In this document: piece by piece, positions 1-64,000 of the stretch
Layout: the number at the start of each line of letters is the position of its first letter
Position numbering within the stretch: position 1 is the first letter of the stretch
From: Marinobacter zhejiangensis
Lineage (GTDB): Bacteria; Pseudomonadota; Gammaproteobacteria; Pseudomonadales; Oleiphilaceae
Direction of reading: 5' to 3'
DNA length: 64,000 nucleotides
Assembly (NCBI RefSeq): GCF_900114775.1
Contig: NZ_FOUE01000004.1
Span: forward strand, 248,001-312,000
Translations under genes and position numbers: made by a program
The notes under the pieces: generated by a model
Told to the model about the DNA's origin: nothing
Databases searched by the model: none
What the model saw: only the letters and a program-made list of their open reading frames with translations

Positions 1-464
1 GCGTGGGGGATGGCCTGGGTTGTAACCAGTTTCAGGACCTGTTCAGGCCAGAAAGTTTTTTCTGTGTCGACCAACTTTGTGACGAGGAAAATAGTTGCTG
101 GAACGTTCTTTTCGAGAAGGATAGGGTAGGCATATTGGTAATTGTCTCTCCAGCCGTCGTCAAATGTGACGGCATAGGACAATCTTGGCAGAGGCAGGCC
201 TTCCTTTCGTTTGTTTAGCCATTCATTGAGGTGAATTGGCTCCGCCCCTATGGCGCTCATGGCGTCCACATGTTTTGCCAGAACCTCTGGTGCAGTGACC
301 ATCCCAGGCTGCTCATACTCGCGGTCAGGGTGATGCTTGGGTAATGTCCTGTGGTAGGTCAAGATAATAAGGGTGGGCTGGCGTTGGAGCTTTAGCTTCA
401 TCCAGCCGATGGCGGCTAACACCGCTATAGCAAAAGATTTCAAACCAGATCTCAATATCACCAA
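1..464 (-). CDS. Polysaccharide deacetylase family protein (C-terminus cut by window edge)
   Basis: Read on the minus strand, this frame is open from a TTG at 464 (a GTG lies at 461) to the window edge. A strong ribosome site, AAGGAGG, sits seven bases before the TTG. The protein begins with a short hydrophobic segment, then LIILTYHRTLP, and about 75 residues later has VTFDDGWRDNY followed by YPILLEKNVPATIF. This is the signature of NodB-type carbohydrate esterases; the DD pair supplies a metal/catalytic aspartate. Such enzymes remove N- or O-acetyl groups from polysaccharides, usually in the periplasm, consistent with the N-terminal anchor. The metal-binding HxxxH motif would lie beyond the window. 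It is divergent from the glycosyltransferase at 588, so a shared promoter region lies in 465-587. Confidence 0.85.
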   Translation of the reverse strand, partial: MVILRSGLKSFAIAVLAAIGWMKLKLQRQPTLIILTYHRTLPKHHPDREYEQPGMVTAPEVLAKHVDAMSAIGAEPIHLNEWLNKRKEGLPLPRLSYAVTFDDGWRDNYQYAYPILLEKNVPATIFLVTKLVDTEKTFWPEQVLKLVTTQAIPH

Positions 465-587
465 GACTACGCCTCCTTGATTGCCGCCAGTGGTTTTGGC
501 CCTATCGTCCCTGTATAGTCTGGGGTTAAGATTCTGCCAGCAGGTGGCGGTTTTGTCATTATTTCTGGTCCGCAGGGAAGGGGCGCA

Positions 588-1727
588 ATGGTTGTAATTA
601 CATTCTGGCTGGCACTATTGGGCGCGGTGTTCAGTTACTTTATCTATCCGATTGTATTGATGTTGATACCTAAACGGCAGGTAAAGGATTTTGGTCAAGA
701 AACGCCTGATAGCCCACCCCCCAAAATTTCCCTTATTGTCACTGCATATAATGAAGAAAGCCGCATTCGGGAGAAGATAAAAAACTGTCTGGAGATTGAC
801 TACCCTGACTTAGAGATCCTGATTGCGTCAGACTGCTCTAGTGACCAGACGGATGAGATTGTAGGGGAGTTTCGCGGGAAAAATGTCGTGTTGGCGCGTG
901 CCACCGAGCGAAAGGGCAAGGAGAATGCTCAGCTTCAGGCGATTGGTAAGTCCACTGGCGACATAGTGGTGTTTTCAGATGTCGCGACGACAATACCTGC
1001 CGACGCTCTTCGCAAGCTTGTGCGTTATTTTGATGACCCGGATGTCGGTGCTGTTTCAAGCGAGGACCGTTTCGTCAGCAGGGATGGTGGCATAGTTGGC
1101 GAAGGCGCTTATGTACGTTACGAAATGTGGTTGAGAAGGCTTGAGTCTTCGAGGGCCGGTATTGTTGGTTTAAGCGGTTCTTTTTTTGCCGCTCGACGCG
1201 ATGTCTGCGAAGTAGACTGGGACATTTATTCCCCAAGTGACTTCAATACGGCCCTGAACTGCGCCCGTAAAGGCGTCGTAGCAGTTACAGCCCCGGATGT
1301 TGTTGGCATCTATACAGACGTCAGTGACCCACAAAAAGAGTATCAGCGTAAAATTCGAACGGTCATTCGGGGGTGGACTGCGCTCAGCCGGCACCTTGAG
1401 GTGTTGAATCCATCTAAGTTTGGTTTGTTTGCTTTTCAGGTATTCGGCCACAAGCTCATGAGATGGGCGGTTCCGTGGTTCCTCGTTTTATTGTTCATTA
1501 CATCAATTGCCCTGGCAGGCAAGGGCGCTTTCTATACCTTGGCCCTGCTTGGACAAGCAGCATTTTATGGGTTGGTACTTGCGGGGCATTTCTCTCCAGA
1601 CCTGAGAGCGCAGGCACTTATAAAAATCCCTTATTTCTTCGTTCAGGTGAATATTGCGATAGCGCATGCAACGGTTTTCTTTCTTACCGGAAGACGTATG
1701 ACTGTCTGGACGCCGTCAAAGCGTTAA
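588..1727 (+). CDS. Membrane glycosyltransferase, family 2
   Basis: The 379-residue protein has an N-terminal membrane segment (about residues 3-27), a GT-A catalytic domain and two or three C-terminal membrane segments (about 285-370). The GT2 signatures are ISLIVTAYNEESRI near residue 47, a D-containing sugar-nucleotide motif (LIASDCSSD), a FSDV metal-site motif, SGSFFAARR, and RKIRTVIRGW, which resembles the QxxRW acceptor motif of processive enzymes. It probably transfers a nucleotide-sugar residue to a lipid-linked or growing polysaccharide on the inner face of the membrane. The next gene starts about 20 bases downstream, so they are likely cotranscribed. The substrate cannot be read from the sequence. 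Confidence 0.88.
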   Translation: MVVITFWLALLGAVFSYFIYPIVLMLIPKRQVKDFGQETPDSPPPKISLIVTAYNEESRIREKIKNCLEIDYPDLEILIASDCSSDQTDEIVGEFRGKNVVLARATERKGKENAQLQAIGKSTGDIVVFSDVATTIPADALRKLVRYFDDPDVGAVSSEDRFVSRDGGIVGEGAYVRYEMWLRRLESSRAGIVGLSGSFFAARRDVCEVDWDIYSPSDFNTALNCARKGVVAVTAPDVVGIYTDVSDPQKEYQRKIRTVIRGWTALSRHLEVLNPSKFGLFAFQVFGHKLMRWAVPWFLVLLFITSIALAGKGAFYTLALLGQAAFYGLVLAGHFSPDLRAQALIKIPYFFVQVNIAIAHATVFFLTGRRMTVWTPSKR

Positions 1728-1748
1728 CGGGCGTTCGGGGGTAGTACG

Positions 1749-2945
1749 ATGTGGGGAAAGGTAAGGCCGGTTGGAAGTCGAGTGCCCAAGCCGGGGCATA
1801 AGCCGCAGGTTGAGCCACCGTATATATGGGGCTCATTCTACCAGGCTGAATTTACGTCCTCGGGTACCGATGCGCTAGCAATCGCTGTGGCAGTCGCACT
1901 GAACCGAAAGAAAGTCCAGTCACGCCCAGAAGTTATTCTCCCTGCCTACGGTTGTCCTGACATAGTATCGGCGGTGGTTTCTCAGGGCGTAAAACCGGTA
2001 TTGGTTGATTTGATGCCAGATACTCCTTTCATGGATCTGGAGAAGGTCCGTGAAGCAATTGGCCCATCAACGATCGCAATTATAGCCGTTGGTTTTCTGG
2101 GTATTCCAGAGCGCCTGGAGCTACTGGCTTCGGTTTGCAGGGAGCACGACCTTTTCCTCATTGAGGATTCGGCGCAGTGCTTTCCACCTGCGAGCGTCAA
2201 TAGTGGCGTTGCCGACGCTGTTATATTGAGTTTTGGCCGCGGAAAGCCCATTAACCTTATGGGAGGGGGCGCGCTACTGATCAGGAGTGAGGCTATTGCG
2301 ACATGCAGTGCAGTATTGGATCACTTCCCTTTGCTGCGAACTGAGATTGGATTGAAATGGCGCCTGAAAAGGCTGATATTTAATGCCTTGATGCGCCGAA
2401 TACCCTATCTATTGTTGGAACGGTTGCCCTTTCTGCGATTAGGTGAAACCAGGTACCGGCCGCTCGACGGGGCCTCTCGCAATGACATTCCCGCGAGACT
2501 GGTATTGTCGGGCATTCGTAGTTTTGAAAATCGTCCGGTGCAACACCCGATCTATGATTCCTGCCTGGATACCTTGGATACTAAAGGGTGGATACGACTG
2601 GGGCTAACCAACAAAAAACTTGGTGGTCTCGATGAGCGTTTACCACGCCTTCGATACGCGATTCTTGCTCCCAGTACTGAGTTACGAGACAGGGCAGAAT
2701 TAGAACTTAATGCTCACGGGATATCTGCGAATAGTTTTTATCGAAACAGCCTTCCTGACGTCCCAGGGGTAGAGGCGCTGCTTATACAGAAAAAGGAATA
2801 TCCCGTCGCAGATAGCTTTGCCTCCAGGTTATTGACTCTGCCTTGTCATGAAGATGTGCGCGAGGCTGATATCAAGCTTATTGCCGCTGTACTGGATGGG
2901 CTGAGTACACGGGAGCCCCCACAAGCCTGCGCACATCATCGATAG
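1749..2945 (+). CDS. DegT/DnrJ/EryC1/StrS-type PLP-dependent aminotransferase
   Basis: The 398-residue protein has a fold-type I aminotransferase core of the sugar aminotransferase family: FTSSGTDALA near residue 38 (phosphate-binding SGT), LPAYGCPD, an ED pair in LIEDSAQCFPP, and SFGRGKPINLMGGG, whose lysine should bind PLP. Family members usually transaminate keto-sugar nucleotides to amino sugars for surface polysaccharides. The N-terminal region is shorter than usual and the lysine loop is unusual (GRGKPINL rather than the common threonine-bearing form), so it may be a divergent subfamily with another substrate. It follows the glycosyltransferase closely and converges on the lipoprotein gene, with 6 bases between the stop codons and no obvious terminator. 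Confidence 0.82.
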   Translation: MWGKVRPVGSRVPKPGHKPQVEPPYIWGSFYQAEFTSSGTDALAIAVAVALNRKKVQSRPEVILPAYGCPDIVSAVVSQGVKPVLVDLMPDTPFMDLEKVREAIGPSTIAIIAVGFLGIPERLELLASVCREHDLFLIEDSAQCFPPASVNSGVADAVILSFGRGKPINLMGGGALLIRSEAIATCSAVLDHFPLLRTEIGLKWRLKRLIFNALMRRIPYLLLERLPFLRLGETRYRPLDGASRNDIPARLVLSGIRSFENRPVQHPIYDSCLDTLDTKGWIRLGLTNKKLGGLDERLPRLRYAILAPSTELRDRAELELNAHGISANSFYRNSLPDVPGVEALLIQKKEYPVADSFASRLLTLPCHEDVREADIKLIAAVLDGLSTREPPQACAHHR

Positions 2946-2951
2946 GGTGGC

Positions 2952-4493
2952 TTACTCAACGGTTCGGGTCACAGGAGCCGAGTATTCCCCTGTCAAACCG
3001 TTTGAGTCAGTGGCTCTGATCTGGAATTGCCATTCACCCTGTTGCAAGTCTCTGACAATATAGCGGCTAGTATCACCTGATTCGATGACTTCGGTTGTTG
3101 CGGAGGACGATGCAGCGCTAACTTTTATTGCATCCGCAATAACATATCCATCGGCATTATTGTCAATTTTTACAGTTAGTTGGCCACCGGATGATTCGAA
3201 TGAGCCAAGCAGCTGCCATGTACTTCCGTTGTCTCTTTGATCAACCACTGAGGATGTTGTCACCTGCTTGCCATTTGCATCAGTGTACGTGAATTGATAA
3301 GTGGCGTTGGACGCCCTTCTGGCAGAGGCTACCCAGTACCCGTAGAGCTCATACTGTACGCCTGGGGACAGGTTGTACACTTGCCATTCAGCGGTTGTCT
3401 CGCCTGAGCCCGGATCCATAATAAAGTAGCTGCTGCCGTAATAGCCTTTGTAACTTGAAGACGTTCTACCGCCCCCATAGCTAATAAAGTCGGTGCTATC
3501 GTTATCAACAATTTGCTCCTCTCCAGCCATGGCCATCTGGTAAGAAAGCTCATAGTAAGCAATATCACTCGTTGATAGAGAGGTACCATCGGCCCTTTGG
3601 TTCGGAGGCGTCCACGTCAACAAGACGTAATTCCCGGCGGGAATGCTATTGCTGTCATTGGGGTCTGAGCCAGCCTTGTACTCATCGAAATTGGATATGC
3701 CATCACCATCCGAGTCGGCCGCGGCATCGTTGACCGAAGGGTCTAGGCCGTAGTTCACTTCAAACCCATCGGGAATTCCGTCGCCATCGCTATCCGCCAC
3801 GGATGGATCTGTCAGGACGAGTAAGATTTCATCTTTATTGGAGAGCCCGTCACCGTCCATGTCCATTGAGGCATCTGAGGGGTCGTTGGGATCAAGGCCA
3901 TACTGGAGTTCCAGGGCGTCGGAAATACCGTCTCCATCGCTGTCCTGGTCGCCAGGTTGAATTGTTTCAGCACCGGCCTCCCTGAATAACACTGCGTCTG
4001 CAACAACCCAGCCATCGGCATCGTTGCTGACCGTTACTCGCCCTGTCAGAGTAGACATGCGGTAAGTTCCCAGTTTGACCCAGGTGCCGCCATTCTCACG
4101 CTGGCTTACAGTTACAGTGTCTGTCGTCAGGTTGTTATTTGCATCCAGGTGGTAGATCACAAACTTTACGTTCGACCCTCTTTGCGACGTTGAGGTCCAT
4201 TTCGCGAACACGTCAAAGGTACGAATAATGTTGAGGTTCCAGGTAGCCACGTTGCTGCCTGTTCCGGGATCAGATATCAGGTAATCGCTCCCCTGATAAC
4301 CAGGAATGGAGGTTGAAATTGACCAGTTTCCATCACTGTAGAAACCAACGTTGTCCCGGTCAATGACGTGCTCTGAAGCACTGCCGGCGGAGCTTGGTGG
4401 CAGGTCTTCCACATCTATGGGGGTTCTGGTTGCGCAGCCAGCCACGAGTGTACCGGCGACGGAGAGCAGTAGCACCGTGTTGGGCTTGACCAT
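2952..4493 (-). CDS. Modular lipoprotein: two golvesin/Xly-like domains, thrombospondin type-3 repeats, split Fn3
   Basis: The 513-residue protein starts with a lipoprotein signal ending in LVAGC, so it should be lipid-anchored. Residues about 43-172 and 330-455 are two similar domains (hallmarks: GTW or GSTW, then LG, ending in VVADAVLF or VIADAIKV) that resemble the carbohydrate-binding-like domain of golvesin and xanthan lyase. Between them, about 178-285, are calcium-binding type-3 repeats (DSDGDGISD, DMDGDGLSN, DSDGDGIPD, DSDGDGISN). A fibronectin type III fold starts at VLLTWTPP (about 288), is interrupted by the second golvesin-like domain, and resumes at SRYIVRDLQQGEW to the end. A role in holding surface polysaccharide is inferred. 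No C-terminal PEP-CTERM motif is present. Confidence 0.8.
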   Translation of the reverse strand: MVKPNTVLLLSVAGTLVAGCATRTPIDVEDLPPSSAGSASEHVIDRDNVGFYSDGNWSISTSIPGYQGSDYLISDPGTGSNVATWNLNIIRTFDVFAKWTSTSQRGSNVKFVIYHLDANNNLTTDTVTVSQRENGGTWVKLGTYRMSTLTGRVTVSNDADGWVVADAVLFREAGAETIQPGDQDSDGDGISDALELQYGLDPNDPSDASMDMDGDGLSNKDEILLVLTDPSVADSDGDGIPDGFEVNYGLDPSVNDAAADSDGDGISNFDEYKAGSDPNDSNSIPAGNYVLLTWTPPNQRADGTSLSTSDIAYYELSYQMAMAGEEQIVDNDSTDFISYGGGRTSSSYKGYYGSSYFIMDPGSGETTAEWQVYNLSPGVQYELYGYWVASARRASNATYQFTYTDANGKQVTTSSVVDQRDNGSTWQLLGSFESSGGQLTVKIDNNADGYVIADAIKVSAASSSATTEVIESGDTSRYIVRDLQQGEWQFQIRATDSNGLTGEYSAPVTRTVE

Positions 4494-4601
4494 AACAGCG
4501 TCCTCTGCATAAACAGTTTCGGAGAGAGCGGTATGCTCTATTGACCTTGTTTAATCATGGCATACAGTCGCTAGATTCAAAGGTTGAAAATAGTTTTTGT
4601 A

Positions 4602-4627
4602 ATTATATAAAAGCCTTTTTTATTCAA
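4602..4627 (-). promoter_or_regulatory. Candidate sigma-70 promoter upstream of the modular lipoprotein
   Basis: On the minus strand an exact TATAAT (4607-4602) lies in an AT-rich stretch, with TTGAAT (4627-4622) 14 bases upstream. That spacing is short for a standard -35, and an ACATTG at the 17-base position is an alternative. It would give a leader of roughly 100 bases before the lipoprotein start at 4493. It is supported by base composition only. Confidence 0.35.
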
Positions 4628-4660
4628 TGTTTGGCGGCGGCTAAACTGCGTTAGTAGCGA

Positions 4661-5533
4661 CTACTTTGATTGGAATACATCAGGTTTAAAACTCTTATGT
4701 TGGGGCTGCCTACCCCCAAAACCTTGCCGTAGGGGTTCATAGCAGGCCAGAAGCCCCTGCTTGACCCAGCCCGGGACGAACGCCAGGTGAGGGAACTTCG
4801 AATCAAACAAGTTCGTACGCCGTAGATGTTCGGCCACTGGCGCAATGAATGAGAGACTCAAAGTAACCGACACCTGAGAGCCCTGAGTGTCGGTACAATG
4901 CGGGCTTGTTGACGGCATATAGATACCGTCGCCAGGCTTGAGGTCCAGCATCAGCGCTTTTTTCTCGAAGGCGGGGGAATATATTAAGGAAGGAGGGGTT
5001 GCGTCACCTTTGAAGAACTCCTTAAGAGCCTGTTTTGGGACCAGTTCAGGGTCATTAGGGCTAAAGGCGAGAAAGTGCTTGTTACCGCATAGTTGCAATA
5101 AGATGTTGCTGCCATAGTCGAGGTGATATGGGGTTGATGCTGTGCCTCTGCTAATAAAGATTGAGCCAGTGCAAAGCCTTATATTTCCGAAATACGGTGG
5201 AAGGTTTTCTTTGAGGAACGATGCCATTTCCCGGAACAGGGGTATAAGAATAGGGTTATGCTCAATTTCGTGGAGCACGATCCACATATCCTCTTCGGTT
5301 TTTTCAAATAGTTCCAATACCTTGTGCCTGGATATGTTCTGTGTGCTAAACCGTTCCTGCCTTTGCTGGCTGGCCGTTTTGGCTTTTAGGCATTCGCGGG
5401 GGGTTGTGGTTAGTAATTCATGCAGGCCCGACTCAGAACATAAACCCAAGCCATGGAAATCATGAACCAATGGGGCGGGCTCTTTCCCCAATAGTTCTCC
5501 CAAGGGAGAGGTGTTCTTATTGAAACGGATCAT
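4661..5533 (-). CDS. Cupin-like / JmjC-type Fe(II)- and 2-oxoglutarate-dependent oxygenase-like protein
   Basis: The 290-residue protein has the HxD...H facial triad of cupin_8/JmjC proteins: HLDYGSN near residue 157, GNKHFLAFSPND, then GDGIYMPSTSPHC near residue 230. Such enzymes bind iron and usually hydroxylate protein side chains or small molecules with 2-oxoglutarate and oxygen; the substrate here is unknown. The C-terminal 35 residues are rich in Gln, Lys and Gly and look like an extension. It is 167 bases upstream of the lipoprotein, with the candidate promoter between. A second protein of this class lies at 23406-24263, so the two flank the PKS-NRPS genes and could be tailoring enzymes. 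Confidence 0.72.
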   Translation of the reverse strand: MIRFNKNTSPLGELLGKEPAPLVHDFHGLGLCSESGLHELLTTTPRECLKAKTASQQRQERFSTQNISRHKVLELFEKTEEDMWIVLHEIEHNPILIPLFREMASFLKENLPPYFGNIRLCTGSIFISRGTASTPYHLDYGSNILLQLCGNKHFLAFSPNDPELVPKQALKEFFKGDATPPSLIYSPAFEKKALMLDLKPGDGIYMPSTSPHCTDTQGSQVSVTLSLSFIAPVAEHLRRTNLFDSKFPHLAFVPGWVKQGLLACYEPLRQGFGGRQPQHKSFKPDVFQSK

Positions 5534-5760
5534 AACTACGACCTGTTTAATGAGACTCTCGTAACCCGAATGGGTGCAATCCGGTGAGGTCCTCTCTTTG
5601 AACGCTTCCCTCTTATTGAATACTAGTCGTTCCTGCTATGGGCGAATGCACGGTATTGGAAGGGTTGGGCATGAGTAAGGTTGGCTCATAACGGCGGGTA
5701 ATATGGCCCCGATTACCCTAAATATCAGGCAATAGGCCAGTCGAAGAAATTTGCTCAGTC
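5534..5760. other. Non-coding interval
   Basis: These 227 bases lie between the acyltransferase stop and the cupin-like gene start, both on the minus strand. I see no convincing ORF, RNA or strong terminator. A weak inverted repeat (ATGGCC near 5702 with GGCCAG near 5736) is present. The interval probably carries the promoter of the cupin-like gene. Confidence 0.4.
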
Positions 5761-6873
5761 TCAGATAGACTTTGGTCTGAAGCGGCGGCGAACTGGTTCT
5801 TCGATATAACGGTAGGTCAGGGCGGATATTCCGATCGTCAGGATGGTCATTGCAACGATGGAATACATCTGAGCGCTCAAAGGCATTGTTTCATGGAAGG
5901 GTGTACCAATAAGAACGGGGCCAGCATCCCTGACCATGTCGACGAACAGCCAGTGAACGAGATAGATGGAGTACGAGATCTTGCCCAGGTAGACGAGTAG
6001 CGGGTGATTCAGGATATGACCTTGGCTCGACGGTAGGCGGGAGGCGCAGAGTACAAGCCAAACGAACCCGGCGACAGAAGGGACGCCTGGCCCAGGGAAT
6101 GCCAGAATGAGCAGGTTGAGGAACAAGACCGGTGTCAGTAATTCGGCATTGGCGAGGCTTTTCAGACGGCCTTCCTTGTAGCAGCGAAAAGCGAGTATCC
6201 CCAGGGTGGCTTCGCAGAAACACCTGATCAGCATGGGCCAGCCCGCATAGTAGAGCCCCAGGTCCCCAAAATACCACTCAATCGCAATCAGAGGCAGCAA
6301 TGCTGATATGGCGAGCAGGGCTAACTTCGACTCTCCAAGGCGGAGCACCTTACCAATTGTGAAAGGGATGACAAAATAGGTGATCCATTCTGCGCTAATG
6401 GACCACGCTGGCTCGTTCCAGTAGGACTGCCAGTGGAATGTCTGTAGGAGAAATACGTTGGTGATTAGGGTTTCAATGCTCTGTTTGTTGGTGAAGGGCG
6501 CATCAAGCGCATGAATGCCGGGAGCTCCTGAAACGGAGAGCACCCACTGCATGGTTTCATAGCCGACGAAGATCAGGACCATGAATATGTGCAGTGGGTA
6601 GACACGAACAAATCGTGCTTGCATGAAGTGCCAGTAGTGCTTTCGGGAGACGGAGCTTTGGAACGTGGTGTGGTAGACGTATGCCAGAACAAACCCGCTA
6701 AGTACAAAGAACAAGTCGACCCACAGGTAAGACTTCTGAATCAGTCGGGAGGGGACAAACTGGGCGACTTCAAGCATAGCAACGAACATAAAGTGATGGA
6801 ACATCACGAAAAGGGCGGCGATGCCACGTAGCGATGTGAGTGCCTTTAACTCGGTTTGAGCGGATTGTCCCAT
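5761..6873 (-). CDS. Membrane O-acyltransferase (acyltransferase 3, OafA/YrhL type)
   Basis: The protein has about ten membrane segments and the family signature at its start, LTSLRGIAALFVMFHHF (Arg-Gly plus a candidate catalytic His). It ends in a basic tail, EEPVRRRFRPK. A longer reading frame exists, but I chose the ATG at 6873 because the earlier part overlaps the preceding gene and the family usually starts just before LxxLRGIAA. Members move acetyl or other acyl groups across the inner membrane onto polysaccharides, lipids or small molecules. The gene begins 25 bases after the hydrolase-1 stop, so it is likely the last gene of the PKS-NRPS operon and may acylate either its product or the polysaccharide. 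Confidence 0.85.
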   Translation of the reverse strand: MGQSAQTELKALTSLRGIAALFVMFHHFMFVAMLEVAQFVPSRLIQKSYLWVDLFFVLSGFVLAYVYHTTFQSSVSRKHYWHFMQARFVRVYPLHIFMVLIFVGYETMQWVLSVSGAPGIHALDAPFTNKQSIETLITNVFLLQTFHWQSYWNEPAWSISAEWITYFVIPFTIGKVLRLGESKLALLAISALLPLIAIEWYFGDLGLYYAGWPMLIRCFCEATLGILAFRCYKEGRLKSLANAELLTPVLFLNLLILAFPGPGVPSVAGFVWLVLCASRLPSSQGHILNHPLLVYLGKISYSIYLVHWLFVDMVRDAGPVLIGTPFHETMPLSAQMYSIVAMTILTIGISALTYRYIEEPVRRRFRPKSI

Positions 6874-6898
6874 TGAACTTTTTACCTGTGCCCAGTGT

Positions 6899-7747
6899 TC
6901 AGGCGGTTTGTTGCAGTTTATGAACCCAGGCCGCAATGGCATCGACAACCACAGCCTGGTCTTCGGGCTCTGAAAGGATATGAGTCGCCAATGGGCGGTG
7001 GATGACGGTCAGGTTTTCGCCAAAGGGAACCGAGCGAAAGCAGTCGCGAAACTGGTTCAAGTAGCTGTAATGCTCGTTACCGAGGAAGACGTAAAGCATG
7101 TGAAGGCCACGCTCGTTGAGCTTTTTAAGCCCTTGTTCAACGTCAGCCTTAGGCGGGTAGCTTGAAAAGTCGGGGACCTCAAAAAAGCGTTCTTCAATAC
7201 CGGATACTTCAACGCCTTTCTTTACTTTTTTCAACCCTAGCTTGCGCAAGATTAAACTGTACCAGCGGGCAGGCGAAAGCAGCCTGGGGGCGTAATAATG
7301 AAAGTAACTCTTCCACGTCAGGTAGCAGTAGCCATCCAGTTGGACGGTACCAAGCACACGTTGATCACTTAGCGCCGTTCTATAGGCGGCAAACGCGCCG
7401 GAACATAGACCGTACAGGATAAAACGGTCATATTTCTTCCATTTGCCCAGGTAATCCATGACTTCCTGAACCTCATCAACAGCAGCCTGGTTTGCGGTTA
7501 GCGTTCCTCGGCGGGCCTCGCTATCGCCAATCCCGGAAAAGTCAAAACGAAACGTTGGTATCCCGGCTTTTTCCGTCAATGCCCGCGCGAGCGTGACCGA
7601 CAAACGACAGGACCCCACACGGTGAATTACCCCGGAGTTCAATAGGATAACGGCCGTTCTCGGCTCAGTAATCTGGTCTGTGCTGGGCTCACTCAAAATG
7701 CCCACAAGTGGTTGATCTTCACCAACCGTAACGACCCTTTCACGCAT
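6899..7747 (-). CDS. Exosortase A system-associated hydrolase 1 (alpha/beta hydrolase)
   Basis: This is an alpha/beta-hydrolase of 282 residues starting at the ATG at 7747. That start has a good ribosome site (AGGAGAAGG) and sits 13 bases after the preceding stop; a longer upstream frame overlaps the neighbour and is rejected. The N-terminal core strand and oxyanion region (VILLNSGVIHRVG), FRFDFSGIGDSE and the nucleophile elbow GLCSG are visible. The elbow puts Cys where Ser is usual. A late His in THILSEPED fits the triad. It resembles the hydrolase-1 family found beside exosortase A genes. The reaction is unknown; thioester or ester cleavage linked to the upstream assembly line is possible. 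Confidence 0.78.
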   Translation of the reverse strand: MRERVVTVGEDQPLVGILSEPSTDQITEPRTAVILLNSGVIHRVGSCRLSVTLARALTEKAGIPTFRFDFSGIGDSEARRGTLTANQAAVDEVQEVMDYLGKWKKYDRFILYGLCSGAFAAYRTALSDQRVLGTVQLDGYCYLTWKSYFHYYAPRLLSPARWYSLILRKLGLKKVKKGVEVSGIEERFFEVPDFSSYPPKADVEQGLKKLNERGLHMLYVFLGNEHYSYLNQFRDCFRSVPFGENLTVIHRPLATHILSEPEDQAVVVDAIAAWVHKLQQTA

Positions 7748-7760
7748 GAGCTTCCTTCTC

Positions 7761-8546
7761 CTAATGCGCTGGCTGACTAAAGTAGTGTTCGATGGCATCA
7801 ATGACGGGTTTTGGCCAAAGGATACCCCCAACGTGATCGACATAGTTCCAGTCGTGGGGGGCGGGAGCCAATGTCGCATGAAAGCCGGGCTGGCCTGCGA
7901 GTTGTTGCTGGAGCTGGCTGAACCCATCGGTTTCGTGGGATGTGATTTGCGCGATGGGCACCCTGATCTCCGTCACGATGTCCTGAAGAGTGGCGCCGTT
8001 CAGCGAGTCTTGAAATTTGGGTGGCATACAGAACCCGTTGAAGTGGAGGGTCCCATCCGGGCTGGTCAGGCGGGACCGGCTGCCTCGGGCCTGGGCTTCG
8101 ACGATGGACGATCGGATGCCATCCACGTAGACAGCACCGTCAAGAACAGGATCCCACATCACCAGACGGGATACCTTAGGGTTACCCGTGGCGGCCCTGG
8201 CGGCTAACAGTGCACCCAAACGCAGGCCTACCAAGGCTGCCTTGGGGGCCGCTGTCATATCCAGGGCCTCCTGAATGGCGTGCCGTATGTCATCGACCCA
8301 TTGGTCGGCGGATATGTTGGTGAGGTCACCGGCGGAATCACCGCTTCCCCGGTAATCAAACCGGATCACTGAATAGCCAAGATCCGCCAGGCTAATGGCT
8401 AGCCGGCGAATTGACTTGTGTGCCCGCAGGTATTCCTGGCCAAACGGGTTGCAGAGGACGACCGCTTCATTACGGTTGGTTCCTCGCCGTGGGTGGAACA
8501 CTCCGAAAAGATAACTTTCCGACGGTCCGAAATAAAACGCTTCCAA
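7761..8546 (-). CDS. Exosortase A system-associated hydrolase 2 (alpha/beta hydrolase with degenerate elbow)
   Basis: The 261-residue protein is alpha/beta-hydrolase-like: AVVLCNPFGQEYLRAH near residue 28, IRFDYRGSGDS near 61, and an elbow GLRLGALLAAR near 107. The elbow has Arg where the nucleophilic Ser or Cys should be. A His in APHDWNYVD could be the third triad residue. It resembles the hydrolase-2 family of exosortase A loci, which accompanies hydrolase 1. Without the normal nucleophile it may be a non-catalytic partner, or it may use another mechanism. It lies between the NRPS (83-base gap containing an inverted repeat) and hydrolase 1 (13-base gap), so it is in the same transcription unit. 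Confidence 0.78.
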   Translation of the reverse strand: MEAFYFGPSESYLFGVFHPRRGTNRNEAVVLCNPFGQEYLRAHKSIRRLAISLADLGYSVIRFDYRGSGDSAGDLTNISADQWVDDIRHAIQEALDMTAAPKAALVGLRLGALLAARAATGNPKVSRLVMWDPVLDGAVYVDGIRSSIVEAQARGSRSRLTSPDGTLHFNGFCMPPKFQDSLNGATLQDIVTEIRVPIAQITSHETDGFSQLQQQLAGQPGFHATLAPAPHDWNYVDHVGGILWPKPVIDAIEHYFSQPAH

Positions 8547-8569
8547 GAGTTTCTCCCAATAACACTAAA

Positions 8570-8593
8570 GCCTGATATTCGGGCATATCAGGC
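8570..8593. repeat. Perfect 9-bp inverted repeat between NRPS and hydrolase 2
   Basis: GCCTGATAT and ATATCAGGC are separated by a six-base loop. On the minus-strand transcript the hairpin is followed only by TTTAG, so it is a weak terminator at best. It could attenuate transcription or protect the mRNA between the long NRPS message and the hydrolase genes. Confidence 0.6.
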
Positions 8594-8629
8594 ACCGCTT
8601 TCTACCAGTAATCGTGCGCTGCAAGCCAA

Positions 8630-11600
8630 TCAGGACGAGCCGAAAATCCGTTTGATCATTCCAATGCCACCTTTTCTGGCTTTGTTCTTTGACTCTAGAT
8701 CAGAAACGTCGACTTGCGAGGTTTGTTTCTGCTCAATGAGTTTGGCCAGTTGCTCCAGGGTATTCACCCATAGGTCCTGTGGCATCAGTTTGGCGCCAAA
8801 TGCCTTTTCGATATCGACAAGCAGTTTCAAGGCGAGTAACGAGTGGCCGCCTACGTCTAGGAACTGATCTTCCAACTGAATCTGCTGGCGTTTCAGCAGT
8901 GCCTGCCAGATTGAGATTAAGTGCGCTTCAGTCTCGTTGGGCTCACGATGGGAGGCTCGCACAGGGCTAGGCGCGTTGTCGGTTGCAGCCAGCAGCTTCC
9001 TGTTGACCTTGCCTGAGGGTAAGAGTGGCAACTGGTCGTGCACCGTGAAATGCTGGGGCATCATGTAATCGGGTAGGTATTTGCGTAAATGCCGGCGAAG
9101 TTCGCTGCTGGTTGGGTGCTCGTCTCCCGCGTAGGTAATGTGGGCGGACAGGCGGTGGTCATCCGCACCGTATTCCTGAACAACAACCGCCGCATCGGCT
9201 ATACCGGTGTGCTTGCGAAGGTTGATTTCGATTTCTTCCAACTCAATTCGGTAGCCCCGGACTTTGACCTGATTATCAATGCGATCACCAAACTCAATCT
9301 GTCCGTCCAGTGTCCAGCGTGCCACATCACCCGTACGATACAGGCGCTTGCCGTCAGGAAATGTGACGAACCGGTCAGCTGTTTGAGCCGGGTTTGCCCG
9401 GTACCCCTCAGCCAGACCTGCACCACCAATCCAAAGCTCTCCGTAGACGCCCAAAGGCAAAGGGTTTCGGTTATCGTCAAGGATATGAAGCTGGGTGTTT
9501 GCCAAGGGGCGCCCGATAAGGATTCTGGGCGGCTGACCTTGCGCGGCGGCGGTGACCCGGAAACAGCTGGTCCAGACCGTTGCCTCCGTCGGGCCGTACA
9601 TGTTCCAGAGTTCAACACCGTTGGCGATCAGGCTTTCTGCCAGGTCTGTCGGGAGTTTTTCTCCGCCAATCAATCCTTTCAATGGCGCTGGGGCGGTAAA
9701 GCCCGCGTTCAGAAGCAGCCGCCAGGTCGCCGGCGTTGCCTGTAGGGTTGAAACCTGGTGCTGTTCAATAAGCTTGATCAACTGTTGTGGATCACTGCTT
9801 TGCTCATTGGACGCAATAATGATCGAGGCACCGGTGCTCAAAGGCAGGAACAGTTCCAACAGGGAAATATCGAACGCCAGTGTGGTCACGGCCAGCAGGC
9901 GATCATTCGCAGTGAATCCCGGTTCGAGCGAAACAGCCTTGAGGAAGTTATGCAGTGCTCCATGGCTGATTTCGACCCCTTTGGGGGTGCCAGTCGAGCC
10001 AGAGGTAAAGATAACGTAGGCCAATTGATCAGCGGTCAGGTTGGTGTCCACTGCCGCCTGGCTTTCGCCGGCGATGGACGGGGCATCCGTATCCAGGAGC
10101 ACAATCGGGCCGTCGTGGGCGTCCTGAGCCGCTGAAAAGTGGGCTTGGGTGACCAGCAAACTCACTTGAGCAACGCTGAGAATGGCCTTGATCCGGTCTT
10201 CTGGATAGGCGGGGTCGAGGGGGACGTAAGCTGCGCCCAGCTTCCACAGCGCGATCACTGTTGCTGGCAGGTCCACCGTACGTTCCAACAGCAGTGCAAC
10301 GATGTCCCCGCCTTTAACGCCTTTCGCAGCGAACGCTCGCGCCAATTGATTGGAACGAGCATCCAACTGCTGGTAGGTGCAGGCTTGGGCCTGGTCGTGG
10401 CAGGCGGTTTTGTCTGGCAACGACTGGACCTGCTGCTCAAACTCAGACAAGAAGCCCTGCCGGAAAGGCCATTCACGGGTGGTATCATTCCAGCGGGAGA
10501 TTTTCTCGAACTCTTCCGGGCTGGCGGATACAAGGTGATCCAACGCCACTTCATCCTTTTGCTCAGTCAGCGTTTGCACGCTGTTCTTGAAGCTATTCAC
10601 AAAGCCTTCTACCGTCGAACGTTCAAACAGCTCAATCGGGTATTCAAAACCGACCTCCATGCCGTTAAGTTGACGTTTGAACCAAACATCCAGGTCTGTT
10701 TCGACGCCAACCCGGTCCAGATTTATCTGCGATCGCTGAATGCCATTCATCTGATCCATACGGTTACGGACGTCCTGGTAATTGAACAGGGTCTGTGCAA
10801 TCGGATTGCGGGAGGCATCCCGTGGCGGGTTCACGGTTCGTACCAGCAGGTCGAACGGCACATCCTGATGGTCAATGGCCGCAAGAATGGTTGTCTTGAC
10901 GTGTTGAACGAGGTCGTCAAATGACTGCCCCTGGTTCACGTGGAACCGGCACACCAGCACGTTGATCAAAGGCCCCATCAAGCCCTGCAGTTCCTCTTGG
11001 TGTCGGGCGTAGACCGGTACGTTGACGATCAGGTCGGATTGTCGGCTAAAGCGGTGGAGCATGAGTACGTACAGTGCCATCAATACCATGAACAGTGTGG
11101 TCTGGTGACGTACGGCCAACGCCTCCAGGGCGTCTACCTCAGCTTGATCGATGCGGAATTTGACACCCTCTGCACGGTGGGGCTGGGTGTGTGGCCGCTC
11201 AAAATCGGTTGGCAGGTTTAGGACCGGGAGTTCGCCTGACAACTGGGCTTTCCAGTAGGCCAGGTGCTCTTCGACAACCTCACTCTGGAGCCAACCGTGT
11301 TGCCACAGGGCAAAGTCGTGGAATTGAACAGGTAAGGGGGGGAGGGGATTGCCAAGTCCAAGGCTGTATGCATTGTAAAGAGCACACAGTTCTTTCAGGA
11401 GAAGGTCAAAGGACCAGCCGTCGAAGATCAAGTGGTGGATCATCAGGAACAGGGCATGGTCCTGTTCATTTACCCTGATCAGGTTTGCCTTGAATAGAGG
11501 CTCGGAGGCGATGTCAAAAGTTTTGGCTACCTCATCCTGAAGCGCCTGCTCCAATGTCTCAATGTCGCTGGCACCGTAGTCTGAAAGAGCTTGCAGGGGA

Positions 11601-14600
11601 AGCGATATTGAGCGCGTTTTATCGGTGTGGATCTCCACTTCACCTTCAGGGTTGGTAAAGTTAGACCGTAAAATCTCATGGCGCTGGAGGATGGTATTGA
11701 GAGCCTGTTCCAGAGCTTGGGTATCCAGCTCACCATGCAAACGAAAGATAGCGGGTAGATTGAACGCATTGGCGTCCGGGTCGATTTGCTCCTGTAGATA
11801 CCAAACCTGTTGTTGGTGCGTGGCATAAACTGTGGCGTCTTGTGGCCTTTTCTCTATCTGCTGCTGTTCCTGACCGGCTTTGAGCGCCTGGTCCAGTAAC
11901 TGCGCCATAGCGCGTACCGTCGGCACCTCAAACAGCCTCCCGAGCCCAAGCGCAACCCCGTATTTACTCTTGATCTGGGCCAGCATCTGGGTGCCCAGAA
12001 GGGAGTGCCCACCGAGGTCAAAAAAGTTGGCGTCGACACTCAACTTATGCACGCCAAGGACATCACTCCACAGAGCGCACAGCTCAGACTCCAAGGTAGT
12101 TTCAGGTGGGCTGTAGTCGGACTCAGCAATACTTTCGATATCCGGCTGAGGCAACGCCTTGCGGTCGGTCTTTCCGCTGGACGTCAGAGGCAGTGTGGCC
12201 AGCTGGAGGAAGTGCTGGGGCACCATGTATTCGGGGAGGTTCCTGGCGATGTGGTCTTTTAACGCAGGGAGCCAATCGGTCATTTCTGACTGAGCAACGA
12301 GATAGGCAACCAGCCGCTGATCGTTTTTGCGGTCTTCACGAGCGAGCACCGAACATTGGGTAATCCCCGGGTAGCGGAGGATCACCGACTCAATTTCTCC
12401 CAGTTCGATACGAAGTCCCCTGAGCTTCACCTGGAAATCGTTCCGGCCGATGTACTCAAGAACGCCATCTGGCCGCATCTTGACCAGGTCACCAGTGTGG
12501 TAGACCTTGAAGGAGGTACTGGAAAAGGGGTCTTCAACAAAACGCTCCCGGTTTAGCTCAGCCCGGTTGACGTAGCCTCTAGCCACCTGAACGCCGGCGA
12601 TGAGGAGTTCACCCACCAGCCCGGGGCCGAGGAGCTGCATTTGACCGTTAACGACGTAAAGCCGGGTGTTGGGCAGTGCTGTACCAATGGGCACGGTGTA
12701 CTCGGACGTTTCCTGGCCGCATAACCAGAGGCAGGCATGGACGGCAGCTTCCGTAGGGCCATAGAGATTCCAGCAGTCTGCTTGAGGGAAGGTTTGCTGG
12801 AACCGTGCTTCCAATTCAGTGCTGACCGCCTCGCCGGTAAGGACAAAACGACGAAGGCTGGGGCAGTTGGACTGATTGCAATCATCCAGGAACAGGAAGG
12901 CAAGCGACGGCACAAAGTGGATATGGGTGATGTGGTGCTCGTTAATAAGGCTGAGCAGGTAGCCGGGATCCTTGTGGCCACCCGGGCGGGCGATCACCAG
13001 GGGGCATCCACACATCAGCGGTAGGAACAGTTCACAGAGCGACACGTCGAACGTATAGGGTGTCTTCAACATGACTGAGTCATGTTCGTCGAGCGGCAAC
13101 GCCTCCCGCATCCACAGCATGTGATTGCAGATTGATTGGTGTTCAATCATCACCCCTTTGGGGTTCCCGGTAGACCCAGAGGTGTAGATGACATATGCCA
13201 ACTGGGTCGGAGAGCAAGGGACATTCGGCCGGAGTTCACTTACTTTGCCGAGGTCGAGAGCCGGGGCGTCCAGGGCGATGGCTTCGATATCCGATGGTAC
13301 CCGGTCCCGCAACGTCGTTTGGGTCAGGACAAAGTTCGCATCGACTTCATCGATAATAAAGGCGAGCCGATCATGGGGGTGATCCGGGTCCAGGGGCAGA
13401 TAGGCACCACCGGCTTTGAGGATGCCGTTGATCGCGACGAGCATTTCCAGCGAGCGATCCATCAGGATCGGAACAATGCTATTGGCTTCTACGCCTCGGT
13501 CAATCAACCAGTGCGCCAGCCGGTTCGCCTGACGATCCAGTTCCCGATAGCTTAGGCTGCTGCCCTCGAAGACCAATGCCGTACGATCGGGGAATTGATC
13601 CACCGTGGCTTCTACCAGGCCGTGGAGGCTGGCATTGCCGAGATCATAGGGGCGTTCGACCTTAGCCCACTGGGCCTGGTAAAGCGCAAGGTCGGCCTCA
13701 CGGATAAGGTCGTGTTCGGTTAGCCTGGCGGAAGGATTGGCGAGGACCTTCTGAAGAAGGCAGACCCATTCGTCGATCCTGCGATCAATGGTTTCTGTAT
13801 TCCACAGCTCAAGATTATGGGTGCACTCTATAACCGCAGCCTGCCCGGATAACGTAATGTTGAGGTTGAGGTCGAAATTTTCATAGGCTCTGGGATTGGA
13901 CTCAAAGACGGCTTGCAGTCCTTCGAACTGAAAGTCCGACTCATTGGCCTGGTCAACGTTGAATAACACCGACACCAGGGGTGGCTTTGACGGATCGCGG
14001 GTTACGCCCAGTGTCTGAAGCAGGGTGCCGTAAGTCAGGTATTGGTGCTCGAAGGCTTCCAGCATGCTTTGCTGGGTTTTCTCAAGCAGTACGGCGAAAG
14101 AGTCGTCCTGGGATACCGAAATATAGAGCGGGAGGATGTTGACGCAATGGCCGACCAGGCTGTGTTCCTCTTTGGCCATCTGCCCGGCAAAGGGAATGCC
14201 TAACACGATATCCTCACACCCCGAAATGCGATGGAGGTAGGCTGCAAAGGCAGCCATCAAGGTGGTTGTAATGGTGCTGTTGTTTTTGGCCGCCAGTGAT
14301 TTGAGGTCGTTCACCAGTGCCATCGGCAGAGGCTTATCCAGTCGGTAGGCACCAAAGCTTCGGACCAGGGGCCTCGGGCGATCGTAGGGCAGGTCCAGGC
14401 TTGGAATGCCACCGGCAAAGCGTTGGGTCCAGTAACTAATGCTCTGGTCACGGAGATCTTGGATTTCTTCGCTACGTTCCCAATCCGCGTAGTCACTGAA
14501 TTTTGGCGCAGTTTCAAGGGTGCGGGGATCCGCTGTATTTCCGGCTGTCGAATAGAGCGTGCCCAGTTCGCTGGCAAGGATGTAGAGCGACCAGCCGTCA

Positions 14601-15076
14601 CAGATGGAGTGGTGCAGGGTGAGCAGGACCCGGGTATCCGCGTCGTTACATCGGATGACATCAAAACGGGCTAGCGGGCCGTCGAACAGGTCAAAAGGTT
14701 CGGTGACCGCCTCACGTGCCAGGTCTGCGATCTGGTTATCGCGGGTCGTCTGTGGCAGTGCCGACAGGTCGTGGGAGTAGATGGGGGCGGGGCGGTTCTT
14801 GTAGATAACCATCTCCTCACCATCATTGCTGAAACAGCCTCGCACCGAGTCGTGACGGGCCCACAGGGCCTTCAGGGAACCTACCAGGGATTTCTCGTCA
14901 ACCGGACCAGAAAGGCGGACAAAAACCGACTCGTTAAACGAGGCACTGGCGCCGTCTCCAAATTGGGCAGCAAGCCAGACTTCGCGTTGGGATTCGGTGG
15001 TAACGATCGTGCCTTCCAGTTCACCAAACTTGAAAGGGTCGTGACCGTCAACGAACTTCAAGACAGCCGTATTCAT
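8630..15076 (-). CDS. Non-ribosomal peptide synthetase, C-A-T-C-A-T
   Basis: The 2148 residues form two elongation modules: C1 (about 20-440, HHSICDG), A1 (460-965, YTSGSTGNPKG), T1 (985-1055, LGGHSLLG), C2 (1070-1490, HHLIFDG), A2 (1510-2020, FTSGSTGTPKG) and T2 (2035-2110, VGGHSLLA). Both condensation motifs HHxxxDG are intact. Aligned by eye, the A2 pocket reads D-I-L-Q-L-G-M-V-W, close to the known glycine code. A1 reads D-V-C-H-V-T-L-V-H, serine-like at some positions but not assignable. There is no epimerase, thioesterase or reductase; after T2 comes a short basic tail (KNKARKGG...IKRIFGSS). It starts six bases after the PKS-NRPS gene and should extend that chain by two residues. Release must occur in trans. 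Confidence 0.95.
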   Translation of the reverse strand: MNTAVLKFVDGHDPFKFGELEGTIVTTESQREVWLAAQFGDGASASFNESVFVRLSGPVDEKSLVGSLKALWARHDSVRGCFSNDGEEMVIYKNRPAPIYSHDLSALPQTTRDNQIADLAREAVTEPFDLFDGPLARFDVIRCNDADTRVLLTLHHSICDGWSLYILASELGTLYSTAGNTADPRTLETAPKFSDYADWERSEEIQDLRDQSISYWTQRFAGGIPSLDLPYDRPRPLVRSFGAYRLDKPLPMALVNDLKSLAAKNNSTITTTLMAAFAAYLHRISGCEDIVLGIPFAGQMAKEEHSLVGHCVNILPLYISVSQDDSFAVLLEKTQQSMLEAFEHQYLTYGTLLQTLGVTRDPSKPPLVSVLFNVDQANESDFQFEGLQAVFESNPRAYENFDLNLNITLSGQAAVIECTHNLELWNTETIDRRIDEWVCLLQKVLANPSARLTEHDLIREADLALYQAQWAKVERPYDLGNASLHGLVEATVDQFPDRTALVFEGSSLSYRELDRQANRLAHWLIDRGVEANSIVPILMDRSLEMLVAINGILKAGGAYLPLDPDHPHDRLAFIIDEVDANFVLTQTTLRDRVPSDIEAIALDAPALDLGKVSELRPNVPCSPTQLAYVIYTSGSTGNPKGVMIEHQSICNHMLWMREALPLDEHDSVMLKTPYTFDVSLCELFLPLMCGCPLVIARPGGHKDPGYLLSLINEHHITHIHFVPSLAFLFLDDCNQSNCPSLRRFVLTGEAVSTELEARFQQTFPQADCWNLYGPTEAAVHACLWLCGQETSEYTVPIGTALPNTRLYVVNGQMQLLGPGLVGELLIAGVQVARGYVNRAELNRERFVEDPFSSTSFKVYHTGDLVKMRPDGVLEYIGRNDFQVKLRGLRIELGEIESVILRYPGITQCSVLAREDRKNDQRLVAYLVAQSEMTDWLPALKDHIARNLPEYMVPQHFLQLATLPLTSSGKTDRKALPQPDIESIAESDYSPPETTLESELCALWSDVLGVHKLSVDANFFDLGGHSLLGTQMLAQIKSKYGVALGLGRLFEVPTVRAMAQLLDQALKAGQEQQQIEKRPQDATVYATHQQQVWYLQEQIDPDANAFNLPAIFRLHGELDTQALEQALNTILQRHEILRSNFTNPEGEVEIHTDKTRSISLPLQALSDYGASDIETLEQALQDEVAKTFDIASEPLFKANLIRVNEQDHALFLMIHHLIFDGWSFDLLLKELCALYNAYSLGLGNPLPPLPVQFHDFALWQHGWLQSEVVEEHLAYWKAQLSGELPVLNLPTDFERPHTQPHRAEGVKFRIDQAEVDALEALAVRHQTTLFMVLMALYVLMLHRFSRQSDLIVNVPVYARHQEELQGLMGPLINVLVCRFHVNQGQSFDDLVQHVKTTILAAIDHQDVPFDLLVRTVNPPRDASRNPIAQTLFNYQDVRNRMDQMNGIQRSQINLDRVGVETDLDVWFKRQLNGMEVGFEYPIELFERSTVEGFVNSFKNSVQTLTEQKDEVALDHLVSASPEEFEKISRWNDTTREWPFRQGFLSEFEQQVQSLPDKTACHDQAQACTYQQLDARSNQLARAFAAKGVKGGDIVALLLERTVDLPATVIALWKLGAAYVPLDPAYPEDRIKAILSVAQVSLLVTQAHFSAAQDAHDGPIVLLDTDAPSIAGESQAAVDTNLTADQLAYVIFTSGSTGTPKGVEISHGALHNFLKAVSLEPGFTANDRLLAVTTLAFDISLLELFLPLSTGASIIIASNEQSSDPQQLIKLIEQHQVSTLQATPATWRLLLNAGFTAPAPLKGLIGGEKLPTDLAESLIANGVELWNMYGPTEATVWTSCFRVTAAAQGQPPRILIGRPLANTQLHILDDNRNPLPLGVYGELWIGGAGLAEGYRANPAQTADRFVTFPDGKRLYRTGDVARWTLDGQIEFGDRIDNQVKVRGYRIELEEIEINLRKHTGIADAAVVVQEYGADDHRLSAHITYAGDEHPTSSELRRHLRKYLPDYMMPQHFTVHDQLPLLPSGKVNRKLLAATDNAPSPVRASHREPNETEAHLISIWQALLKRQQIQLEDQFLDVGGHSLLALKLLVDIEKAFGAKLMPQDLWVNTLEQLAKLIEQKQTSQVDVSDLESKNKARKGGIGMIKRIFGSS

Positions 15077-15082
15077 AATTGG

Positions 15083-18000
15083 TCAACCTACCCATTTTTC
15101 AAATTGGTCTTTATCGGTTTTCGACGGTACATACCATGCGGCTTTGCCCGCCTCGTCACGGCCCAGGCGTGCGCCTTCGACCGGAGGCTTCTGGGTTGGT
15201 GTATGAGAGCTGTCACTGGTAGCCGGGAAAAAATCCATTGAGATCATGTCATCCATCGCGTCTTTAAACGCCTGAACGATGGCCTGAATGTCGTCCTCAC
15301 TGTGGGCGAGGGTAATGAACATGGGCCTGGCGTCCCAGATATGGATGCCTTTCTCCCTCAAAATCACGTAGATGAGCTCTTCAAAGGCGATGTCCTGAGG
15401 AATTTTGACTTTGCACATCGAGCCACAGTGCTCGATTTTTAGCGGGGCTCCAACCAGTTGAGCATGTTGGTTGATCTCTGACACCATGGCGTCAGCTCGC
15501 TGGTTGAGTTCATCTTGCAGATTGGGGTTATCGGCAAGCCGCGCCAGTACGGCCACCGCCGCCGCCATGGCCAGGGGGTGGCGCACGAACGTGCCTGCAA
15601 AATAGGTGACGCCAACTTCTGGAGCGGACTCATCACCGAATTGCCATTGCCCGCCGTCAAGTGCGTCAAGGTACTGTGCCTTTCCGGAAATCGCGCCAAT
15701 CGGGAGCCCGCCCCCAACGATTTTTCCGTACGTGCATATATCGGCATCGACGCCATAGAAGCCCTGAGCGCCGCGTGGGTGGATACGGAAGCCGGTGATG
15801 ACTTCATCGAAGATCAAGGCAATCTGGTGATCGCTGCACAGCGCCCTGGCTTTTTGGAGGAAGTCTCTTGGCTGAAGGTCAGGGTTCCGGCTCTGCACCG
15901 GTTCTACCAACACAGCAGCGATGTCTTCGGCGTGCTCGCGGATGTATTCCAGCGATTCGTCGGATCCGTAGTCCAGAACAATCATGTTGTCTGCAGCGGA
16001 ATCTGGAATCCCGGCGGCAGCTGGTACCGCATAGCCATTGCTGCCACGGGTAATGATGACGTCGTCGTGGATGCCGTGGTAGTCGTTCTCAAATATGACG
16101 ACCTTTTCACGGGCGGTCACGGTTCGGGCCAGCCGCATGGCGCCCAGAACTGCCTCGGAACCAGTGTTGCAGAAGGCAACCCGCTCATTGCCGGTGACCT
16201 GGCAAAACAGGCGTGCGGCTTTTGCTGCCAAGGGGTGCTGAGGTCCGATTTCGTATCCGGTGTTTAACTGTTGGGCTATGGCCTCTTTGATAAAGGGTGC
16301 GGAGTTCCCAAAGAAATTGCTTCCGAACCCACAAGTGACATCAATCAGCTTTCCTCCATCGATATCCCAGAGGTAAGGCCCCTCGGACCGTTCAACAACG
16401 ATGGGGTAGATCACTTCCTTGATGACCGGTCGGAAACCGGAAACGACCCTGGGGTCGGCCAAGTGCTTGCGATTTTCCTGCGCAAACGACTTAGACGCAG
16501 AAAAACGGGCGTTGTAACGGGTCGCCAATTTTTTGAAGTTATCCTTCTGTCGCGCGCTCATGTCATTGCTGCGCTTTACATTGATCCTGGCCCCTGCGCC
16601 AAACGGCTTAAGCTGCGTTCCGGATTGCTCAGTGGTATTGCCATGCCCGGTTTTTGAGCCTTCAGGGGCACTGACCGGTGTAGCGCCCGCCAACGCCTGA
16701 GCTGAGGACATGCCTGAAAGAAGTGCGAGTTGGCCCTGTAACACCTGCATCTGCTGCTGGAGCAACAGCTGGATGTCGCCCATAGGCGGTAAACCTGCCC
16801 CCGTATTGGGAGCGGCTGGCGGACTCTGCGGAACAGAGGGGGCTCTCGTGGCAGCGGCCTGAGGAGCTGTGGTTACGTCACTGTGCAAGGGCTGAGTGGG
16901 GGAGGGTAAAGTGTCGGCCCCACCTTCCTTGACCAGGTAATCTGCGAGCTTGGCGAGATTCCCGCAATCGTTAAGGAGTTGGCGGAAGGTTATGTTTACC
17001 TTGAATTTTTTCTTAAGCTTAACGGTTGACTGAGTCAGTAAGAGAGAATCCAGCCCCAACTCGAAGAAGGTTGCGTTGGCATCGGCCTTACTGAGATCAA
17101 TTCCAGAGATGTCGGAAAACAGTGAACGCAACTTCTCAAGAATAACGTCTTTCATAGGGGCTCCGGATGGGGCGTCTGCTACGGGAACGGCAGCGGCCAT
17201 GAAATGAGTAGCGGGGGTCGAACCAGATACAGCGACTGCCGCGAAATTGTCGGCTTCGATGGCGTAGTGCCGGTGTTGGAACGGGTAGCCAGGCAAAGTC
17301 ACTCTCAGTGATGAATTGGGCGTGCCGCAGGGCCAGTCCAGATTCACGCCGCAGCTCCAGGCCTTGCCAAGCCCCTGGCTGGTGGAACGCAAGTCCTGCT
17401 CAGGATTGCCCGCCTCAGCGAGGAGTGGAATCGCGGCAATATCGGTTTTTTCGTCGAGATTTTGCATGGCCATACCGCATACGGTGCCTTGCGGGCCGCA
17501 CTCGAGCAAAATTAGATTCTTGAGAGAACCTAGTGTTTCGCACCCTTTTCGGAACTGTACTGGCTGGCGGATCTGACTGGCCCAATAGCGAATGTCGGTT
17601 GCTTGCTGTTCGCTAATCCAGTCTCCGGTCACACAGGATATGAACTTGAACTTAGGTGGGTTCAGGTCTGCGTCAGCCAGGCGTTCGGCAAAGGCTTCAC
17701 AGGCCGCATCCATTGCCGGTGAGTGAAATGCATGAGAGGTATTCAGGGAGCGGAATTTGACGTCGTGGTCATCCAGCGTCTTCTGAAATGCCTGGATGAC
17801 GTCGTGAGGGCCGGACAGCGTCAACGAATCCGCTGTGTTCTCTGCGGCAATGACGACCCCTTCCGGTAGCAGGGGATTGATGCGTTCGAGGTTTGCACGT
17901 ACCGCCAGCATCGAACCGGATGGCTGGGCCTGCATAACAGCACCACGGGTCATAACCACACGAATCGCGGTGGCCAGATCGAACACGCCCGCGACCGTGG

Positions 18001-21000
18001 CCGCCACGAGTTCACCAATGCTATGGCCTATGGCAGCCTGAGGTTTAAGGCCAAGCTGCTTGAGTACTGCGCTCATTGCATACCCAACACAGAACAGGCT
18101 GATCTGGGTTTTCTGGGTATCTTTGAGAGGGTCGCCGGATTCAAAGACCAAGAAACGGATGTCGCAGTCGTGCTCGCTTTGGAGGATCTCGGCACAGGCG
18201 TCAAATGCGGTTTTAAACGCGGGCATAGCGTCATATTGCGCTCGCCCCATACCACTGACTTGGCTTCCCTGGCCTGGAAAGGCCAAGGCAACGGATGGCG
18301 AAACAAAGCAGGGCTCGGTGTCTTCAGCTTCGTCCGCCAAATCGGCCAAATCAGCAGAGACAGCGTTTTGAGGTAGGGTCTGCCGGTAGCGAAAGTTGCG
18401 GCGGTTGCGGACCAGCTCTGAGGCAAGTTCACCCGGGGCCAGCCCGGCCCGAGGTCTTTCGAGCAGGTCTTTATAGTCGTTAAGCAACTCGGCCAATGCC
18501 TCGGGGGTGTTAGCGCTAAAGCACAATGGCACCCAACCCGGGCTGGTTGTTTTTGCGTTGAGGGCCGGTAGCTCTATGCCCTTGAGGAGGATATGGGCGT
18601 TGGTTCCCCCAATGCCAAATGAACTGACCCCGGCGATCCGCTCTGGTTTGGGGTGTTGCCAGGGTGTGGCTTGTTGGGCAATCGAGAAGGGGGATTGATC
18701 AAGGTTGAGTTCCGGGTTTGGCTCATCGAAATTAATGGATGGCGGGATAACGCCATGGTCGATGGCCAAGGCTGATTTGATCAGGCCAACAACTCCAGCG
18801 GCGGCCGTTAGGTGACCAAAGTTGCCTTTGACCGAGCCAAGCTTACAGAACTGATGCGCATCAGAGTATTCAGCAAATGCTTCGGTCAGCGCTGAGACTT
18901 CGATCGGGTCGCCAATCGGGGTGGCCGTGCCGTGGGCTTCAACATAGCCAACCCGGTCAGCGTTAATTCCGGCGTCCCTGATGGCTGCAAGGATGACGGA
19001 CTTCTGTCCCTGGACGCTGGGGCCGGAAAAGCTGCCTTTCTCTGCACCGTCGTTATTGATGGCCGCGCCGCAGATGGTTGCATAGACGTAGTCTTGATCC
19101 GTCAGCGCATTATCGAGCCGTTTCAGCACAACCACACCTCCGCCATCACTGAACACGGTGCCTGAACTGTTTTTATCAAATGGGCGGGTGTGACCATCCC
19201 GGGTATATATACTGCCTTCCTGGTGCGTGTGAGGCTGCTGTTGAGGAAATGTCAGTGATGCCCCGCCGGCAATGGCAATGTCACATTTTCCCTGACGAAT
19301 GGCTTCAACCGCTTCGGCAACGGCGACGAGTGAGGTCGAACAAGCGGTGTGAATGCTGAGGGCTGGACCAACGAGGTTGAGCTTATGGGCCAGACGAGTG
19401 GCAGCGTAATCCTTCTCGTTCGCTACCATGGCTTGCAACGGGCCATAGTCCTCAAGTTTTTCGGCGTTTTTCAGCACATTATTCAAATAGTAGGTGTTGT
19501 TTCCGACACCACAATAGACCCCGATTTTTCCGGCGAACTGTTCAGGGTCGTACCCAGCGTTCTCCAGCGCATGCCAGGCAAGCTCCAGCAGTAATCGCTG
19601 CTGGGGGTCGATAAACTCAGCTTCTATCGGGCTGATGCCAAAGAAACCTGCATCAAACCCGAAGGGGTCGCCATCTAAAACGCCGCGGGCATTGACGGTT
19701 CCTGCCTGGGTGTCGGTCGGCTCGAAGAAGGTGACGCTTTCTTTGCCATCCAGCAGGTTTTGCCAGAACGCTTCCAGCGAGTCGGCGCCGGGCACACGAA
19801 GCGACATGCCAATGATGGCAACGTCCTTGGTGCGTGATGTCAGATTTCCTTCGGTACCTCCTTGAGAAGGCTTGGCCGAGGGGAGCGCTTGCCGTGATGT
19901 GGCATAGTCAAGGAACTGTGCCAGCGTCCGATACTGGAACAGGGAATAGACCGGGATGGAAACTCTGGCCTGAGAGTAGAATGCGGCGGCGATCCGGTTG
20001 GCCGCAAGGGAGTCCATGCCCTGATCCTGGAGGCTGTCTTCGGTACTCAGGCCCGGATGATCAAGTTCTTTTTGGATAATACCAAAGAGCGTGAGTGACA
20101 GGTCTTCGCTGGCGACTTCCTGATGACCTGGCTCTTTAGAAAGCGCTTCAAGCATCGATTTTCTGTCGATCTTCCCGGACGGGGTTTTACTCAGGTGCGC
20201 TACCCTGAAGAACCTGGTGGGAATCATATAGCCCGGAACGGCAGCTTTTAGCGCATCTTTTAGTGCGACGTCGAGATCGGAGGATGACGCTTTGGTGGTG
20301 ACAAACGCGACCAGGCGTTTTACGCCGCCCTGTTCCTGAACCGCGGCGGCGGCCTCACCAACAAGACCGGTGTCCAGAAGCTGGGCCTCAACCTCGCTGA
20401 GTTCCACTCGGTAGCCGTTGATCTTGACCTGATTATCGATCCGCCCGTGATACAGCAATTGCCCATGGTCATCGAAGCTGGCCAGGTCTCCAGTACGGTA
20501 GGCCCGTTTTTCACTACCACCAGACAGTGTGATGAATCGTTGTTCGGTTTGTTCCGGGCTATTGATGTAGCCGTGGGCAAGCACCGGGCCGGCGATGTAA
20601 AGCTCACCAACATCGTTCCCTTTGACCGCATGCATCTGTTCGTCCAGCACCAGAAGTTGGGCCTGATCAATGGCCGCGCCGATCGGCGGAAGTGTGGGCC
20701 ATCTATCCGCTGGCCAATCCAGTTGGAACTCACTGACGACATGGGTTTCGCAGGGACCGTACTGATTGAACAGAGTGACGCCTTTCATGGCGTTAAAAGC
20801 GACTCGAAGCTCATTGCTGACAACCAGTTGCTCGCCAGCGGTAATGACCTCTTTAAGCGTGGTGGGGTAGCGCTCGAGACGGTTGGCCCACATGACCAAC
20901 TGCAGCAATGCGATATAGGGGAGGAAAATGCGCTCTATGGCATGCGCTTCTATAAACTCCAGCAGCTGGCGGAAATCCTGTTTGAGCTCGTTATCGATGA

Positions 21001-21676
21001 GGTAGAGGGTTCCGCCCTGAGTTAGGGTAGAAAAAATCTCCTGAAACGAGACATCGAAGCTTAAGGCCGAGAACTGCAGGGTTCGAAGCCGCACGCCTTC
21101 CTGGTAGCGTTTGTTCTGCCAGTGAATGAGGTTGTCCAGTGTGCCGTGGTTCATCAACACGCCCTTGGGCGTGCCTGTTGAGCCCGAGGTGTAAATTACA
21201 TAAGCATCGGTGTCGGCCGTAATCGGTCGGGTGCGCTGTTGATTCGTACCAGTATGGTTGGGCGGTGTGTTTCCGGGGACGAGGGTACGAAGATCCAGGT
21301 GCGCGCCGATTGGTGACAGGAACGCATCATTGTCGGATACAGTCAGCTCGGCCTTTGCATGGCTGACCATATAGCTAAGGCGTTCTGAAGGGTAGATCGG
21401 GTCCAGCGGCAGGTAAGGGCTACCATGGCGGAGAATGGCGATCATCGCTGCAATCGCCAGCGCACGATCGTGTGCATGGATCGCTATCGGCACACCGGGA
21501 TCGGTGCCAAGCTCGGCAATCTGCGCCTGAATCAGCCGGGCGTTATTGTCCAGCGTGGCGTAGGTTATCAGCTCGCCTTGGGTCCATAGGGCAGGGCTAT
21601 CAGAAAAGGTTAGCGCCGCACGATCAAACAGAGAGAGAAAGCCGGTAAATTCCGGGCATGACTTACTCGCACTCAT
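15083..21676 (-). CDS. Hybrid NRPS-PKS with aminotransferase: A-T-KS-AT-ACP-AMT
   Basis: The start is the ATG at 21676, which has AAGGAAGG seven bases upstream. Domains over 2197 residues are: adenylation (about 10-530, YTSGSTGTPKG), carrier (GMDSLAAN near 555), ketosynthase (617-1030, active site TACSTSL near 779, HGTATPIGD, GNFGHLTAA), acyltransferase (1137-1460, GHSIGE near 1220 and HAFHS near 1316, which suggests malonyl), carrier (LGLDSLLL near 1543), a Pro/Gln-rich linker, and a class III PLP aminotransferase (1718-2145, lysine in YGKIVGGG near 1983). There is no ketoreductase, so the beta-ketone should pass to the aminotransferase, as in the mycosubtilin/iturin starter proteins. The loading pocket reads D-V-Q-I-I-A-Q-V-V by eye, nearest to proline codes. 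A C-terminal linker (GARLGRDEAGKAAWYV) leads to the NRPS. Confidence 0.95.
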   Translation of the reverse strand: MSASKSCPEFTGFLSLFDRAALTFSDSPALWTQGELITYATLDNNARLIQAQIAELGTDPGVPIAIHAHDRALAIAAMIAILRHGSPYLPLDPIYPSERLSYMVSHAKAELTVSDNDAFLSPIGAHLDLRTLVPGNTPPNHTGTNQQRTRPITADTDAYVIYTSGSTGTPKGVLMNHGTLDNLIHWQNKRYQEGVRLRTLQFSALSFDVSFQEIFSTLTQGGTLYLIDNELKQDFRQLLEFIEAHAIERIFLPYIALLQLVMWANRLERYPTTLKEVITAGEQLVVSNELRVAFNAMKGVTLFNQYGPCETHVVSEFQLDWPADRWPTLPPIGAAIDQAQLLVLDEQMHAVKGNDVGELYIAGPVLAHGYINSPEQTEQRFITLSGGSEKRAYRTGDLASFDDHGQLLYHGRIDNQVKINGYRVELSEVEAQLLDTGLVGEAAAAVQEQGGVKRLVAFVTTKASSSDLDVALKDALKAAVPGYMIPTRFFRVAHLSKTPSGKIDRKSMLEALSKEPGHQEVASEDLSLTLFGIIQKELDHPGLSTEDSLQDQGMDSLAANRIAAAFYSQARVSIPVYSLFQYRTLAQFLDYATSRQALPSAKPSQGGTEGNLTSRTKDVAIIGMSLRVPGADSLEAFWQNLLDGKESVTFFEPTDTQAGTVNARGVLDGDPFGFDAGFFGISPIEAEFIDPQQRLLLELAWHALENAGYDPEQFAGKIGVYCGVGNNTYYLNNVLKNAEKLEDYGPLQAMVANEKDYAATRLAHKLNLVGPALSIHTACSTSLVAVAEAVEAIRQGKCDIAIAGGASLTFPQQQPHTHQEGSIYTRDGHTRPFDKNSSGTVFSDGGGVVVLKRLDNALTDQDYVYATICGAAINNDGAEKGSFSGPSVQGQKSVILAAIRDAGINADRVGYVEAHGTATPIGDPIEVSALTEAFAEYSDAHQFCKLGSVKGNFGHLTAAAGVVGLIKSALAIDHGVIPPSINFDEPNPELNLDQSPFSIAQQATPWQHPKPERIAGVSSFGIGGTNAHILLKGIELPALNAKTTSPGWVPLCFSANTPEALAELLNDYKDLLERPRAGLAPGELASELVRNRRNFRYRQTLPQNAVSADLADLADEAEDTEPCFVSPSVALAFPGQGSQVSGMGRAQYDAMPAFKTAFDACAEILQSEHDCDIRFLVFESGDPLKDTQKTQISLFCVGYAMSAVLKQLGLKPQAAIGHSIGELVAATVAGVFDLATAIRVVMTRGAVMQAQPSGSMLAVRANLERINPLLPEGVVIAAENTADSLTLSGPHDVIQAFQKTLDDHDVKFRSLNTSHAFHSPAMDAACEAFAERLADADLNPPKFKFISCVTGDWISEQQATDIRYWASQIRQPVQFRKGCETLGSLKNLILLECGPQGTVCGMAMQNLDEKTDIAAIPLLAEAGNPEQDLRSTSQGLGKAWSCGVNLDWPCGTPNSSLRVTLPGYPFQHRHYAIEADNFAAVAVSGSTPATHFMAAAVPVADAPSGAPMKDVILEKLRSLFSDISGIDLSKADANATFFELGLDSLLLTQSTVKLKKKFKVNITFRQLLNDCGNLAKLADYLVKEGGADTLPSPTQPLHSDVTTAPQAAATRAPSVPQSPPAAPNTGAGLPPMGDIQLLLQQQMQVLQGQLALLSGMSSAQALAGATPVSAPEGSKTGHGNTTEQSGTQLKPFGAGARINVKRSNDMSARQKDNFKKLATRYNARFSASKSFAQENRKHLADPRVVSGFRPVIKEVIYPIVVERSEGPYLWDIDGGKLIDVTCGFGSNFFGNSAPFIKEAIAQQLNTGYEIGPQHPLAAKAARLFCQVTGNERVAFCNTGSEAVLGAMRLARTVTAREKVVIFENDYHGIHDDVIITRGSNGYAVPAAAGIPDSAADNMIVLDYGSDESLEYIREHAEDIAAVLVEPVQSRNPDLQPRDFLQKARALCSDHQIALIFDEVITGFRIHPRGAQGFYGVDADICTYGKIVGGGLPIGAISGKAQYLDALDGGQWQFGDESAPEVGVTYFAGTFVRHPLAMAAAVAVLARLADNPNLQDELNQRADAMVSEINQHAQLVGAPLKIEHCGSMCKVKIPQDIAFEELIYVILREKGIHIWDARPMFITLAHSEDDIQAIVQAFKDAMDDMISMDFFPATSDSSHTPTQKPPVEGARLGRDEAGKAAWYVPSKTDKDQFEKWVG

Positions 21677-21772
21677 ATCTCTGCCTTCCTTAGAGAGAGA
21701 CCTACATCTACGATCCGGCCGCTGTCCTGGCCGAAAAGCACTCATTCAGGACACCAGGCAAGCCAACTAATG

Positions 21773-21785
21773 TTACATTATGTAA
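21773..21785. promoter_or_regulatory. 13-bp palindrome upstream of the PKS-NRPS gene (operator candidate)
   Basis: TTACATTATGTAA is a perfect palindrome about 100 bases before the PKS-NRPS start, in the spacer after the phosphopantetheinyl transferase. Its size and symmetry suit a dimeric repressor or activator. On the minus strand TTCACC and TAATGT, 16 bases apart, could form a weak promoter overlapping it. No regulator gene for it is visible in the window. Confidence 0.35.
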
Positions 21786-21863
21786 ACTAGCATAGCGGTG
21801 AATATTGCGCTAACCGGTTTGGGGGCAAATTGAACTGGATCAAGGTTTGCACGGTTACAGTAG

Positions 21864-22520
21864 TTATAGTGGCGGGATGTAGCAGCAGGTGACGAGCCCA
21901 AGATTGGTAGTTAAGGCTAAGCAGGGAAGTTGAACCGGGAAATCATTAACCCGCGCAATGATGCCGTGGTTGCTGTGGCGGAGCTGGATGTCGAGTAAGT
22001 CCATATAGTGCCCGATATGGGGCGAAGTGGCTTTGACCACGGACTCTTTGATGCTGAAGGCGAGTGCTTGAGCGGACACGTCTAAGGCGGTGGAGTGCGG
22101 CAAGGAATGCTCGTGGGGGTGCATGATCAGGTTGGCTAGGTCCACCTCGACCAGGCCTGGATTTTCGATCAGGTCCAGACCAATACCTCGGGCATGCCGT
22201 CCCTCGGTAACGACCGCCATGCCAAGGAGATGGTCGTGCGTGATGGAGCCAACCACAGACGAAGGCCAAAGAGGGTTGCCCAGAGATCCTCGTAACAGGC
22301 TGGTCACAGGAAGCTCCGCCCTTTCCAGGGCTTGTCGCGCGAGATGGCGGCCGGAAAAAAACTCTTTTTTGCGCTTTAGGACCGCCTTGCTGACAAGTTG
22401 CTGCTCGGCTTCATAGCGGGAATGCGTTTGGTTGAGCGGTCCGGCAGCCAGGTAAAGCGGGGCGTGAATAAAGTCACGTAGCTGTACTTCGATGCAGGTT
22501 GCGTTTGCGTCAATCATCAA
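21864..22520 (-). CDS. 4'-phosphopantetheinyl transferase (EntD/Sfp class)
   Basis: The 218-residue protein has the EntD-type motifs: the start of the catalytic domain at GSITHDHLLGMAVV, the magnesium site GIGLDLIE, and FSIKESVVKA. These enzymes move phosphopantetheine from coenzyme A onto the serine of carrier domains, making apo-carriers active. The four carrier domains encoded just downstream are its obvious clients. It lies 187 bases upstream of the PKS-NRPS gene on the same strand and is divergent from the GNAT gene. The ATG at 22520 is followed at once by another, so the exact start may be one codon later. Confidence 0.9.
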   Translation of the reverse strand: MMIDANATCIEVQLRDFIHAPLYLAAGPLNQTHSRYEAEQQLVSKAVLKRKKEFFSGRHLARQALERAELPVTSLLRGSLGNPLWPSSVVGSITHDHLLGMAVVTEGRHARGIGLDLIENPGLVEVDLANLIMHPHEHSLPHSTALDVSAQALAFSIKESVVKATSPHIGHYMDLLDIQLRHSNHGIIARVNDFPVQLPCLALTTNLGLVTCCYIPPL

Positions 22521-22631
22521 GTCATCACTGGCTTTGTGTGGAAACCGCCGCCGGGTTGCTTGGTCGGCCGTTGGTGTTCACATGTCAGTCACCTACACTC
22601 ATAGCAACGGAAGCTCAAGGAAGTGGAGACA

Positions 22632-23255
22632 GTGAAAACATTACGGCGTTGGCTCGGGCCGATCAAGCGAAGACTAATGCGCGTGGTTGAAGCGAAGAGC
22701 GGTATTATGTTGCACCAGCCAGTCAAACCCGGAGCCACTGGGGTGCGCGCTTCTGCAATGCTCGCTCTGACAACCAAATACCGGCAGGGGTTGGCGTTAT
22801 CTGAGGGAGAGTTCCTTCGCCGAACGGGCCAAGGTAATGTGCTCTATGAGTTGTTTGTTGATGGCGATCCGGTTTGTTATGGCTGGGTTGGTCAAGGTGG
22901 GTCCAGAGTAGGTATCTTGCATAATTTGAAATTAACAGTACCTGATCGAGCGTTTTATATCTGGGATTGTGCAACGCTTCCAGATCATCGGGGCCGCGGG
23001 CATTTCCAGACGTTACTCAAAGGGCTGCTGGAGTGCCAAGGTGCCTCTTCAGCAGCGGCGCTTGCGGCGGTGGATACAGGAAATACGGCTTCGAGGAAGG
23101 CTTTGGAGAAAGCTGGTTTCAAGCCAATGTTCAGTTATTTCAGCCTTAGGGTCGGAGGCCGGGTGCTGGTTAGTCTGGCCATCAGGGACGGGAAGCTCAT
23201 GCGGGCTCAACCGGAATTTGACCGGGTTGCCGGAAATGCTCTTGGGGCTGCTTAG
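22632..23255 (+). CDS. GNAT-family N-acetyltransferase
   Basis: The protein has about 207 residues. I chose the GTG at 22632 because AAGGAA lies nine bases before it; a GTG at 22623 has that site directly against it. The acetyl-CoA motif is LPDHRGRGHFQTLL near residue 120, followed by NTASRKALEKAGF, the usual GNAT ending. The N-terminus is basic. The family transfers an acyl group from acyl-CoA to an amine; the acceptor is unknown. It is divergent from the phosphopantetheinyl transferase and followed after about 150 bases by a cupin-like gene, so a role in decorating the PKS-NRPS product or the polysaccharide is plausible but unproven. Confidence 0.82.
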   Translation: MKTLRRWLGPIKRRLMRVVEAKSGIMLHQPVKPGATGVRASAMLALTTKYRQGLALSEGEFLRRTGQGNVLYELFVDGDPVCYGWVGQGGSRVGILHNLKLTVPDRAFYIWDCATLPDHRGRGHFQTLLKGLLECQGASSAAALAAVDTGNTASRKALEKAGFKPMFSYFSLRVGGRVLVSLAIRDGKLMRAQPEFDRVAGNALGAA

Positions 23256-23405
23256 GTGTGGCGCTTGCCATAGAACCGCCGTGCTTGCGGCGGCTCAGGC
23301 CTTGGCATATCGTTGAGAGGGTGGTCGCATGCTGATGTGTAAGGCGGGGTTGCCTGAAGTCAAACACAGTCAGAGTAGTGGCAGTTCGTTTAAAAAAAGG
23401 ACGTT

Positions 23406-24263
23406 ATGATGAACTTATTTGATCTATCCGGCCCGGAATCTATTGAAAGGGTTCCATTTCCATCGGATAAGGAAGGTTTGGCGCCGTATATCCTGAATCG
23501 TCAGCCGGTTTTGCTGAGCGGGGTTCGGGAGGCGTTACCTTTCCTTAAGGATTGGAATTACCGTTATTTTCTGGAATCGCTGAAGACGATCCGAATACAG
23601 CGCAAGTCTGAAGACGGGGTGTTTCATTACCTGGGGTTTGAACGGATGCCGATGGAGGCGTTTAACCAGGTTATGGAAACAACCCACGACGGATATGCTC
23701 TGGAAGCACTGAGGGGGCGGGGTGTTTCTGAGGATTTGCCAGCCCAGTTATCCGTCGATCTGCCTGCTTTTGTGCCCGAGTCCCGTTTCAGGGTTTCGAA
23801 TCTTTACATCGGACCCGGCAAAAACAAATCCCTTCTCCACTACGATGAAACCCATAGCCTCCTGATGATGCTGGAAGGGCGTAAGCGGTTCATTCTTTTC
23901 TCCCCGGATCAAAGCGACTGTATGTACCCCTACAGTCCTTTCAGTCTAAAAGCGCTGCTAGAAAACCGTGTTGTTGATAGTCGCATCAACAGTGAAGATC
24001 CTGACCTGGAACGCTTCCCAAAACTTCGCGAAAGCAAGGGGGTGTCTGGCTGGCTCGAAGAAGGCGATGCGCTGTTTATTCCAGCTGGAACCTGGCATTA
24101 CATCGAGGCTGAGGGAAGGAATGTCTCGGTCAATTATTTCTGGCTGGAGAACAGGCTCAGAGATTGGTTGCAGGAACCTTTGTTCAGCTTCTGGATCAAG
24201 CGGCGTGCGATTGATGTGTTAGACCGCCTGCGTAAAGTGAAACACAAACTGTCGGCTGCGTAA
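23406..24263 (+). CDS. Cupin-like / JmjC-type Fe(II)- and 2-oxoglutarate-dependent oxygenase-like protein
   Basis: The 285-residue protein has the HxD...H triad of cupin_8/JmjC oxygenases: SLLHYDETHSLL near residue 145, GRKRFILFSPDQ, and GDALFIPAGTWHYIEAEG near residue 225. It should bind iron and hydroxylate a side chain or small molecule. It shares class and layout (N-terminal helical part, triad in the second half) with the protein at 4661-5533, though identity is low by eye. Two ATGs stand in tandem at the start, with AAAGGA just upstream; the second has the better spacing. It lies in a run of rightward modifying-enzyme genes. Confidence 0.75.
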   Translation: MMNLFDLSGPESIERVPFPSDKEGLAPYILNRQPVLLSGVREALPFLKDWNYRYFLESLKTIRIQRKSEDGVFHYLGFERMPMEAFNQVMETTHDGYALEALRGRGVSEDLPAQLSVDLPAFVPESRFRVSNLYIGPGKNKSLLHYDETHSLLMMLEGRKRFILFSPDQSDCMYPYSPFSLKALLENRVVDSRINSEDPDLERFPKLRESKGVSGWLEEGDALFIPAGTWHYIEAEGRNVSVNYFWLENRLRDWLQEPLFSFWIKRRAIDVLDRLRKVKHKLSAA

Positions 24264-24377
24264 TGCCATCTGAGGGCAGTGAAAGGGTCAGAGGGCGCCG
24301 GCTCCGATTTTAGAGCGACCGCCGTTTTTTGACGTCATTTTCATGTTATTTGAATTCAAGCCAGGAACTTACGTACT

Positions 24378-25499
24378 GTGAAATTGAAAGTCATCAGGAC
24401 GGAGGAAGCGTTTGATCGCATACAGCCACAGTGGGATGAACTGCTTGCGAAGCTCGACCCGGTTCCGTTAACCCTGACGCATGCATGGCTCCGGTCCTGG
24501 TTGGGTGCTTTTTCGGCAGGTATGCAGGTGGAATTCCGGTGTGTTTATCAGGGAGACGCCCTGGTTGGGGTCGCACCATTTGTTAAAGTCCGGGAACGTT
24601 ATCGTGGTGTTCCGGTTACCCTATTAAAGTTGGCGGCCAATGGTCACACACCGTACTCATCCATTGTCGTTGACTCATCGCTCAGCGCAGGGGATCAGGA
24701 TCAGGCTCTAGGCATACTTACGAAAATTGCGCCCGATGAAATTGGCCTCTTTTTCAAGATAAATCAGAAAAGTGGGTTGCGAGATTACCTCCTTGATCGC
24801 TCAAAAATCGGGCATGGACGAGTGGGGCAGAAGCCGGGTTTAAGGACGCCGGTTGTCGATATTGACCGAAGCTGGGATGAGTTTTATCGCTCCCGCCGAC
24901 GGAGTCTGAAAAAGAGCCTGAACCATAAGTTGAACCGCTTCAACAAAAGTGGTGAATTCACGATTACTGAAGAACCGGTTACCCGGGCTGACCAACCGAT
25001 TATCGACGAATTGGTGACCATATCTGCCAAGAGCTGGAAGTCCACCATTGGTAACGATCTAAAGTCCAACCAAAGGAGTCGGCAGTTCTTGCTTAACCTT
25101 GCCGAAACCTTCGGTCATTCGGGGAACCTTACCGCGTGGATCGTGAGGCATAGGGACACTACGCCCGTTGCCTTTGAGCTCCATTTGGCCTATGACCACA
25201 TTGCCTACCCGATAAGGGCGGATTATGACGAGGCGTTCAACGCTTATTCGCCAGGGTCGGTTCTCGAGTTCTCAGCACTAAGAAGCCTGTTCGAAAGCGG
25301 AGCGTGCAAACAGTACTACACCTGTGCTGACGACTATTGGTACCTGAGTAAATGGACCGAAGATTACGAAGATATCTGTTCGGTAGAGTTGTTTGGCAGC
25401 AGTCTGAAGCTGCGGTTGCTTTACCTGGCGGAGTATCGAGTGATTCCTGTCATTAAACGGTTTATTAAGAAAGACGCCAAACAGGCAAAGCCTGCTTGA
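24378..25499 (+). CDS. FemAB-like / CelD-type GNAT acyltransferase
   Basis: The 373-residue protein starts at a GTG with AGGAA ten bases upstream. It has two GNAT-like halves: the first with FTQ-type residues around THAWLRSWLGAF and ALVGVAPFV, the second starting at RRRSLKKSLNHKLNRF and including LTAWIVRHRDTTPVAFELHLAY and SPGSVLEFSALRSLFE. This is the pattern of the BioF2/CelD and FemAB-related family often found in exopolysaccharide and exosortase loci. Such proteins probably transfer an acyl or aminoacyl group to a polysaccharide precursor. It is followed 25 bases later by the formyltransferase gene, so they are likely cotranscribed. Confidence 0.82.
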   Translation: MKLKVIRTEEAFDRIQPQWDELLAKLDPVPLTLTHAWLRSWLGAFSAGMQVEFRCVYQGDALVGVAPFVKVRERYRGVPVTLLKLAANGHTPYSSIVVDSSLSAGDQDQALGILTKIAPDEIGLFFKINQKSGLRDYLLDRSKIGHGRVGQKPGLRTPVVDIDRSWDEFYRSRRRSLKKSLNHKLNRFNKSGEFTITEEPVTRADQPIIDELVTISAKSWKSTIGNDLKSNQRSRQFLLNLAETFGHSGNLTAWIVRHRDTTPVAFELHLAYDHIAYPIRADYDEAFNAYSPGSVLEFSALRSLFESGACKQYYTCADDYWYLSKWTEDYEDICSVELFGSSLKLRLLYLAEYRVIPVIKRFIKKDAKQAKPA

Positions 25500-25524
25500 T
25501 ATACGAAAGGGAGGTTGTGCATCA

Positions 25525-26397
25525 ATGCGGACGGTTGTCGTCGTCAGTCAGGACAAGTCGGATATCTATTTCGCCAATCAATTAATGAAGGCGCTCAATG
25601 TAGTAGGCGTTGTGGTTGAAAATCAAACGCCTGTCCGGGATTCATCGCCATTGTTCAAAAAGGCGATGAAGTATATCTCCAGCCCAGGGGTATTTATTCA
25701 TAAGGTTTTCGAGGTGATCGACCGAAAGTTCGTCGAGCCACACCAGGATTACAACAAGCCTGAAAATTCTCTCGACTTTGGTGATGAAGGCCAGGTTCTT
25801 ACGCCGGTTGAGGGGGTTCAGGTGCTTCACACGCAAGGCGTCAATGCCATCAATGACCCGGAGTACCGTGATTGGATACAGCGTTTACGCCCTGATGTTA
25901 TTGCGGTTTGCGGAGCGTCAATTATGCGCTCCGAGCTGATCGCCGTGCCGCGTCATGGCGTTTTGAATTTGCACGGTGGGCTTTCCCAGTTTTACCGTGG
26001 GCTGTTCACGACGGACTGGGCTGTTCACAACCGGGAGTTGGAGTGTGTGGGAGCGACCGTACACTTCGTATCAGAAGGCGTGGATGATGGCGACATCGTT
26101 TATCAGGGCCGCCCGTCGATACAAGCCGGCGATAACCCCAATACGCTTTATGAAAAGGTTGTAAAGCTGGGTGTGCGGATGATGGTTCAGGCGGTTTCCG
26201 ACATTGAGCAATCAAATTGTCGCCCTGCAAAGCTTGAGAAGAAGGGGAGGTTGTACCTCAACAGTATGTTCGATACTCAGGCAAAGCGCACGACCTGGAA
26301 TCAGCTAAAGGCCGGCGTGGTGGACGAGTACCTGTCTGATAAACCCCGCAAAGACGAGCGGGTGATTGGTGAGCTGATCAACGAATTTGCAGAGTGA
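25525..26397 (+). CDS. Formyltransferase family protein
   Basis: The 290-residue protein begins at an ATG behind a strong ribosome site (GGGAGG). The formyltransferase fold is recognised by VLNLHGGLSQFYRG (the Asn and His of the Asn-His-Asp set) near residue 147 and GATVHFVSEGVDDGDIV, whose Asp completes it. Family members move a formyl group from 10-formyl-tetrahydrofolate to an amine; relatives in surface-sugar loci formylate amino sugars. It is not the housekeeping methionyl-tRNA enzyme: the C-terminal domain is different and the context is polysaccharide modification. The substrate could be an amino sugar made by the DegT-type enzyme or an amine on the PKS-NRPS product. It converges on xrtA across a hairpin. 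Confidence 0.82.
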   Translation: MRTVVVVSQDKSDIYFANQLMKALNVVGVVVENQTPVRDSSPLFKKAMKYISSPGVFIHKVFEVIDRKFVEPHQDYNKPENSLDFGDEGQVLTPVEGVQVLHTQGVNAINDPEYRDWIQRLRPDVIAVCGASIMRSELIAVPRHGVLNLHGGLSQFYRGLFTTDWAVHNRELECVGATVHFVSEGVDDGDIVYQGRPSIQAGDNPNTLYEKVVKLGVRMMVQAVSDIEQSNCRPAKLEKKGRLYLNSMFDTQAKRTTWNQLKAGVVDEYLSDKPRKDERVIGELINEFAE

Positions 26398-26413
26398 TGT
26401 GCTGACGCATCAC

Positions 26414-26438
26414 GACGCTGGCGAAGCTCGCCAGCGTC
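26414..26438. terminator. Bidirectional hairpin between convergent formyltransferase and xrtA genes
   Basis: GACGCTGGCGA and TCGCCAGCGTC form an 11-bp perfect stem with an AGC loop in the 39-base space between two stop codons. There is no long T run on either side, so it may act as a weak intrinsic or processing barrier for both directions. Confidence 0.65.
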
Positions 26439-27945
26439 ATTGCAGTGCCTGCTCTATAAATTGTTCAAAGGCGCTTCGTTGCTGGTCACAATCCGTTGGC
26501 TCGGCCGCTGAGCATCGTCCAGCGAGTGCCCATAACGCCCCTCGATTATCCCCCGTCAGTTTCTTGAAGGCGCCAATCAACTTGGCTTCAAATTTGGAGG
26601 CGGTTAGATAGCCTCCCACGTCATACCAAGACCAGATAATGACAACGGAACCGTCTTGTGTTGCCTTCAGGACGGTTTCGTTGACCTGTGTCGGCATCGC
26701 CATCCCGCTGGCGTCGTTACCCGTGAGCAGCCTTTCAGCAGTGGACACCAGTCCCCAGCTTTTCGCGTCAAAGAGCGTGTTGCCATAAAAAATGAGCTCT
26801 TTGTCCTGAGTCTGGTTGCGGTACCCAATGATCTGCAGTTGAACCTGTTCAAGGTTCTCTGAGACATAGACGCCACTCAGGTCGATATCCGGGTTTGCAT
26901 ATTCCGGGTGCCATACGTTGGCGTGCCGAAGCGGCCCGCTCCATCCCGGAATTCGTTCCATGAGGCTGGGGGTCCAGGTTTCGGCGATACGATCTGTCCT
27001 TGCTTTGAGGGCGTGGGGGACAACGGCGGGCCATACCAGCAATAGGGAAGCGGCCACGGCCCAAAAAGCAGAGGTGTGCGCTGCGGTAGCGGGCACCTGA
27101 TTCGTTGGTGTGCTGTTTTTTGCTGGAGCGATGCCTTCAAAGCGGGGGGCGATAAAATACAGCGGAATCAGGGAGAATATGACGAAGATCACCCAGCCAA
27201 ACAGCTCATGGTCCTCAACGAGGGAGGTTTCCATGTTGGTGTAATGGCCTGCAACGATAATTCCAAATACACGAACCCAGTTGGCCAGCATGGAAAGCAG
27301 GCCAGACAAGATGACTAGCAAAAGCGTCGCTCGATGTGACTGGTAGTACATCTGGCCATAGAAGGTCGCCAGGAAGACAGCGACCATGAGGTAGCGTACG
27401 CCACTGCACCCACCTTCCACCATAAATGCCCCCACCTCCAGGGTGATCAGGAATTCATTGATGGTTGCTTCAATCCCCGCAAGCTGGAGGAAAATGTCGT
27501 TAAAGAAAACCGTGATATGTTGCAGGACTGGCGAGAAATCATCCCAAATGGGGACGGCGAACAGCAGAAGCAGGGTCGGGCCTGCGGCCGCCTTGAGAAA
27601 GGCCGCTCCCCAGATGGACCAACCCCAGAAAACGATCATAAAGGGCACGAGGGCCAGCCTGAGGGATCTTACGTCAGCTGCTTGAAGCAGCAGAAATGCG
27701 AGGCTGGAGCCTGCCAACAGCAGAAGGGCAACAGGGGAGCCTGAAATGACCAGTTGTTTGAGCTGTTCACGCCTTCGGTAAAGCAAAAACAGGGTGCCAG
27801 CAAGTACCAGGAATCCATGGTTGTAAATAATAGATTCGTGCCACAGCTGGAAAAAGTCCTGCCATTGCCCCCATAGTCCCAATATCAGGAATGGGGCTGG
27901 GAGAAGCCAGAGATGGCGGTTGGAGGCGTTGGTGTTGGTGCTCAT
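26437..27945 (-). CDS. xrtA: Exosortase A with fused EpsI-type domain
   Basis: The 502-residue protein has about eight membrane segments in its first 280 residues, with the exosortase catalytic residues in order: Cys in EGGCSGVRYLM near 180, Arg in LANWVRVFG near 222, and His in EDHELFGW near 246. The C-terminal 200 residues, after another membrane segment, form an EpsI-like domain (PGWSGPLR, WSWYDVGGY). XrtA removes the C-terminal sorting signal of PEP-CTERM proteins in the inner membrane, as sortases do for LPXTG proteins, and it sits with exopolysaccharide genes. Length and fusion match the XrtA type found with PrsK/PrsR/PrsT. It is the last gene of the leftward operon, with AAGGGA before the start. 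Confidence 0.94.
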   Translation of the reverse strand: MSTNTNASNRHLWLLPAPFLILGLWGQWQDFFQLWHESIIYNHGFLVLAGTLFLLYRRREQLKQLVISGSPVALLLLAGSSLAFLLLQAADVRSLRLALVPFMIVFWGWSIWGAAFLKAAAGPTLLLLFAVPIWDDFSPVLQHITVFFNDIFLQLAGIEATINEFLITLEVGAFMVEGGCSGVRYLMVAVFLATFYGQMYYQSHRATLLLVILSGLLSMLANWVRVFGIIVAGHYTNMETSLVEDHELFGWVIFVIFSLIPLYFIAPRFEGIAPAKNSTPTNQVPATAAHTSAFWAVAASLLLVWPAVVPHALKARTDRIAETWTPSLMERIPGWSGPLRHANVWHPEYANPDIDLSGVYVSENLEQVQLQIIGYRNQTQDKELIFYGNTLFDAKSWGLVSTAERLLTGNDASGMAMPTQVNETVLKATQDGSVVIIWSWYDVGGYLTASKFEAKLIGAFKKLTGDNRGALWALAGRCSAAEPTDCDQQRSAFEQFIEQALQ

Positions 27946-28002
27946 AAGTCCCTTTTATATAACCGCCCAAACTTGCCTGATCAGTGTAAAGCTTCGTGGA
28001 AG

Positions 28003-28055
28003 TGGGCACCAGGGGAGCCCCTGAAACCGGGCTGCTGGTGCCTACCTGTTATAGG
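28003..28055. repeat. Compound inverted repeats in the prsT-xrtA spacer
   Basis: GGCACCAG (near 28006) pairs with CTGGTGCC (near 28035) around an inner AGCCC/GGGCT stem, giving a long imperfect hairpin. Beside it TACCT and AGGTA form a small stem with a five-base loop. With the repeat at 28059-28082, the 120-base spacer is highly structured. No T run follows on the minus strand, so control of xrtA expression or mRNA processing is more likely than full termination. Confidence 0.55.
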
Positions 28056-28058
28056 TAA

Positions 28059-28082
28059 TTGACGGTCAGCCCTGACCGTCAA
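28059..28082. repeat. 11-bp inverted repeat over the prsT stop codon
   Basis: TTGACGGTCAG and CTGACCGTCAA form a perfect stem with a two-base loop that includes the prsT stop codon (28066-28068). On the minus-strand message it comes directly before the other spacer hairpins. It may be a partial terminator or 3' stabiliser that reduces read-through into xrtA. Confidence 0.6.
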
Positions 28083-30786
28083 GCTTCTCCAGAATCTGCT
28101 GGGCTTCTGACTCCATCCCCACAGAACGATAGGCTTCTGCCAGATGGCGCGCAATTTCCTCAGAGTCGGGCTGCAGCTGGTGAGCCTTCTCAAGGACCGG
28201 GACGCTCGCTTCATGCCTACCGGCTTTGAGCATGATCCATCCATAGGTGTCGGCGATCGCGGCATTATCAGGGTTAAGCTCATAAGCCCTTTGAGCCAGC
28301 TCCATAGCTCGACTGTCGCCGTTTTCGTGGTACATCCAGGCGAGGTTGTTCAGGGCCAGTACGCTGTCAGGCGCAATTTGGAGGACCTTCTCATAGGCCT
28401 GCTCGGCTTGGGTTCCGCGATCTGATTCCTGATAGAGCATAGCCAGGGAAAGCATAATGGCAGCGTTGTTTTGGTGACGATTCGTCGCCTCCTCAAGCGT
28501 TGAGATGGCCTTCTCGGTCATTCCGGCCCTTTTCAGGGAGCGGGAATATGCGATTGCAGTGCTCGGCTCATCTACCTTCTGGAGTGCCAGCTGGTAGAGC
28601 TCTGCCGCCGCCTTGTGGTCACCCTGGCTGGACTGGTAATTGGCTTCCGTTATGAAAGGCCTTGGAGAGTCGGGGTGTAGGCGCTTGGTTTCCTGGAGAA
28701 TGTCCTGCGCCTGGCTAATGCTGCCCTGACTGAACGCTAACACGGCAGCCTGAAGGGCAATATCCTGATTCTCGGGGAACAGTATCCGGCCACGATTAAG
28801 AACCTGTTGGGCTTGATCGGATTTGTTTTCCTGTGCCAGCCGACTGGCAACGCCGTTGTAGATAGCGGCAACCATCGGAGCCTGGGGGGAGGGTAGATTT
28901 TCATCCTCCCGTTCAAGGAGGTTTGCTGTGTATTCATCAGCCTCGGAGTCTTCGCCTTCCATCAGCGCGGCTTCCAGCAGAACCAGGCGTGGGCCGACGG
29001 CGTCAGGCTTGGTTTCAAGGATCTTATGCATCAACTCAAGCATTTCATCCCGAGCCAGAACGCTGGTTACCCCTTGCAAGGCCTGCCGATCATTCGGGGC
29101 CAGGATGGCAGCCTCACTGAAATAACGTTTTGCGGCTTCGGTATCGTTCTGGCTCCTGGCCAGGTTGCCCAGCGCGATAAGCGGTGAAGGCGCCTGGGTA
29201 TCAGTCTGTTGGGCCTGATTGAAATATCTGCGAGCCTCGTCTTCATCTCCGGTGGCTGCGGCAATCTGACCACGAGTCAGCAGCGCAGTAATGTTCTCAG
29301 GTTGCTCTTTAACCCACGCATTGGCGGATTCCTTTGCAGAGGTCTGATCACCACTTTCCATATAGATGCGAATCATGAGCAGGCGGGCCTGATCAAGGTC
29401 CGGACTCCGCTCCATAGTTTGCCTGGCCAACTGCAAGGCCTGACTGCTTTGACCCTTCTGGGCGAGGTACGTGGCATATCGGAGTCTCAGAGAGTCGTTG
29501 TCTGGATTGAGTTCCAGTGACTTCTCAATCAGCCCTTCGCCAGTGACAACGTCACCACTGGCCAGCGACGCAATGCCGACGAGTGCCAGCACATCGGGGT
29601 CGGACTGTGCGCCTTCCAGGTTCTCCAGAATCTCCCGTGCGCCTTCCGGGTCTCTCATCTCCAGTTTGGTGGCAGCCAGCAGTTTGTTGACCTCGGTGGA
29701 TTCGCCTTCGCCTGCGAATGGCGCCAGCAGAGACTCAGCCTCTTCAACGCGGCCCTGGCGGAAGCGCACCATACCGAGTAACAAGGCGCTTTGCTCATGG
29801 GATGGGGACTGGGCAAGGATCTCTTCAAGGTAACGGGCAGCACCGTCAAGGTCTCCGTTACCAAAGGCTTCGCGAGCCGCGGCCATGTTGCTTTTGATGG
29901 TGCCAGGGGCAGATTTGGCAAGAATCTCTTCGTACACGAAGGCTTCGGCGATCTTTCCCTGCTCCCGAAGTACGCGGATCAAGGCGGAGATAGTTTCGTA
30001 TTTTCTGAAGGTCATGACATCGTACTGGCCGATGTCCTCAAGCGCTTTAATATAAGCTTCTTCGGACGCTGGCCAGTCGCCCTTGGTTTGGGCGTATTGT
30101 GCCTTCCAAAGCCAAAGTTCCGGCTCCTGGGGGTCGATGGACTCAGCCTGGGAGATAAGGTCTTCAACAGCCGCAGGGTTGTTGCGGGCAAAGGCCACAC
30201 GTGAGAGGCCTACAAGGGGAAGCGCTGAGCTGCCGTCGAGTTCTTTGGCTTGATTGTAAGCTGTCTCTGAATCACCAAGGCGGGCGTTAGCCAGGTAGAT
30301 CTTGCCGCGAAGGAGGGCTGCTTTCAGCTCCTGGGCACGATCTGGGCTTTCGAGAGAATCCAGTGACTCAAGGGCTTGGTCGAATTGCCCTTGCATAAGA
30401 TGTGTTTCAGCAAAAATAAGGGCCGCCCGGTTACGGATTTCCGGAGTCAGGTCCGTATCAGGAAGCTGGGACATTAAATGGTTAAGCTGACGTTCTGCAT
30501 TGACTGCATCGCCGGCAGTGACCAGGTTAGTGATAATAACAAAATAAGGGTCTACTTTTCCGGGTTGCAGTTCGATGGCGCTTCGCGCTTCCAGCGTACT
30601 GGCTTTCAACTCACCCTGTCGCTGAAAAAAGCGGGATTGGTCAAGGTGACTGATGTACTGAATATCTTCCTGACTCATTCCTCGTTCGTCTTCACCGCAG
30701 CCAACCAGGGCGGTGGTGATGGCAGCTGAGAGCAGTGTTGCACGGAAAAGCGGGGACAGCTTCATGGATCCAATCCTTATTTTCAT
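28066..30786 (-). CDS. prsT: PrsT: TPR-repeat lipoprotein of the exosortase A system
   Basis: The 906-residue protein has a lipoprotein signal (basic start, hydrophobic core, ALVGC), then tetratricopeptide repeats almost to the end (many copies of patterns like LALNNLAWMYHENGD and NPDNAAIADTYGWIML). Size and setting match PrsT, the TPR lipoprotein of PEP-CTERM/exosortase loci, thought to link polysaccharide export or protein sorting in the periplasm. Two starts are possible: the ATG at 30786 and one at 30765, each with AAGGA at good distance; the second gives the more usual lipoprotein signal. It starts 21 bases after prsR. Confidence 0.92.
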   Translation of the reverse strand: MKIRIGSMKLSPLFRATLLSAAITTALVGCGEDERGMSQEDIQYISHLDQSRFFQRQGELKASTLEARSAIELQPGKVDPYFVIITNLVTAGDAVNAERQLNHLMSQLPDTDLTPEIRNRAALIFAETHLMQGQFDQALESLDSLESPDRAQELKAALLRGKIYLANARLGDSETAYNQAKELDGSSALPLVGLSRVAFARNNPAAVEDLISQAESIDPQEPELWLWKAQYAQTKGDWPASEEAYIKALEDIGQYDVMTFRKYETISALIRVLREQGKIAEAFVYEEILAKSAPGTIKSNMAAAREAFGNGDLDGAARYLEEILAQSPSHEQSALLLGMVRFRQGRVEEAESLLAPFAGEGESTEVNKLLAATKLEMRDPEGAREILENLEGAQSDPDVLALVGIASLASGDVVTGEGLIEKSLELNPDNDSLRLRYATYLAQKGQSSQALQLARQTMERSPDLDQARLLMIRIYMESGDQTSAKESANAWVKEQPENITALLTRGQIAAATGDEDEARRYFNQAQQTDTQAPSPLIALGNLARSQNDTEAAKRYFSEAAILAPNDRQALQGVTSVLARDEMLELMHKILETKPDAVGPRLVLLEAALMEGEDSEADEYTANLLEREDENLPSPQAPMVAAIYNGVASRLAQENKSDQAQQVLNRGRILFPENQDIALQAAVLAFSQGSISQAQDILQETKRLHPDSPRPFITEANYQSSQGDHKAAAELYQLALQKVDEPSTAIAYSRSLKRAGMTEKAISTLEEATNRHQNNAAIMLSLAMLYQESDRGTQAEQAYEKVLQIAPDSVLALNNLAWMYHENGDSRAMELAQRAYELNPDNAAIADTYGWIMLKAGRHEASVPVLEKAHQLQPDSEEIARHLAEAYRSVGMESEAQQILEKLDGQG

Positions 30787-30807
30787 TACTTTATATCCTT
30801 GAATTTC

Positions 30808-32196
30808 TTATTGTCTGGTCCCAGCCGCCTCTGCTGAAGACTCTATCTTGTACTTGTCTGTCAGGTTGTAGAGGGTAGGGCGGGTAATGCCCAGCAATCG
30901 TGCCGCCTGAGCCATGTTAAAGTTGCTGGTTTGGAGGGCTTGCATGATTGCCTGGCGCTCAGCACTTTCACGGACCTGACGGAGGTTGAGTTGGGTGTCC
31001 AGTGTGCTGACATCGGATTGAAGCTCCAGATCCTCAGCAGTTACACGTTTACCATCCGCCATAATGGTGGCGCGCTTCACTTTGTTAATCATCTCACGAA
31101 CATTGCCGGGCCATGGGTACCCTCCGATGGCACGCACAGCATCTTCGGAGAAGGCAAGGTTCGGACGGTCCATCTGTTTGCCGAGGGACTTCAGGAGGGA
31201 CTTGGCAATGACGAGGGCATCCCCATCCCGCTCCCTCACCGCCGGAACATCCAGGGTGATTTCGCTGATTCGATAGTAAAGGTCTTCCCGGAAGTCCCCG
31301 CTGTCGATGAGTTGGCGGACCTCCCGGTGGGTGGCGCATACCACGCGCACATCGACGGGAATGGGTGTGACACTCCCGACTCGGTCGATCACTCGTTCCT
31401 GCAGGAAGCGCAGAAGCTTGGCTTGGAGTGCCATGGGCATGTCGCCAATTTCGTCGAGGAACAGAGTGCCCCCATTGGCGTTCTCAATCTTTCCTTTCTT
31501 GCTTTGTGTAGCACCGGTAAAGGCTCCTTTTTCGTAGCCGAAAAGCTCACTTTCAAGGAGGTTTTCAGGGATGGCGGCGCAGTTGATCGCAGCGAAAGGT
31601 TTGCCTGACCGGTGGCTCAGGTCGTGAAGGGCGCGTGCGAGCAATTCTTTCCCGGTTCCGGTTTCGCCGGTGATCAGCGTGGTCACGTCGGTAGGCGCGA
31701 CCTTTTCGAGCGTCCGGCAGATGGACAGCATCTGAGGGCTTGCGGCCACGATGCCTTTAATTGACGTGCCATTCTGGGTCGTCTGGAGTTCCTGATTCTC
31801 CCGCTCCAGTTCCGCGAGTCTCAAGGCTCTGTTGACAACAAACGTCAAAATGTCCGCATCGAGGGGCTTCTGGTAAAAATCGCAAGCCCCCATGCCGATG
31901 GCCTTGACGGCATTCTCCTTGTCTTCTCGCCCGGTAACGACGATGACTTTGGTTTGAGGTGACAGGCGAAGAATATCTTCAAGCAGGGCGAAACCTTCCG
32001 TGGCGCCGCCTGGGTCAGGGGGGAGCCCCAGATCCAGTGTAACCACATCCGGCTCTAGGCGGCGAAGCGCCGCCAGTGCGGATTCCCGGGTATCGGCTAC
32101 GGAGACTTCCAAGTCTTCACTGAAGCACCACCGCATTTGGCTTTGTAATCCCGGGTCATCCTCAACGATCAAAAGTCGCTTACTCACAACTGCCAC
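30808..32196 (-). CDS. prsR: PrsR: sigma-54-dependent response regulator of the exosortase A system
   Basis: The 462-residue protein has a receiver domain (LLIVEDDPG, DVVTLDLGLPPD with the phospho-acceptor Asp near residue 55), an AAA+ domain with GETGTGKE, the sigma-54 contact GAFTGA, and Walker B FLDEIGDMP, and a Fis-type helix-turn-helix at the end (MAQAARLLGITRPTLYNL). It should activate sigma-54 promoters of polysaccharide and PEP-CTERM genes after phosphorylation by PrsK. Context (PrsK, PrsT and XrtA as neighbours) supports the name. I looked in the larger intergenic spaces for -24/-12 sites and found none that convinced me. Confidence 0.93.
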   Translation of the reverse strand: MAVVSKRLLIVEDDPGLQSQMRWCFSEDLEVSVADTRESALAALRRLEPDVVTLDLGLPPDPGGATEGFALLEDILRLSPQTKVIVVTGREDKENAVKAIGMGACDFYQKPLDADILTFVVNRALRLAELERENQELQTTQNGTSIKGIVAASPQMLSICRTLEKVAPTDVTTLITGETGTGKELLARALHDLSHRSGKPFAAINCAAIPENLLESELFGYEKGAFTGATQSKKGKIENANGGTLFLDEIGDMPMALQAKLLRFLQERVIDRVGSVTPIPVDVRVVCATHREVRQLIDSGDFREDLYYRISEITLDVPAVRERDGDALVIAKSLLKSLGKQMDRPNLAFSEDAVRAIGGYPWPGNVREMINKVKRATIMADGKRVTAEDLELQSDVSTLDTQLNLRQVRESAERQAIMQALQTSNFNMAQAARLLGITRPTLYNLTDKYKIESSAEAAGTRQ

Positions 32197-32243
32197 AAGT
32201 CCTTTTTGTAGGGTGATGTCATATCACTACAGATTCTTAACTG

Positions 32244-32281
32244 AACCCCTGTCCATTGCAATCATCATCAGGGGGTTTTTT
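32244..32281 (+). terminator. Terminator-like hairpin antisense to the prsK-prsR operon
   Basis: CCCCTG (32246-32251) pairs with CAGGGG (32269-32274), and on the plus strand a run of six T follows. All genes here are on the minus strand, so a plus-strand terminator would stop antisense transcription. For the sense transcript the hairpin in the prsK-prsR spacer lacks a T run. The stem is short and the loop long. Confidence 0.3.
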
Positions 32282-32293
32282 AAATTGCGCCAA

Positions 32294-34411
32294 TCATTTG
32301 GCGTGCCTGGCAGGGGGTTCTGCGTCATATTTCCCGCGCGGAGTCGCGGTGTCCGCCATGGCAATGGGGAGGCGGACCGAAAAGCAGGAGCCAACGCCTG
32401 GTTCGCTGGTGACGTCGATATTTCCTCCAATTTTGCGAACGTATTCGCGGGCCTGATAGGCGCCGATTCCCATGCCTGTTAGGCCTTTGGTGCTTTCGAA
32501 CGGTTTAAAAAGCTGAAACTTGATGAATTCTTCGGTCATTCCGGACCCTGTGTCCTGCACAAACAGGGCGGCCTGGCCCTCCGACGTTTTTAACGTCAGC
32601 GAGACCTCGCCCTCGGGCCGGGTTGCATCCTGGGCATTCTGGATCAGGTGGCCCAATACACTTCTGAGCTGCTCCTGGTCTGCGTCGACAAAGACCGGGG
32701 CTGGCGCTGGTTTGAACTGTGGGCTCGGCTGACCTTTTTGGTGCTGCTCGCAAAGCTGGGTCACGAGACAGTTGAGATCCACGCAGCCAGTTTCGTCGGA
32801 GTCATCAATGGGTTTTCGGATGTGGTCGACCAGTCGTGACATTTTGCCGACGGCATGCTCGGTCGTCAGGATCATGTCGTCGATAAAGGCTGGGTTCGAT
32901 TTGTGGCGAGACGCATTGTTTACCAGTAGCGTAAGTTGGGCAATCAGCGTTTTCAGGTCGTGGACCATAAAGGCGGAAGCTTTGCTAACGGCTTCGAACT
33001 GCATGGCTCGAGACAGGCGGCTCTGGGCATCATCCTGGGCCAAAAGGTTGCAGGTCTGCCGCGCAACGACCTTGATCAGGTCGAAGTTTTCCCAGTTAAG
33101 TTCCACTTTTGCATAGGGCGTACCGATCAGGGTAAGGCCGTACAGGTCGTTGCCCAGGTACATGGGAATAACAAGCCAACCATCCCGGAATTTGGTGATT
33201 GCATCCGGGATTTCCAGAAGGTTGTAGCGAACAGGGTCCTGGCGATACTCCTCAAGATTGATGATCCACTCCCGCTCCTGAAGAAAACGAATGAGTTCGG
33301 ATTGGCTGTCAATGGTGGTGTACTTGGGGGTGGCCATGTTGACGGCTGTCTGAAGCGCAAAGTTGCCGTCTTCATCTCGCAGCCAGAGGACGCCAGAGTT
33401 GCTTTCCACTAGCCCCCCCAGGATGCGGATAACTCGCTCAGGCAGCGGAGGGCTATCGCTCAGGTCAGCGAGCTGACGGGTCATCTTCAGCCATTCTTCG
33501 CGGTAATCGTATTTGTAGTCGAAAAAGTTCTGACTGATGAAAATCATCAGGCGTGCGCGGATTCGTTGGGATGTGGCCAGAAGAACAAAAAAGGCAATTG
33601 AGCCGGTAACGAACAGAACTTGCAGGGCGTTGCCCCAGTTGCCGCCCATAACTTTGACATAGTATCCGCCGATGGCCAGCAAGATGAGGTATAGGCCTGC
33701 AAAGGTGAGGGCGCCGACGTGGTAGACCGCCGTGCGGGACAGTTGAAACTCGATGGGCTGCTTTCGGGTATTGACGACATTAACGGCGAGCAGGGGGACA
33801 ACCAGAGCGGAAACAAAGCCGCGGGCATCCCAGAACGAATCGGCGATCTGACCGAACAGCAGCGCGTCGGAGTACATGAAGAAATCAAAGGCCATCAGCG
33901 TGCTGATACTGATGCAAATGTACTTCAGGCTCGATCGTCCCATCGAGCCAAAGTTTCGCCAGATTTGTTCGACCAGGGATAGCCCCAGCAGTGTCAATGC
34001 GATCTGCCCGACCACTTTGGTTTTTCCGTCGACTATGGCTATGCCGAAGGCATACTCAAGAACGCCAAAGGTGATCAGCAAGATGACGAGAGTAATGGTT
34101 GCTGCGCTGAGGGCGTGGCGGACCTTGCCCATAAATTGGCCAGTACGGGAGGCGTCTCGTAACAGTGCCAATAGAACGGCAATCCAGCTGGCATCGCGAA
34201 CCAGCTCCAGTAGATAGCGCAGGAAAAAGCCCGGTTCTGACCAGAGGGCCTGGGACACGAGTGAAAAGGACCAGACTGATGTCACCAAGGCGGCGAGAAG
34301 CATGGACCGATCCACGTCCCGTCGAAGGTATTTGCCCGCAATCAGAATTGCGAGCAAGAGATACGCCAGTGCCGCCAGTGAATGGCTGATCACCGTAAGG
34401 TTTGTCACCAT
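32294..34411 (-). CDS. prsK: PrsK: membrane histidine kinase of the exosortase A system
   Basis: The 705-residue protein has about eight N-terminal membrane segments (residues 5-290), a GAF-like domain (about 315-455), a dimerisation/phospho-acceptor region with VHDLKTLIAQL near residue 480, and a histidine-kinase ATPase domain (N box HLIQNAQDAT, G boxes DTGSGMTEEF and GMGIGAYQ). The membrane-GAF-kinase layout is that of PrsK, which senses an unknown envelope or metabolic signal and phosphorylates PrsR. It is cotranscribed with prsR (97-base spacer) and follows the SDR gene by 27 bases. The ATG at 34411 is followed directly by a GTG, so the start could shift by one codon. Confidence 0.93.
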   Translation of the reverse strand: MVTNLTVISHSLAALAYLLLAILIAGKYLRRDVDRSMLLAALVTSVWSFSLVSQALWSEPGFFLRYLLELVRDASWIAVLLALLRDASRTGQFMGKVRHALSAATITLVILLITFGVLEYAFGIAIVDGKTKVVGQIALTLLGLSLVEQIWRNFGSMGRSSLKYICISISTLMAFDFFMYSDALLFGQIADSFWDARGFVSALVVPLLAVNVVNTRKQPIEFQLSRTAVYHVGALTFAGLYLILLAIGGYYVKVMGGNWGNALQVLFVTGSIAFFVLLATSQRIRARLMIFISQNFFDYKYDYREEWLKMTRQLADLSDSPPLPERVIRILGGLVESNSGVLWLRDEDGNFALQTAVNMATPKYTTIDSQSELIRFLQEREWIINLEEYRQDPVRYNLLEIPDAITKFRDGWLVIPMYLGNDLYGLTLIGTPYAKVELNWENFDLIKVVARQTCNLLAQDDAQSRLSRAMQFEAVSKASAFMVHDLKTLIAQLTLLVNNASRHKSNPAFIDDMILTTEHAVGKMSRLVDHIRKPIDDSDETGCVDLNCLVTQLCEQHQKGQPSPQFKPAPAPVFVDADQEQLRSVLGHLIQNAQDATRPEGEVSLTLKTSEGQAALFVQDTGSGMTEEFIKFQLFKPFESTKGLTGMGIGAYQAREYVRKIGGNIDVTSEPGVGSCFSVRLPIAMADTATPRGKYDAEPPARHAK

Positions 34412-34438
34412 ACCGTACTACATCCTGTGACTTTCGCT

Positions 34439-35401
34439 CTACACGGGTCGTTTGTTTTCCCGGTAGTAGTGAAAAATTTCCTTTAGAGGCCGCTTTGGCT
34501 TGAAATTGAACTCGCGAGCAAAGGCTCGTCCGTCGATAACGACAGGGTACTTGAAGAAGTTCATCAAGTACGAGGGAAAGCTCTTTAATTTCAGGGTGCG
34601 CAATATACTCAACGTTAGAGCCGGTGGAATGGACGGAAGCGGAAAACGCTGGCAGCCACACAGCGTGAGCGCCCGCTGGAAGGCTACCCAGTCATCCGGT
34701 GCGACATTAAAGATGCCCCGGGTCTTTTTCTGGTAGGCCAGTACGATCGCGTCGGCCATGTCGTCAATGTGAATGAACTGCATCATTGGCGAGAACCCCA
34801 TCAAAACCGGAGCCCGATCGCTGGAGAGCAGGTGGCTGATGGTATTCCGTACTCCTGGGCCCACAATATTGCAGGGCCGGAGAATGCTGATGTTCAACTC
34901 CGGGTAGCGCCAGAGATAGATGTTGGCCAGGTTCTCGAGCTCGACTGAGTCAACAAGATCCATGGTAAGGCCTGCGCTTTTGAGTGGGGCCGATTCATCG
35001 ATCAGCGCAGGGTTGTAGGCCATGGCGCCGTATACGTGGTACGTAGAGAGCACAACCACGCGGGAGATGCCGTACTTGTGGCTCAGGTCGAGAAGCTTCT
35101 GGGTGCCAAGGACGTTAGCGTTGTACCGCCGCATGCGGGTCATCTGGCTGGATTGAATACGGCCAAGGTGGATGACACCGTCGAAATCGTATCGGCGGAA
35201 CAGGTCTTCAAAGACGCGTTTATTGAAGTCAATACAGTAGCTGGGGATGTCGTCGCCCAGATAGACTTGTTCACGGAAGTCGACGGCAACCAGGTCGCAA
35301 GTATCCTGGAGTCGGTGAATCACCTGTTGTGCCAGGGCGCCTGCCGCGCCGGTGACCAGAATGTGGGGGCGTTTTTTGGGCGCTTGTTTCTTAGCCGTCA
35401 T
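34439..35401 (-). CDS. NAD-dependent epimerase/dehydratase-like extended SDR
   Basis: The 320-residue protein has a Rossmann fold with VTGAAGALAQQV at the N-terminus and the extended-SDR order: HLGRIQ, NVLGTQKLLDLS, VVLSTYHVYG, ILRPCNIVGPG, and FIHIDDMADAI. The usual catalytic YxxxK is missing; DSVELENLA stands where it is expected, so normal sugar epimerase chemistry is doubtful. Related proteins in exosortase loci may act on lipids or nucleotide sugars. Its start overlaps the stop of the PlsC-like gene by one base, a sign of coupled translation, and 27 bases separate it from prsK. Confidence 0.82.
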   Translation of the reverse strand: MTAKKQAPKKRPHILVTGAAGALAQQVIHRLQDTCDLVAVDFREQVYLGDDIPSYCIDFNKRVFEDLFRRYDFDGVIHLGRIQSSQMTRMRRYNANVLGTQKLLDLSHKYGISRVVVLSTYHVYGAMAYNPALIDESAPLKSAGLTMDLVDSVELENLANIYLWRYPELNISILRPCNIVGPGVRNTISHLLSSDRAPVLMGFSPMMQFIHIDDMADAIVLAYQKKTRGIFNVAPDDWVAFQRALTLCGCQRFPLPSIPPALTLSILRTLKLKSFPSYLMNFFKYPVVIDGRAFAREFNFKPKRPLKEIFHYYRENKRPV

Positions 35402-36216
35402 CAGAATAGCCTTTTCCGTTCACTCAACCCTTTGTCGATCAGTTCGCTGATCGCTGCTTTTACCTGCTCAACCCGAGACGTCACCTCTTCCTCCGGAATT
35501 TCGCCATCTTCGAACACCATGGGGTCGCCAAAATTCAGGATCACTTTCGCTGGGAGCACGGCGGGAAGGGCGATAGGGACGTAGGGTACGCCAAGCATTT
35601 TTGCCAGGGGTTTTACGTTGGCGATGGCTGGAATGGTTTCCTCGCAGCCGACCACGCCAACGGGGATGACGGTGGCGTTGTACTTCATGGCAAGGTGCAT
35701 GAAGCCGTTGCCAAAGCGCTTGAGCTGATACCGGTCGCGGTAGAGCTTGCCTGACCCCCGCACACCTTCCGGGAAAACGATGACCGCCTCGTCATTGGCC
35801 AGCATTTTTGCACAGTTGATGGGGTCGCCAAGAACCGCGCCAAACTCGTTCAGCAGGTTGCCAAGGTACGGAACCGTTGGGAAAAACCGTTCGATCATTG
35901 CCCGGGGGATGCGTGGTTTGCTTTCTCTTGAGGCGAGGGCGTAACCGATTAGTACTCCGTCGAGCGGGAGCTGGCCGCTGTGGTTGGCGATGATCAGTAC
36001 CGGACCCTTTTCCGGTACTTTATCGACACCGTAGGCTTCGACGCGGAAGTAACGTTCATAGAGCAGTCGGACCAGGGAAAAGCCTACTTTAACGGCCTCG
36101 TTGTTATAACCCCAGGGGTCATAACCAAGTGTACCGATGGGCTTGCGTATCTTGTTGATTTGTTCGTCCAGCGCGGGCGAAACCAGTGCGGATTTAATCC
36201 GTGAGGTGATGCTCAT
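35401..36216 (-). CDS. PlsC-like lysophospholipid acyltransferase family protein
   Basis: The 271-residue protein has the glycerolipid acyltransferase blocks: IIANHSGQLPLDG near residue 92 (catalytic His and, further on than in PlsC, Asp), FPEGVRGSGK near residue 165 (phosphate binding) and VIPVGVVGCEETIP. The HxxxxxxD spacing suggests the TMEM68/DGAT2-like side of the family rather than the housekeeping PlsC. It probably acylates a lipid at the inner membrane. It overlaps the upstream mutarotase by four bases and the downstream SDR by one, so the three are translationally coupled. Confidence 0.85.
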   Translation of the reverse strand: MSITSRIKSALVSPALDEQINKIRKPIGTLGYDPWGYNNEAVKVGFSLVRLLYERYFRVEAYGVDKVPEKGPVLIIANHSGQLPLDGVLIGYALASRESKPRIPRAMIERFFPTVPYLGNLLNEFGAVLGDPINCAKMLANDEAVIVFPEGVRGSGKLYRDRYQLKRFGNGFMHLAMKYNATVIPVGVVGCEETIPAIANVKPLAKMLGVPYVPIALPAVLPAKVILNFGDPMVFEDGEIPEEEVTSRVEQVKAAISELIDKGLSERKRLF

Positions 36217-37130
36217 GAAGGGTCCTTGTGTTCTTCCAGCCTACTGATCATGACGCTGAGGGTGTGGCTTTGGCCGCTATTGAGCACGTAGATGTTATCG
36301 AAAGCATTGGCGGTTTCGACGCAGAGCATTGTTTGCCAGGCCGTGTCAGGAAAATCCGAAAGGTGTCGGGATTTTTCAGGGCCTGGATTCCAAACCACAG
36401 CAGAGCGGCTTCCACTACTGCACAGGCGGTAGGCCGTAGCCGGGGTGTTTAATCCGATATCGGCACCCCCGGTATCGTAGATGCGGTCTACTTCCCCATC
36501 AAAGCACAAGGCGGTGTCCTGACGCTTGCGGGACCATTCATCAAGGGTGTCGATATAGTTGCAGCGATCCAGTCCGGTAATCTGGGTTCGGGTGATATCT
36601 GGCGTGGGCAGGTAGGTGTGGAGCGCCTGGGAAAACGCGAGGGGCGTTCGGCCAAGGTTGGTGCTGGTCAGTGCCACCTGAAGCGCTGTGGCGGCAAAGC
36701 GAAACGTGATTAGCGCCGAAGCGCGCCCGCCCCAGAGCTCGGCAAAGTCCTGGCTGGCGTCCAGGGATAGCGATATTTCAACATCCTGCGCGCTTTCCCG
36801 GACATCTTCTAAGTTCCAGACAGCCGTTCTTGCGAAGCCGTGTGGGGTGTCGCTGAGTACGGTCTGGCGGACGGGGTCCGGATTCTTGCCCGGGACGCCA
36901 AACCATGGCCAGCAAACCGGAATGCCCCCGCGAATGGCACGGCCAGTCATGAAGCGGGCGGTGTCGCTCAACCAGAGCCAGTTGCCTGCGCCTGCTGGTG
37001 CAAAGTGGGAGAGGTGGGCGCCTTGTAAAAATAGCCGGGCGTAAAATTCTGGGTGCCGTACTTCTAAGGCCTCCAGTTGATCGACGGTGGTCCAACGCGT
37101 AAATGACCAGGAGCCTGGGGCTGTTTTCAC
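36213..37130 (-). CDS. D-hexose-6-phosphate mutarotase (YeaD type)
   Basis: The protein has about 305 residues from the GTG at 37130, which has an AGG-rich site upstream. A longer frame to 37250 runs into an AT-rich promoter-like stretch and adds unlikely residues. Aldose-1-epimerase-like motifs fit the YeaD group: RGGIPVCWPWFG, TPHGFAR, SQALHTYL with the probable catalytic His, and a late ETANAFDN. It interconverts alpha and beta anomers of hexose 6-phosphates in the cytoplasm. It heads the leftward chain and is divergent from the SRP RNA gene. Confidence 0.87.
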   Translation of the reverse strand: MKTAPGSWSFTRWTTVDQLEALEVRHPEFYARLFLQGAHLSHFAPAGAGNWLWLSDTARFMTGRAIRGGIPVCWPWFGVPGKNPDPVRQTVLSDTPHGFARTAVWNLEDVRESAQDVEISLSLDASQDFAELWGGRASALITFRFAATALQVALTSTNLGRTPLAFSQALHTYLPTPDITRTQITGLDRCNYIDTLDEWSRKRQDTALCFDGEVDRIYDTGGADIGLNTPATAYRLCSSGSRSAVVWNPGPEKSRHLSDFPDTAWQTMLCVETANAFDNIYVLNSGQSHTLSVMISRLEEHKDPS

Positions 37131-37256
37131 TTCCTGCCTCGTTTTAAGAAAGCATATTGAATCATAAGCATAGTGAAGATTAATTGAATTTGATCGAATG
37201 CGCGATAGAGTCCGGTGCGCCGGGAGACAATAATTGACGGAATGTTGCAATGGGGA

Positions 37257-37285
37257 TTGAAGCCGCTGGCTAGCCCTGTTAACAT
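37257..37285 (+). promoter_or_regulatory. Candidate sigma-70 promoter of the SRP RNA gene
   Basis: TTGAAG (37257-37262) and TAACAT (37280-37285) are 17 bases apart and 38 bases before the expected mature RNA end. Transcription would start near 37292, giving a leader of about 30 bases. E. coli 4.5S RNA also has a short 5' leader removed by RNase P. Confidence 0.6.
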
Positions 37286-37294
37286 GCGCGCCGC

Positions 37295-37316
37295 ATCTGA
37301 ACGAGCTGGTTCAGAT
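37295..37316 (+). repeat. 8-bp inverted repeat in the SRP RNA leader
   Basis: ATCTGAAC and GTTCAGAT flank a six-base loop, ending six bases before the SRP RNA. It would fold at the very 5' end of the precursor and could guide 5' processing, or be an operator over the start site. Confidence 0.6.
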
Positions 37317-37322
37317 CGTTAT

Positions 37323-37435
37323 GGTGGCTCCGCTGGTGCCTCCGCAACAATAAACCGTGAACCCGGTCAGGCCCGGAAGGGAGCAGCCGCAGCGGTGGAC
37401 TTGTGTGCCGGAGTGTCGCTGGTGGAGTCACCCCC
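37323..37435 (+). ncRNA. ffs: Signal recognition particle 4.5S RNA
   Basis: The conserved domain IV hairpin is present: GGTCAGG, CCC, the GGAA tetraloop, GGG, AGCAGCC (37366-37389). The ends pair (GGTGGCTCC at 37323 with GGAGTCACC ending near 37433), and further bases between them pair in the usual way. The size, about 113 nucleotides, fits the short bacterial form without an Alu domain. It binds Ffh and targets membrane-protein ribosomes to the inner membrane. Its place directly upstream of dnaX is the same as in Pseudomonas. Ends are estimated to within a few bases. Confidence 0.93.
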
Positions 37436-37571
37436 AGTTTTATCTCTCTTCCTTCCCCGTTTTCCCGAAATAATCAGGCAGTTGGACATCGCATACCTGG
37501 AACGATCAGCTTCTTCTCATCCCGGGTCCGTGCTATTGTTGATTCCGAAATACAGCCGCAGTTGATGGAAT

Positions 37572-39539
37572 ATGAGCTACCAGGTACTAGCCCGTAAATG
37601 GCGCCCTCAGACGTTTCAGGACATGGTCGGTCAGGAGCATGTGCTCCAGGCACTTGTGCATGCCCTCGAGAACCAGCGTTTGCACCATGCCTACCTGTTT
37701 ACCGGTACCCGGGGCGTGGGCAAGACCACCATCGGCCGACTGCTGGCGCGGTGCCTCAACTGCGAAACCGGGGTAACACCAACCCCTTGTGGTGTTTGTG
37801 ACAGTTGTCGTGAGATTCAGGAGGGGCGCTTTGTCGACCTGATTGAGATCGATGCCGCCTCCAGAACCGGCGTTGATGATATGCGGGAGCTGACCGATAA
37901 CGTCCAGTATTCGCCGACCCGTGGGCGCTTTAAGGTGTACCTGATCGACGAGGTCCATATGCTGACCAATCAGTCGTTCAATGCCTTCCTTAAAACCCTG
38001 GAAGAACCCCCGGAGCACGTAAAGTTCCTGCTGGCGACCACCGACCCCCAAAAACTGCCGGTCACCATTCTTTCCCGCTGCCTTCAGTTCAACCTGAAGC
38101 GGATGACGCCTGAGCATGTTGCCGGGCATCTCAAGCATGTACTGACGGAAGAGGGTATTCCTTTCGATGAGCCGGCGTTGTGGCTGTTGGCCCGGGCCGC
38201 AGATGGCAGTATGCGTGACGCCTTGAGTCTGACCGATCAGGCCATTGCCTATGGCAACCAGAAGCTGGCGGCCAGCGATGTCAGCAGCATGCTGGGTACC
38301 ATCGACCAGCGTGATATCGAAAAGTTGGTGGCGACGCTGGTTGCCGGGAACGGACCAGCGTTGTTGTCTGAAATTCAGCGGATCTCTGACTTCTCACCCG
38401 ACTACGGGGTAATACTCGCCGACCTGTTGTCACTGTTCCACCGGGTAACCATGGAGCAGGTAATCCCCGGTAGTGTTGATAATTCCCTTGGAGATGCCGG
38501 GCAGGTGCAATCGCTTGCTCGCCAGCTCAGCGCTGAAGATGCCCAGCTGTTCTATCAGTCGGCGTTGATGGGCAGGAAAGATCTGGCGATCACCCCGGAT
38601 GCAAAAATGGGGTTTGAGATGACCCTGCTACGAATGCTGGCATTCCGGCCTGGTGCTGAGCGCCGCGAGCCTTCGGCGGTGCAGTCCGGCAGGCCGCTTG
38701 CTTCAGAGCCAAGTGAGGAACCGGGGCCGGTTGAAAGTGCCGGTGCTCATCCGGAGCCAGCAGCAGAAGCTGCTGAGGCATTGCCAATGCAGCCTGTCGC
38801 CGATGAGTTGAGCCATCAGACGCCGTCATTGGACAGCGCTGCAGCTGCCGAGGCTATCCCACCGGTTGAGGACTACCCTGGCGTGACTGAACCAGCGCCG
38901 GTAGAAGCTCCCGCAGAAACGCTGGTCGATCACTCTTCCGCCATGGCGATGGAGCCGAATGATCCGCCGCCCTGGGATCCAGATCCGGTTACTGAACACC
39001 TGGAGACGGTTCCAGCGGAGCCACAGTTTAGCCCGGAGCTGGGCACCACCGTTGCAGCCGAACCGCTGAACGCCAGCAAAGCGGACGCGGACGTTGAGGG
39101 TGCAAGTGCGCCAGAAGGCGAGCCAACAACTGAGATAGTAGCTGCCGAGACGGGATCCGATGGCGAGTTCCTGTGGGCGAGGGATTTTCGCAGCCTCGGT
39201 ATCGCCGGTATGCCCGGTAATCTCGCCAGCCACGCGGCGATGGCGTGGCAAGGGGATGCTGTTGTACTCACCCTGGATCAAGGGCATCAGCGTCTGCTGA
39301 CCGAGCGACATCGAGTTCGTATCCTGGAGGCCTTGCAACAACGCTTCGGTGACCATATTTCCCTAACGGTGCATGAAGGTGCTCCCGGCAGCGATACGCC
39401 TGCAGCTTGGGAGGAGCGTGCCCGCATTGCCCGGCAAAGGGCGGCTGAAAACGCGATACGAAACGACCCGCTGGTCAATTCGATCGTTGAACGATTTGAA
39501 GGGCGTGTGGTCGAAGACTCGATCAAGCCACTGTCTTAG
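37572..39539 (+). CDS. dnaX: DNA polymerase III subunit tau (clamp loader)
   Basis: The 655-residue protein starts with the conserved MSYQVLARKWRPQTF. It has Walker A (GTRGVGKTT), four zinc-binding Cys (ARCLNCE and CGVCDSC), Walker B in YLIDEVHML, the SRC motif (LSRCLQF), an acidic Pro/Ala/Glu-rich linker (about 370-530) and a C-terminal tau domain that contacts the polymerase. It loads the sliding clamp and holds the replisome together. I do not see the A6G slippery sequence that makes the short gamma form in E. coli, so this gene may encode tau only. The ribosome site is weak. Confidence 0.97.
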   Translation: MSYQVLARKWRPQTFQDMVGQEHVLQALVHALENQRLHHAYLFTGTRGVGKTTIGRLLARCLNCETGVTPTPCGVCDSCREIQEGRFVDLIEIDAASRTGVDDMRELTDNVQYSPTRGRFKVYLIDEVHMLTNQSFNAFLKTLEEPPEHVKFLLATTDPQKLPVTILSRCLQFNLKRMTPEHVAGHLKHVLTEEGIPFDEPALWLLARAADGSMRDALSLTDQAIAYGNQKLAASDVSSMLGTIDQRDIEKLVATLVAGNGPALLSEIQRISDFSPDYGVILADLLSLFHRVTMEQVIPGSVDNSLGDAGQVQSLARQLSAEDAQLFYQSALMGRKDLAITPDAKMGFEMTLLRMLAFRPGAERREPSAVQSGRPLASEPSEEPGPVESAGAHPEPAAEAAEALPMQPVADELSHQTPSLDSAAAAEAIPPVEDYPGVTEPAPVEAPAETLVDHSSAMAMEPNDPPPWDPDPVTEHLETVPAEPQFSPELGTTVAAEPLNASKADADVEGASAPEGEPTTEIVAAETGSDGEFLWARDFRSLGIAGMPGNLASHAAMAWQGDAVVLTLDQGHQRLLTERHRVRILEALQQRFGDHISLTVHEGAPGSDTPAAWEERARIARQRAAENAIRNDPLVNSIVERFEGRVVEDSIKPLS

Positions 39540-39583
39540 GCGCTAGTCGCCGGGCAGGGACCGTATTTTAAGAGGTAAGCGAT

Positions 39584-39907
39584 ATGATGAATGGTATGGG
39601 CGACCTGATGAAGAAGGCCCAGAAGATGCAGGAAGACATGCAAAAGGCCCAGGAAGAAATTGCCAAGGCCGAGGTAACCGGCGAGTCAGGTGCTGGAATG
39701 GTTAAGGTTGTGATGAACGGCCGGCATGACGTTCGGCAGGTTGAGATTGATCCCTCCTTGATGGCAGAAGAAAAGGACGTCCTTGAGGACTTGCTGGCCG
39801 CGGCGGTGAATGATGCCGTGCGCCGGGTTGAGGCAAACCAGAAAGAAAAGATGTCTGGCATGATGTCCGGGCTTGGCATGCCTCCCGGCTTTAAGATGCC
39901 GTTTTAA
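39584..39907 (+). CDS. ybaB: YbaB/EbfC nucleoid-associated protein
   Basis: The 107-residue protein has the YbaB order: helix rich in Met, Lys and Gln ([20 protein letters not shown]), the beta hairpin [13 protein letters not shown] and IDPSLM, and a C-terminal helix ending in a Met/Gly-rich tail. It forms a dimer that binds DNA. It lies between dnaX and recR, its usual place in proteobacteria. AGAGG lies eight bases before the ATG. The tandem ATG allows a start one codon later. Confidence 0.95.
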
Positions 39908-39941
39908 CATCTTGTAAAATAAATAGATTACGAGGTCCTTC

Positions 39942-40544
39942 ATGGCATTCAGTCCACTGGTCGACGAGTTGGTGGAGTCGTTGCGCTGCTTGCCCGGTGT
40001 GGGCCAGAAAACCGCCCAGCGAATGGCGTTTCATTTGCTTGAAAAGGGGCGGGGAGGTGGCGAGCGCCTGGCATCAGCGCTGTCCGGCGCCATGACGGGT
40101 GTGCGCAGGTGTGAGCGTTGCCAGAATTTCTCTGATACGCCGGTATGTGGCGTCTGTGAGAATCCCAAGCGTAATAACGGCACGGTCTGTGTCGTTGAGA
40201 GTCCATCGGATCTGCTCGCGATTGAGCAGGCTGGGGGGTACGAGGGGAGCTATTTTGTGCTCATGGGGCATCTCTCACCCATCGATGGTATTGGCCCAGC
40301 TGATATTGGCATTGATCGACTGGTTGCGCGGGTTGGCAGTGAGAGCATCAGTGAGCTGATTCTGGCGACCAACCCGACCATAGAAGGTGAAGCTACGGCC
40401 CATTACATCGCGGACCGGCTGGATGGCGTAGACGTTTTGATTACCCGTCTTGCCCATGGCATACCGGTGGGTGGCGAGCTTGGCTATGTCGATGGATTTA
40501 CCCTTACCCATGCTTTTCGCGGGCGCAAACCGCTCGTTGAATAA
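39942..40544 (+). CDS. recR: Recombination protein RecR
   Basis: The 200-residue protein has a helix-hairpin-helix ([17 protein letters not shown]), a zinc finger ([16 protein letters not shown]) and a Toprim domain ([25 protein letters not shown]), ending in a degenerate Walker motif region. With RecF and RecO it loads RecA at gaps in single-stranded DNA. It follows ybaB by 34 bases. Confidence 0.97.
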
Positions 40545-40574
40545 GTCTCCTTAACGTTTTGATAGCAAGTTTGT

Positions 40575-41714
40575 ATGACTAACGACCACGCCGAATACGT
40601 CGAGGCAGCCCGATGGCTCAACTCACCGGAAGAGCTCAACCAATGGCTCTCCTCAACGCCGTCTGAGCCGCTGGCGGTTGATACCGAGTTCGAGCGCGTT
40701 ACTACGTTTTTTCCTATCCCCGGCTTGGTCCAGCTCGGGATTGGGGAGTGCTATTACCTGGTCGATCCTGAAGTTGCCGAAGCCTCGGACGGCTTTCGGG
40801 AAGCCCTGGCGGATGGGTCGAGAATAAAGCTGTTTTATGCCATGAGCGAAGACCTGGAGCTGTTCCGGCAGTGGCTGAATGTCAAACCAGCGGGGGTTAT
40901 TGACCTGCAAATTGGCGCAGGGCTTGCCGGAGCCGGTTTCTCGGTCGGGTACGCCAAGTTGGTTGAAACGCTTTTTGGCGTCCAGCTTGATAAATCTGCG
41001 ACGCGCTCTGACTGGATCAGTCGCCCTCTGTCAGCTGCGCAGGAACAGTACGCGCTTGATGACGTTCGTTTTCTGCTCCCGCTTTATAATTGGGTCAGGG
41101 CAGGGCTTGAGCAAAAGGATTTGTGGGAAGCGTTGGAGCAGGAGTCTGCCCGATTTGCCAGTGACCTGTACGATCAAGATGACCCCGGCAGCCATTACCT
41201 GAAGCTTCGCGGTGGCTGGGCTCTGAATGGTCAGCAGCAGCAAGTGCTGCAACGATTGACCGAGTGGCGGGAGTTGGAAAGCCGGGATCGCAACCGGCCC
41301 CGTAATCGGATTTTGCCCGACCCGGTCCTGATCGCTCTGGCGGAAGCCATGCCCGATAGCAAGAGTGGCTTGAACGCGATCAAAGATTTACCCCCGGTCG
41401 TCGTGCGTCGATACGGTGACCGGTTGTTGGAGCTGATCAACCCCGGTGTGGATGACGACGCAGCTGAGCATGAGTTTCAGTGCATCCGGCCGCCGTTGAC
41501 CAAAAGTCAGCAACAGCTCTACAAGAAGGTTAAGCAGGTTTTCGTCAGGGTAGCGGAGAGCCAGGACATCCCCATTGAAATTCTGGCACCCAGAAAACGC
41601 CTGGAAGTACTGGTGCAGAACGGCTTCTCCACTGAGGACGCGCTTATGCAAGGGTGGCGAGGCGCGTTGTTGAGCGATGTATCAAATGAAATCAAGGCAG
41701 CATTGAGTATATGA
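40575..41714 (+). CDS. rnd: Ribonuclease D
   Basis: The 379-residue protein has the DEDD exonuclease set: DTEFERV near residue 36, SEDLELF (middle Asp), and YALDDVRFLLP, which gives the final Tyr and Asp. HRDC-type helices follow (RILPDPVLIALAEAMP). It trims the 3' ends of tRNA and other stable RNA precursors. It starts 30 bases after recR and overlaps ycgL by four bases. Confidence 0.95.
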   Translation: MTNDHAEYVEAARWLNSPEELNQWLSSTPSEPLAVDTEFERVTTFFPIPGLVQLGIGECYYLVDPEVAEASDGFREALADGSRIKLFYAMSEDLELFRQWLNVKPAGVIDLQIGAGLAGAGFSVGYAKLVETLFGVQLDKSATRSDWISRPLSAAQEQYALDDVRFLLPLYNWVRAGLEQKDLWEALEQESARFASDLYDQDDPGSHYLKLRGGWALNGQQQQVLQRLTEWRELESRDRNRPRNRILPDPVLIALAEAMPDSKSGLNAIKDLPPVVVRRYGDRLLELINPGVDDDAAEHEFQCIRPPLTKSQQQLYKKVKQVFVRVAESQDIPIEILAPRKRLEVLVQNGFSTEDALMQGWRGALLSDVSNEIKAALSI

Positions 41715-42004
41715 CCGACAAGCAGTTTGTCTCCGTTTTCCGTAGCGGAAAGAAAGACGACACTTACCTTTTTGTTCGTCGTGGACAGGAGTGGGATGCG
41801 CTTCCCGAACCCCTACGGGAAGTGTTTGGAGCCCCTCTTCATGCGATGGATCTCATCCTGACACCTGACCGAAAGCTTGCCAGGACAACCGGCAAGGTAG
41901 TGCTTGAGGCGTTGGAGAAACAGGACTTTTATCTCCAGCTGCCGGAAGAGCATGAGGCCTATGTGGTGGAGTTCAAGGAAAAGCTAAGGAAGAACCGTGA
42001 ATGA
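41711..42004 (+). CDS. ycgL: YcgL family protein
   Basis: The 97-residue protein matches the YcgL family: FRSGKKDDTYLFV, LPEPLREVFG, MDLILTPDRKLAR and FYLQLPEE. The family is common beside rnd in gammaproteobacteria; its biochemical role is not established. Four-base overlaps join it to rnd before and ycgN after. Confidence 0.92.
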   Translation: MTDKQFVSVFRSGKKDDTYLFVRRGQEWDALPEPLREVFGAPLHAMDLILTPDRKLARTTGKVVLEALEKQDFYLQLPEEHEAYVVEFKEKLRKNRE

Positions 42005-42447
42005 TTGCGGCGATTCCGTTCTGGCAGCGTAAACGTCTGGATGAGATGACTCCTGCTGAGTGGGAGTCACTTTGTGATGGCTGTGGAAAGTGTTGCCTGG
42101 CAAAGCTTGAAGATGAAGACACGGACGAAGTCTATTACACAGACCTGGTTTGCCGGTATATGGATAGCGAAAGCTGTCGTTGCACCGTATACGATACCCG
42201 GCTTGCCAAGGTTCCTGAGTGTGTCGACCTGACGCCGCAGACGGTGGGCGATTATCATTGGTTGCCCTACACCTGTGCCTACCGAACGATCGCAGAAGGG
42301 CGTCCACTTGCCGATTGGCACCCGCTCAGATCTGGAGATCCTGAAAGCGTGCATGAGGCAGGCGTATCCGTCCGCAATCGCGTTATCTCCGAAGATAAGG
42401 TCCCAGAGGAAGACTGGGAAGAACATATTATTCACTGGATTTTGTGA
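42001..42447 (+). CDS. ycgN: YcgN family cysteine-cluster protein
   Basis: The 148-residue protein has the Cys pattern of this family: CDGCGKCC near residue 25, VCRYMDSESCRC, VPECVDL and PYTCAYRTIAEGR. The cysteines may bind zinc or an iron-sulfur cluster; the function is unknown. The ycgL-ycgN pair next to rnd is conserved in gammaproteobacteria. It overlaps ycgL by four bases. Confidence 0.92.
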   Translation: MIAAIPFWQRKRLDEMTPAEWESLCDGCGKCCLAKLEDEDTDEVYYTDLVCRYMDSESCRCTVYDTRLAKVPECVDLTPQTVGDYHWLPYTCAYRTIAEGRPLADWHPLRSGDPESVHEAGVSVRNRVISEDKVPEEDWEEHIIHWIL

Positions 42448-42449
42448 CC

Positions 42450-42791
42450 ATGACTGCAGATGCACAAACCGCCTACGGGATCTTCTGGGCAATTTATGCG
42501 GTAGGATTTCTTATATTTTTCATCATGATGAGCCGGCTTTTTAAAGTCATACCTCTTTATGGCCTGCGGACGCTTTTGCTGGCAGTGCTGATTGTCCTGA
42601 TATTGCCACCGGTTGAGTCCAGTGAAGTGGCTGGCTGGTGGGTACCCGCCTGGCTCCACGCCGGGTATGAAACGATTCTGGGCAACACCGAAGAAGCGGC
42701 CAGGGCGATGGTGAACATGGGCATTGCCGGTATTGTGATGGCTTTGGTCTGGATACTGGACCTGGTTCGTTATCGGCTGGTGAAGCGATAA
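42450..42791 (+). CDS. Small integral membrane protein, unknown function
   Basis: The 113-residue protein has three likely membrane segments: about 8-26 (WAIYAVGFLIFFIMM), 36-53 (LLLAVLIVLILPP) and 90-108 (GIAGIVMALVWILDLV). An in-frame GTG at 42444 that overlaps the ycgN stop is an alternative start. I do not recognise a family. It is at the end of the rnd-ycgL-ycgN run and probably cotranscribed with it. Confidence 0.75.
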   Translation: MTADAQTAYGIFWAIYAVGFLIFFIMMSRLFKVIPLYGLRTLLLAVLIVLILPPVESSEVAGWWVPAWLHAGYETILGNTEEAARAMVNMGIAGIVMALVWILDLVRYRLVKR

Positions 42792-42812
42792 GCTGAAAAG
42801 GGCGCTGAGGGC

Positions 42813-44576
42813 GTGGTGAATCGAGCTCTGCTCTGTCTGTGTCTACTTTGGGTGTTGGTGCTGCCCGGGCAGGTAAGCGCCGGACAGCCCATGCCACAAA
42901 TCCCGGAGGGGCGGGATGTTCGCATCATCGTGGACATCTCCGGGTCGATGAAGCAGACCGACCCCCTCAATCTGCGTCAGCCTGCTGTACGTCTGTTAGC
43001 GCGAATACTCCCTGGCGATTCCACGGCAGGCATCTGGACGTTTGGGCAATACGTCAACATGCTGGTTCCCCACGGTGCCGTTAATGACGCGTGGCGGGAG
43101 CGGGCTATTGAGCGTTCGCGCCAAATCAACTCCGTCGCGCTTCGTACCAACCTGGGTAAAGCCCTTGAGGTAGCCAGTGATAGCTATTTCACCCAAGGTG
43201 ACCTGAGCAATACCCACTTTATTCTGCTCACCGATGGCAAAATTGATGTCTCCGATGATGGGGCCCTAAACGATCAGGAGCGGGCAAGGGTCCTCAGTGA
43301 GGTGTTGCGGGGGTTGTCCGAGGCGGGTGCCACCATCCATACCATCGGACTGTCCGAGGCCGCAGACATAAATTTGCTGCGGGCATTTTCCGATCAGACC
43401 GGGGGCAATTTCAGCCTTGCGGAGTCAGCCGAAGAGCTCAACCATGCCTTCCTTCGTTCACTGAATTCGGCAGTTCCCCAGGAGCAAATTCCGCTTGAGG
43501 GTAACAGCTTCCTGGTGGATGACGGTGTTGAGGAGTTCACTGCCCTGATTTTTGGTGGTGCGACGTCCAGGGGGGTGACCCTGGTCAGTCCCGGGGGAGA
43601 GGAGCAGAATTCAAGTCGTCACCAGGCGTCGACGCGCTGGTTTCGTGAGCCTGGCTACGAATTGATCACTGTTACCGATCCCGATGCTGGTGAGTGGTCG
43701 GTTCAGGGCGCTTTAGGGGATGGCAGCCAGGTAACCGTCGTCAGCAATCTGAAGATGGTGTTGTCGCCTCTGCCTACCCGCTTCACCGAACAACACCCCG
43801 TCGTTATTGAAGCCGTGTTCTATGACCAGGCTGATCCGATTACCGATCCGGAATTCCTTGGTGTTATTGACGTCACGGTCACACTGACGTCGGCGGACGG
43901 ACGATCCGGGACTAAGACTCTATCGGCGGATCAACCGCCGCAGGACGGCGTCTATCGGGACGAGATTAGCCGCCTGCCGTTTGCCGGTGAATTCACCCTG
44001 GAAGTTGTGGGTAACGGAAAGACGTTTTCCCGGAAATACAGTCAGACTTTGACCTTTGATGTGGCCGAACCGGAACAGTCTGTTTTGGCATTGCCTGATG
44101 GCGATGATGTGACTGGTTCCGATTTGGCTAACTCTACTATGGATAGTGTAGAGCCTGACCTATCGCCAGTTACCCCAGCCATAGCACCGATTGATGTGGC
44201 TCAGGTCGAATTACCAAGCCCTATAGCTCCGGTAGAGGCAGACGCGCCCGCGAACCTGGAGTCTGACGGGGAGGGATTGAATGCCTGGTACCTCGTAGGT
44301 GGTAGTGTTGTTGGCCTGGTGGTTCTTGCCGCTGGCTTGTTGCTGGTATGGCGGCAGAAGGCCAATTCTTCTGGTGTTGATGCGGCTGAGCCTGAAGGTG
44401 GCGATGAGGTCCTCGATACCGATGAACCAGCCATCCCCGAGCTGGACGAGCAGGTCATTGACGAAGAAGAGTTTGGCCTGGTGGATTTCGACCTTTCCGA
44501 GGTTGAAGGTGGCGAAGATGAGGGCCAATCCCAGAGCCATGACCGAGACGGCGGCGGAAGGAATGGGGGGCAGTAA
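42813..44576 (+). CDS. Membrane-anchored VWA-domain protein
   Basis: The 587-residue protein starts at a GTG, has a signal peptide ending near VSAGQ, and a von Willebrand A domain (about 35-225) with the metal-site motif DISGSMKQ near 47 and LLTDGK. Beta-rich domains follow (about 230-430), then an acidic stretch, one membrane segment (YLVGGSVVGLVVLAAGLLLVW near 492) and an acidic cytoplasmic tail. Most of it should be periplasmic. It may bind a protein ligand through the metal site and report to, or be assembled by, the MoxR ATPase encoded next. Confidence 0.85.
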   Translation: MVNRALLCLCLLWVLVLPGQVSAGQPMPQIPEGRDVRIIVDISGSMKQTDPLNLRQPAVRLLARILPGDSTAGIWTFGQYVNMLVPHGAVNDAWRERAIERSRQINSVALRTNLGKALEVASDSYFTQGDLSNTHFILLTDGKIDVSDDGALNDQERARVLSEVLRGLSEAGATIHTIGLSEAADINLLRAFSDQTGGNFSLAESAEELNHAFLRSLNSAVPQEQIPLEGNSFLVDDGVEEFTALIFGGATSRGVTLVSPGGEEQNSSRHQASTRWFREPGYELITVTDPDAGEWSVQGALGDGSQVTVVSNLKMVLSPLPTRFTEQHPVVIEAVFYDQADPITDPEFLGVIDVTVTLTSADGRSGTKTLSADQPPQDGVYRDEISRLPFAGEFTLEVVGNGKTFSRKYSQTLTFDVAEPEQSVLALPDGDDVTGSDLANSTMDSVEPDLSPVTPAIAPIDVAQVELPSPIAPVEADAPANLESDGEGLNAWYLVGGSVVGLVVLAAGLLLVWRQKANSSGVDAAEPEGGDEVLDTDEPAIPELDEQVIDEEEFGLVDFDLSEVEGGEDEGQSQSHDRDGGGRNGGQ

Positions 44577-44764
44577 TCCGGGCATTTGGCTTGGGGTACG
44601 GACGGGTTGGTCTTTGCTGGGATCGACAGCAGGCGTTTAGGAAGATAGCATCCTATCAAGAGAGCCTCTGAGCTGGATGTGCAGAGGCTAATAACTGACT
44701 CGCTGACATCGGGCGTTTGATTACGGCGCCCCAGCGGCGGATATCACGACACAGGACTTTGATA

Positions 44765-45607
44765 ATGAAGTTTACCGGTACCGAAAACTACGTCGCCACC
44801 GGCGACCTGCAAATGGCGGTTAACGCGGCGATTGCACTGCAACGCCCGCTGCTCATCAAGGGTGAGCCGGGTACCGGTAAGACGTTATTGGCGGAAGAAA
44901 TGGCGTCGGCATTGGGAATGAGGCTTATTCCCTGGCATATCAAATCGACCACCAAGGCCCAGCAGGGCTTGTATGAGTATGATGCGGTATCCCGTCTACG
45001 GGATTCCCAGCTGGGTGACGAAAAGGTCAAGGACATCCGTAATTACATCGTCAAGGGCAAACTCTGGGAAGCCTTTGAGGCAGACGAACAAGTGGTTCTG
45101 CTCATCGATGAGATTGACAAGGCAGATATCGAGTTCCCTAACGACCTGCTGCTGGAACTCGACCGGATGGAGTTCTTTGTCTACGAAACCCAGGAATTCG
45201 TTAAAGCCAGGAAGCGCCCCATTGTTGTCATCACCAGTAACAATGAGAAAGAACTGCCGGACGCCTTCCTGCGCCGTTGCTTCTTCCATTACATCAACTT
45301 CCCGGACCACGACACCATGCAAAGCATTGTTGAGGTCCACTTTCCGAACATTCAGCAGGAAATCGTTCGCGATGCCCTTGAACTGTTCTTCGATGTCAGG
45401 AAGGTTCCGGGCCTGAAAAAGAAGCCGTCCACCTCTGAACTGATTGATTGGCTTAAGCTGCTCATGGCAGATGACCTTTCTGCCAAGCTGCTCCAGGAAA
45501 AGGACGCCAGCTCCGCGTTGCCGCCGTTGTACGGAGCGCTGGTCAAGAACGAGCAGGACGTGCACCTGCTCCAGAAACTGGCCTTTATGGCCCGCCGACG
45601 TGGCTGA
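44765..45607 (+). CDS. MoxR-family AAA+ ATPase
   Basis: The protein has about 280 residues from the ATG at 44765 (AGGA eight bases upstream); an earlier in-frame start at 44717 gives an unlikely basic extension. Walker A is GEPGTGKTLLAEE, Walker B VVLLIDEIDKAD, sensor 1 VITSNNEKELPD, and an arginine finger region LRRCFF. MoxR ATPases work with VWA proteins as chaperone-like machines that activate or assemble client complexes. A CoxE-type VWA protein follows 55 bases later and a membrane VWA protein precedes it, so this is a MoxR-VWA set. Confidence 0.92.
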   Translation: MKFTGTENYVATGDLQMAVNAAIALQRPLLIKGEPGTGKTLLAEEMASALGMRLIPWHIKSTTKAQQGLYEYDAVSRLRDSQLGDEKVKDIRNYIVKGKLWEAFEADEQVVLLIDEIDKADIEFPNDLLLELDRMEFFVYETQEFVKARKRPIVVITSNNEKELPDAFLRRCFFHYINFPDHDTMQSIVEVHFPNIQQEIVRDALELFFDVRKVPGLKKKPSTSELIDWLKLLMADDLSAKLLQEKDASSALPPLYGALVKNEQDVHLLQKLAFMARRRG

Positions 45608-45662
45608 GGGTTTAAGGTGAGCGTTTGTTTGCCAAAATTCACCCTGTTTACTGGGGGCGGTC

Positions 45663-46841
45663 ATGCTGATTGATTTCTTCATGGAAGTCAGGCGAGCCAA
45701 GGTACCGGTGAGCCTGAGGGAATTCCTTGATCTGCTGGAAGCGCTGAAAGCCAGGCTGGCGTTTGCAGATATGGAAGAGTTCTACTACCTGGCTCGACTC
45801 TGTCTGGTCAAGGACGAGCGCCACTTTGACAAGTTCGATCGGGCGTTCGATGCCTATTTCAAGGGCATTGAGAACCTGGATGCCTTGCTGGAAGCCCTGA
45901 TTCCCGAGGACTGGCTTCGTGCCGAGTTTGAAAAGCAGCTTAGTGACGAAGAGAAGGCAAAGATCGAGTCACTTGGTGGCCTGGAAGAGTTGATTGAAGC
46001 CTTCAAACAGCGGATGGAAGAGCAGAAAGAGCGCCACCAGGGTGGGAACAAGTGGATCGGTACAGGCGGGACTTCACCGTTCGGGGCCAATGGCTATAAT
46101 CCGGAAGGGTTCCGTATTGGCCAGAAGGATGGGCGACAGGGGCGTGCAGTCAAGGTTTGGGAGAAGCGGGAATATCGTGACCTGGATGACAGCATTACCC
46201 TGGGAATCCGCAACATCAAGGTTGCCCTTCGGCGGTTACGGAAATTTGCCCGCCAGGGGGCTGCTGATCAGCTTGACCTTGATGACACGATTTCATCGAC
46301 AGCAAGGAACGCCGGTTTTCTCGATCTAAAAATGGTCCCGGAGCGACACAATGCGATCAAGGTGTTGATCTTCTTTGATGTCGGTGGATCCATGGACCCG
46401 CATGTACGGGTTTGCGAAGAGCTGTTTTCAGCCGCACGACTCGAGTTCAAACACATGGAGTACTTCTACTTCCATAACTTTGTCTACGAGAGTGTCTGGA
46501 CCAACAATATTCGCCGTATGAATGAAACCACCGATACCTGGGAAATTCTCCGTAAGTATTCGCCGGACTACAAAGTGATTTTCGTCGGTGATGCCACCAT
46601 GGCGCCTTATGAAATTACCCATCCAGGTGGCTCCATTGAGCATTGGAATGAGGAAGCTGGTGCGACCTGGTTTCAGCGGATAACGGATCATTTTCGCAAG
46701 GTGGTCTGGCTGAACCCGCTGCCTGAGAGTTATTGGGGCACGGGGGGCTCACTGGGCATTACCAAACAGCTCATTAGTGACCACATGTACCCCCTGACCA
46801 TTGATGGCCTTGAATCAGCCATGAAACAGTTGAGCAAATAG
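45663..46841 (+). CDS. CoxE-like VWA-domain protein, MoxR partner
   Basis: The 392-residue cytoplasmic protein has an N-terminal helical region, a Gly-rich linker (about 125-155) and a C-terminal VWA domain with the metal-site motif FFDVGGSMDPH near 240 and VIFVGDATM. No signal peptide or membrane segment is seen. The family pairs with MoxR ATPases, for example in carbon monoxide dehydrogenase maturation, though no such target is encoded here. Start at the ATG at 45663 behind GGGGGCGG. Confidence 0.88.
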   Translation: MLIDFFMEVRRAKVPVSLREFLDLLEALKARLAFADMEEFYYLARLCLVKDERHFDKFDRAFDAYFKGIENLDALLEALIPEDWLRAEFEKQLSDEEKAKIESLGGLEELIEAFKQRMEEQKERHQGGNKWIGTGGTSPFGANGYNPEGFRIGQKDGRQGRAVKVWEKREYRDLDDSITLGIRNIKVALRRLRKFARQGAADQLDLDDTISSTARNAGFLDLKMVPERHNAIKVLIFFDVGGSMDPHVRVCEELFSAARLEFKHMEYFYFHNFVYESVWTNNIRRMNETTDTWEILRKYSPDYKVIFVGDATMAPYEITHPGGSIEHWNEEAGATWFQRITDHFRKVVWLNPLPESYWGTGGSLGITKQLISDHMYPLTIDGLESAMKQLSK

Positions 46842-46852
46842 GGCAAAAAAAA

Positions 46853-46876
46853 GCCGATGCGGTTGAGAGCATCGGC
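46853..46876. terminator. Hairpin after the CoxE-like gene
   Basis: GCCGATGC and GCATCGGC form an 8-bp stem with an eight-base loop, 11 bases after the stop. The A run lies before the stem on the plus strand, so the U tract of an intrinsic terminator appears only on the minus strand. It may still slow plus-strand transcription. Confidence 0.6.
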
Positions 46877-47161
46877 AAAGCTCGGCATATCAAGCGGTAT
46901 TCACTCAATTGCTTTCCCGCCGGTGGTACTCTAAGCAATGTCAGGGCCACTACTTGTATCCTTCTGAATTTACGAAAAAAATCTCTGGTTTTCTGAATTT
47001 TCAAGTTGTAGGTCAACCTACTTCTAACGCTGTTTGTAAAGAATTCTGACGACCGCTGTACGACTCCACGCCTCCAACTTTTTCATTTGGTGATCTGATA
47101 CCGTTCTTGCTGCATTGCCAGTGTTACCCTTTCTGTACTTTTGTTACGGAATATATCGGGG
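46877..47161. promoter_or_regulatory. AT-rich upstream region of the envelope operon with a GTAGGT palindrome
   Basis: These 285 bases hold no gene. They contain an inverted repeat GTAGGT-CA-ACCTAC (47008-47021), two copies of TTCTGAATTT (near 46966 and 46991), and AT-rich tracts. It is the likely promoter and regulatory region for the nine-gene operon that follows. I cannot fix a -35/-10 pair with confidence. Confidence 0.45.
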
Positions 47162-47710
47162 ATGACGTTGGGAATGATCAGTAAGCGTCTTTCATCGTTT
47201 CGAGTTGCAGGTACTCTGGCTTTAACGCTTTTACTGGGGCTGGGTTGGCAGCAGGGGCTGGCGGATGAGGGGCTGGATGCCCGGATCGAACAGCTGAAGG
47301 GTGAGGTTGCGGTGCTTAGCCAGGAATTGCTGGAGCTTCAGGAAGCGACACTGTTTCCGGCAGATACCCGTGTCTTTCTTTTTCTGTCCCTCGTGAACAA
47401 AGATGCTCTTGTACCGGAAAGCATCGAAATAGCGATTGATGGTCGCCCAGTCGCCACTCACCTCTATAGCCCTCATGAAAAAGAAGCACTGCAGCAAGGC
47501 GGCCTGCAAAGGCTGTACGCAGGAAACCTGGCCGTTGGTGAGCATCGCCTCGAAATCAAACTGGCGGCACAGACCGGGAATGAGCGATACGTTCGACGGG
47601 AATCTGAACTGATGTTCCGTAAACGGGCCGGCGAAAGCAGCATCGAGGTTCAATTGGGCGCAACGGCACCAGATTTTGAACCCACCATGACACTGCAGGA
47701 CTGGCAGTAA
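47162..47710 (+). CDS. Secreted coiled-coil protein, first gene of the envelope operon
   Basis: The protein has about 182 residues from the ATG at 47162; a TTG at 47141 or an ATG at 47174 are other possible starts, none with a clear ribosome site. A signal peptide (LALTLLLGLGW... cut near GLADEG) is followed by a short coiled coil (ARIEQLKGEVAVLSQELLELQE) and a beta-rich domain (FLFLSLVN, IEIAIDGRPVATHLYS, GEHRLEIKLAA). I do not recognise a named family. It should be periplasmic and may oligomerise through the coiled coil. It is separated by 13 bases from the next TPR gene. Confidence 0.8.
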   Translation: MTLGMISKRLSSFRVAGTLALTLLLGLGWQQGLADEGLDARIEQLKGEVAVLSQELLELQEATLFPADTRVFLFLSLVNKDALVPESIEIAIDGRPVATHLYSPHEKEALQQGGLQRLYAGNLAVGEHRLEIKLAAQTGNERYVRRESELMFRKRAGESSIEVQLGATAPDFEPTMTLQDWQ

Positions 47711-47723
47711 GGTTGGTCAGGCC

Positions 47724-49406
47724 GTGTTCCCTATGAAGTTACGAACCTCATCTTCTTGTCTCCATTCGGTCATTGTTGCAACAGCGATGGGTATTGGGCT
47801 GTATGCGGCTTTCTCCATGCCAGTACATGCCGCTGGGATGGACGACGATCAGATCCGAGTGCGCTTGGCACAGTTTAGTTCCGCAGGCAGCCGCTATCCG
47901 GAGACGTTGGCGTTCTTGGGGGAGGTTGAGTCTCCGACCGCTCAGCTCCTACGCGCCAAATCCATGATCGGTACCGGACGAACCGCCGAAGCGGTCCCGC
48001 TGCTGCAACAATTAACACGAGGCGACCGCCACCGCGGACAAGCCTGGTTGTTGTTAGCTCAAGCCGGAATGGTAGGGCGTGCGGACGTTGATATTGACGA
48101 CGCACTTCGCAATGCCGAACGGCTTGGGCACGGCGAAACACGCGAACAAGCCCGATTCTACCTGGCCGAATCGTTACGAACCCATGCTCAGCCAGACCGG
48201 GCCGGGCAAGTGTTGGCGACCATGGAACCAGGGTACTGGGCTGCTATTGGTTACCAGAATATTGCGGCTGATTACGCGCAGCTTGACGGTTCTCCTTCGC
48301 GATCATTGGTTGCGCTCCGTGTGGCACTTGCCCTGCTTGCGGAGGACGATGATGCCGAGCGAGCACGCGCGTTGAAATCTGAGCTGTTTTTGCAGGCAGG
48401 ATACTTGGCCTATCGTGCTGAAGACTTCGCTAAGGCCGAAAGCTTCCTTAGGGAAGTGTCACTCGACAGCTACAACACTCCCCAGGCGCTCTATTTCCAT
48501 GGGCTTGCCTTGGCCGGCCGTCAAAACTTCCGGGAAGCCATGCAATCCTGGCATCGGGCGAAAAAATATTCCCTGGCGTTACCCGGTGTGGCGGATGCCT
48601 GGCTTGGAATGGGGCAGGGCTACGACGAGCTTGGTTATCTGGGTCAGGCCGGTGAAGCGTTTCTGGCGGCCAACGCGGCGTTTGAAAGTGAGCGGGTGAC
48701 CTTGAAGTCACTGATTGAACAGGTACAGCAGCAGGGCGCCTGGTTAGCGATGGCACAGGCCGCCCGCGCCACCGACCTTGAGTGGTTTCTGGCCGACAGC
48801 CAATCGCTGGCCCAGCCAAGGCGTGCCTACCTGCTGAGGTTTGCCGAGACCGGGGGCGGCCAACAAGTGATTAACCGGGTTGCGACGTTGTTTAGCCTGT
48901 CGAATGAGCTCGACTCCCGATACGAGGACCTGCAAATTTTCAGGCAGGCTGTTCAGCAACGGCTGAATGACCTTCCGTCCGAATCCTACCTTGATGACCA
49001 GCGCGTTCAGGCGGATCCCAGGATCGCGGGGCTGGTTGACGCACTGAAAACCATTGGCCCCAGCGCCAGTGGTGATCAGCGGCGGCAGCTTGAAGGGTTG
49101 GCGCAAACCCTTGCCGATTTGCGCTTTGCCTACCAACACCTGCCGGAGCAACAGCCAATGGCTCGTCGGCGGCTGAGGGAGCTTGACGGTAAGTTGGCCA
49201 GCATGAGCGAGGCTATCGAAGCATTGAAACGGCAGGTTGCCGGGATTCAGCGGCAGGCGGAGCAGGCGCTGGATCAGCAAATGGTCGCCTTCCTTGAAAG
49301 CGAGGGCGAGCGAATCGAGTTCGCCCAGGACCGTGCAGAGCAACATCTTGCGTACCTATACGAACACCTGGCTCTTCGCAATCTCAATCAGGGTGACAGG
49401 GAATGA
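47724..49406 (+). CDS. Periplasmic TPR protein with C-terminal coiled coil
   Basis: The 560-residue protein has a signal peptide ending at VHA-AG near residue 37 and TPR-like helical repeats (about 50-330; RAKSMIGTGRTAEAVPLLQQL, ADAWLGMGQGYDELGYLGQAGEAF). A long C-terminal helix (about 480-545, ELDGKLASMSEAIEALKRQ) looks like a coiled coil. The GTG at 47724 has AAGGTTGG eight bases upstream; an ATG at 47733 is an alternative. It overlaps the next gene by four bases. As a TPR scaffold next to TolQ/TolR-like genes it fits a trans-envelope complex. Confidence 0.85.
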   Translation: MFPMKLRTSSSCLHSVIVATAMGIGLYAAFSMPVHAAGMDDDQIRVRLAQFSSAGSRYPETLAFLGEVESPTAQLLRAKSMIGTGRTAEAVPLLQQLTRGDRHRGQAWLLLAQAGMVGRADVDIDDALRNAERLGHGETREQARFYLAESLRTHAQPDRAGQVLATMEPGYWAAIGYQNIAADYAQLDGSPSRSLVALRVALALLAEDDDAERARALKSELFLQAGYLAYRAEDFAKAESFLREVSLDSYNTPQALYFHGLALAGRQNFREAMQSWHRAKKYSLALPGVADAWLGMGQGYDELGYLGQAGEAFLAANAAFESERVTLKSLIEQVQQQGAWLAMAQAARATDLEWFLADSQSLAQPRRAYLLRFAETGGGQQVINRVATLFSLSNELDSRYEDLQIFRQAVQQRLNDLPSESYLDDQRVQADPRIAGLVDALKTIGPSASGDQRRQLEGLAQTLADLRFAYQHLPEQQPMARRRLRELDGKLASMSEAIEALKRQVAGIQRQAEQALDQQMVAFLESEGERIEFAQDRAEQHLAYLYEHLALRNLNQGDRE

Positions 49407-52237
49407 CGATCGTTCGCCATATCCGTCGTGCGTTGGCTGCCGGTACCCTGATGGGCAGTGCAATCTGGGCTCCAGCAATATCCGCCCAAGAGTCATTCCA
49501 GGTTAATCTGAATCAGGATGGCGACACCATCGGCGATATGCGCCCGGTGTACCTGCAATACCGCGCACAGGCTTTACCAGCAATCTCCCCCAGGGAGGCC
49601 GCCAGGCGATACCAGCAATTATTTGAGCAATCCGATGAGCCGGAGGTTCGGATTGACGCGCTCAACCGGCTGTCTAATCTTCAGCAGCTGGCTGAGGAAG
49701 ACCTGCGTTTCTCCCCGGAGAAAGAGATGGAGGTCTATCAGGATGCGCTCGGCAGCTATGACGAGATCCTCGGTCGGGGAGCTTTTCAGGGCCGCCTGGA
49801 TGAATTGCTGTATCAAATGGCGAAGGCCCATGCCTATGTTGGGCAAAACCCGCAATCGATCGCCCGGTTGAAGCAAATGGTCGGGCTGTATCCGGATTCA
49901 AGTCTTGTTCCCGAAGCTCGCTTCCGTATTGCCGAAGCGGCATTTTCTGCCGGCCAGTATCGGGAGGCCGAACTCATGTACCGGCAAGTCCTGAATGACA
50001 CGGCGGCTTCCGAACAGCGGTCATCCCAGAGCCTCAACGACAAAGCCCACTACATGCTGGGCTGGGCTCAATACAAGCAGGGGGCTTTTGGTAGGGCTTC
50101 GGCGAGTTTCCTGGAAGTGCTCGACAAGCAGAATGAACGCACCCAGGGGTTTGGCGCTATTCCGGCGGCGTCGCTGGATATGATTGATGACACGTTCCGA
50201 ATTATCGCAATCATGGCGGCCAAACAAGGGGGAGAGGCCGCTCTGGGCGCTATGCTCGATGGCACCCCAGATCGTGGCTATGTGAGTTTACTTTATGACC
50301 GCTTGGTGGATTTCTATGTGGGCACGGGGGAATACCTTGATGCCGTCGAGGTGGCGAATGCTTTTATCGAACGCTACCCAGACAACCGAGGTGTGCCTGC
50401 GTTTCGTGTTCAGAACGTCGATGTGTTCATGGCGAGCGGGGATAGCGTTCGTGCTTGGCGGGCAAGGGAATCGTTTGTTGAAGCCTACCAGTCGTCGATG
50501 GCCTTCGAGTCCCTCGGGGATCCTGAACGCCAGCGCTGGTGGGAATACTGTCGTATGGTTGCGGATCACTACTACCGGCAGGCCAGTGAAGGCGGTGCCC
50601 CGGCAACTGTGAAGGCTGGCTTCTCCAAGGCCTCTGGCTATTACGCGGTATTGGCAGACCGGGTAGCAGATGCAGGAGAGATATTGCGGCTAGCGGGAGA
50701 TTCGGCACTTCAAGCCGGGGATTACCCCGCGGCAAATCGCTACTACCGGCGCGCAGCGTATAGCGCCGGCTCTTACCCTGGAGCGGCGGATGCGGGCTGG
50801 GCGTCGTTAATTCTCGAGCGAGAAGGGCTAGCAGAAGGTAGCACTGGGCTTGTGGATCTTCCGGGCTATGCCGCCAGCGCGGACCGGTTTGCACTGGCGT
50901 TCCCCGATGATCACCGGTTGGGTGAGCTTCAGGCTGACGTCGCCGGTCGGTTGCTGGCCGCCAATGACTATGCTGGCGCTGATCGCTTTGCAGGGCTTGC
51001 TATTGGCAACGCCGGAGAAGATAGCGGCATTCAGTACAATGCTTGGTTGGTTGCGGCTGAGTCACTTGGTGCACTGGCTCGTCATTCTGACGCTGAACAC
51101 GCCTGGAGGCAGGCGCTGGCCCTGACGGCAGTTGGTTCAGTGGTTGTCTCGGTGGAGGAAGCTCAGACATTGAACCGCCAACTGGCAACCAGTATCTATC
51201 GTCAGGGGGAGGTCGCTGACCGGTCAGGTGATCTTGATCGGGCAATTGCGCACTATCAGCGGATTGAAGCCGTTGCTCCGGGGTCTGAGGTTGCGGTCAA
51301 AGGGCGATTTGACGCAACCAACGCATTACTTCACGGCGAGCGCTGGCAAGCCGCCATTAACGAGCTCCAGCGGTTTCGGCAGGACTACCCGGCTGATCGC
51401 CTGACCCCACAAATATCGGAAAAGCTGGTCTACGCCTACCAGGCATCTGGACAGCCCGTGCGGGCGGCGGATGAGCTGGTACAGCACGGTTCGGGTGATT
51501 GGCAAACCCGGTTAAGGGCGGCTGAGCTTTATCACGCCGGGGCTGCCGAACCTTCACGTAATGCAATCTATCAAGCATTCCTGGCCCAGGGCATTGTGGC
51601 GGATAGCCCGGATGCACACATCCAGCATCAGCGTATCCGTCAGCGGCTCGTAGAAAGCGCCGGGGAGGCAGAGCGTGGGGATGGCCTTAGGCGCGATATC
51701 GTCGAAACGGAACAGGCAAGCCGCTGGCACAGTGAGGAAACCCTGGCCTGGGCAGCTCAGGCTGCGCTTGCTTTAGGAGTTGAAAGCGCCGAACAGTTTG
51801 AGGCCATCGCGCTTGTTTACCCGCTTTCCGAGTCCTTGGCTAAGAAACAACGGCTTATGGAAAGTGCCAAGGCGTATTTCAACCTGATTCAGCAGTTTTC
51901 CGATGGTCCCTTGTATTCCGAATCCCTCTACCGCCGTGCGGAGCTGTACCGTGCTATGGCCCGCGACTTGATGGCGTCCAGCCGCCCGCCTGAGCTGACC
52001 GAGCTCGAACTGATGCAGTACGAGATGCTCCTTGAGGAGCAGGCATTCCCGTTTGAGGAGCTGGCGATCGAAGTGCATGAAGAGAATCACCAGCAGCTGG
52101 CGCAAGGGCAGTTTGATGAATGGGTGCAACGGAGCCTGCAGGCGCTGGCAGAGCTCCACCCAGGACGCTACGCCCGAGAGATGCAATGGATGGGGTGGGA
52201 CAACAAGAGTGTGACCCAGAGGGAAGACGATGCTTGA
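49403..52237 (+). CDS. Large periplasmic TPR protein
   Basis: The 944-residue protein has a signal peptide ending near ISAQES (residue 32) and helical TPR repeats through most of its length (for example LYQMAKAHAYVGQNPQSIARL, RIAEAAFSAGQYREAELMYRQV, RQGEVADRSGDLDRAIAHYQRI). It overlaps the preceding gene by four bases and the next by eight, so translation is coupled. Large TPR proteins of this type occur in the Myxococcus Glt apparatus, where they span the periplasm. No catalytic motif is seen. A scaffold role is inferred. Confidence 0.88.
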   Translation: MTIVRHIRRALAAGTLMGSAIWAPAISAQESFQVNLNQDGDTIGDMRPVYLQYRAQALPAISPREAARRYQQLFEQSDEPEVRIDALNRLSNLQQLAEEDLRFSPEKEMEVYQDALGSYDEILGRGAFQGRLDELLYQMAKAHAYVGQNPQSIARLKQMVGLYPDSSLVPEARFRIAEAAFSAGQYREAELMYRQVLNDTAASEQRSSQSLNDKAHYMLGWAQYKQGAFGRASASFLEVLDKQNERTQGFGAIPAASLDMIDDTFRIIAIMAAKQGGEAALGAMLDGTPDRGYVSLLYDRLVDFYVGTGEYLDAVEVANAFIERYPDNRGVPAFRVQNVDVFMASGDSVRAWRARESFVEAYQSSMAFESLGDPERQRWWEYCRMVADHYYRQASEGGAPATVKAGFSKASGYYAVLADRVADAGEILRLAGDSALQAGDYPAANRYYRRAAYSAGSYPGAADAGWASLILEREGLAEGSTGLVDLPGYAASADRFALAFPDDHRLGELQADVAGRLLAANDYAGADRFAGLAIGNAGEDSGIQYNAWLVAAESLGALARHSDAEHAWRQALALTAVGSVVVSVEEAQTLNRQLATSIYRQGEVADRSGDLDRAIAHYQRIEAVAPGSEVAVKGRFDATNALLHGERWQAAINELQRFRQDYPADRLTPQISEKLVYAYQASGQPVRAADELVQHGSGDWQTRLRAAELYHAGAAEPSRNAIYQAFLAQGIVADSPDAHIQHQRIRQRLVESAGEAERGDGLRRDIVETEQASRWHSEETLAWAAQAALALGVESAEQFEAIALVYPLSESLAKKQRLMESAKAYFNLIQQFSDGPLYSESLYRRAELYRAMARDLMASSRPPELTELELMQYEMLLEEQAFPFEELAIEVHEENHQQLAQGQFDEWVQRSLQALAELHPGRYAREMQWMGWDNKSVTQREDDA

Positions 52238-52883
52238 CATCAGTTCATACCGATTGCGTCTACTGTTGCGAGCTGTGGCCATTGCCGCGATCGCCGTGGC
52301 GGCTCTCAACGGGTGCGCGAGCTCGGCAGTAAACCCAGGGGCGGCGTCCCAAGCCGCCATCCCAGCGGTGACTGAACAACGGACCTGGGTGCCAGAGCCG
52401 GTCGAACCCCTTGATGAAGCCCAGAGTCAGCTGCTCGATAGTGCAGAAGGAGCCTTGGCCAGTGAAAACTGGGTGATGGCTGCAGAGCGTTTGGAGGCGC
52501 TGGCCAATGCCCGGCCAGATTATGCGTTGGCCAAGGCGCGGCTGGCCTGGGTCAAAGAGCGTCAGGGCGACATCCCGGCGGCAAAGGCGTTGTATCGAGA
52601 GGCCCTGGAGCAGCGCCCTGATGATGTCGTGTCGGTAAACAACCTTGCGTTGTTAATGCAGCGGGAAGGTGGCTTTGGTGAAGCCCGGGGACTTCTTGAA
52701 CAGGGGCTTAAGTACTCGCCTGAAGTTCCAGAGCTACATTTTAATTTGGCAGTGTTGTCAGAGCTTTACCTGCTTGACCTGGAAACGGCGCTGGCCCACT
52801 ACCGGCGTTACCAGGAGTTGTCTGAGGACGAGAATGCCCGGGTTGCCGGCTGGATAGCGGACCTTGAACGGAGGGTTCAATAG
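52230..52883 (+). CDS. TPR lipoprotein
   Basis: The 217-residue protein has a lipoprotein signal (basic start, AAIAVAALNGC near residue 29) and a C-terminal half of TPR repeats (LAKARLAWVKERQGDIPAAKALYREAL, SVNNLALLMQREGGFGEARGLLEQGL). The residues after the Cys (ASS) suggest sorting to the outer membrane. It overlaps the large TPR gene by eight bases and abuts the next ORF. Size and type recall GltE-like lipoproteins of gliding machinery, as an analogy only. Confidence 0.87.
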   Translation: MLDISSYRLRLLLRAVAIAAIAVAALNGCASSAVNPGAASQAAIPAVTEQRTWVPEPVEPLDEAQSQLLDSAEGALASENWVMAAERLEALANARPDYALAKARLAWVKERQGDIPAAKALYREALEQRPDDVVSVNNLALLMQREGGFGEARGLLEQGLKYSPEVPELHFNLAVLSELYLLDLETALAHYRRYQELSEDENARVAGWIADLERRVQ

Positions 52884-53219
52884 ATGACGGCAAAGCAGTT
52901 GGCACTGCTGGCGATGTTAGCGTTGGGGGCTGCCCTTGTATCCGCTGATCCCGTAGTCGATGAGGATGATGCTGGCGGCGGCGAAACGGTCTCTGCGCTC
53001 ACCGTTGAGGGCATCTCTGCGCAGCCGGGCGATGATGATCCTCGGGTTCTGTATATCCTGCCATGGCAGGCCCCAACGATACCTCGTCGCCCCAGGTCGG
53101 AACTGAGCTCCGAGATGCCGGAACTGATGACGCCCATTGACCCGGTGGTGTTCGAGCGTCACCGCAACTTTCGCGAAACCCTGAATCCAGAGCTGGATTC
53201 AATTTACACACCGAACTAG
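52884..53219 (+). CDS. Small secreted protein, unknown function
   Basis: The 111-residue protein has a signal peptide (LALLAMLALGAALVSA) then an acidic Gly/Asp stretch and a short Pro-rich C-terminal part (WQAPTIPRRPRS, LMTPIDPVVFERHRNF). It starts directly after the TPR lipoprotein stop and ends 17 bases before the TolQ-like gene. I know of no family for it. It may be a small partner of the periplasmic TPR proteins. Confidence 0.75.
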   Translation: MTAKQLALLAMLALGAALVSADPVVDEDDAGGGETVSALTVEGISAQPGDDDPRVLYILPWQAPTIPRRPRSELSSEMPELMTPIDPVVFERHRNFRETLNPELDSIYTPN

Positions 53220-53236
53220 AAGGCTGGAGTTAGATC

Positions 53237-53881
53237 ATGTTGGAGACAGTAGTACGTTTTTTCCAGGAAGGTGGCCCGTTCATGTACCCGATCGCTCTGG
53301 TTCTCATGGTTGGGTTAGCGATAGCGATTGAGCGTTTCGTGTACCTGTCCTCGGTTCGCCGGCGTAATCGGGTCGCGTTTGAGAAGGGTATTCTTCCGTT
53401 GTTGCAGAAACGTGATTATCAGCGCGCCATGAAGGCCGCGAACAGCTCCGATAGCGCCATCGCTTCCATCATGGGCGCTGGCATCGGCCGCTTGCTGAAC
53501 AACCGGCGCAGGGAAGATATTGAATACGCTATGGAAGAAGGGCTAATGGAAGTGTTGCCGCGCCTTGAGAATCGCACTCAATACCTTGCTACCCTGGCCA
53601 ACGTCTCAACACTTCTTGGCTTGCTGGGTACGATTATCGGGCTGATTGCAGCCTTTACCGCCGTCGCCAGTGCGGATCCTTCCCAAAAGGCGACGTTGCT
53701 GTCTGAAAGCATCTCCGTTGCAATGAACACAACGGCGTTCGGTTTGATGGCAGCAATCCCACTACTGATGTTCCATGCCCTGCTGCAAACCCGAACCAAC
53801 GACATCGTTGATAGCTTTGAAATGGCAGGGGTGAAGCTGCTCAACATCATTTCGGATCACAATCCGGAACAGGCCGCCTGA
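53237..53881 (+). CDS. TolQ/ExbB/MotA-like proton-channel protein
   Basis: The 214-residue protein has three membrane segments (about 14-34, 112-140, 158-185), with the conserved family stretches LATLANVSTLLGLLGTIIGLIAAF and AMNTTAFGLMAAIPLLMFH. Such proteins form a pentamer around a TolR/ExbD dimer and use the proton gradient to drive a periplasmic partner. It lies directly before two TolR/ExbD genes, as in ExbB-ExbD and AglR-AglQ-AglS sets. The presence of two different TolR-type partners points more to the Agl layout than to a standard Ton system. Confidence 0.93.
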   Translation: MLETVVRFFQEGGPFMYPIALVLMVGLAIAIERFVYLSSVRRRNRVAFEKGILPLLQKRDYQRAMKAANSSDSAIASIMGAGIGRLLNNRRREDIEYAMEEGLMEVLPRLENRTQYLATLANVSTLLGLLGTIIGLIAAFTAVASADPSQKATLLSESISVAMNTTAFGLMAAIPLLMFHALLQTRTNDIVDSFEMAGVKLLNIISDHNPEQAA

Positions 53882-53896
53882 CACGGAGGCTGATCC

Positions 53897-54418
53897 ATGA
53901 GAAGGAGACATCGCAGACTGGTCTCTACACCCGACCTCGACATCACCGCATTCATGAATCTGATGATCGTGCTGGTACCGGTGTTGCTGTTAGGAATGGT
54001 GTTTAGCCAGATAAAGATGATTGAACTCAACTTCCCCGGCATGGCTTCTGGTGAGGCGCCTGCCGCCGACCAGTTCAGACTGTCTGTAGCTTTGATTTCG
54101 GATGGCCTGGAAGTCGCCGACAGCGATCGAGGACTCATCCAGGCATTGCCGATGAAGCAGGGGGGCTATGATTTTGAAGGGTTAAGGGAAGTGCTTGTCC
54201 GTATCAAGAGCGCAGTTCCGGAAAAGACAGATGTCATGCTCGAAGTCGCTCCTGGCATTGATTACCAAAGCCTCGTTACCACCATGGATACACTGCGATC
54301 ATACGAAGCGGTTGTTGCGGCGACTGTGGTTGAGGCCGAGTTGTTTCCCGATGTTTCGCTCGCTGATGCGGCGGAAAATCGAACTCTGGCGGTTGCGGCC
54401 GTAGGAGGGGGGCAATGA
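53897..54418 (+). CDS. TolR/ExbD-like protein 1
   Basis: The 173-residue protein has one N-terminal membrane segment preceded by DLDITAFMNLMIVLVP, whose second Asp is the proton-carrying residue of the family, and a periplasmic domain with VALISDGLEVAD and DVMLEVAPGIDYQSLVTTMD. It should form a dimer inside the TolQ-like ring. It starts 15 bases after that gene and overlaps the second TolR-like gene by four bases. Confidence 0.92.
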   Translation: MRRRHRRLVSTPDLDITAFMNLMIVLVPVLLLGMVFSQIKMIELNFPGMASGEAPAADQFRLSVALISDGLEVADSDRGLIQALPMKQGGYDFEGLREVLVRIKSAVPEKTDVMLEVAPGIDYQSLVTTMDTLRSYEAVVAATVVEAELFPDVSLADAAENRTLAVAAVGGGQ

Positions 54419-54912
54419 AGCTGTCCCGCCGCGCCAAGCGCATGCAACGCCATTACAAGCGGATGCACCGGCCAGGTGGGCTGAACCTGGTGTCACTGAT
54501 GGACATCTTTACGATACTGGTGTTCTTCCTGATGGTGAATTCCTCGGACGTGAAGGTGCTTCAGAATACAGCTGATGTGCCATTGCCGAGCTCGAATGCT
54601 GAACACCAGGCCCGAGACACGTTGACCGTGTTGGTGACCGATGAGGCGATACTGGTCGACGGCCGGGAGGTCGCGAAGCTGTCATCTACTGATCCGGACG
54701 CCGCCACAGTGCCGGGATTGGCAGAAGAGTTGAGTTATCGCCGTGACCGTCACGCTGCGATCCCTGAGGCGGGACTGGAAGTCACCATTCTGGCCGGGAG
54801 GGACACCGAATATCGACTTCTTCGCAGGGTGATGCAGACCTGTGTCGATCACGATTTCCGGCAGGTACGGCTAGCGGTCGAGTCACAGAACGAGGGCGGT
54901 GACCATGGGTGA
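54415..54912 (+). CDS. TolR/ExbD-like protein 2
   Basis: The 165-residue protein has a basic N-terminus, then GLNLVSLMDIFTILVFFLMVNS with the conserved membrane Asp, and a periplasmic domain (LTVLVTDEAILVDGREVAKL, LEVTILAGRDTEYRLLRRVM). It is clearly different from the first TolR-like protein, so the motor may contain both, as AglQ and AglS do in Myxococcus. AGGGGGG precedes the ATG. It overlaps the next gene by eight bases. Confidence 0.92.
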   Translation: MKLSRRAKRMQRHYKRMHRPGGLNLVSLMDIFTILVFFLMVNSSDVKVLQNTADVPLPSSNAEHQARDTLTVLVTDEAILVDGREVAKLSSTDPDAATVPGLAEELSYRRDRHAAIPEAGLEVTILAGRDTEYRLLRRVMQTCVDHDFRQVRLAVESQNEGGDHG

Positions 54913-55852
54913 TCGCTATGGCTCCAGTCTTCCATGGGCAGCAGAAAAGGGAGACCGTGCTCGCTTCGGTAGCATTGTCGTCATCCTCTCTGTGTTGTTT
55001 GTGGGACCGGCGTTGTGGATTCCGTTCGTCGAGCTCCCTGAGCCGGACCGGAGTGAGGCAGAAGCATTGCCGCCTCAACTGGCGAGGCTGATGGAGCGGA
55101 AGCCGTTGCCCGAACCTGAACAGGAGCCAATGGTAGCGGACCCGGAGCCCGAGGAAACGGTGGCGGAGCCGGAGCCGCCCGCGCCTGTGGAGCCTGAGGT
55201 GCGTCCAGCGCCAGCGGTTGCTGACAGGCCCAACGTCGAGCCGCCCCAACAGACGGTTCAGCAGGCCAGGGAGGTCGCTGCGCGATCCGGACTACTTGCG
55301 CTTCAATCACAGCTGGCACAAATGCGTGAGCCGAAAGTAAATGCCCCACAAACCATGACGGCCAATGTGGTCGATGCTTCAAGTGTTCACGCTGATGGGT
55401 TGGCGGAGCCGGGTCCTGAGGTTCTGAGCGGCAGTGGTGGGGTGCGCTCCGAGTCGGTGACGCATAGGGACGTCGAGTTGGCCGGCCACCAGGTGCGTCA
55501 GGTCGAAGATGCGTCGCCTGTCGAGGCTGAGGTCGCACGAGTACCGCCACCAGCCGGGCCGGCACAGCGTGGAATGAACAATATCCGCCAGGTGTTCGAT
55601 GCTCAGAAAACGGCGTTGTATGCCCTCTATCGGAGGGAGCTGCGTCAGGATCCCACGCTAGAGGGCAAGGTGCTGCTTGAGTTGGTGATTGAGCCGGACG
55701 GTCGGGTTTCGCGTTGCGAAGTTATCAGCTCTGAGCTGGGCAACCCGACGTTGGAGTCGCGGCTGGCCAGCAGGGTGTTACTGTTCAACTTCGGGACGGA
55801 AAATGTGGAGCGCAGGACAGTACGGTTCCCAATCGATTTCCTCCCGTCGTAA
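54905..55852 (+). CDS. TonB-like energy transducer with AgmX/PglI-type C-terminal domain
   Basis: The protein has about 315 residues from the ATG at 54905 (a GTG at 54899 is possible). One membrane segment (about 20-40, GSIVVILSVLFVGPALWIPF) is followed by a Pro/Glu-rich rod typical of TonB-like proteins, and a C-terminal domain (about 235-315: YALYRRELRQDP, LEGKVLLELVIEPDGRV, LASRVLLFNFG) of the AgmX/PglI kind, related to TonB-C. It would couple motion of the TolQ/TolR motor to a periplasmic or outer-membrane partner. No TonB-dependent receptor is encoded nearby, which argues against iron uptake. Confidence 0.9.
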   Translation: MGDRYGSSLPWAAEKGDRARFGSIVVILSVLFVGPALWIPFVELPEPDRSEAEALPPQLARLMERKPLPEPEQEPMVADPEPEETVAEPEPPAPVEPEVRPAPAVADRPNVEPPQQTVQQAREVAARSGLLALQSQLAQMREPKVNAPQTMTANVVDASSVHADGLAEPGPEVLSGSGGVRSESVTHRDVELAGHQVRQVEDASPVEAEVARVPPPAGPAQRGMNNIRQVFDAQKTALYALYRRELRQDPTLEGKVLLELVIEPDGRVSRCEVISSELGNPTLESRLASRVLLFNFGTENVERRTVRFPIDFLPS

Positions 55853-55869
55853 AACGTACAAGGGGCGCC

Positions 55870-56355
55870 TTAGCCCTCAACCGTGATGTTCGGGAGTGAT
55901 GGCGCTTCAAGTTCCACGCTCTCGGTGGGCGCCATCACCTTGGCTTCGCCAGTGACCACAACCTGATCGTTTTGATTGCAGACTGCACAGTCAATGATCA
56001 CCCGGTTTTTAGGCAACTTCTCCTTCACGGTCAGGGTTACGGTCAAGGTGTCACCCAGCTTGACTGGTCGCTTAAAGGCCAGGTTCTGTTCCAGATAAAT
56101 TGTGCCTGGTCCTGGCAGGGTGGTGGCGAGGGCCGCTGAAATCAGAGAGCCGCTCCACATACCGTGCGCAATCCGTTCCTTAAACAGGGTCGTTTTAGCG
56201 AATTCGCTGTCAAGGTGAACGGGGTTGACGTCCCCTGATACTGCGGCAAACAGAGCCAGGTCATTCTCAGTCAACGTACGGCTGAAGGTGGCGCTGTCAT
56301 CAATCTTTAGTTCATCATAGGTAACGTTTTTCAGTATCTTAGGCGTGTCTTGCAT
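55870..56355 (-). CDS. MaoC-family dehydratase/(R)-enoyl-CoA hydratase
   Basis: The 161-residue hot-dog protein has the hydratase-2 motif SGDVNPVHLD near residue 40 (catalytic Asp and His) followed by HGMWSGSLIS. It would hydrate trans-2-enoyl-CoA to (R)-3-hydroxyacyl-CoA, as PhaJ does, linking beta-oxidation to other acyl uses. It converges on the TonB-like gene and is divergent from the acyl-CoA ligase gene, with the CGAAACCGTTTCG palindrome between, so the two may share a fatty-acid regulator. Confidence 0.88.
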   Translation of the reverse strand: MQDTPKILKNVTYDELKIDDSATFSRTLTENDLALFAAVSGDVNPVHLDSEFAKTTLFKERIAHGMWSGSLISAALATTLPGPGTIYLEQNLAFKRPVKLGDTLTVTLTVKEKLPKNRVIIDCAVCNQNDQVVVTGEAKVMAPTESVELEAPSLPNITVEG

Positions 56356-56494
56356 GTGCTGATCCGCTCTGTGAGTGCGAAGAATGGGTGCTCGGAGAAA
56401 ACTACCTCATCGCTCACAAAACTGCTATTCTCTGCCCTCATTTTCGAGGCTGATCCTTTGGTCTGGTTGCGTTTTGAGCGTTTTATGTGCTAAT

Positions 56495-56507
56495 CGAAAC
56501 CGTTTCG
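56495..56507. promoter_or_regulatory. 13-bp palindrome between MaoC and acyl-CoA ligase genes (operator candidate)
   Basis: CGAAACCGTTTCG is a perfect palindrome in the 273-base divergent spacer, just upstream of a weak TTGAAT/TTTTAT promoter-like pair for the ligase gene. The GAAAC...GTTTC halves resemble sites of PsrA-type TetR regulators of fatty acid genes, though the spacing is one base rather than two to four. Confidence 0.4.
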
Positions 56508-56628
56508 TTTGGCAGCCGCCATTGAATCAGTGAATTCAGACAGAATTTTATAAGGGCCTGTGTTCCAGCGTCGGAGCAACCGGCCTGATAACTACTAATA
56601 AGCACAAACGAGAACAGGAGATGGTGTG

Positions 56629-58302
56629 ATGGATTTCGAGACGTTTTACAAGGATAAGTACCCCGCGGGCACGCCCCGGTCAGTGGATCTGGACAAATAT
56701 CAGAGCATGGTTGATGTGCTTGAACAGTCCGTTAAAAAGTTTGCTGACCGCCCGGCATTTAGCGCCGTTGGCGTTACCCTGACTTATCGTGACCTCGATA
56801 CCCAGAGCCGTAATTTCGCGGCCTGGATCCAGAACCACACCAACCTGAAGCCTGGCGACCGTATCGCCGTTCAGATGCCCAACGTGACCCAATACCCGGT
56901 CGTGGTTTATGGCGCTATGCGCGCAGGCCTGATCGTTGTTAACACCAACCCGCTGTATACCACACGGGAGATGGAGCACCAGTTCAACGATTCTGGCGCC
57001 AAGGCGCTGGTTGTTCTGGCCAACATGGCTGATAACGCCGAAAAAGTTCTGCCGCACACCGGCATCGAGCATGTGATTGTCACCGAAGTTGCAGACATGC
57101 ATTCGCCGCTGAAGCGCACCCTGATGAATGCCGTGGTCAAACATGTCAAGAAAATGGTCCCGGCCTACAACCTGCCCAAGGCGCATCGTCTGCCTGCGGT
57201 TCTGAGCGCCGGTAGCAAGGCCAAATTTACGCCGGTCGAGCACAAAAAGGATGACATCGCTGTTCTGCAGTACACTGGTGGCACCACGGGTGTGGCCAAA
57301 GGTGCCATGCTGACTCATGGCAACCTGGTTTCCAACCTGCTGCAAACCCGTCCAATGTTGGGCGACACCATTGTAGAAGGGCGTGAAGTCGTTATCGCTC
57401 CGCTCCCGCTGTACCACATCTACTCGTTCACCCTGAACTGCGGCATCATGCTCGAAGGTGGCGCCCATAACATTCTGATCCCTAACCCTCGTGACCTGCC
57501 TGGGTTTGTGAAAGAGCTTAAGAAGCATAAGTTCACTGCGTTCCTTGGCTTGAATACGTTGTTTGTTGGTCTTTGCAACAACGAAGAGTTCAAGAATCTG
57601 GACTTCAGTTCGCTGAAAATGACCGCCTCTGGCGGCATGGCCCTGACCAGCGATACGGCCAAGCTGTGGAAGCGTGTCACCGGTTGTGAAATCACCGAAG
57701 GTTACGGCATGACCGAAACCTCTCCGGTTGTTACCTTCAACCCGCCTTCGGCTATTCAGATCGGCACGATCGGCCTGCCGATCTGCAACACCGAAGTGAA
57801 AACGATCGACGATGAAGGTAATGAGACGCCGCTCGGTGAGCCTGGTGAGCTGTGTGTGCGTGGACCTCAGGTCATGCGCGGTTACTGGCAGCGCCCGGAA
57901 GATACGCAGAAGTCCTTTACTGAGGATGGCTACCTGCGTACTGGTGACGTGGCTCTGGTCCAGGAAGACGGCTATATCCGTATCGTTGACCGTAAGAAGG
58001 ACATGATCATTGTCTCCGGCTTTAACGTCTTCCCGAATGAAATTGAGGACGTGGTATCCAGCCACCCGAAGGTTATTGAATGCGCAGCCGTTGGTGTGCC
58101 AGACAGCAAGAGTGGTGAAGCGGTCAAGGTCTTCCTGGTCGCAAACGACAGTGGGTTGACTGAGGCGGAACTGAAAGAGTTCTGTCGCGAGCGCCTGACC
58201 GCGTATAAGGTGCCCAAGACCTTCGTATTCCGCGAAGAGTTGCCGAAAACCAACGTTGGTAAAATCCTTCGTCGGGAACTGCGTGATGAGGTCACCCAGT
58301 AA
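56629..58302 (+). CDS. fadD: Long-chain fatty acid-CoA ligase
   Basis: The 557-residue protein has the AMP-binding motif YTGGTTGVAKGAM near residue 220, EGYGMTETSP near 360, TGDVALVQEDGYI and the FACS signature (VDRKKDMIIVSGFNVFPNEIEDV) plus the C-terminal Lys in TNVGKILRREL. It activates fatty acids to acyl-CoA for beta-oxidation and lipid synthesis. AGGAGA precedes the ATG at 56629 by about nine bases; the in-frame GTG one codon earlier is less likely. Length fits FadD. A strong terminator follows. Confidence 0.95.
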   Translation: MDFETFYKDKYPAGTPRSVDLDKYQSMVDVLEQSVKKFADRPAFSAVGVTLTYRDLDTQSRNFAAWIQNHTNLKPGDRIAVQMPNVTQYPVVVYGAMRAGLIVVNTNPLYTTREMEHQFNDSGAKALVVLANMADNAEKVLPHTGIEHVIVTEVADMHSPLKRTLMNAVVKHVKKMVPAYNLPKAHRLPAVLSAGSKAKFTPVEHKKDDIAVLQYTGGTTGVAKGAMLTHGNLVSNLLQTRPMLGDTIVEGREVVIAPLPLYHIYSFTLNCGIMLEGGAHNILIPNPRDLPGFVKELKKHKFTAFLGLNTLFVGLCNNEEFKNLDFSSLKMTASGGMALTSDTAKLWKRVTGCEITEGYGMTETSPVVTFNPPSAIQIGTIGLPICNTEVKTIDDEGNETPLGEPGELCVRGPQVMRGYWQRPEDTQKSFTEDGYLRTGDVALVQEDGYIRIVDRKKDMIIVSGFNVFPNEIEDVVSSHPKVIECAAVGVPDSKSGEAVKVFLVANDSGLTEAELKEFCRERLTAYKVPKTFVFREELPKTNVGKILRRELRDEVTQ

Positions 58303-58350
58303 CGGGTGATGACGTCCGGGAGTCTGTTAAAGCAGACTCGCATTTGAGAA

Positions 58351-58374
58351 AACCCTGCTTCGGCAGGGTTTTTT
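58351..58374 (+). terminator. Intrinsic terminator after fadD
   Basis: AACCCTGC, the loop TTCG, GCAGGGTT and four more T give a textbook rho-independent terminator 48 bases after the fadD stop. A smaller hairpin (AGTCTG/CAGACT at 58321-58338) lies just before it. Confidence 0.93.
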
Positions 58375-58471
58375 CGTTCAACGACCACGCGGTTGGCGGT
58401 ACACTTGGAAAGCCTTCGACTCTCCCTCAATGGATGGCAAGCACGTTTTAGTCCAACGGAAATTTCGTTTA

Positions 58472-61400
58472 ATGGTTCAGCAAGATACTCCCTCAAAGCT
58501 CGATTCGCCGGCAATCCAGGCACAGGTCAACACCCTTGTCGCTCAATTGGATGAGTGTAACCAATCGCAGGCTGCTCAGATTCGACGCCGACTTAACCGC
58601 TGTAAAGGGCGTCCCAATGCCGACGAGTTCGAGCGCCTGAATGATTTGTTGGCGCGAGGGAAGGCGATCGTAACCCAGCGGCGGGAGGCTCATAGGCAAG
58701 CCACGTTTCCTGAGGGACTGCCGGTCTCCGGACGGGTTGAGGATATATCTGCTGCATTGGAGCAGCATCAAGTCATCATCGTTGCGGGTGAAACCGGGTC
58801 CGGTAAGACGACTCAGATTCCCAAGCTCTGTATGAACATGGGATTGGGAGTGCGTGGCCTGATCGGCCATACCCAGCCGCGCCGTATCGCCGCTCGGAGC
58901 GTGGCTGCCCGGATAGCGGAAGAATTAGGGCAGGAGCTGGGCGACCAGATTGGCTACCAGATCCGGTTTACTGACACCACGAGTGAGTCGTCCCGCGTTA
59001 AGGTAATGACCGACGGCATTCTGCTGGCGGAAATCCAGAATGATCGATTCCTTGACCGTTACGACACCCTGATCATCGATGAAGCTCACGAGCGAAGTCT
59101 CAACATCGACTTCATCCTCGGATATCTCAAGCAGATGCTGCCCCGGCGTCCGGATCTGAAGGTCATTATTACCTCGGCTACGATCGAAGTTGAGCGGTTT
59201 AGCGAGTTCTTTGGCGGCGCGCCGGTGATCGAGGTGAGCGGCCGCACCTATCCTGTTGAGACCCGGTACCGACCTTTGGTTGGCGATGATGAGGATCGTG
59301 ATCAGGGCTGGAATGATGGAATTCTTGCAGCGCTTGACGAAATCGAGGCCCATGAGCGCCAGTTGGGGCAGAGGCCGGGTGATGTGCTGGTGTTCCTGCC
59401 GGGTGAGCGGGAAATCCGGAACCTGAGCAAGCAGCTTCGTCACGTGGATTTGAAGCACACTGAGGTATTGCCGCTGTATTCGAGGTTGTCGAACCAGGAG
59501 CAGAACCGGGTTTTTCAATCCCACCGTGGCCGTCGGATCGTTTTGTCGACCAACGTGGCTGAAACGTCGCTGACGGTTCCCGGCATTCGCTATGTCATTG
59601 ATACCGGTGTAGCCCGGATCAGCCGCTACAGTGTGCGTTCGAAGATCCAGCGCCTGCCCATTGAGCCGGTATCCCAGGCCAGCGCCAATCAGCGCGCCGG
59701 CCGATGTGGCCGGGTTGCTCCTGGTATCTGCTTTCGGCTCTACGGTGAAGACGACTTCCTGGGTCGGCCGGAATTCACCGACCCGGAAATTCTGCGCACG
59801 AACCTGGCGTCGGTCATTCTCCAGATGACCACCGGTGGGCTGGGGGATATCCGTAAATTCCCATTCCTCGAAGCGCCAGACAACCGGCTGATCAATGACG
59901 GCTACAAGCTGCTTGAAGAGCTGAATGCGGTTGACCGGGGCCGGAAGGTAACGAAACTCGGCAGAACCATGGCTCGACTGCCGTTGGACCCGCGCCTGGC
60001 GAGGATGTTGGTGGAGGCGTCTTCGCAAGGGAGTCTTGCTGAAACCTTGGTGATTATTGCTGGGCTCAGTATCCAGGATCCCCGAGAGCGGCCCCAGGAA
60101 AAACAGCAGGCTGCGGATCAGGCGCACGCGCAGTTTGTTGATAAGGAGTCCGACTTCATCAGCTTGCTGAACCTCTGGAATTTCTATGAAGAACAGCGTC
60201 AGGAGCAATCCCAGAATCAGCTGAAGAAGCTATGCACGAAGCACTTCCTATCGTGGATGCGCATGCGCGAATGGCGGGACATTCATCGCCAACTCGCGGT
60301 TATCTGTCGCGAACAGAAGCTGCCGGTCAACTCAGAGACCGCGAATTATGTCTCTGTGCACAAGGCGATCCTGGCTGGGCTTCTTGGGCAGGTTGCGCTG
60401 AAGCATGAGAACAAGGAATACCTCGCGACCCGAAATCGCAAGGTTTTGATCTTCCCTGGATCCAAAGTTGCTAAAACCGCGCCAAAATGGCTCGTAGCAG
60501 CGGAAGTGGTAGAGACCAGTCGGGTATTTGCCCGCATGGTTGCGAAGATCGATCCGGAATGGATTGAGCCGCTTGCGGGGCATATCGTCAAGCACAACTA
60601 CTTTGAACCCCATTGGGAGCGTAAACGGGCTCAGGTGGTAGGGTTTGAAAAGGTGTCGCTGTATGGGCTAGACATTGTTCCGCGTCGCCGTGTTGTCTAT
60701 AGCAAGATCGACCCGGTTGTGTCCCGGGACCTGTTTATTCGCCGCGCCTTGGTAGAGGGAGATTTTGACAGCAAGGCTCCATTTCTAAGTCATAACCAGG
60801 GCTTGTTGGAAGATATCGAAAACCTCGAGAACAAGATTCGCCGGCGTGACCTGGTTGTGGATGATGAAGCCTTAGTCTCGTTCTACGATCACAAGCTGCC
60901 CGATACCATTGTCAGTGGTGCCCATTTCGAAACGTGGTGGAAATCGCTGCCACCTGAGGCGCTGAAGGCCATGGAGATGGGTGAGGACGATGTCCTGCAA
61001 CGCCCGCTTGATCAGGGCGCTGAACAGCAATACCCGGATCACCTGGACTGGGAGGGAGTGCAGTACCCGCTGAGTTACCAGTTTGAGCCAACCGGAGACG
61101 ATGACGGCGTTACGGTGAAGGTCCCGCTGATGGCGCTGAAGCAGCTACCTAATCAGCGGTTGGAATGGTTGGTTCCCGGGCTGGTTCGGGAAAAGTGCAT
61201 CGCGCTGGTGAAGTCATTGCCGAAGTCCCTGAGACGGAATTTTGTTCCGGTGCCGGATTTCGTGGATCGGGCCCTGGAAAACATGTCTCCGTCCAATGAG
61301 CCGTTAACCACTACGCTAGCCGCCCAGTTACGTCGGATGACCGGGGTCACCATCGATGACCAGGACTGGAATACGACGACGTTGCCACGACACCTGAAAA

Positions 61401-62395
61401 TGAACGTCAAGGTCGTTGGCGACAAAGGGAAGGTGTTGGCGCAGGGAAGGGATGCGGATGAGTTGCAGCAGAGACTTGAAGCGGAGGCCGAAGCGGCTCT
61501 GAGTGCCACGTCAGTCTCGGCCAGGGCGGAGGATACGGTCGAGGCCGAAGACTGGCAGTTCGGTCACCTCGCTGTGTCACTGCGGGAGGAAAAAGGGGGG
61601 ATGCAGGTAACGGTCTATCCTGCACTCGAAGATTTGGGGCATCGTGTCCGCCTGACCCGCTTCCTCGATCCGGTTGTTGCGGAAGACGAAACCCGCAAGG
61701 CAATTGCCAGGCTTTTAATCAACCGGTTGGGTAATACTCTGGAAGGCATTGATCGGCGGCTGAAGGACTTTAAGCCTGCTGCGCTGTTGTTTGCACCGGT
61801 CGGGCAGGCTCGGGCGCTGTTGGATGATCTACTTTTGGCCTCGGTCATGAGTCATTTCCTGGCCGACCAGCTGCCGAGAGATCTTCAGGCGTTTGAGCAA
61901 ATCTATAATGACCGCCGGGGCGACTTCATTCCGGCACTGGAGAAGGACTGTCAGCAATTGCATGCCGCCTTGAAGGGGTATCATGCGGTGATGAAGCAGC
62001 TCAAAGGGAAGATCAACCTTGCCCTGGCGAATAGCATGGCTGATCTGAAATTCCAGATGGAGCAGTTGGTCTATCCAGGGTTTCTGGTCAATACCCCCGG
62101 GAATTGGCTGGCGCAGTTCGGGCGTTACTTTGAGGCGGCGGCGCTGCGATTTGAAAAAATGCCGCGGGAGATGGGCCGCGAACGAGAGTTTCTACACAGC
62201 ATCGAACCGTTATGGTCCCGCTATGCTAAAAAGCGTGAACAGCACCAGCGCCAAGGCCTCCGTGATCCGGAATTGGTCCTTTACCGGTGGATGCTGGAAG
62301 AGTATCGGGTGTCTTTCTTTGCCCAGCAGCTGGGTACGCTGATGCCGGTTTCAGTGAAGCGGCTCGACAAGCAGTGGGCGAGTGTAAAGAGCTAG
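58472..62395 (+). CDS. hrpA: ATP-dependent RNA helicase HrpA
   Basis: About 1307 residues from the ATG at 58472. A longer frame from 58430 adds 14 residues of unlikely character. DEAH-box motifs in order: GETGSGKTTQIPKL near residue 110, QPRRIAARSVA, DEAHERSLN near 205, SATIE, LVFLPGEREI, VLSTNVAETSLTVPGIRYVIDTG and QRAGRCGRVAPG. The long C-terminal region with HrpA-specific domains is complete. It acts on RNA in stalled translation and mRNA processing. It follows the fadD terminator by about 100 bases. Confidence 0.95.
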   Translation: MVQQDTPSKLDSPAIQAQVNTLVAQLDECNQSQAAQIRRRLNRCKGRPNADEFERLNDLLARGKAIVTQRREAHRQATFPEGLPVSGRVEDISAALEQHQVIIVAGETGSGKTTQIPKLCMNMGLGVRGLIGHTQPRRIAARSVAARIAEELGQELGDQIGYQIRFTDTTSESSRVKVMTDGILLAEIQNDRFLDRYDTLIIDEAHERSLNIDFILGYLKQMLPRRPDLKVIITSATIEVERFSEFFGGAPVIEVSGRTYPVETRYRPLVGDDEDRDQGWNDGILAALDEIEAHERQLGQRPGDVLVFLPGEREIRNLSKQLRHVDLKHTEVLPLYSRLSNQEQNRVFQSHRGRRIVLSTNVAETSLTVPGIRYVIDTGVARISRYSVRSKIQRLPIEPVSQASANQRAGRCGRVAPGICFRLYGEDDFLGRPEFTDPEILRTNLASVILQMTTGGLGDIRKFPFLEAPDNRLINDGYKLLEELNAVDRGRKVTKLGRTMARLPLDPRLARMLVEASSQGSLAETLVIIAGLSIQDPRERPQEKQQAADQAHAQFVDKESDFISLLNLWNFYEEQRQEQSQNQLKKLCTKHFLSWMRMREWRDIHRQLAVICREQKLPVNSETANYVSVHKAILAGLLGQVALKHENKEYLATRNRKVLIFPGSKVAKTAPKWLVAAEVVETSRVFARMVAKIDPEWIEPLAGHIVKHNYFEPHWERKRAQVVGFEKVSLYGLDIVPRRRVVYSKIDPVVSRDLFIRRALVEGDFDSKAPFLSHNQGLLEDIENLENKIRRRDLVVDDEALVSFYDHKLPDTIVSGAHFETWWKSLPPEALKAMEMGEDDVLQRPLDQGAEQQYPDHLDWEGVQYPLSYQFEPTGDDDGVTVKVPLMALKQLPNQRLEWLVPGLVREKCIALVKSLPKSLRRNFVPVPDFVDRALENMSPSNEPLTTTLAAQLRRMTGVTIDDQDWNTTTLPRHLKMNVKVVGDKGKVLAQGRDADELQQRLEAEAEAALSATSVSARAEDTVEAEDWQFGHLAVSLREEKGGMQVTVYPALEDLGHRVRLTRFLDPVVAEDETRKAIARLLINRLGNTLEGIDRRLKDFKPAALLFAPVGQARALLDDLLLASVMSHFLADQLPRDLQAFEQIYNDRRGDFIPALEKDCQQLHAALKGYHAVMKQLKGKINLALANSMADLKFQMEQLVYPGFLVNTPGNWLAQFGRYFEAAALRFEKMPREMGREREFLHSIEPLWSRYAKKREQHQRQGLRDPELVLYRWMLEEYRVSFFAQQLGTLMPVSVKRLDKQWASVKS

Positions 62396-62488
62396 CCGAA
62401 CATAGCCTTAGACACAGGTATACACGGACCTCGCTGCCGAATGTGCTAATATCGGTGCGGTTCGATCATTTAATCAATAAAACATGAC

Positions 62489-63622
62489 ATGGGGTTACGC
62501 GTGAATAAAGCCGTCATTAGCGGTACCGGACTTTACACACCGCCAGCAACGATCAGCAACGAAGAGTTGGTCGAGGCCTTCAACGCCTTTGTAGAGCTCC
62601 ACAATAGCCGCCACAGCGACGAAATTTCCCGGGGCGAGATGGATGCGCTTTCGCCTTCTTCCGCAGAGTTCATTGAGAAAGCATCGGGCATCAAGCGTCG
62701 CCATGTGATCGACCGCGAAGGTATTCTTGATCCGGAGCGGATGTGCCCGCGTATTCCGGAGCGCAGTAATGACGAGCCGTCCGTTCAATGTGAAATGGCG
62801 GTTATCGCCTGTAACGAAGCCCTGGAGCAGGCGGGTAAGTCGGTTGAAGACGTAGATGCGGTGATCGTTGCGTGTTCCAACATGCAGCGGGCGTACCCGG
62901 CGGTGGCGGTTGAAGTTCAGCAGGCGCTGGGTATCAACGGCTTTGCCTATGACATGAACGTTGCCTGCAGCTCCGCTACGTTTGGCATCCAGGCAGCGGT
63001 GAATGCCGTCGAAACTGGCACTGCCCGTGCTGTGTTGGTGGTCAGCCCCGAGATTTGTTCAGGTCACCTGAACTTCCGGGATCGTGATAGCCACTTTATC
63101 TTTGGTGATGCCTGCACTGCGGTTTTGGTCGAACGTGACTCGCTGGTCGCGGAAGGAAAAGGCTTTGACGTTGTAGGAACGCGGCTCAAGACCCAGTTCT
63201 CCAACAATATCCGCAATAACTTCGGTTTCCTCAATCGGGCGGATGAATCTGGTATTGGCCAGCCTGACAAGCTCTTTATCCAGCAAGGCCGGAAGGTTTT
63301 CAAGGAAGTCTCCCCTATGGTTGCAGAGACCATTCAGGGGCATCTGGCCAGTCTTTCCCTGAGTCCGGAAGACCTCAAGCGTATGTGGCTGCATCAGGCC
63401 AACCTTAATATGAACCAGTTGATTGCTCGTCGGGTTCTCGGCCGCGACGCGACCACAGACGAAGCGCCGGTTATTCTGGACGAGTATGCCAACACCAGTT
63501 CCGCCGGTTCGGTTATTGCGTTCCATAAGCACAAGGCTGATCTTGTCAGTGGGGATTTAGGCATCCTTTGTTCCTTCGGTGCTGGTTACTCCATTGGCAG
63601 TGTTTTGGTTCGACGCCGGTAA
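62489..63622 (+). CDS. Beta-ketoacyl-ACP synthase III-like protein (FabH family)
   Basis: The protein has 377 residues from the ATG at 62489; a GTG at 62501 (VNKAVISGTG) with GGGG eight bases upstream is a good alternative. The Cys-His-Asn set is present: NVACSSATFG near residue 160, WLHQANLNM near 305 and EYANTSSAGS near 335, plus GAGYSIGSVLV at the end. FabH-type enzymes start fatty acid synthesis by joining acyl-CoA to malonyl-ACP. This is longer than the housekeeping FabH (about 320), with an extra stretch near residues 35-60, so it belongs to the larger subgroup found in Pseudomonas and Marinobacter. Confidence 0.9.
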   Translation: MGLRVNKAVISGTGLYTPPATISNEELVEAFNAFVELHNSRHSDEISRGEMDALSPSSAEFIEKASGIKRRHVIDREGILDPERMCPRIPERSNDEPSVQCEMAVIACNEALEQAGKSVEDVDAVIVACSNMQRAYPAVAVEVQQALGINGFAYDMNVACSSATFGIQAAVNAVETGTARAVLVVSPEICSGHLNFRDRDSHFIFGDACTAVLVERDSLVAEGKGFDVVGTRLKTQFSNNIRNNFGFLNRADESGIGQPDKLFIQQGRKVFKEVSPMVAETIQGHLASLSLSPEDLKRMWLHQANLNMNQLIARRVLGRDATTDEAPVILDEYANTSSAGSVIAFHKHKADLVSGDLGILCSFGAGYSIGSVLVRRR

Positions 63623-63635
63623 GATACGCCGTTAT

Positions 63636-63677
63636 CCGACTATCGGGCCAAAATGAATACCCGGTAGTCGGCATTTC
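63636..63677 (+). terminator. Terminator-like hairpin after the FabH-like gene
   Basis: CCGACTA-TCGGG pairs with CCCGG-TAGTCGG, with a 12-base loop. The stem ends at 63671, and about 9 bases later TTTTTT follows (63681-63686), so the U run is displaced. It is probably the end of the FabH-like transcript. Confidence 0.6.
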
Positions 63678-63686
63678 CCGTTTTTT

Positions 63687-63920
63687 CCTATCCATTCCTA
63701 CGTTTTTTGCGTAGCCTTCTTCTAGCCACCACTGGTAATGGCAGGCTTTCCCGCGTAGATTTGTGCGTCGAGATTGAGCGGGTGTCACAGGCGTAGAAAT
63801 TCGGAGCGTCGGGCTAACGGGTTTACCGGATACTGGTGCCCCAACCGCTGTGGATAATGGACTGATACAATACCCGGCAATTCGGATAATCGGACACGGA
63901 CAAGACGACTCAGGACTGGC
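63687..63920. other. Non-coding interval before the last gene
   Basis: No convincing gene on either strand. Short minus-strand frames here lack a family signal. The interval should hold the promoter of the gene starting at 63921; CAGGA lies six bases before its ATG. Confidence 0.4.
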
Positions 63921-64000
63921 ATGAATCAGCCCCTCAGTACACGCTTATTGACCCCTCTAGCATTGATTGCACTGCTGCTCATGGCTGCGGTTGGGCAGGC
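63921..64000 (+). CDS. Start of an exported protein (cut by window edge)
   Basis: An ATG with AGGA six bases before it opens a frame that runs to the end: polar start (MNQPLSTRLLT), hydrophobic core (PLALIALLLMAAV), then GQA, which fits a signal peptide cleavage site. Only 26 codons are visible, so the function cannot be told. It is too short to be recovered by a length-filtered gene search of this window. Confidence 0.6.
   Translation, partial: MNQPLSTRLLTPLALIALLLMAAVGQ

Follow-up and report, generated by a model that had tools for sequence, protein, structure and literature searches.

A nine-gene Agl/Glt-type core operon in Marinobacter zhejiangensis, probably a lineage-specific paralogue lacking the outer-membrane barrel cassette that accompanies its sister copies

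Motors of the TolQ/TolR type energize several machines that cross the cell envelope, and the genes found at 47162-55852 on the + strand of a 64-kb stretch of the Marinobacter zhejiangensis genome (the window, meaning the whole stretch analysed) raise the question of which of these machines they encode and on what it acts. The ORF calls confirm a real nine-gene operon (Table 1), with successive spacings of +13, -4, -8, 0, +17, +15, -4 and -14 bp. The reading that we favor, with a probability of roughly 0.7 and argued from sequence, is that the operon encodes an Agl/Glt-type core, a proton-driven trans-envelope transducer, and that it represents a lineage-specific paralogue without the barrel cassette of its sister copies.

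Table 1. Genes of the operon and of the flanking trio (positions in the window).
Feature	Position	Strand	Description
VWA-MoxR-CoxE trio	42813..46841	+	Secreted VWA protein, MoxR-like AAA, CoxE-like VWA (Pfam); syntenic neighbours
g1	47162..47710	+	182 aa, secreted; no Pfam/NCBIfam match at the thresholds used
gltC-like	47724..49406	+	560 aa, secreted; weakly TPR-like at 23.1 bits, under the cut-off of 27.2
gltD-like	49403..52237	+	944 aa, periplasmic TPR protein; TPR_2 44.8 bits, TPR_6 41.6 bits
gltE-like TPR lipoprotein	52230..52883	+	217 aa; TPR_19 35 bits; NF033758 gliding_GltE 34.6 bits (cut-off 225)
x	52884..53219	+	111 aa, small, secreted; no family match; same position in relatives
TolQ/AglR-like proton-channel subunit	53237..53881	+	214 aa; MotA_ExbB PF01618 100.2 bits
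TolR1	53897..54418	+	173 aa; ExbD/TolR PF02472 40.9 bits; Asn at the ExbD Asp25 position
TolR2	54415..54912	+	165 aa; ExbD/TolR PF02472 55.5 bits; Asp30 in membrane helix
GltG-like TonB-type transducer	54899..55852	+	317 aa; AgmX/PglI-type end, NF033768 57.9 bits (cut-off 40)

The earlier note on this DNA had described one TolQ-like and two different TolR-like proteins, a TonB-like protein with an AgmX/PglI-type end and a TPR lipoprotein, and the profile scores bear out all of these (the 217-aa product also carries an LNGC lipobox, identified by eye). It had counted two large periplasmic TPR proteins as well, which stands for the 944-aa protein, whose match is over the cut-off, but not fully for the 560-aa protein, which is only weakly TPR-like. 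The profile checks that it proposed gave matches to the GltE, GltG and GltJ models, although far under their cut-offs: the best-scoring models for the TonB-like protein are AgmX/PglI, GltJ and GltG, the last two at 46 bits (NF033761, cut-off 450) and 39.3 bits (NF033760, cut-off 650), and TonB C-terminal models remain below cut-off on the same protein (PF03544, 19.3 against 24.6 bits; TIGR01352, 22.5 against 27.1 bits). Pattern scans showed no excess of promoters (1 found, 3.7 expected), terminators (12 against 9.5) or sigma-54 sites (47 against 39.9, a count reached in 15 of 100 shuffles), and an Rfam scan of the window returned the SRP RNA only.

The core machine itself is not new. It was described in Gammaproteobacteria in 2011 (Luciano et al., PMC3169522) as a TolQ, two TolR, a TonB-like GltG and GltD/GltE/GltC-type proteins encoded with an extra gene in one region, and the same work reports that the core is duplicated in some genomes, two Marinobacter being among those named, and that AglR and GltG interact in a two-hybrid assay. 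The operon shares with this core the one TolQ and two TolR genes lying together, the GltG with its AgmX/PglI-type end and the clustering of all genes, one more included, in a single place; the candidates for GltC, GltD and GltE agree with these in size, gene order and TPR class (the GltC candidate only weakly in the last), a likeness of description and not of compared Myxococcus sequences. It differs in having nine genes, two of which code for small secreted proteins, and in being a diverged paralogue (type A) without the cassette found with its sisters. What is new is the confinement of type A, the link between sister copies and cassette, the Asn of TolR1 and the uneven divergence of the genes. 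The describers called the task of the gammaproteobacterial core unknown, and no functional study of it appears among the literature matches listed (titles and abstract openings). The earlier remark that the operon's task is not clear still holds.

A total of 94 loci were examined (the window, 20 loci from relatives and 73 class-wide loci). All nine genes were recognized by our own models in 57 of them, a recurrence which argues that the set is not a chance assembly; at least one gene is absent in 29, and eight carry only tolQ-tolR1-tolR2-gltG, two of which (L196 and L226) stop at a contig end. The sequences counted are kin, and the counts are therefore not independent. A TolR2 marker was found in 64/276 class genomes (85 match at E 0.001, and the line was drawn at 90 bits, within a score gap from 95 to 41 bits), which makes the core complex widespread in the class. 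A plasmid search retrieved three records with TolQ, each below 60% identity, and none with the barrel.

The motor residues are strongly conserved. TolQ keeps T132 and E32 in 91/91 aligned sequences, TolR2 keeps its Asp in 93/93, and TolR1 has, in the same alignment column, an Asn in 90/91, at the position of the ion-carrying Asp (the alignment of TolR1 with the ExbD chain 6tyi_Y is weak, E 0.4, and solved structures gave no meaningful match for TolR2 or the barrel). This Asn/Asp pairing suggests an asymmetric axle. In Myxococcus, the aspartate is described as conserved in both AglQ and AglS, in contrast to TolR1 here, and whether these two form heterodimers is stated to be open (PMC9389320), a question on which the pairing bears.

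The window copy was found in one bacterial family only in the samples searched (in an order-level sample, gltC-like matches of at least 285 bits were restricted to family f1). Type A is sister to type B of the same genus in a midpoint-rooted tree, with a support of 91 in the TolQ tree. Sister copies (types B and C) lie with a cassette composed of a PD40 protein, an SH3-barrel of about 280 aa and a barrel of about 220 aa, often followed by TlpA and DUF3570. In a relative from the same order (G018) the genes run rnd-VWA-MoxR-CoxE-PD40-SH3barrel-barrel-TlpA-DUF3570-g1 onward, whereas the same syntenic site in the window reads rnd-VWA-MoxR-CoxE-g1 onward, with no cassette. A genome-wide search of the relatives found the close barrel in 10/10 genomes with a B/C locus and in 0/9 without one, and the PD40 protein followed an identical pattern; both genes are thus absent from the four genomes of the genus that have type A and no B/C locus (G001, G005, G007 and G010). 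Across the class, a strong TIGR04565 barrel occurs in 43/276 genomes (those at or over the cut-off, of 86 matching), 41 of them with the motor marker and the other two with GltD-like genes, and is absent from 23 of the 64 marker-bearing genomes. The sister barrels resemble in size and pairing the Myxococcus GltB and GltA, adjacent outer-membrane beta-barrels that bind GltC (constructs to residues 275 and 256; PMC4488436), and appear comparable to them by these features and by the model name OMP_myx_plus; the best 80 loci of a barrel scan of genome contigs included no Myxococcus. The link with a barrel and flavoprotein cassette provides the sister systems with an output that can be tested, and type A is a natural engine-without-cassette control for them. 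By outgroup distance (plain A/B ratios without significance test, each gene represented by 20-22 related sequences), the TolQ of type A is little diverged (0.96) and the periplasmic parts are more so; the other ratios are GltG 1.11, TolR2 1.21, TolR1 1.25, x 1.28, GltE 1.31, GltD 1.44, GltC 1.47 and g1 1.70.

Type A could lack a separate outer-membrane output and be a variant arm that uses the barrels or the motor of B/C systems. The genome that contains the window also carries a barrel-bearing type C locus (L034), and in G008 the type A locus lacks only the three motor genes, which are present in its second (B) locus. On the favored reading too, the latter case agrees with a motor that can act in trans, much as one Agl motor serves two complexes in Myxococcus, Glt and Nfs (PMC3858216), although the operon, unlike the sporulation machine, has no spore-coat or polysaccharide genes. 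The four genomes with type A and neither B/C locus nor close barrel make this explanation improbable. All 13 genomes of the genus have a more distant TIGR04565-like barrel in an ORF of about 400 aa (scores of 45-63 bits against a cut-off of 60, which six reach or exceed), two of these six being type-A-only genomes (G007 and G010), so that a partner in the outer membrane may exist for type A, although the same ORF is found in two genomes without the operon (G004 and G006). The copy in the window's genome, at G000:C2:342086-342484, is the first candidate for such a partner. When flanking genes were clustered in search of a partner shared by loci without a barrel, the most frequent family was ApbE (11 of 73 loci), and none was common to many of these loci.

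The sequences themselves show which parts are present, their order and conservation, the motor residues, the paralogy, the missing cassette at this locus and the lack of close barrel and PD40 genes in type-A-only genomes. In the working that we infer for the favored Agl/Glt-type core, from stoichiometry and heterodimer to force path and task, a TolQ pentamer would surround a TolR1/TolR2 heterodimer and protons would pass via the single Asp30 of TolR2. Motion would be handed to the GltG-like protein, which crosses the membrane once and would reach over the periplasm with its TonB-like end to drive a TPR scaffold formed by GltD, the lipoprotein GltE, and GltC with its partner g1. The force path of the sister systems probably ends at the barrel cassette, and that of type A would have to lead to a different target, in the outer membrane or the cell wall. 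The task that we tentatively put first is to move some component of the surface or envelope, or to keep it in place, and not whole-cell gliding. A broader and more speculative possibility concerns the gammaproteobacterial Glt-like core as a whole, which could be a proton-driven engine that powers a module of the outer membrane comprising a barrel pair of the GltA/GltB kind, the PD40 protein (HzsA-like), a thioredoxin resembling TlpA and DUF3570, a substrate of flavinylation. The barrels would then be ancient and not a late myxobacterial addition, and type A would have lost this output at the ancestral site and turned to a new envelope target, with an asymmetric axle of one aspartate.

Cell gliding as in Myxococcus, where it requires Agl-Glt (PMC3169522), would draw on motor and transducer classes and an AgmX/PglI-type end that the operon shares. 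It is nevertheless unlikely, as the four type-A-only genomes have no close barrel (the distant one is there). Compared by description with the Myxococcus machine, the operon has no barrel gene within it and no close barrel beside it, and none of its products is as large as GltI (4132 aa in the table of the same paper).

About equally unlikely is the idea that the flanking trio and the operon form one system with the VWA protein as output, as with CglB, a VWA surface protein of Myxococcus (PMC13104615). The trio adjoins type A in 9/10 genus loci fetched (L017-L025; L026 has MoxR and CoxE and no VWA gene) and also adjoins the cassette-bearing locus of G018, but it also occurs in G004 and G006, two genomes where the GltG of the operon finds no match, and for this reason it was rejected as a specific partner and judged not to be part of the machine. 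CoxE and a VWA match each occur in 18/19 relatives, 320 bp separate CoxE from g1, and inspection of the VWA protein by eye shows a membrane helix at its C-terminus without a clear lipobox.

In the TolQ tree, built with 17 class-wide TolQ chosen by hand and six of the eight host PF01618 paralogues (two were left out), the window TolQ falls within the Agl-type clade (UFBoot 98) and outside E. coli TolQ, E. coli ExbB and the six paralogues, a placement that means separation from TolQ/ExbB in a tree without Myxococcus AglR/Q/S or Glt sequences. The grouping with classical TolQR or ExbBD that had been set as refuting an Agl/Glt likeness was therefore not seen, and this likeness, as opposed to Tol-Pal or Ton, is also upheld by the AgmX/PglI-type end and by the ORFs and Pfam/NCBIfam matches, which give, as claimed before, no TolA, TolB, Pal or receptor gene within the operon. 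A second Tol-Pal or Ton system energizing a receptor or a Pal-type lipoprotein would have in common the motor family and TonB-like transducer class (TolQ, TolR and TonB-type matches, with YbgF- and BamD-like TPR matches below cut-off in the 944-aa protein), but is very improbable given the separate TolQ clade, the partner genes missing from the operon, the pair of TolR genes that is conserved along with the core, and TolQ, ExbB, TolR and TonB models scoring below curated cut-offs.

The first gene of the operon, g1, is predicted to fold as a helix plus an Ig/transthyretin-like beta-sandwich (AlphaFold model, pLDDT 84.4, pTM 0.68). Its best structural match is the extracellular domain of PepT2 (Z 9.9, 96 residues, 2.5 A, 7% identity), and the matches ranked after it include Bacteroides adhesins and transthyretins; the beta-sandwich is a common fold and no function was assigned from it. 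In two loci (L025 and L026) g1 and gltC make up one ORF.

The window's operon encodes a genuine and conserved machine whose type is already known. It is a paralogue lacking a barrel cassette, and going by the available text of Luciano et al. 2011 (PMC3169522) it is a member of the Agl/Glt core complexes described there in Gammaproteobacteria. Its nine genes lie within 17 bp of each other or overlap slightly, forming the single operon proposed in the earlier note; family searches confirmed both the motor and the AgmX/PglI-type end that had been ascribed to the TonB-like protein, and TolA, TolB, Pal and receptor genes were indeed not found within the operon. A TolQ tree, containing E. coli TolQ and ExbB, 6 of the 8 further paralogues in the host genome together with its type C copy (types B and C being other kinds of locus than the window's type A) and 17 hand-picked class-wide proteins, placed the Agl-type proteins in a separate clade (UFBoot 98), as that note had expected; a link to AglR of Myxococcus itself is putative. 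An Agl/Glt-type transducer is the likely identity of the operon, and its task may be to move or anchor an envelope or surface component (probability about one in three). It is unlikely to drive gliding.

Features of the operon and of other stretches of the same genome
Feature	Coordinates	Strand	Length	Description
Whole operon	47162-55852	+		nine genes
g1			182 aa	secreted protein, first in operon
GltC-like protein			560 aa	after g1
GltD-like protein			944 aa	TPR protein
GltE-like protein			217 aa	TPR lipoprotein
x			111 aa	secreted protein
TolQ, TolR1, TolR2				motor, after x
GltG-like protein				TonB-type, last of nine
Three-gene group	28066-34411	-		TPR protein, sigma-54 activator response regulator, histidine kinase (Pfam domains)
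Small SRP RNA gene	37331-37427			bacterial type (Rfam RF00169, 75.1 bits)
Distant barrel	G000:C2:342086-342484			49.6 bits by TIGR04565

All 93 aligned TolR2 proteins carry an aspartate, and the same column of TolR1 holds an asparagine in 90 of 91 (one has aspartate; one row is gapped), which aligned with Asp25 of ExbD in a weak match (E 0.4). In Myxococcus, by contrast, the available text of PMC9389320 describes the aspartate in both AglQ and AglS, and states that formation of an AglQ-AglS heterodimer is unknown. We infer that TolR1 and TolR2 form a one-aspartate heterodimer.

An alignment of 19 TolR2 proteins matched 85 of 276 class genomes at E 0.001, and this marker was kept in 64, with a clear gap between scores of at least 95 bits and of at most 41 bits; the window's GltG matched 64 of 195 order genomes at E 0.001. 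Among 94 inspected loci (the window, L017-L036 and L155-L227), 57 have all nine genes, eight have only tolQ-tolR1-tolR2-gltG (two of them, L196 and L226, stopping at contig ends) and 29 are without one or more genes by these models, some of them through contig ends or diverged g1 or gltC that were perhaps overlooked. The same quartet lies directly downstream of type VI secretion genes, on the same strand, in five Gammaproteobacteria (L171, L198, L200, L206, L208), each having another core locus; the neighbours, identified by Pfam on one example protein per family, are TssJ, TssK, TssL, TssM, TagF, a PP2C phosphatase and a Ser/Thr kinase, and no title among the literature matches listed linked an Agl-type quartet with type VI secretion.

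In a set of 19 genomes (the window's own, 12 congeners and 6 other members of the order), GltG matched in 14, a second locus kind (B or C) was present in 10, and type A was found in 11 of the 13 genus genomes. Type A looks confined to one family, because GltC matches of at least 285 bits occur in 6 of 195 order genomes, all from the window's family (9 family genomes listed), and the remaining ones reach at most 52 bits. Same-genus type B is its sister (midpoint-rooted tree; UFBoot 91 in the TolQ tree).

Upstream of g1, six of seven type B loci carry five genes, whose products are a PD40/HzsA-like protein, an SH3 protein ending in a C-terminal barrel, a further barrel, a TlpA-like thioredoxin and DUF3570, and the seventh genome (G016) has the same five on a separate contig (L231). 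The three type C loci have a divergent barrel pair and a PD40 gene after gltG, with no TlpA or DUF3570 seen within the stretch examined. DUF3570, according to the available text of PMC8238504, is an ApbE flavinylation substrate occurring with thioredoxin-like and DUF4266 genes; at one core locus (L203) a confirmed ApbE gene separates DUF3570 from g1. The cassette barrel exceeds the TIGR04565 cut-off of 60 (157.8 and 161.9 bits), and both this close barrel and PD40 occur in 10/10 relatives with a B or C locus and 0/9 without. Across the class, a TIGR04565 barrel exceeds the cut-off in 43 of 276 genomes (all at least 112 bits), 41 of which have the TolR2 marker (Fisher p 7e-30, genome kinship ignored); the other two have GltD-like matches (311 and 313 bits), and 23 of the 64 marker genomes are without the barrel. 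At the best 80 of 268 barrel loci, many cut by contig ends, PD40 was found in 79, DUF3570 in 77, TlpA in 74 and g1, inside the fetched stretch, in 23.

A distant barrel (an ORF of ~400 aa, 45-63 bits by TIGR04565) in 13/13 genus genomes counts against a simple reading of this distribution. It is at or over the cut-off in six genomes, including two with type A alone (G007, G010) and one with no operon (G006), so that counting by the cut-off raises the number of barrel-bearing relatives from 10 to 13 of 19.

An order relative, G018, has the order rnd-VWA-MoxR-CoxE-PD40-SH3barrel-barrel-TlpA-DUF3570-g1-gltC, on to gltG (L230 and L033), and the window reads rnd-VWA-MoxR-CoxE-g1-gltC and on. Since the two orders agree around it, type A occupies the G018 cassette site without the cassette, which may have been lost there. 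The VWA-MoxR-CoxE trio is a neighbour and at most a possible partner, because G004 and G006 have it without the operon.

Plain A/B ratios of distance to outgroups are low at the inner membrane (TolQ 0.96, GltG 1.11, TolR2 1.21, TolR1 1.25) and rise in the periplasm (x 1.28, GltE 1.31, GltD 1.44, GltC 1.47, g1 1.70), a sign that type A may have been re-aimed. That one ORF joins g1 and GltC in L025 and L026 suggests that g1, with a predicted fold of a helix plus beta-sandwich (structure model), could bind GltC. The type A locus of G008 (L023:14300-14900) is without tolQ, tolR1 and tolR2 alone, gltG following x directly, and the genome also has a type B locus with motor (L032). G070 and G191 (L194, L196) have the motor quartet and GltD-plus-barrel on separate contigs, more clearly in G070 as G191 is more fragmented, resembling the separate Agl and Glt genes of Myxococcus. 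The motorless locus and this split fit a modular motor, and the available text of PMC3858216 shows the Agl motor to be modular, working with both Glt and Nfs.

A TolQ-like relative of the window motor (38.8% identity) is present on the Vibrio alginolyticus plasmids NZ_CP013487.1 and NZ_CP013488.1. The three-gene group, whose nearest end lies ~13 kb upstream of the operon, resembles PrsT/PrsR/PrsK of PEP-CTERM/exosortase systems.
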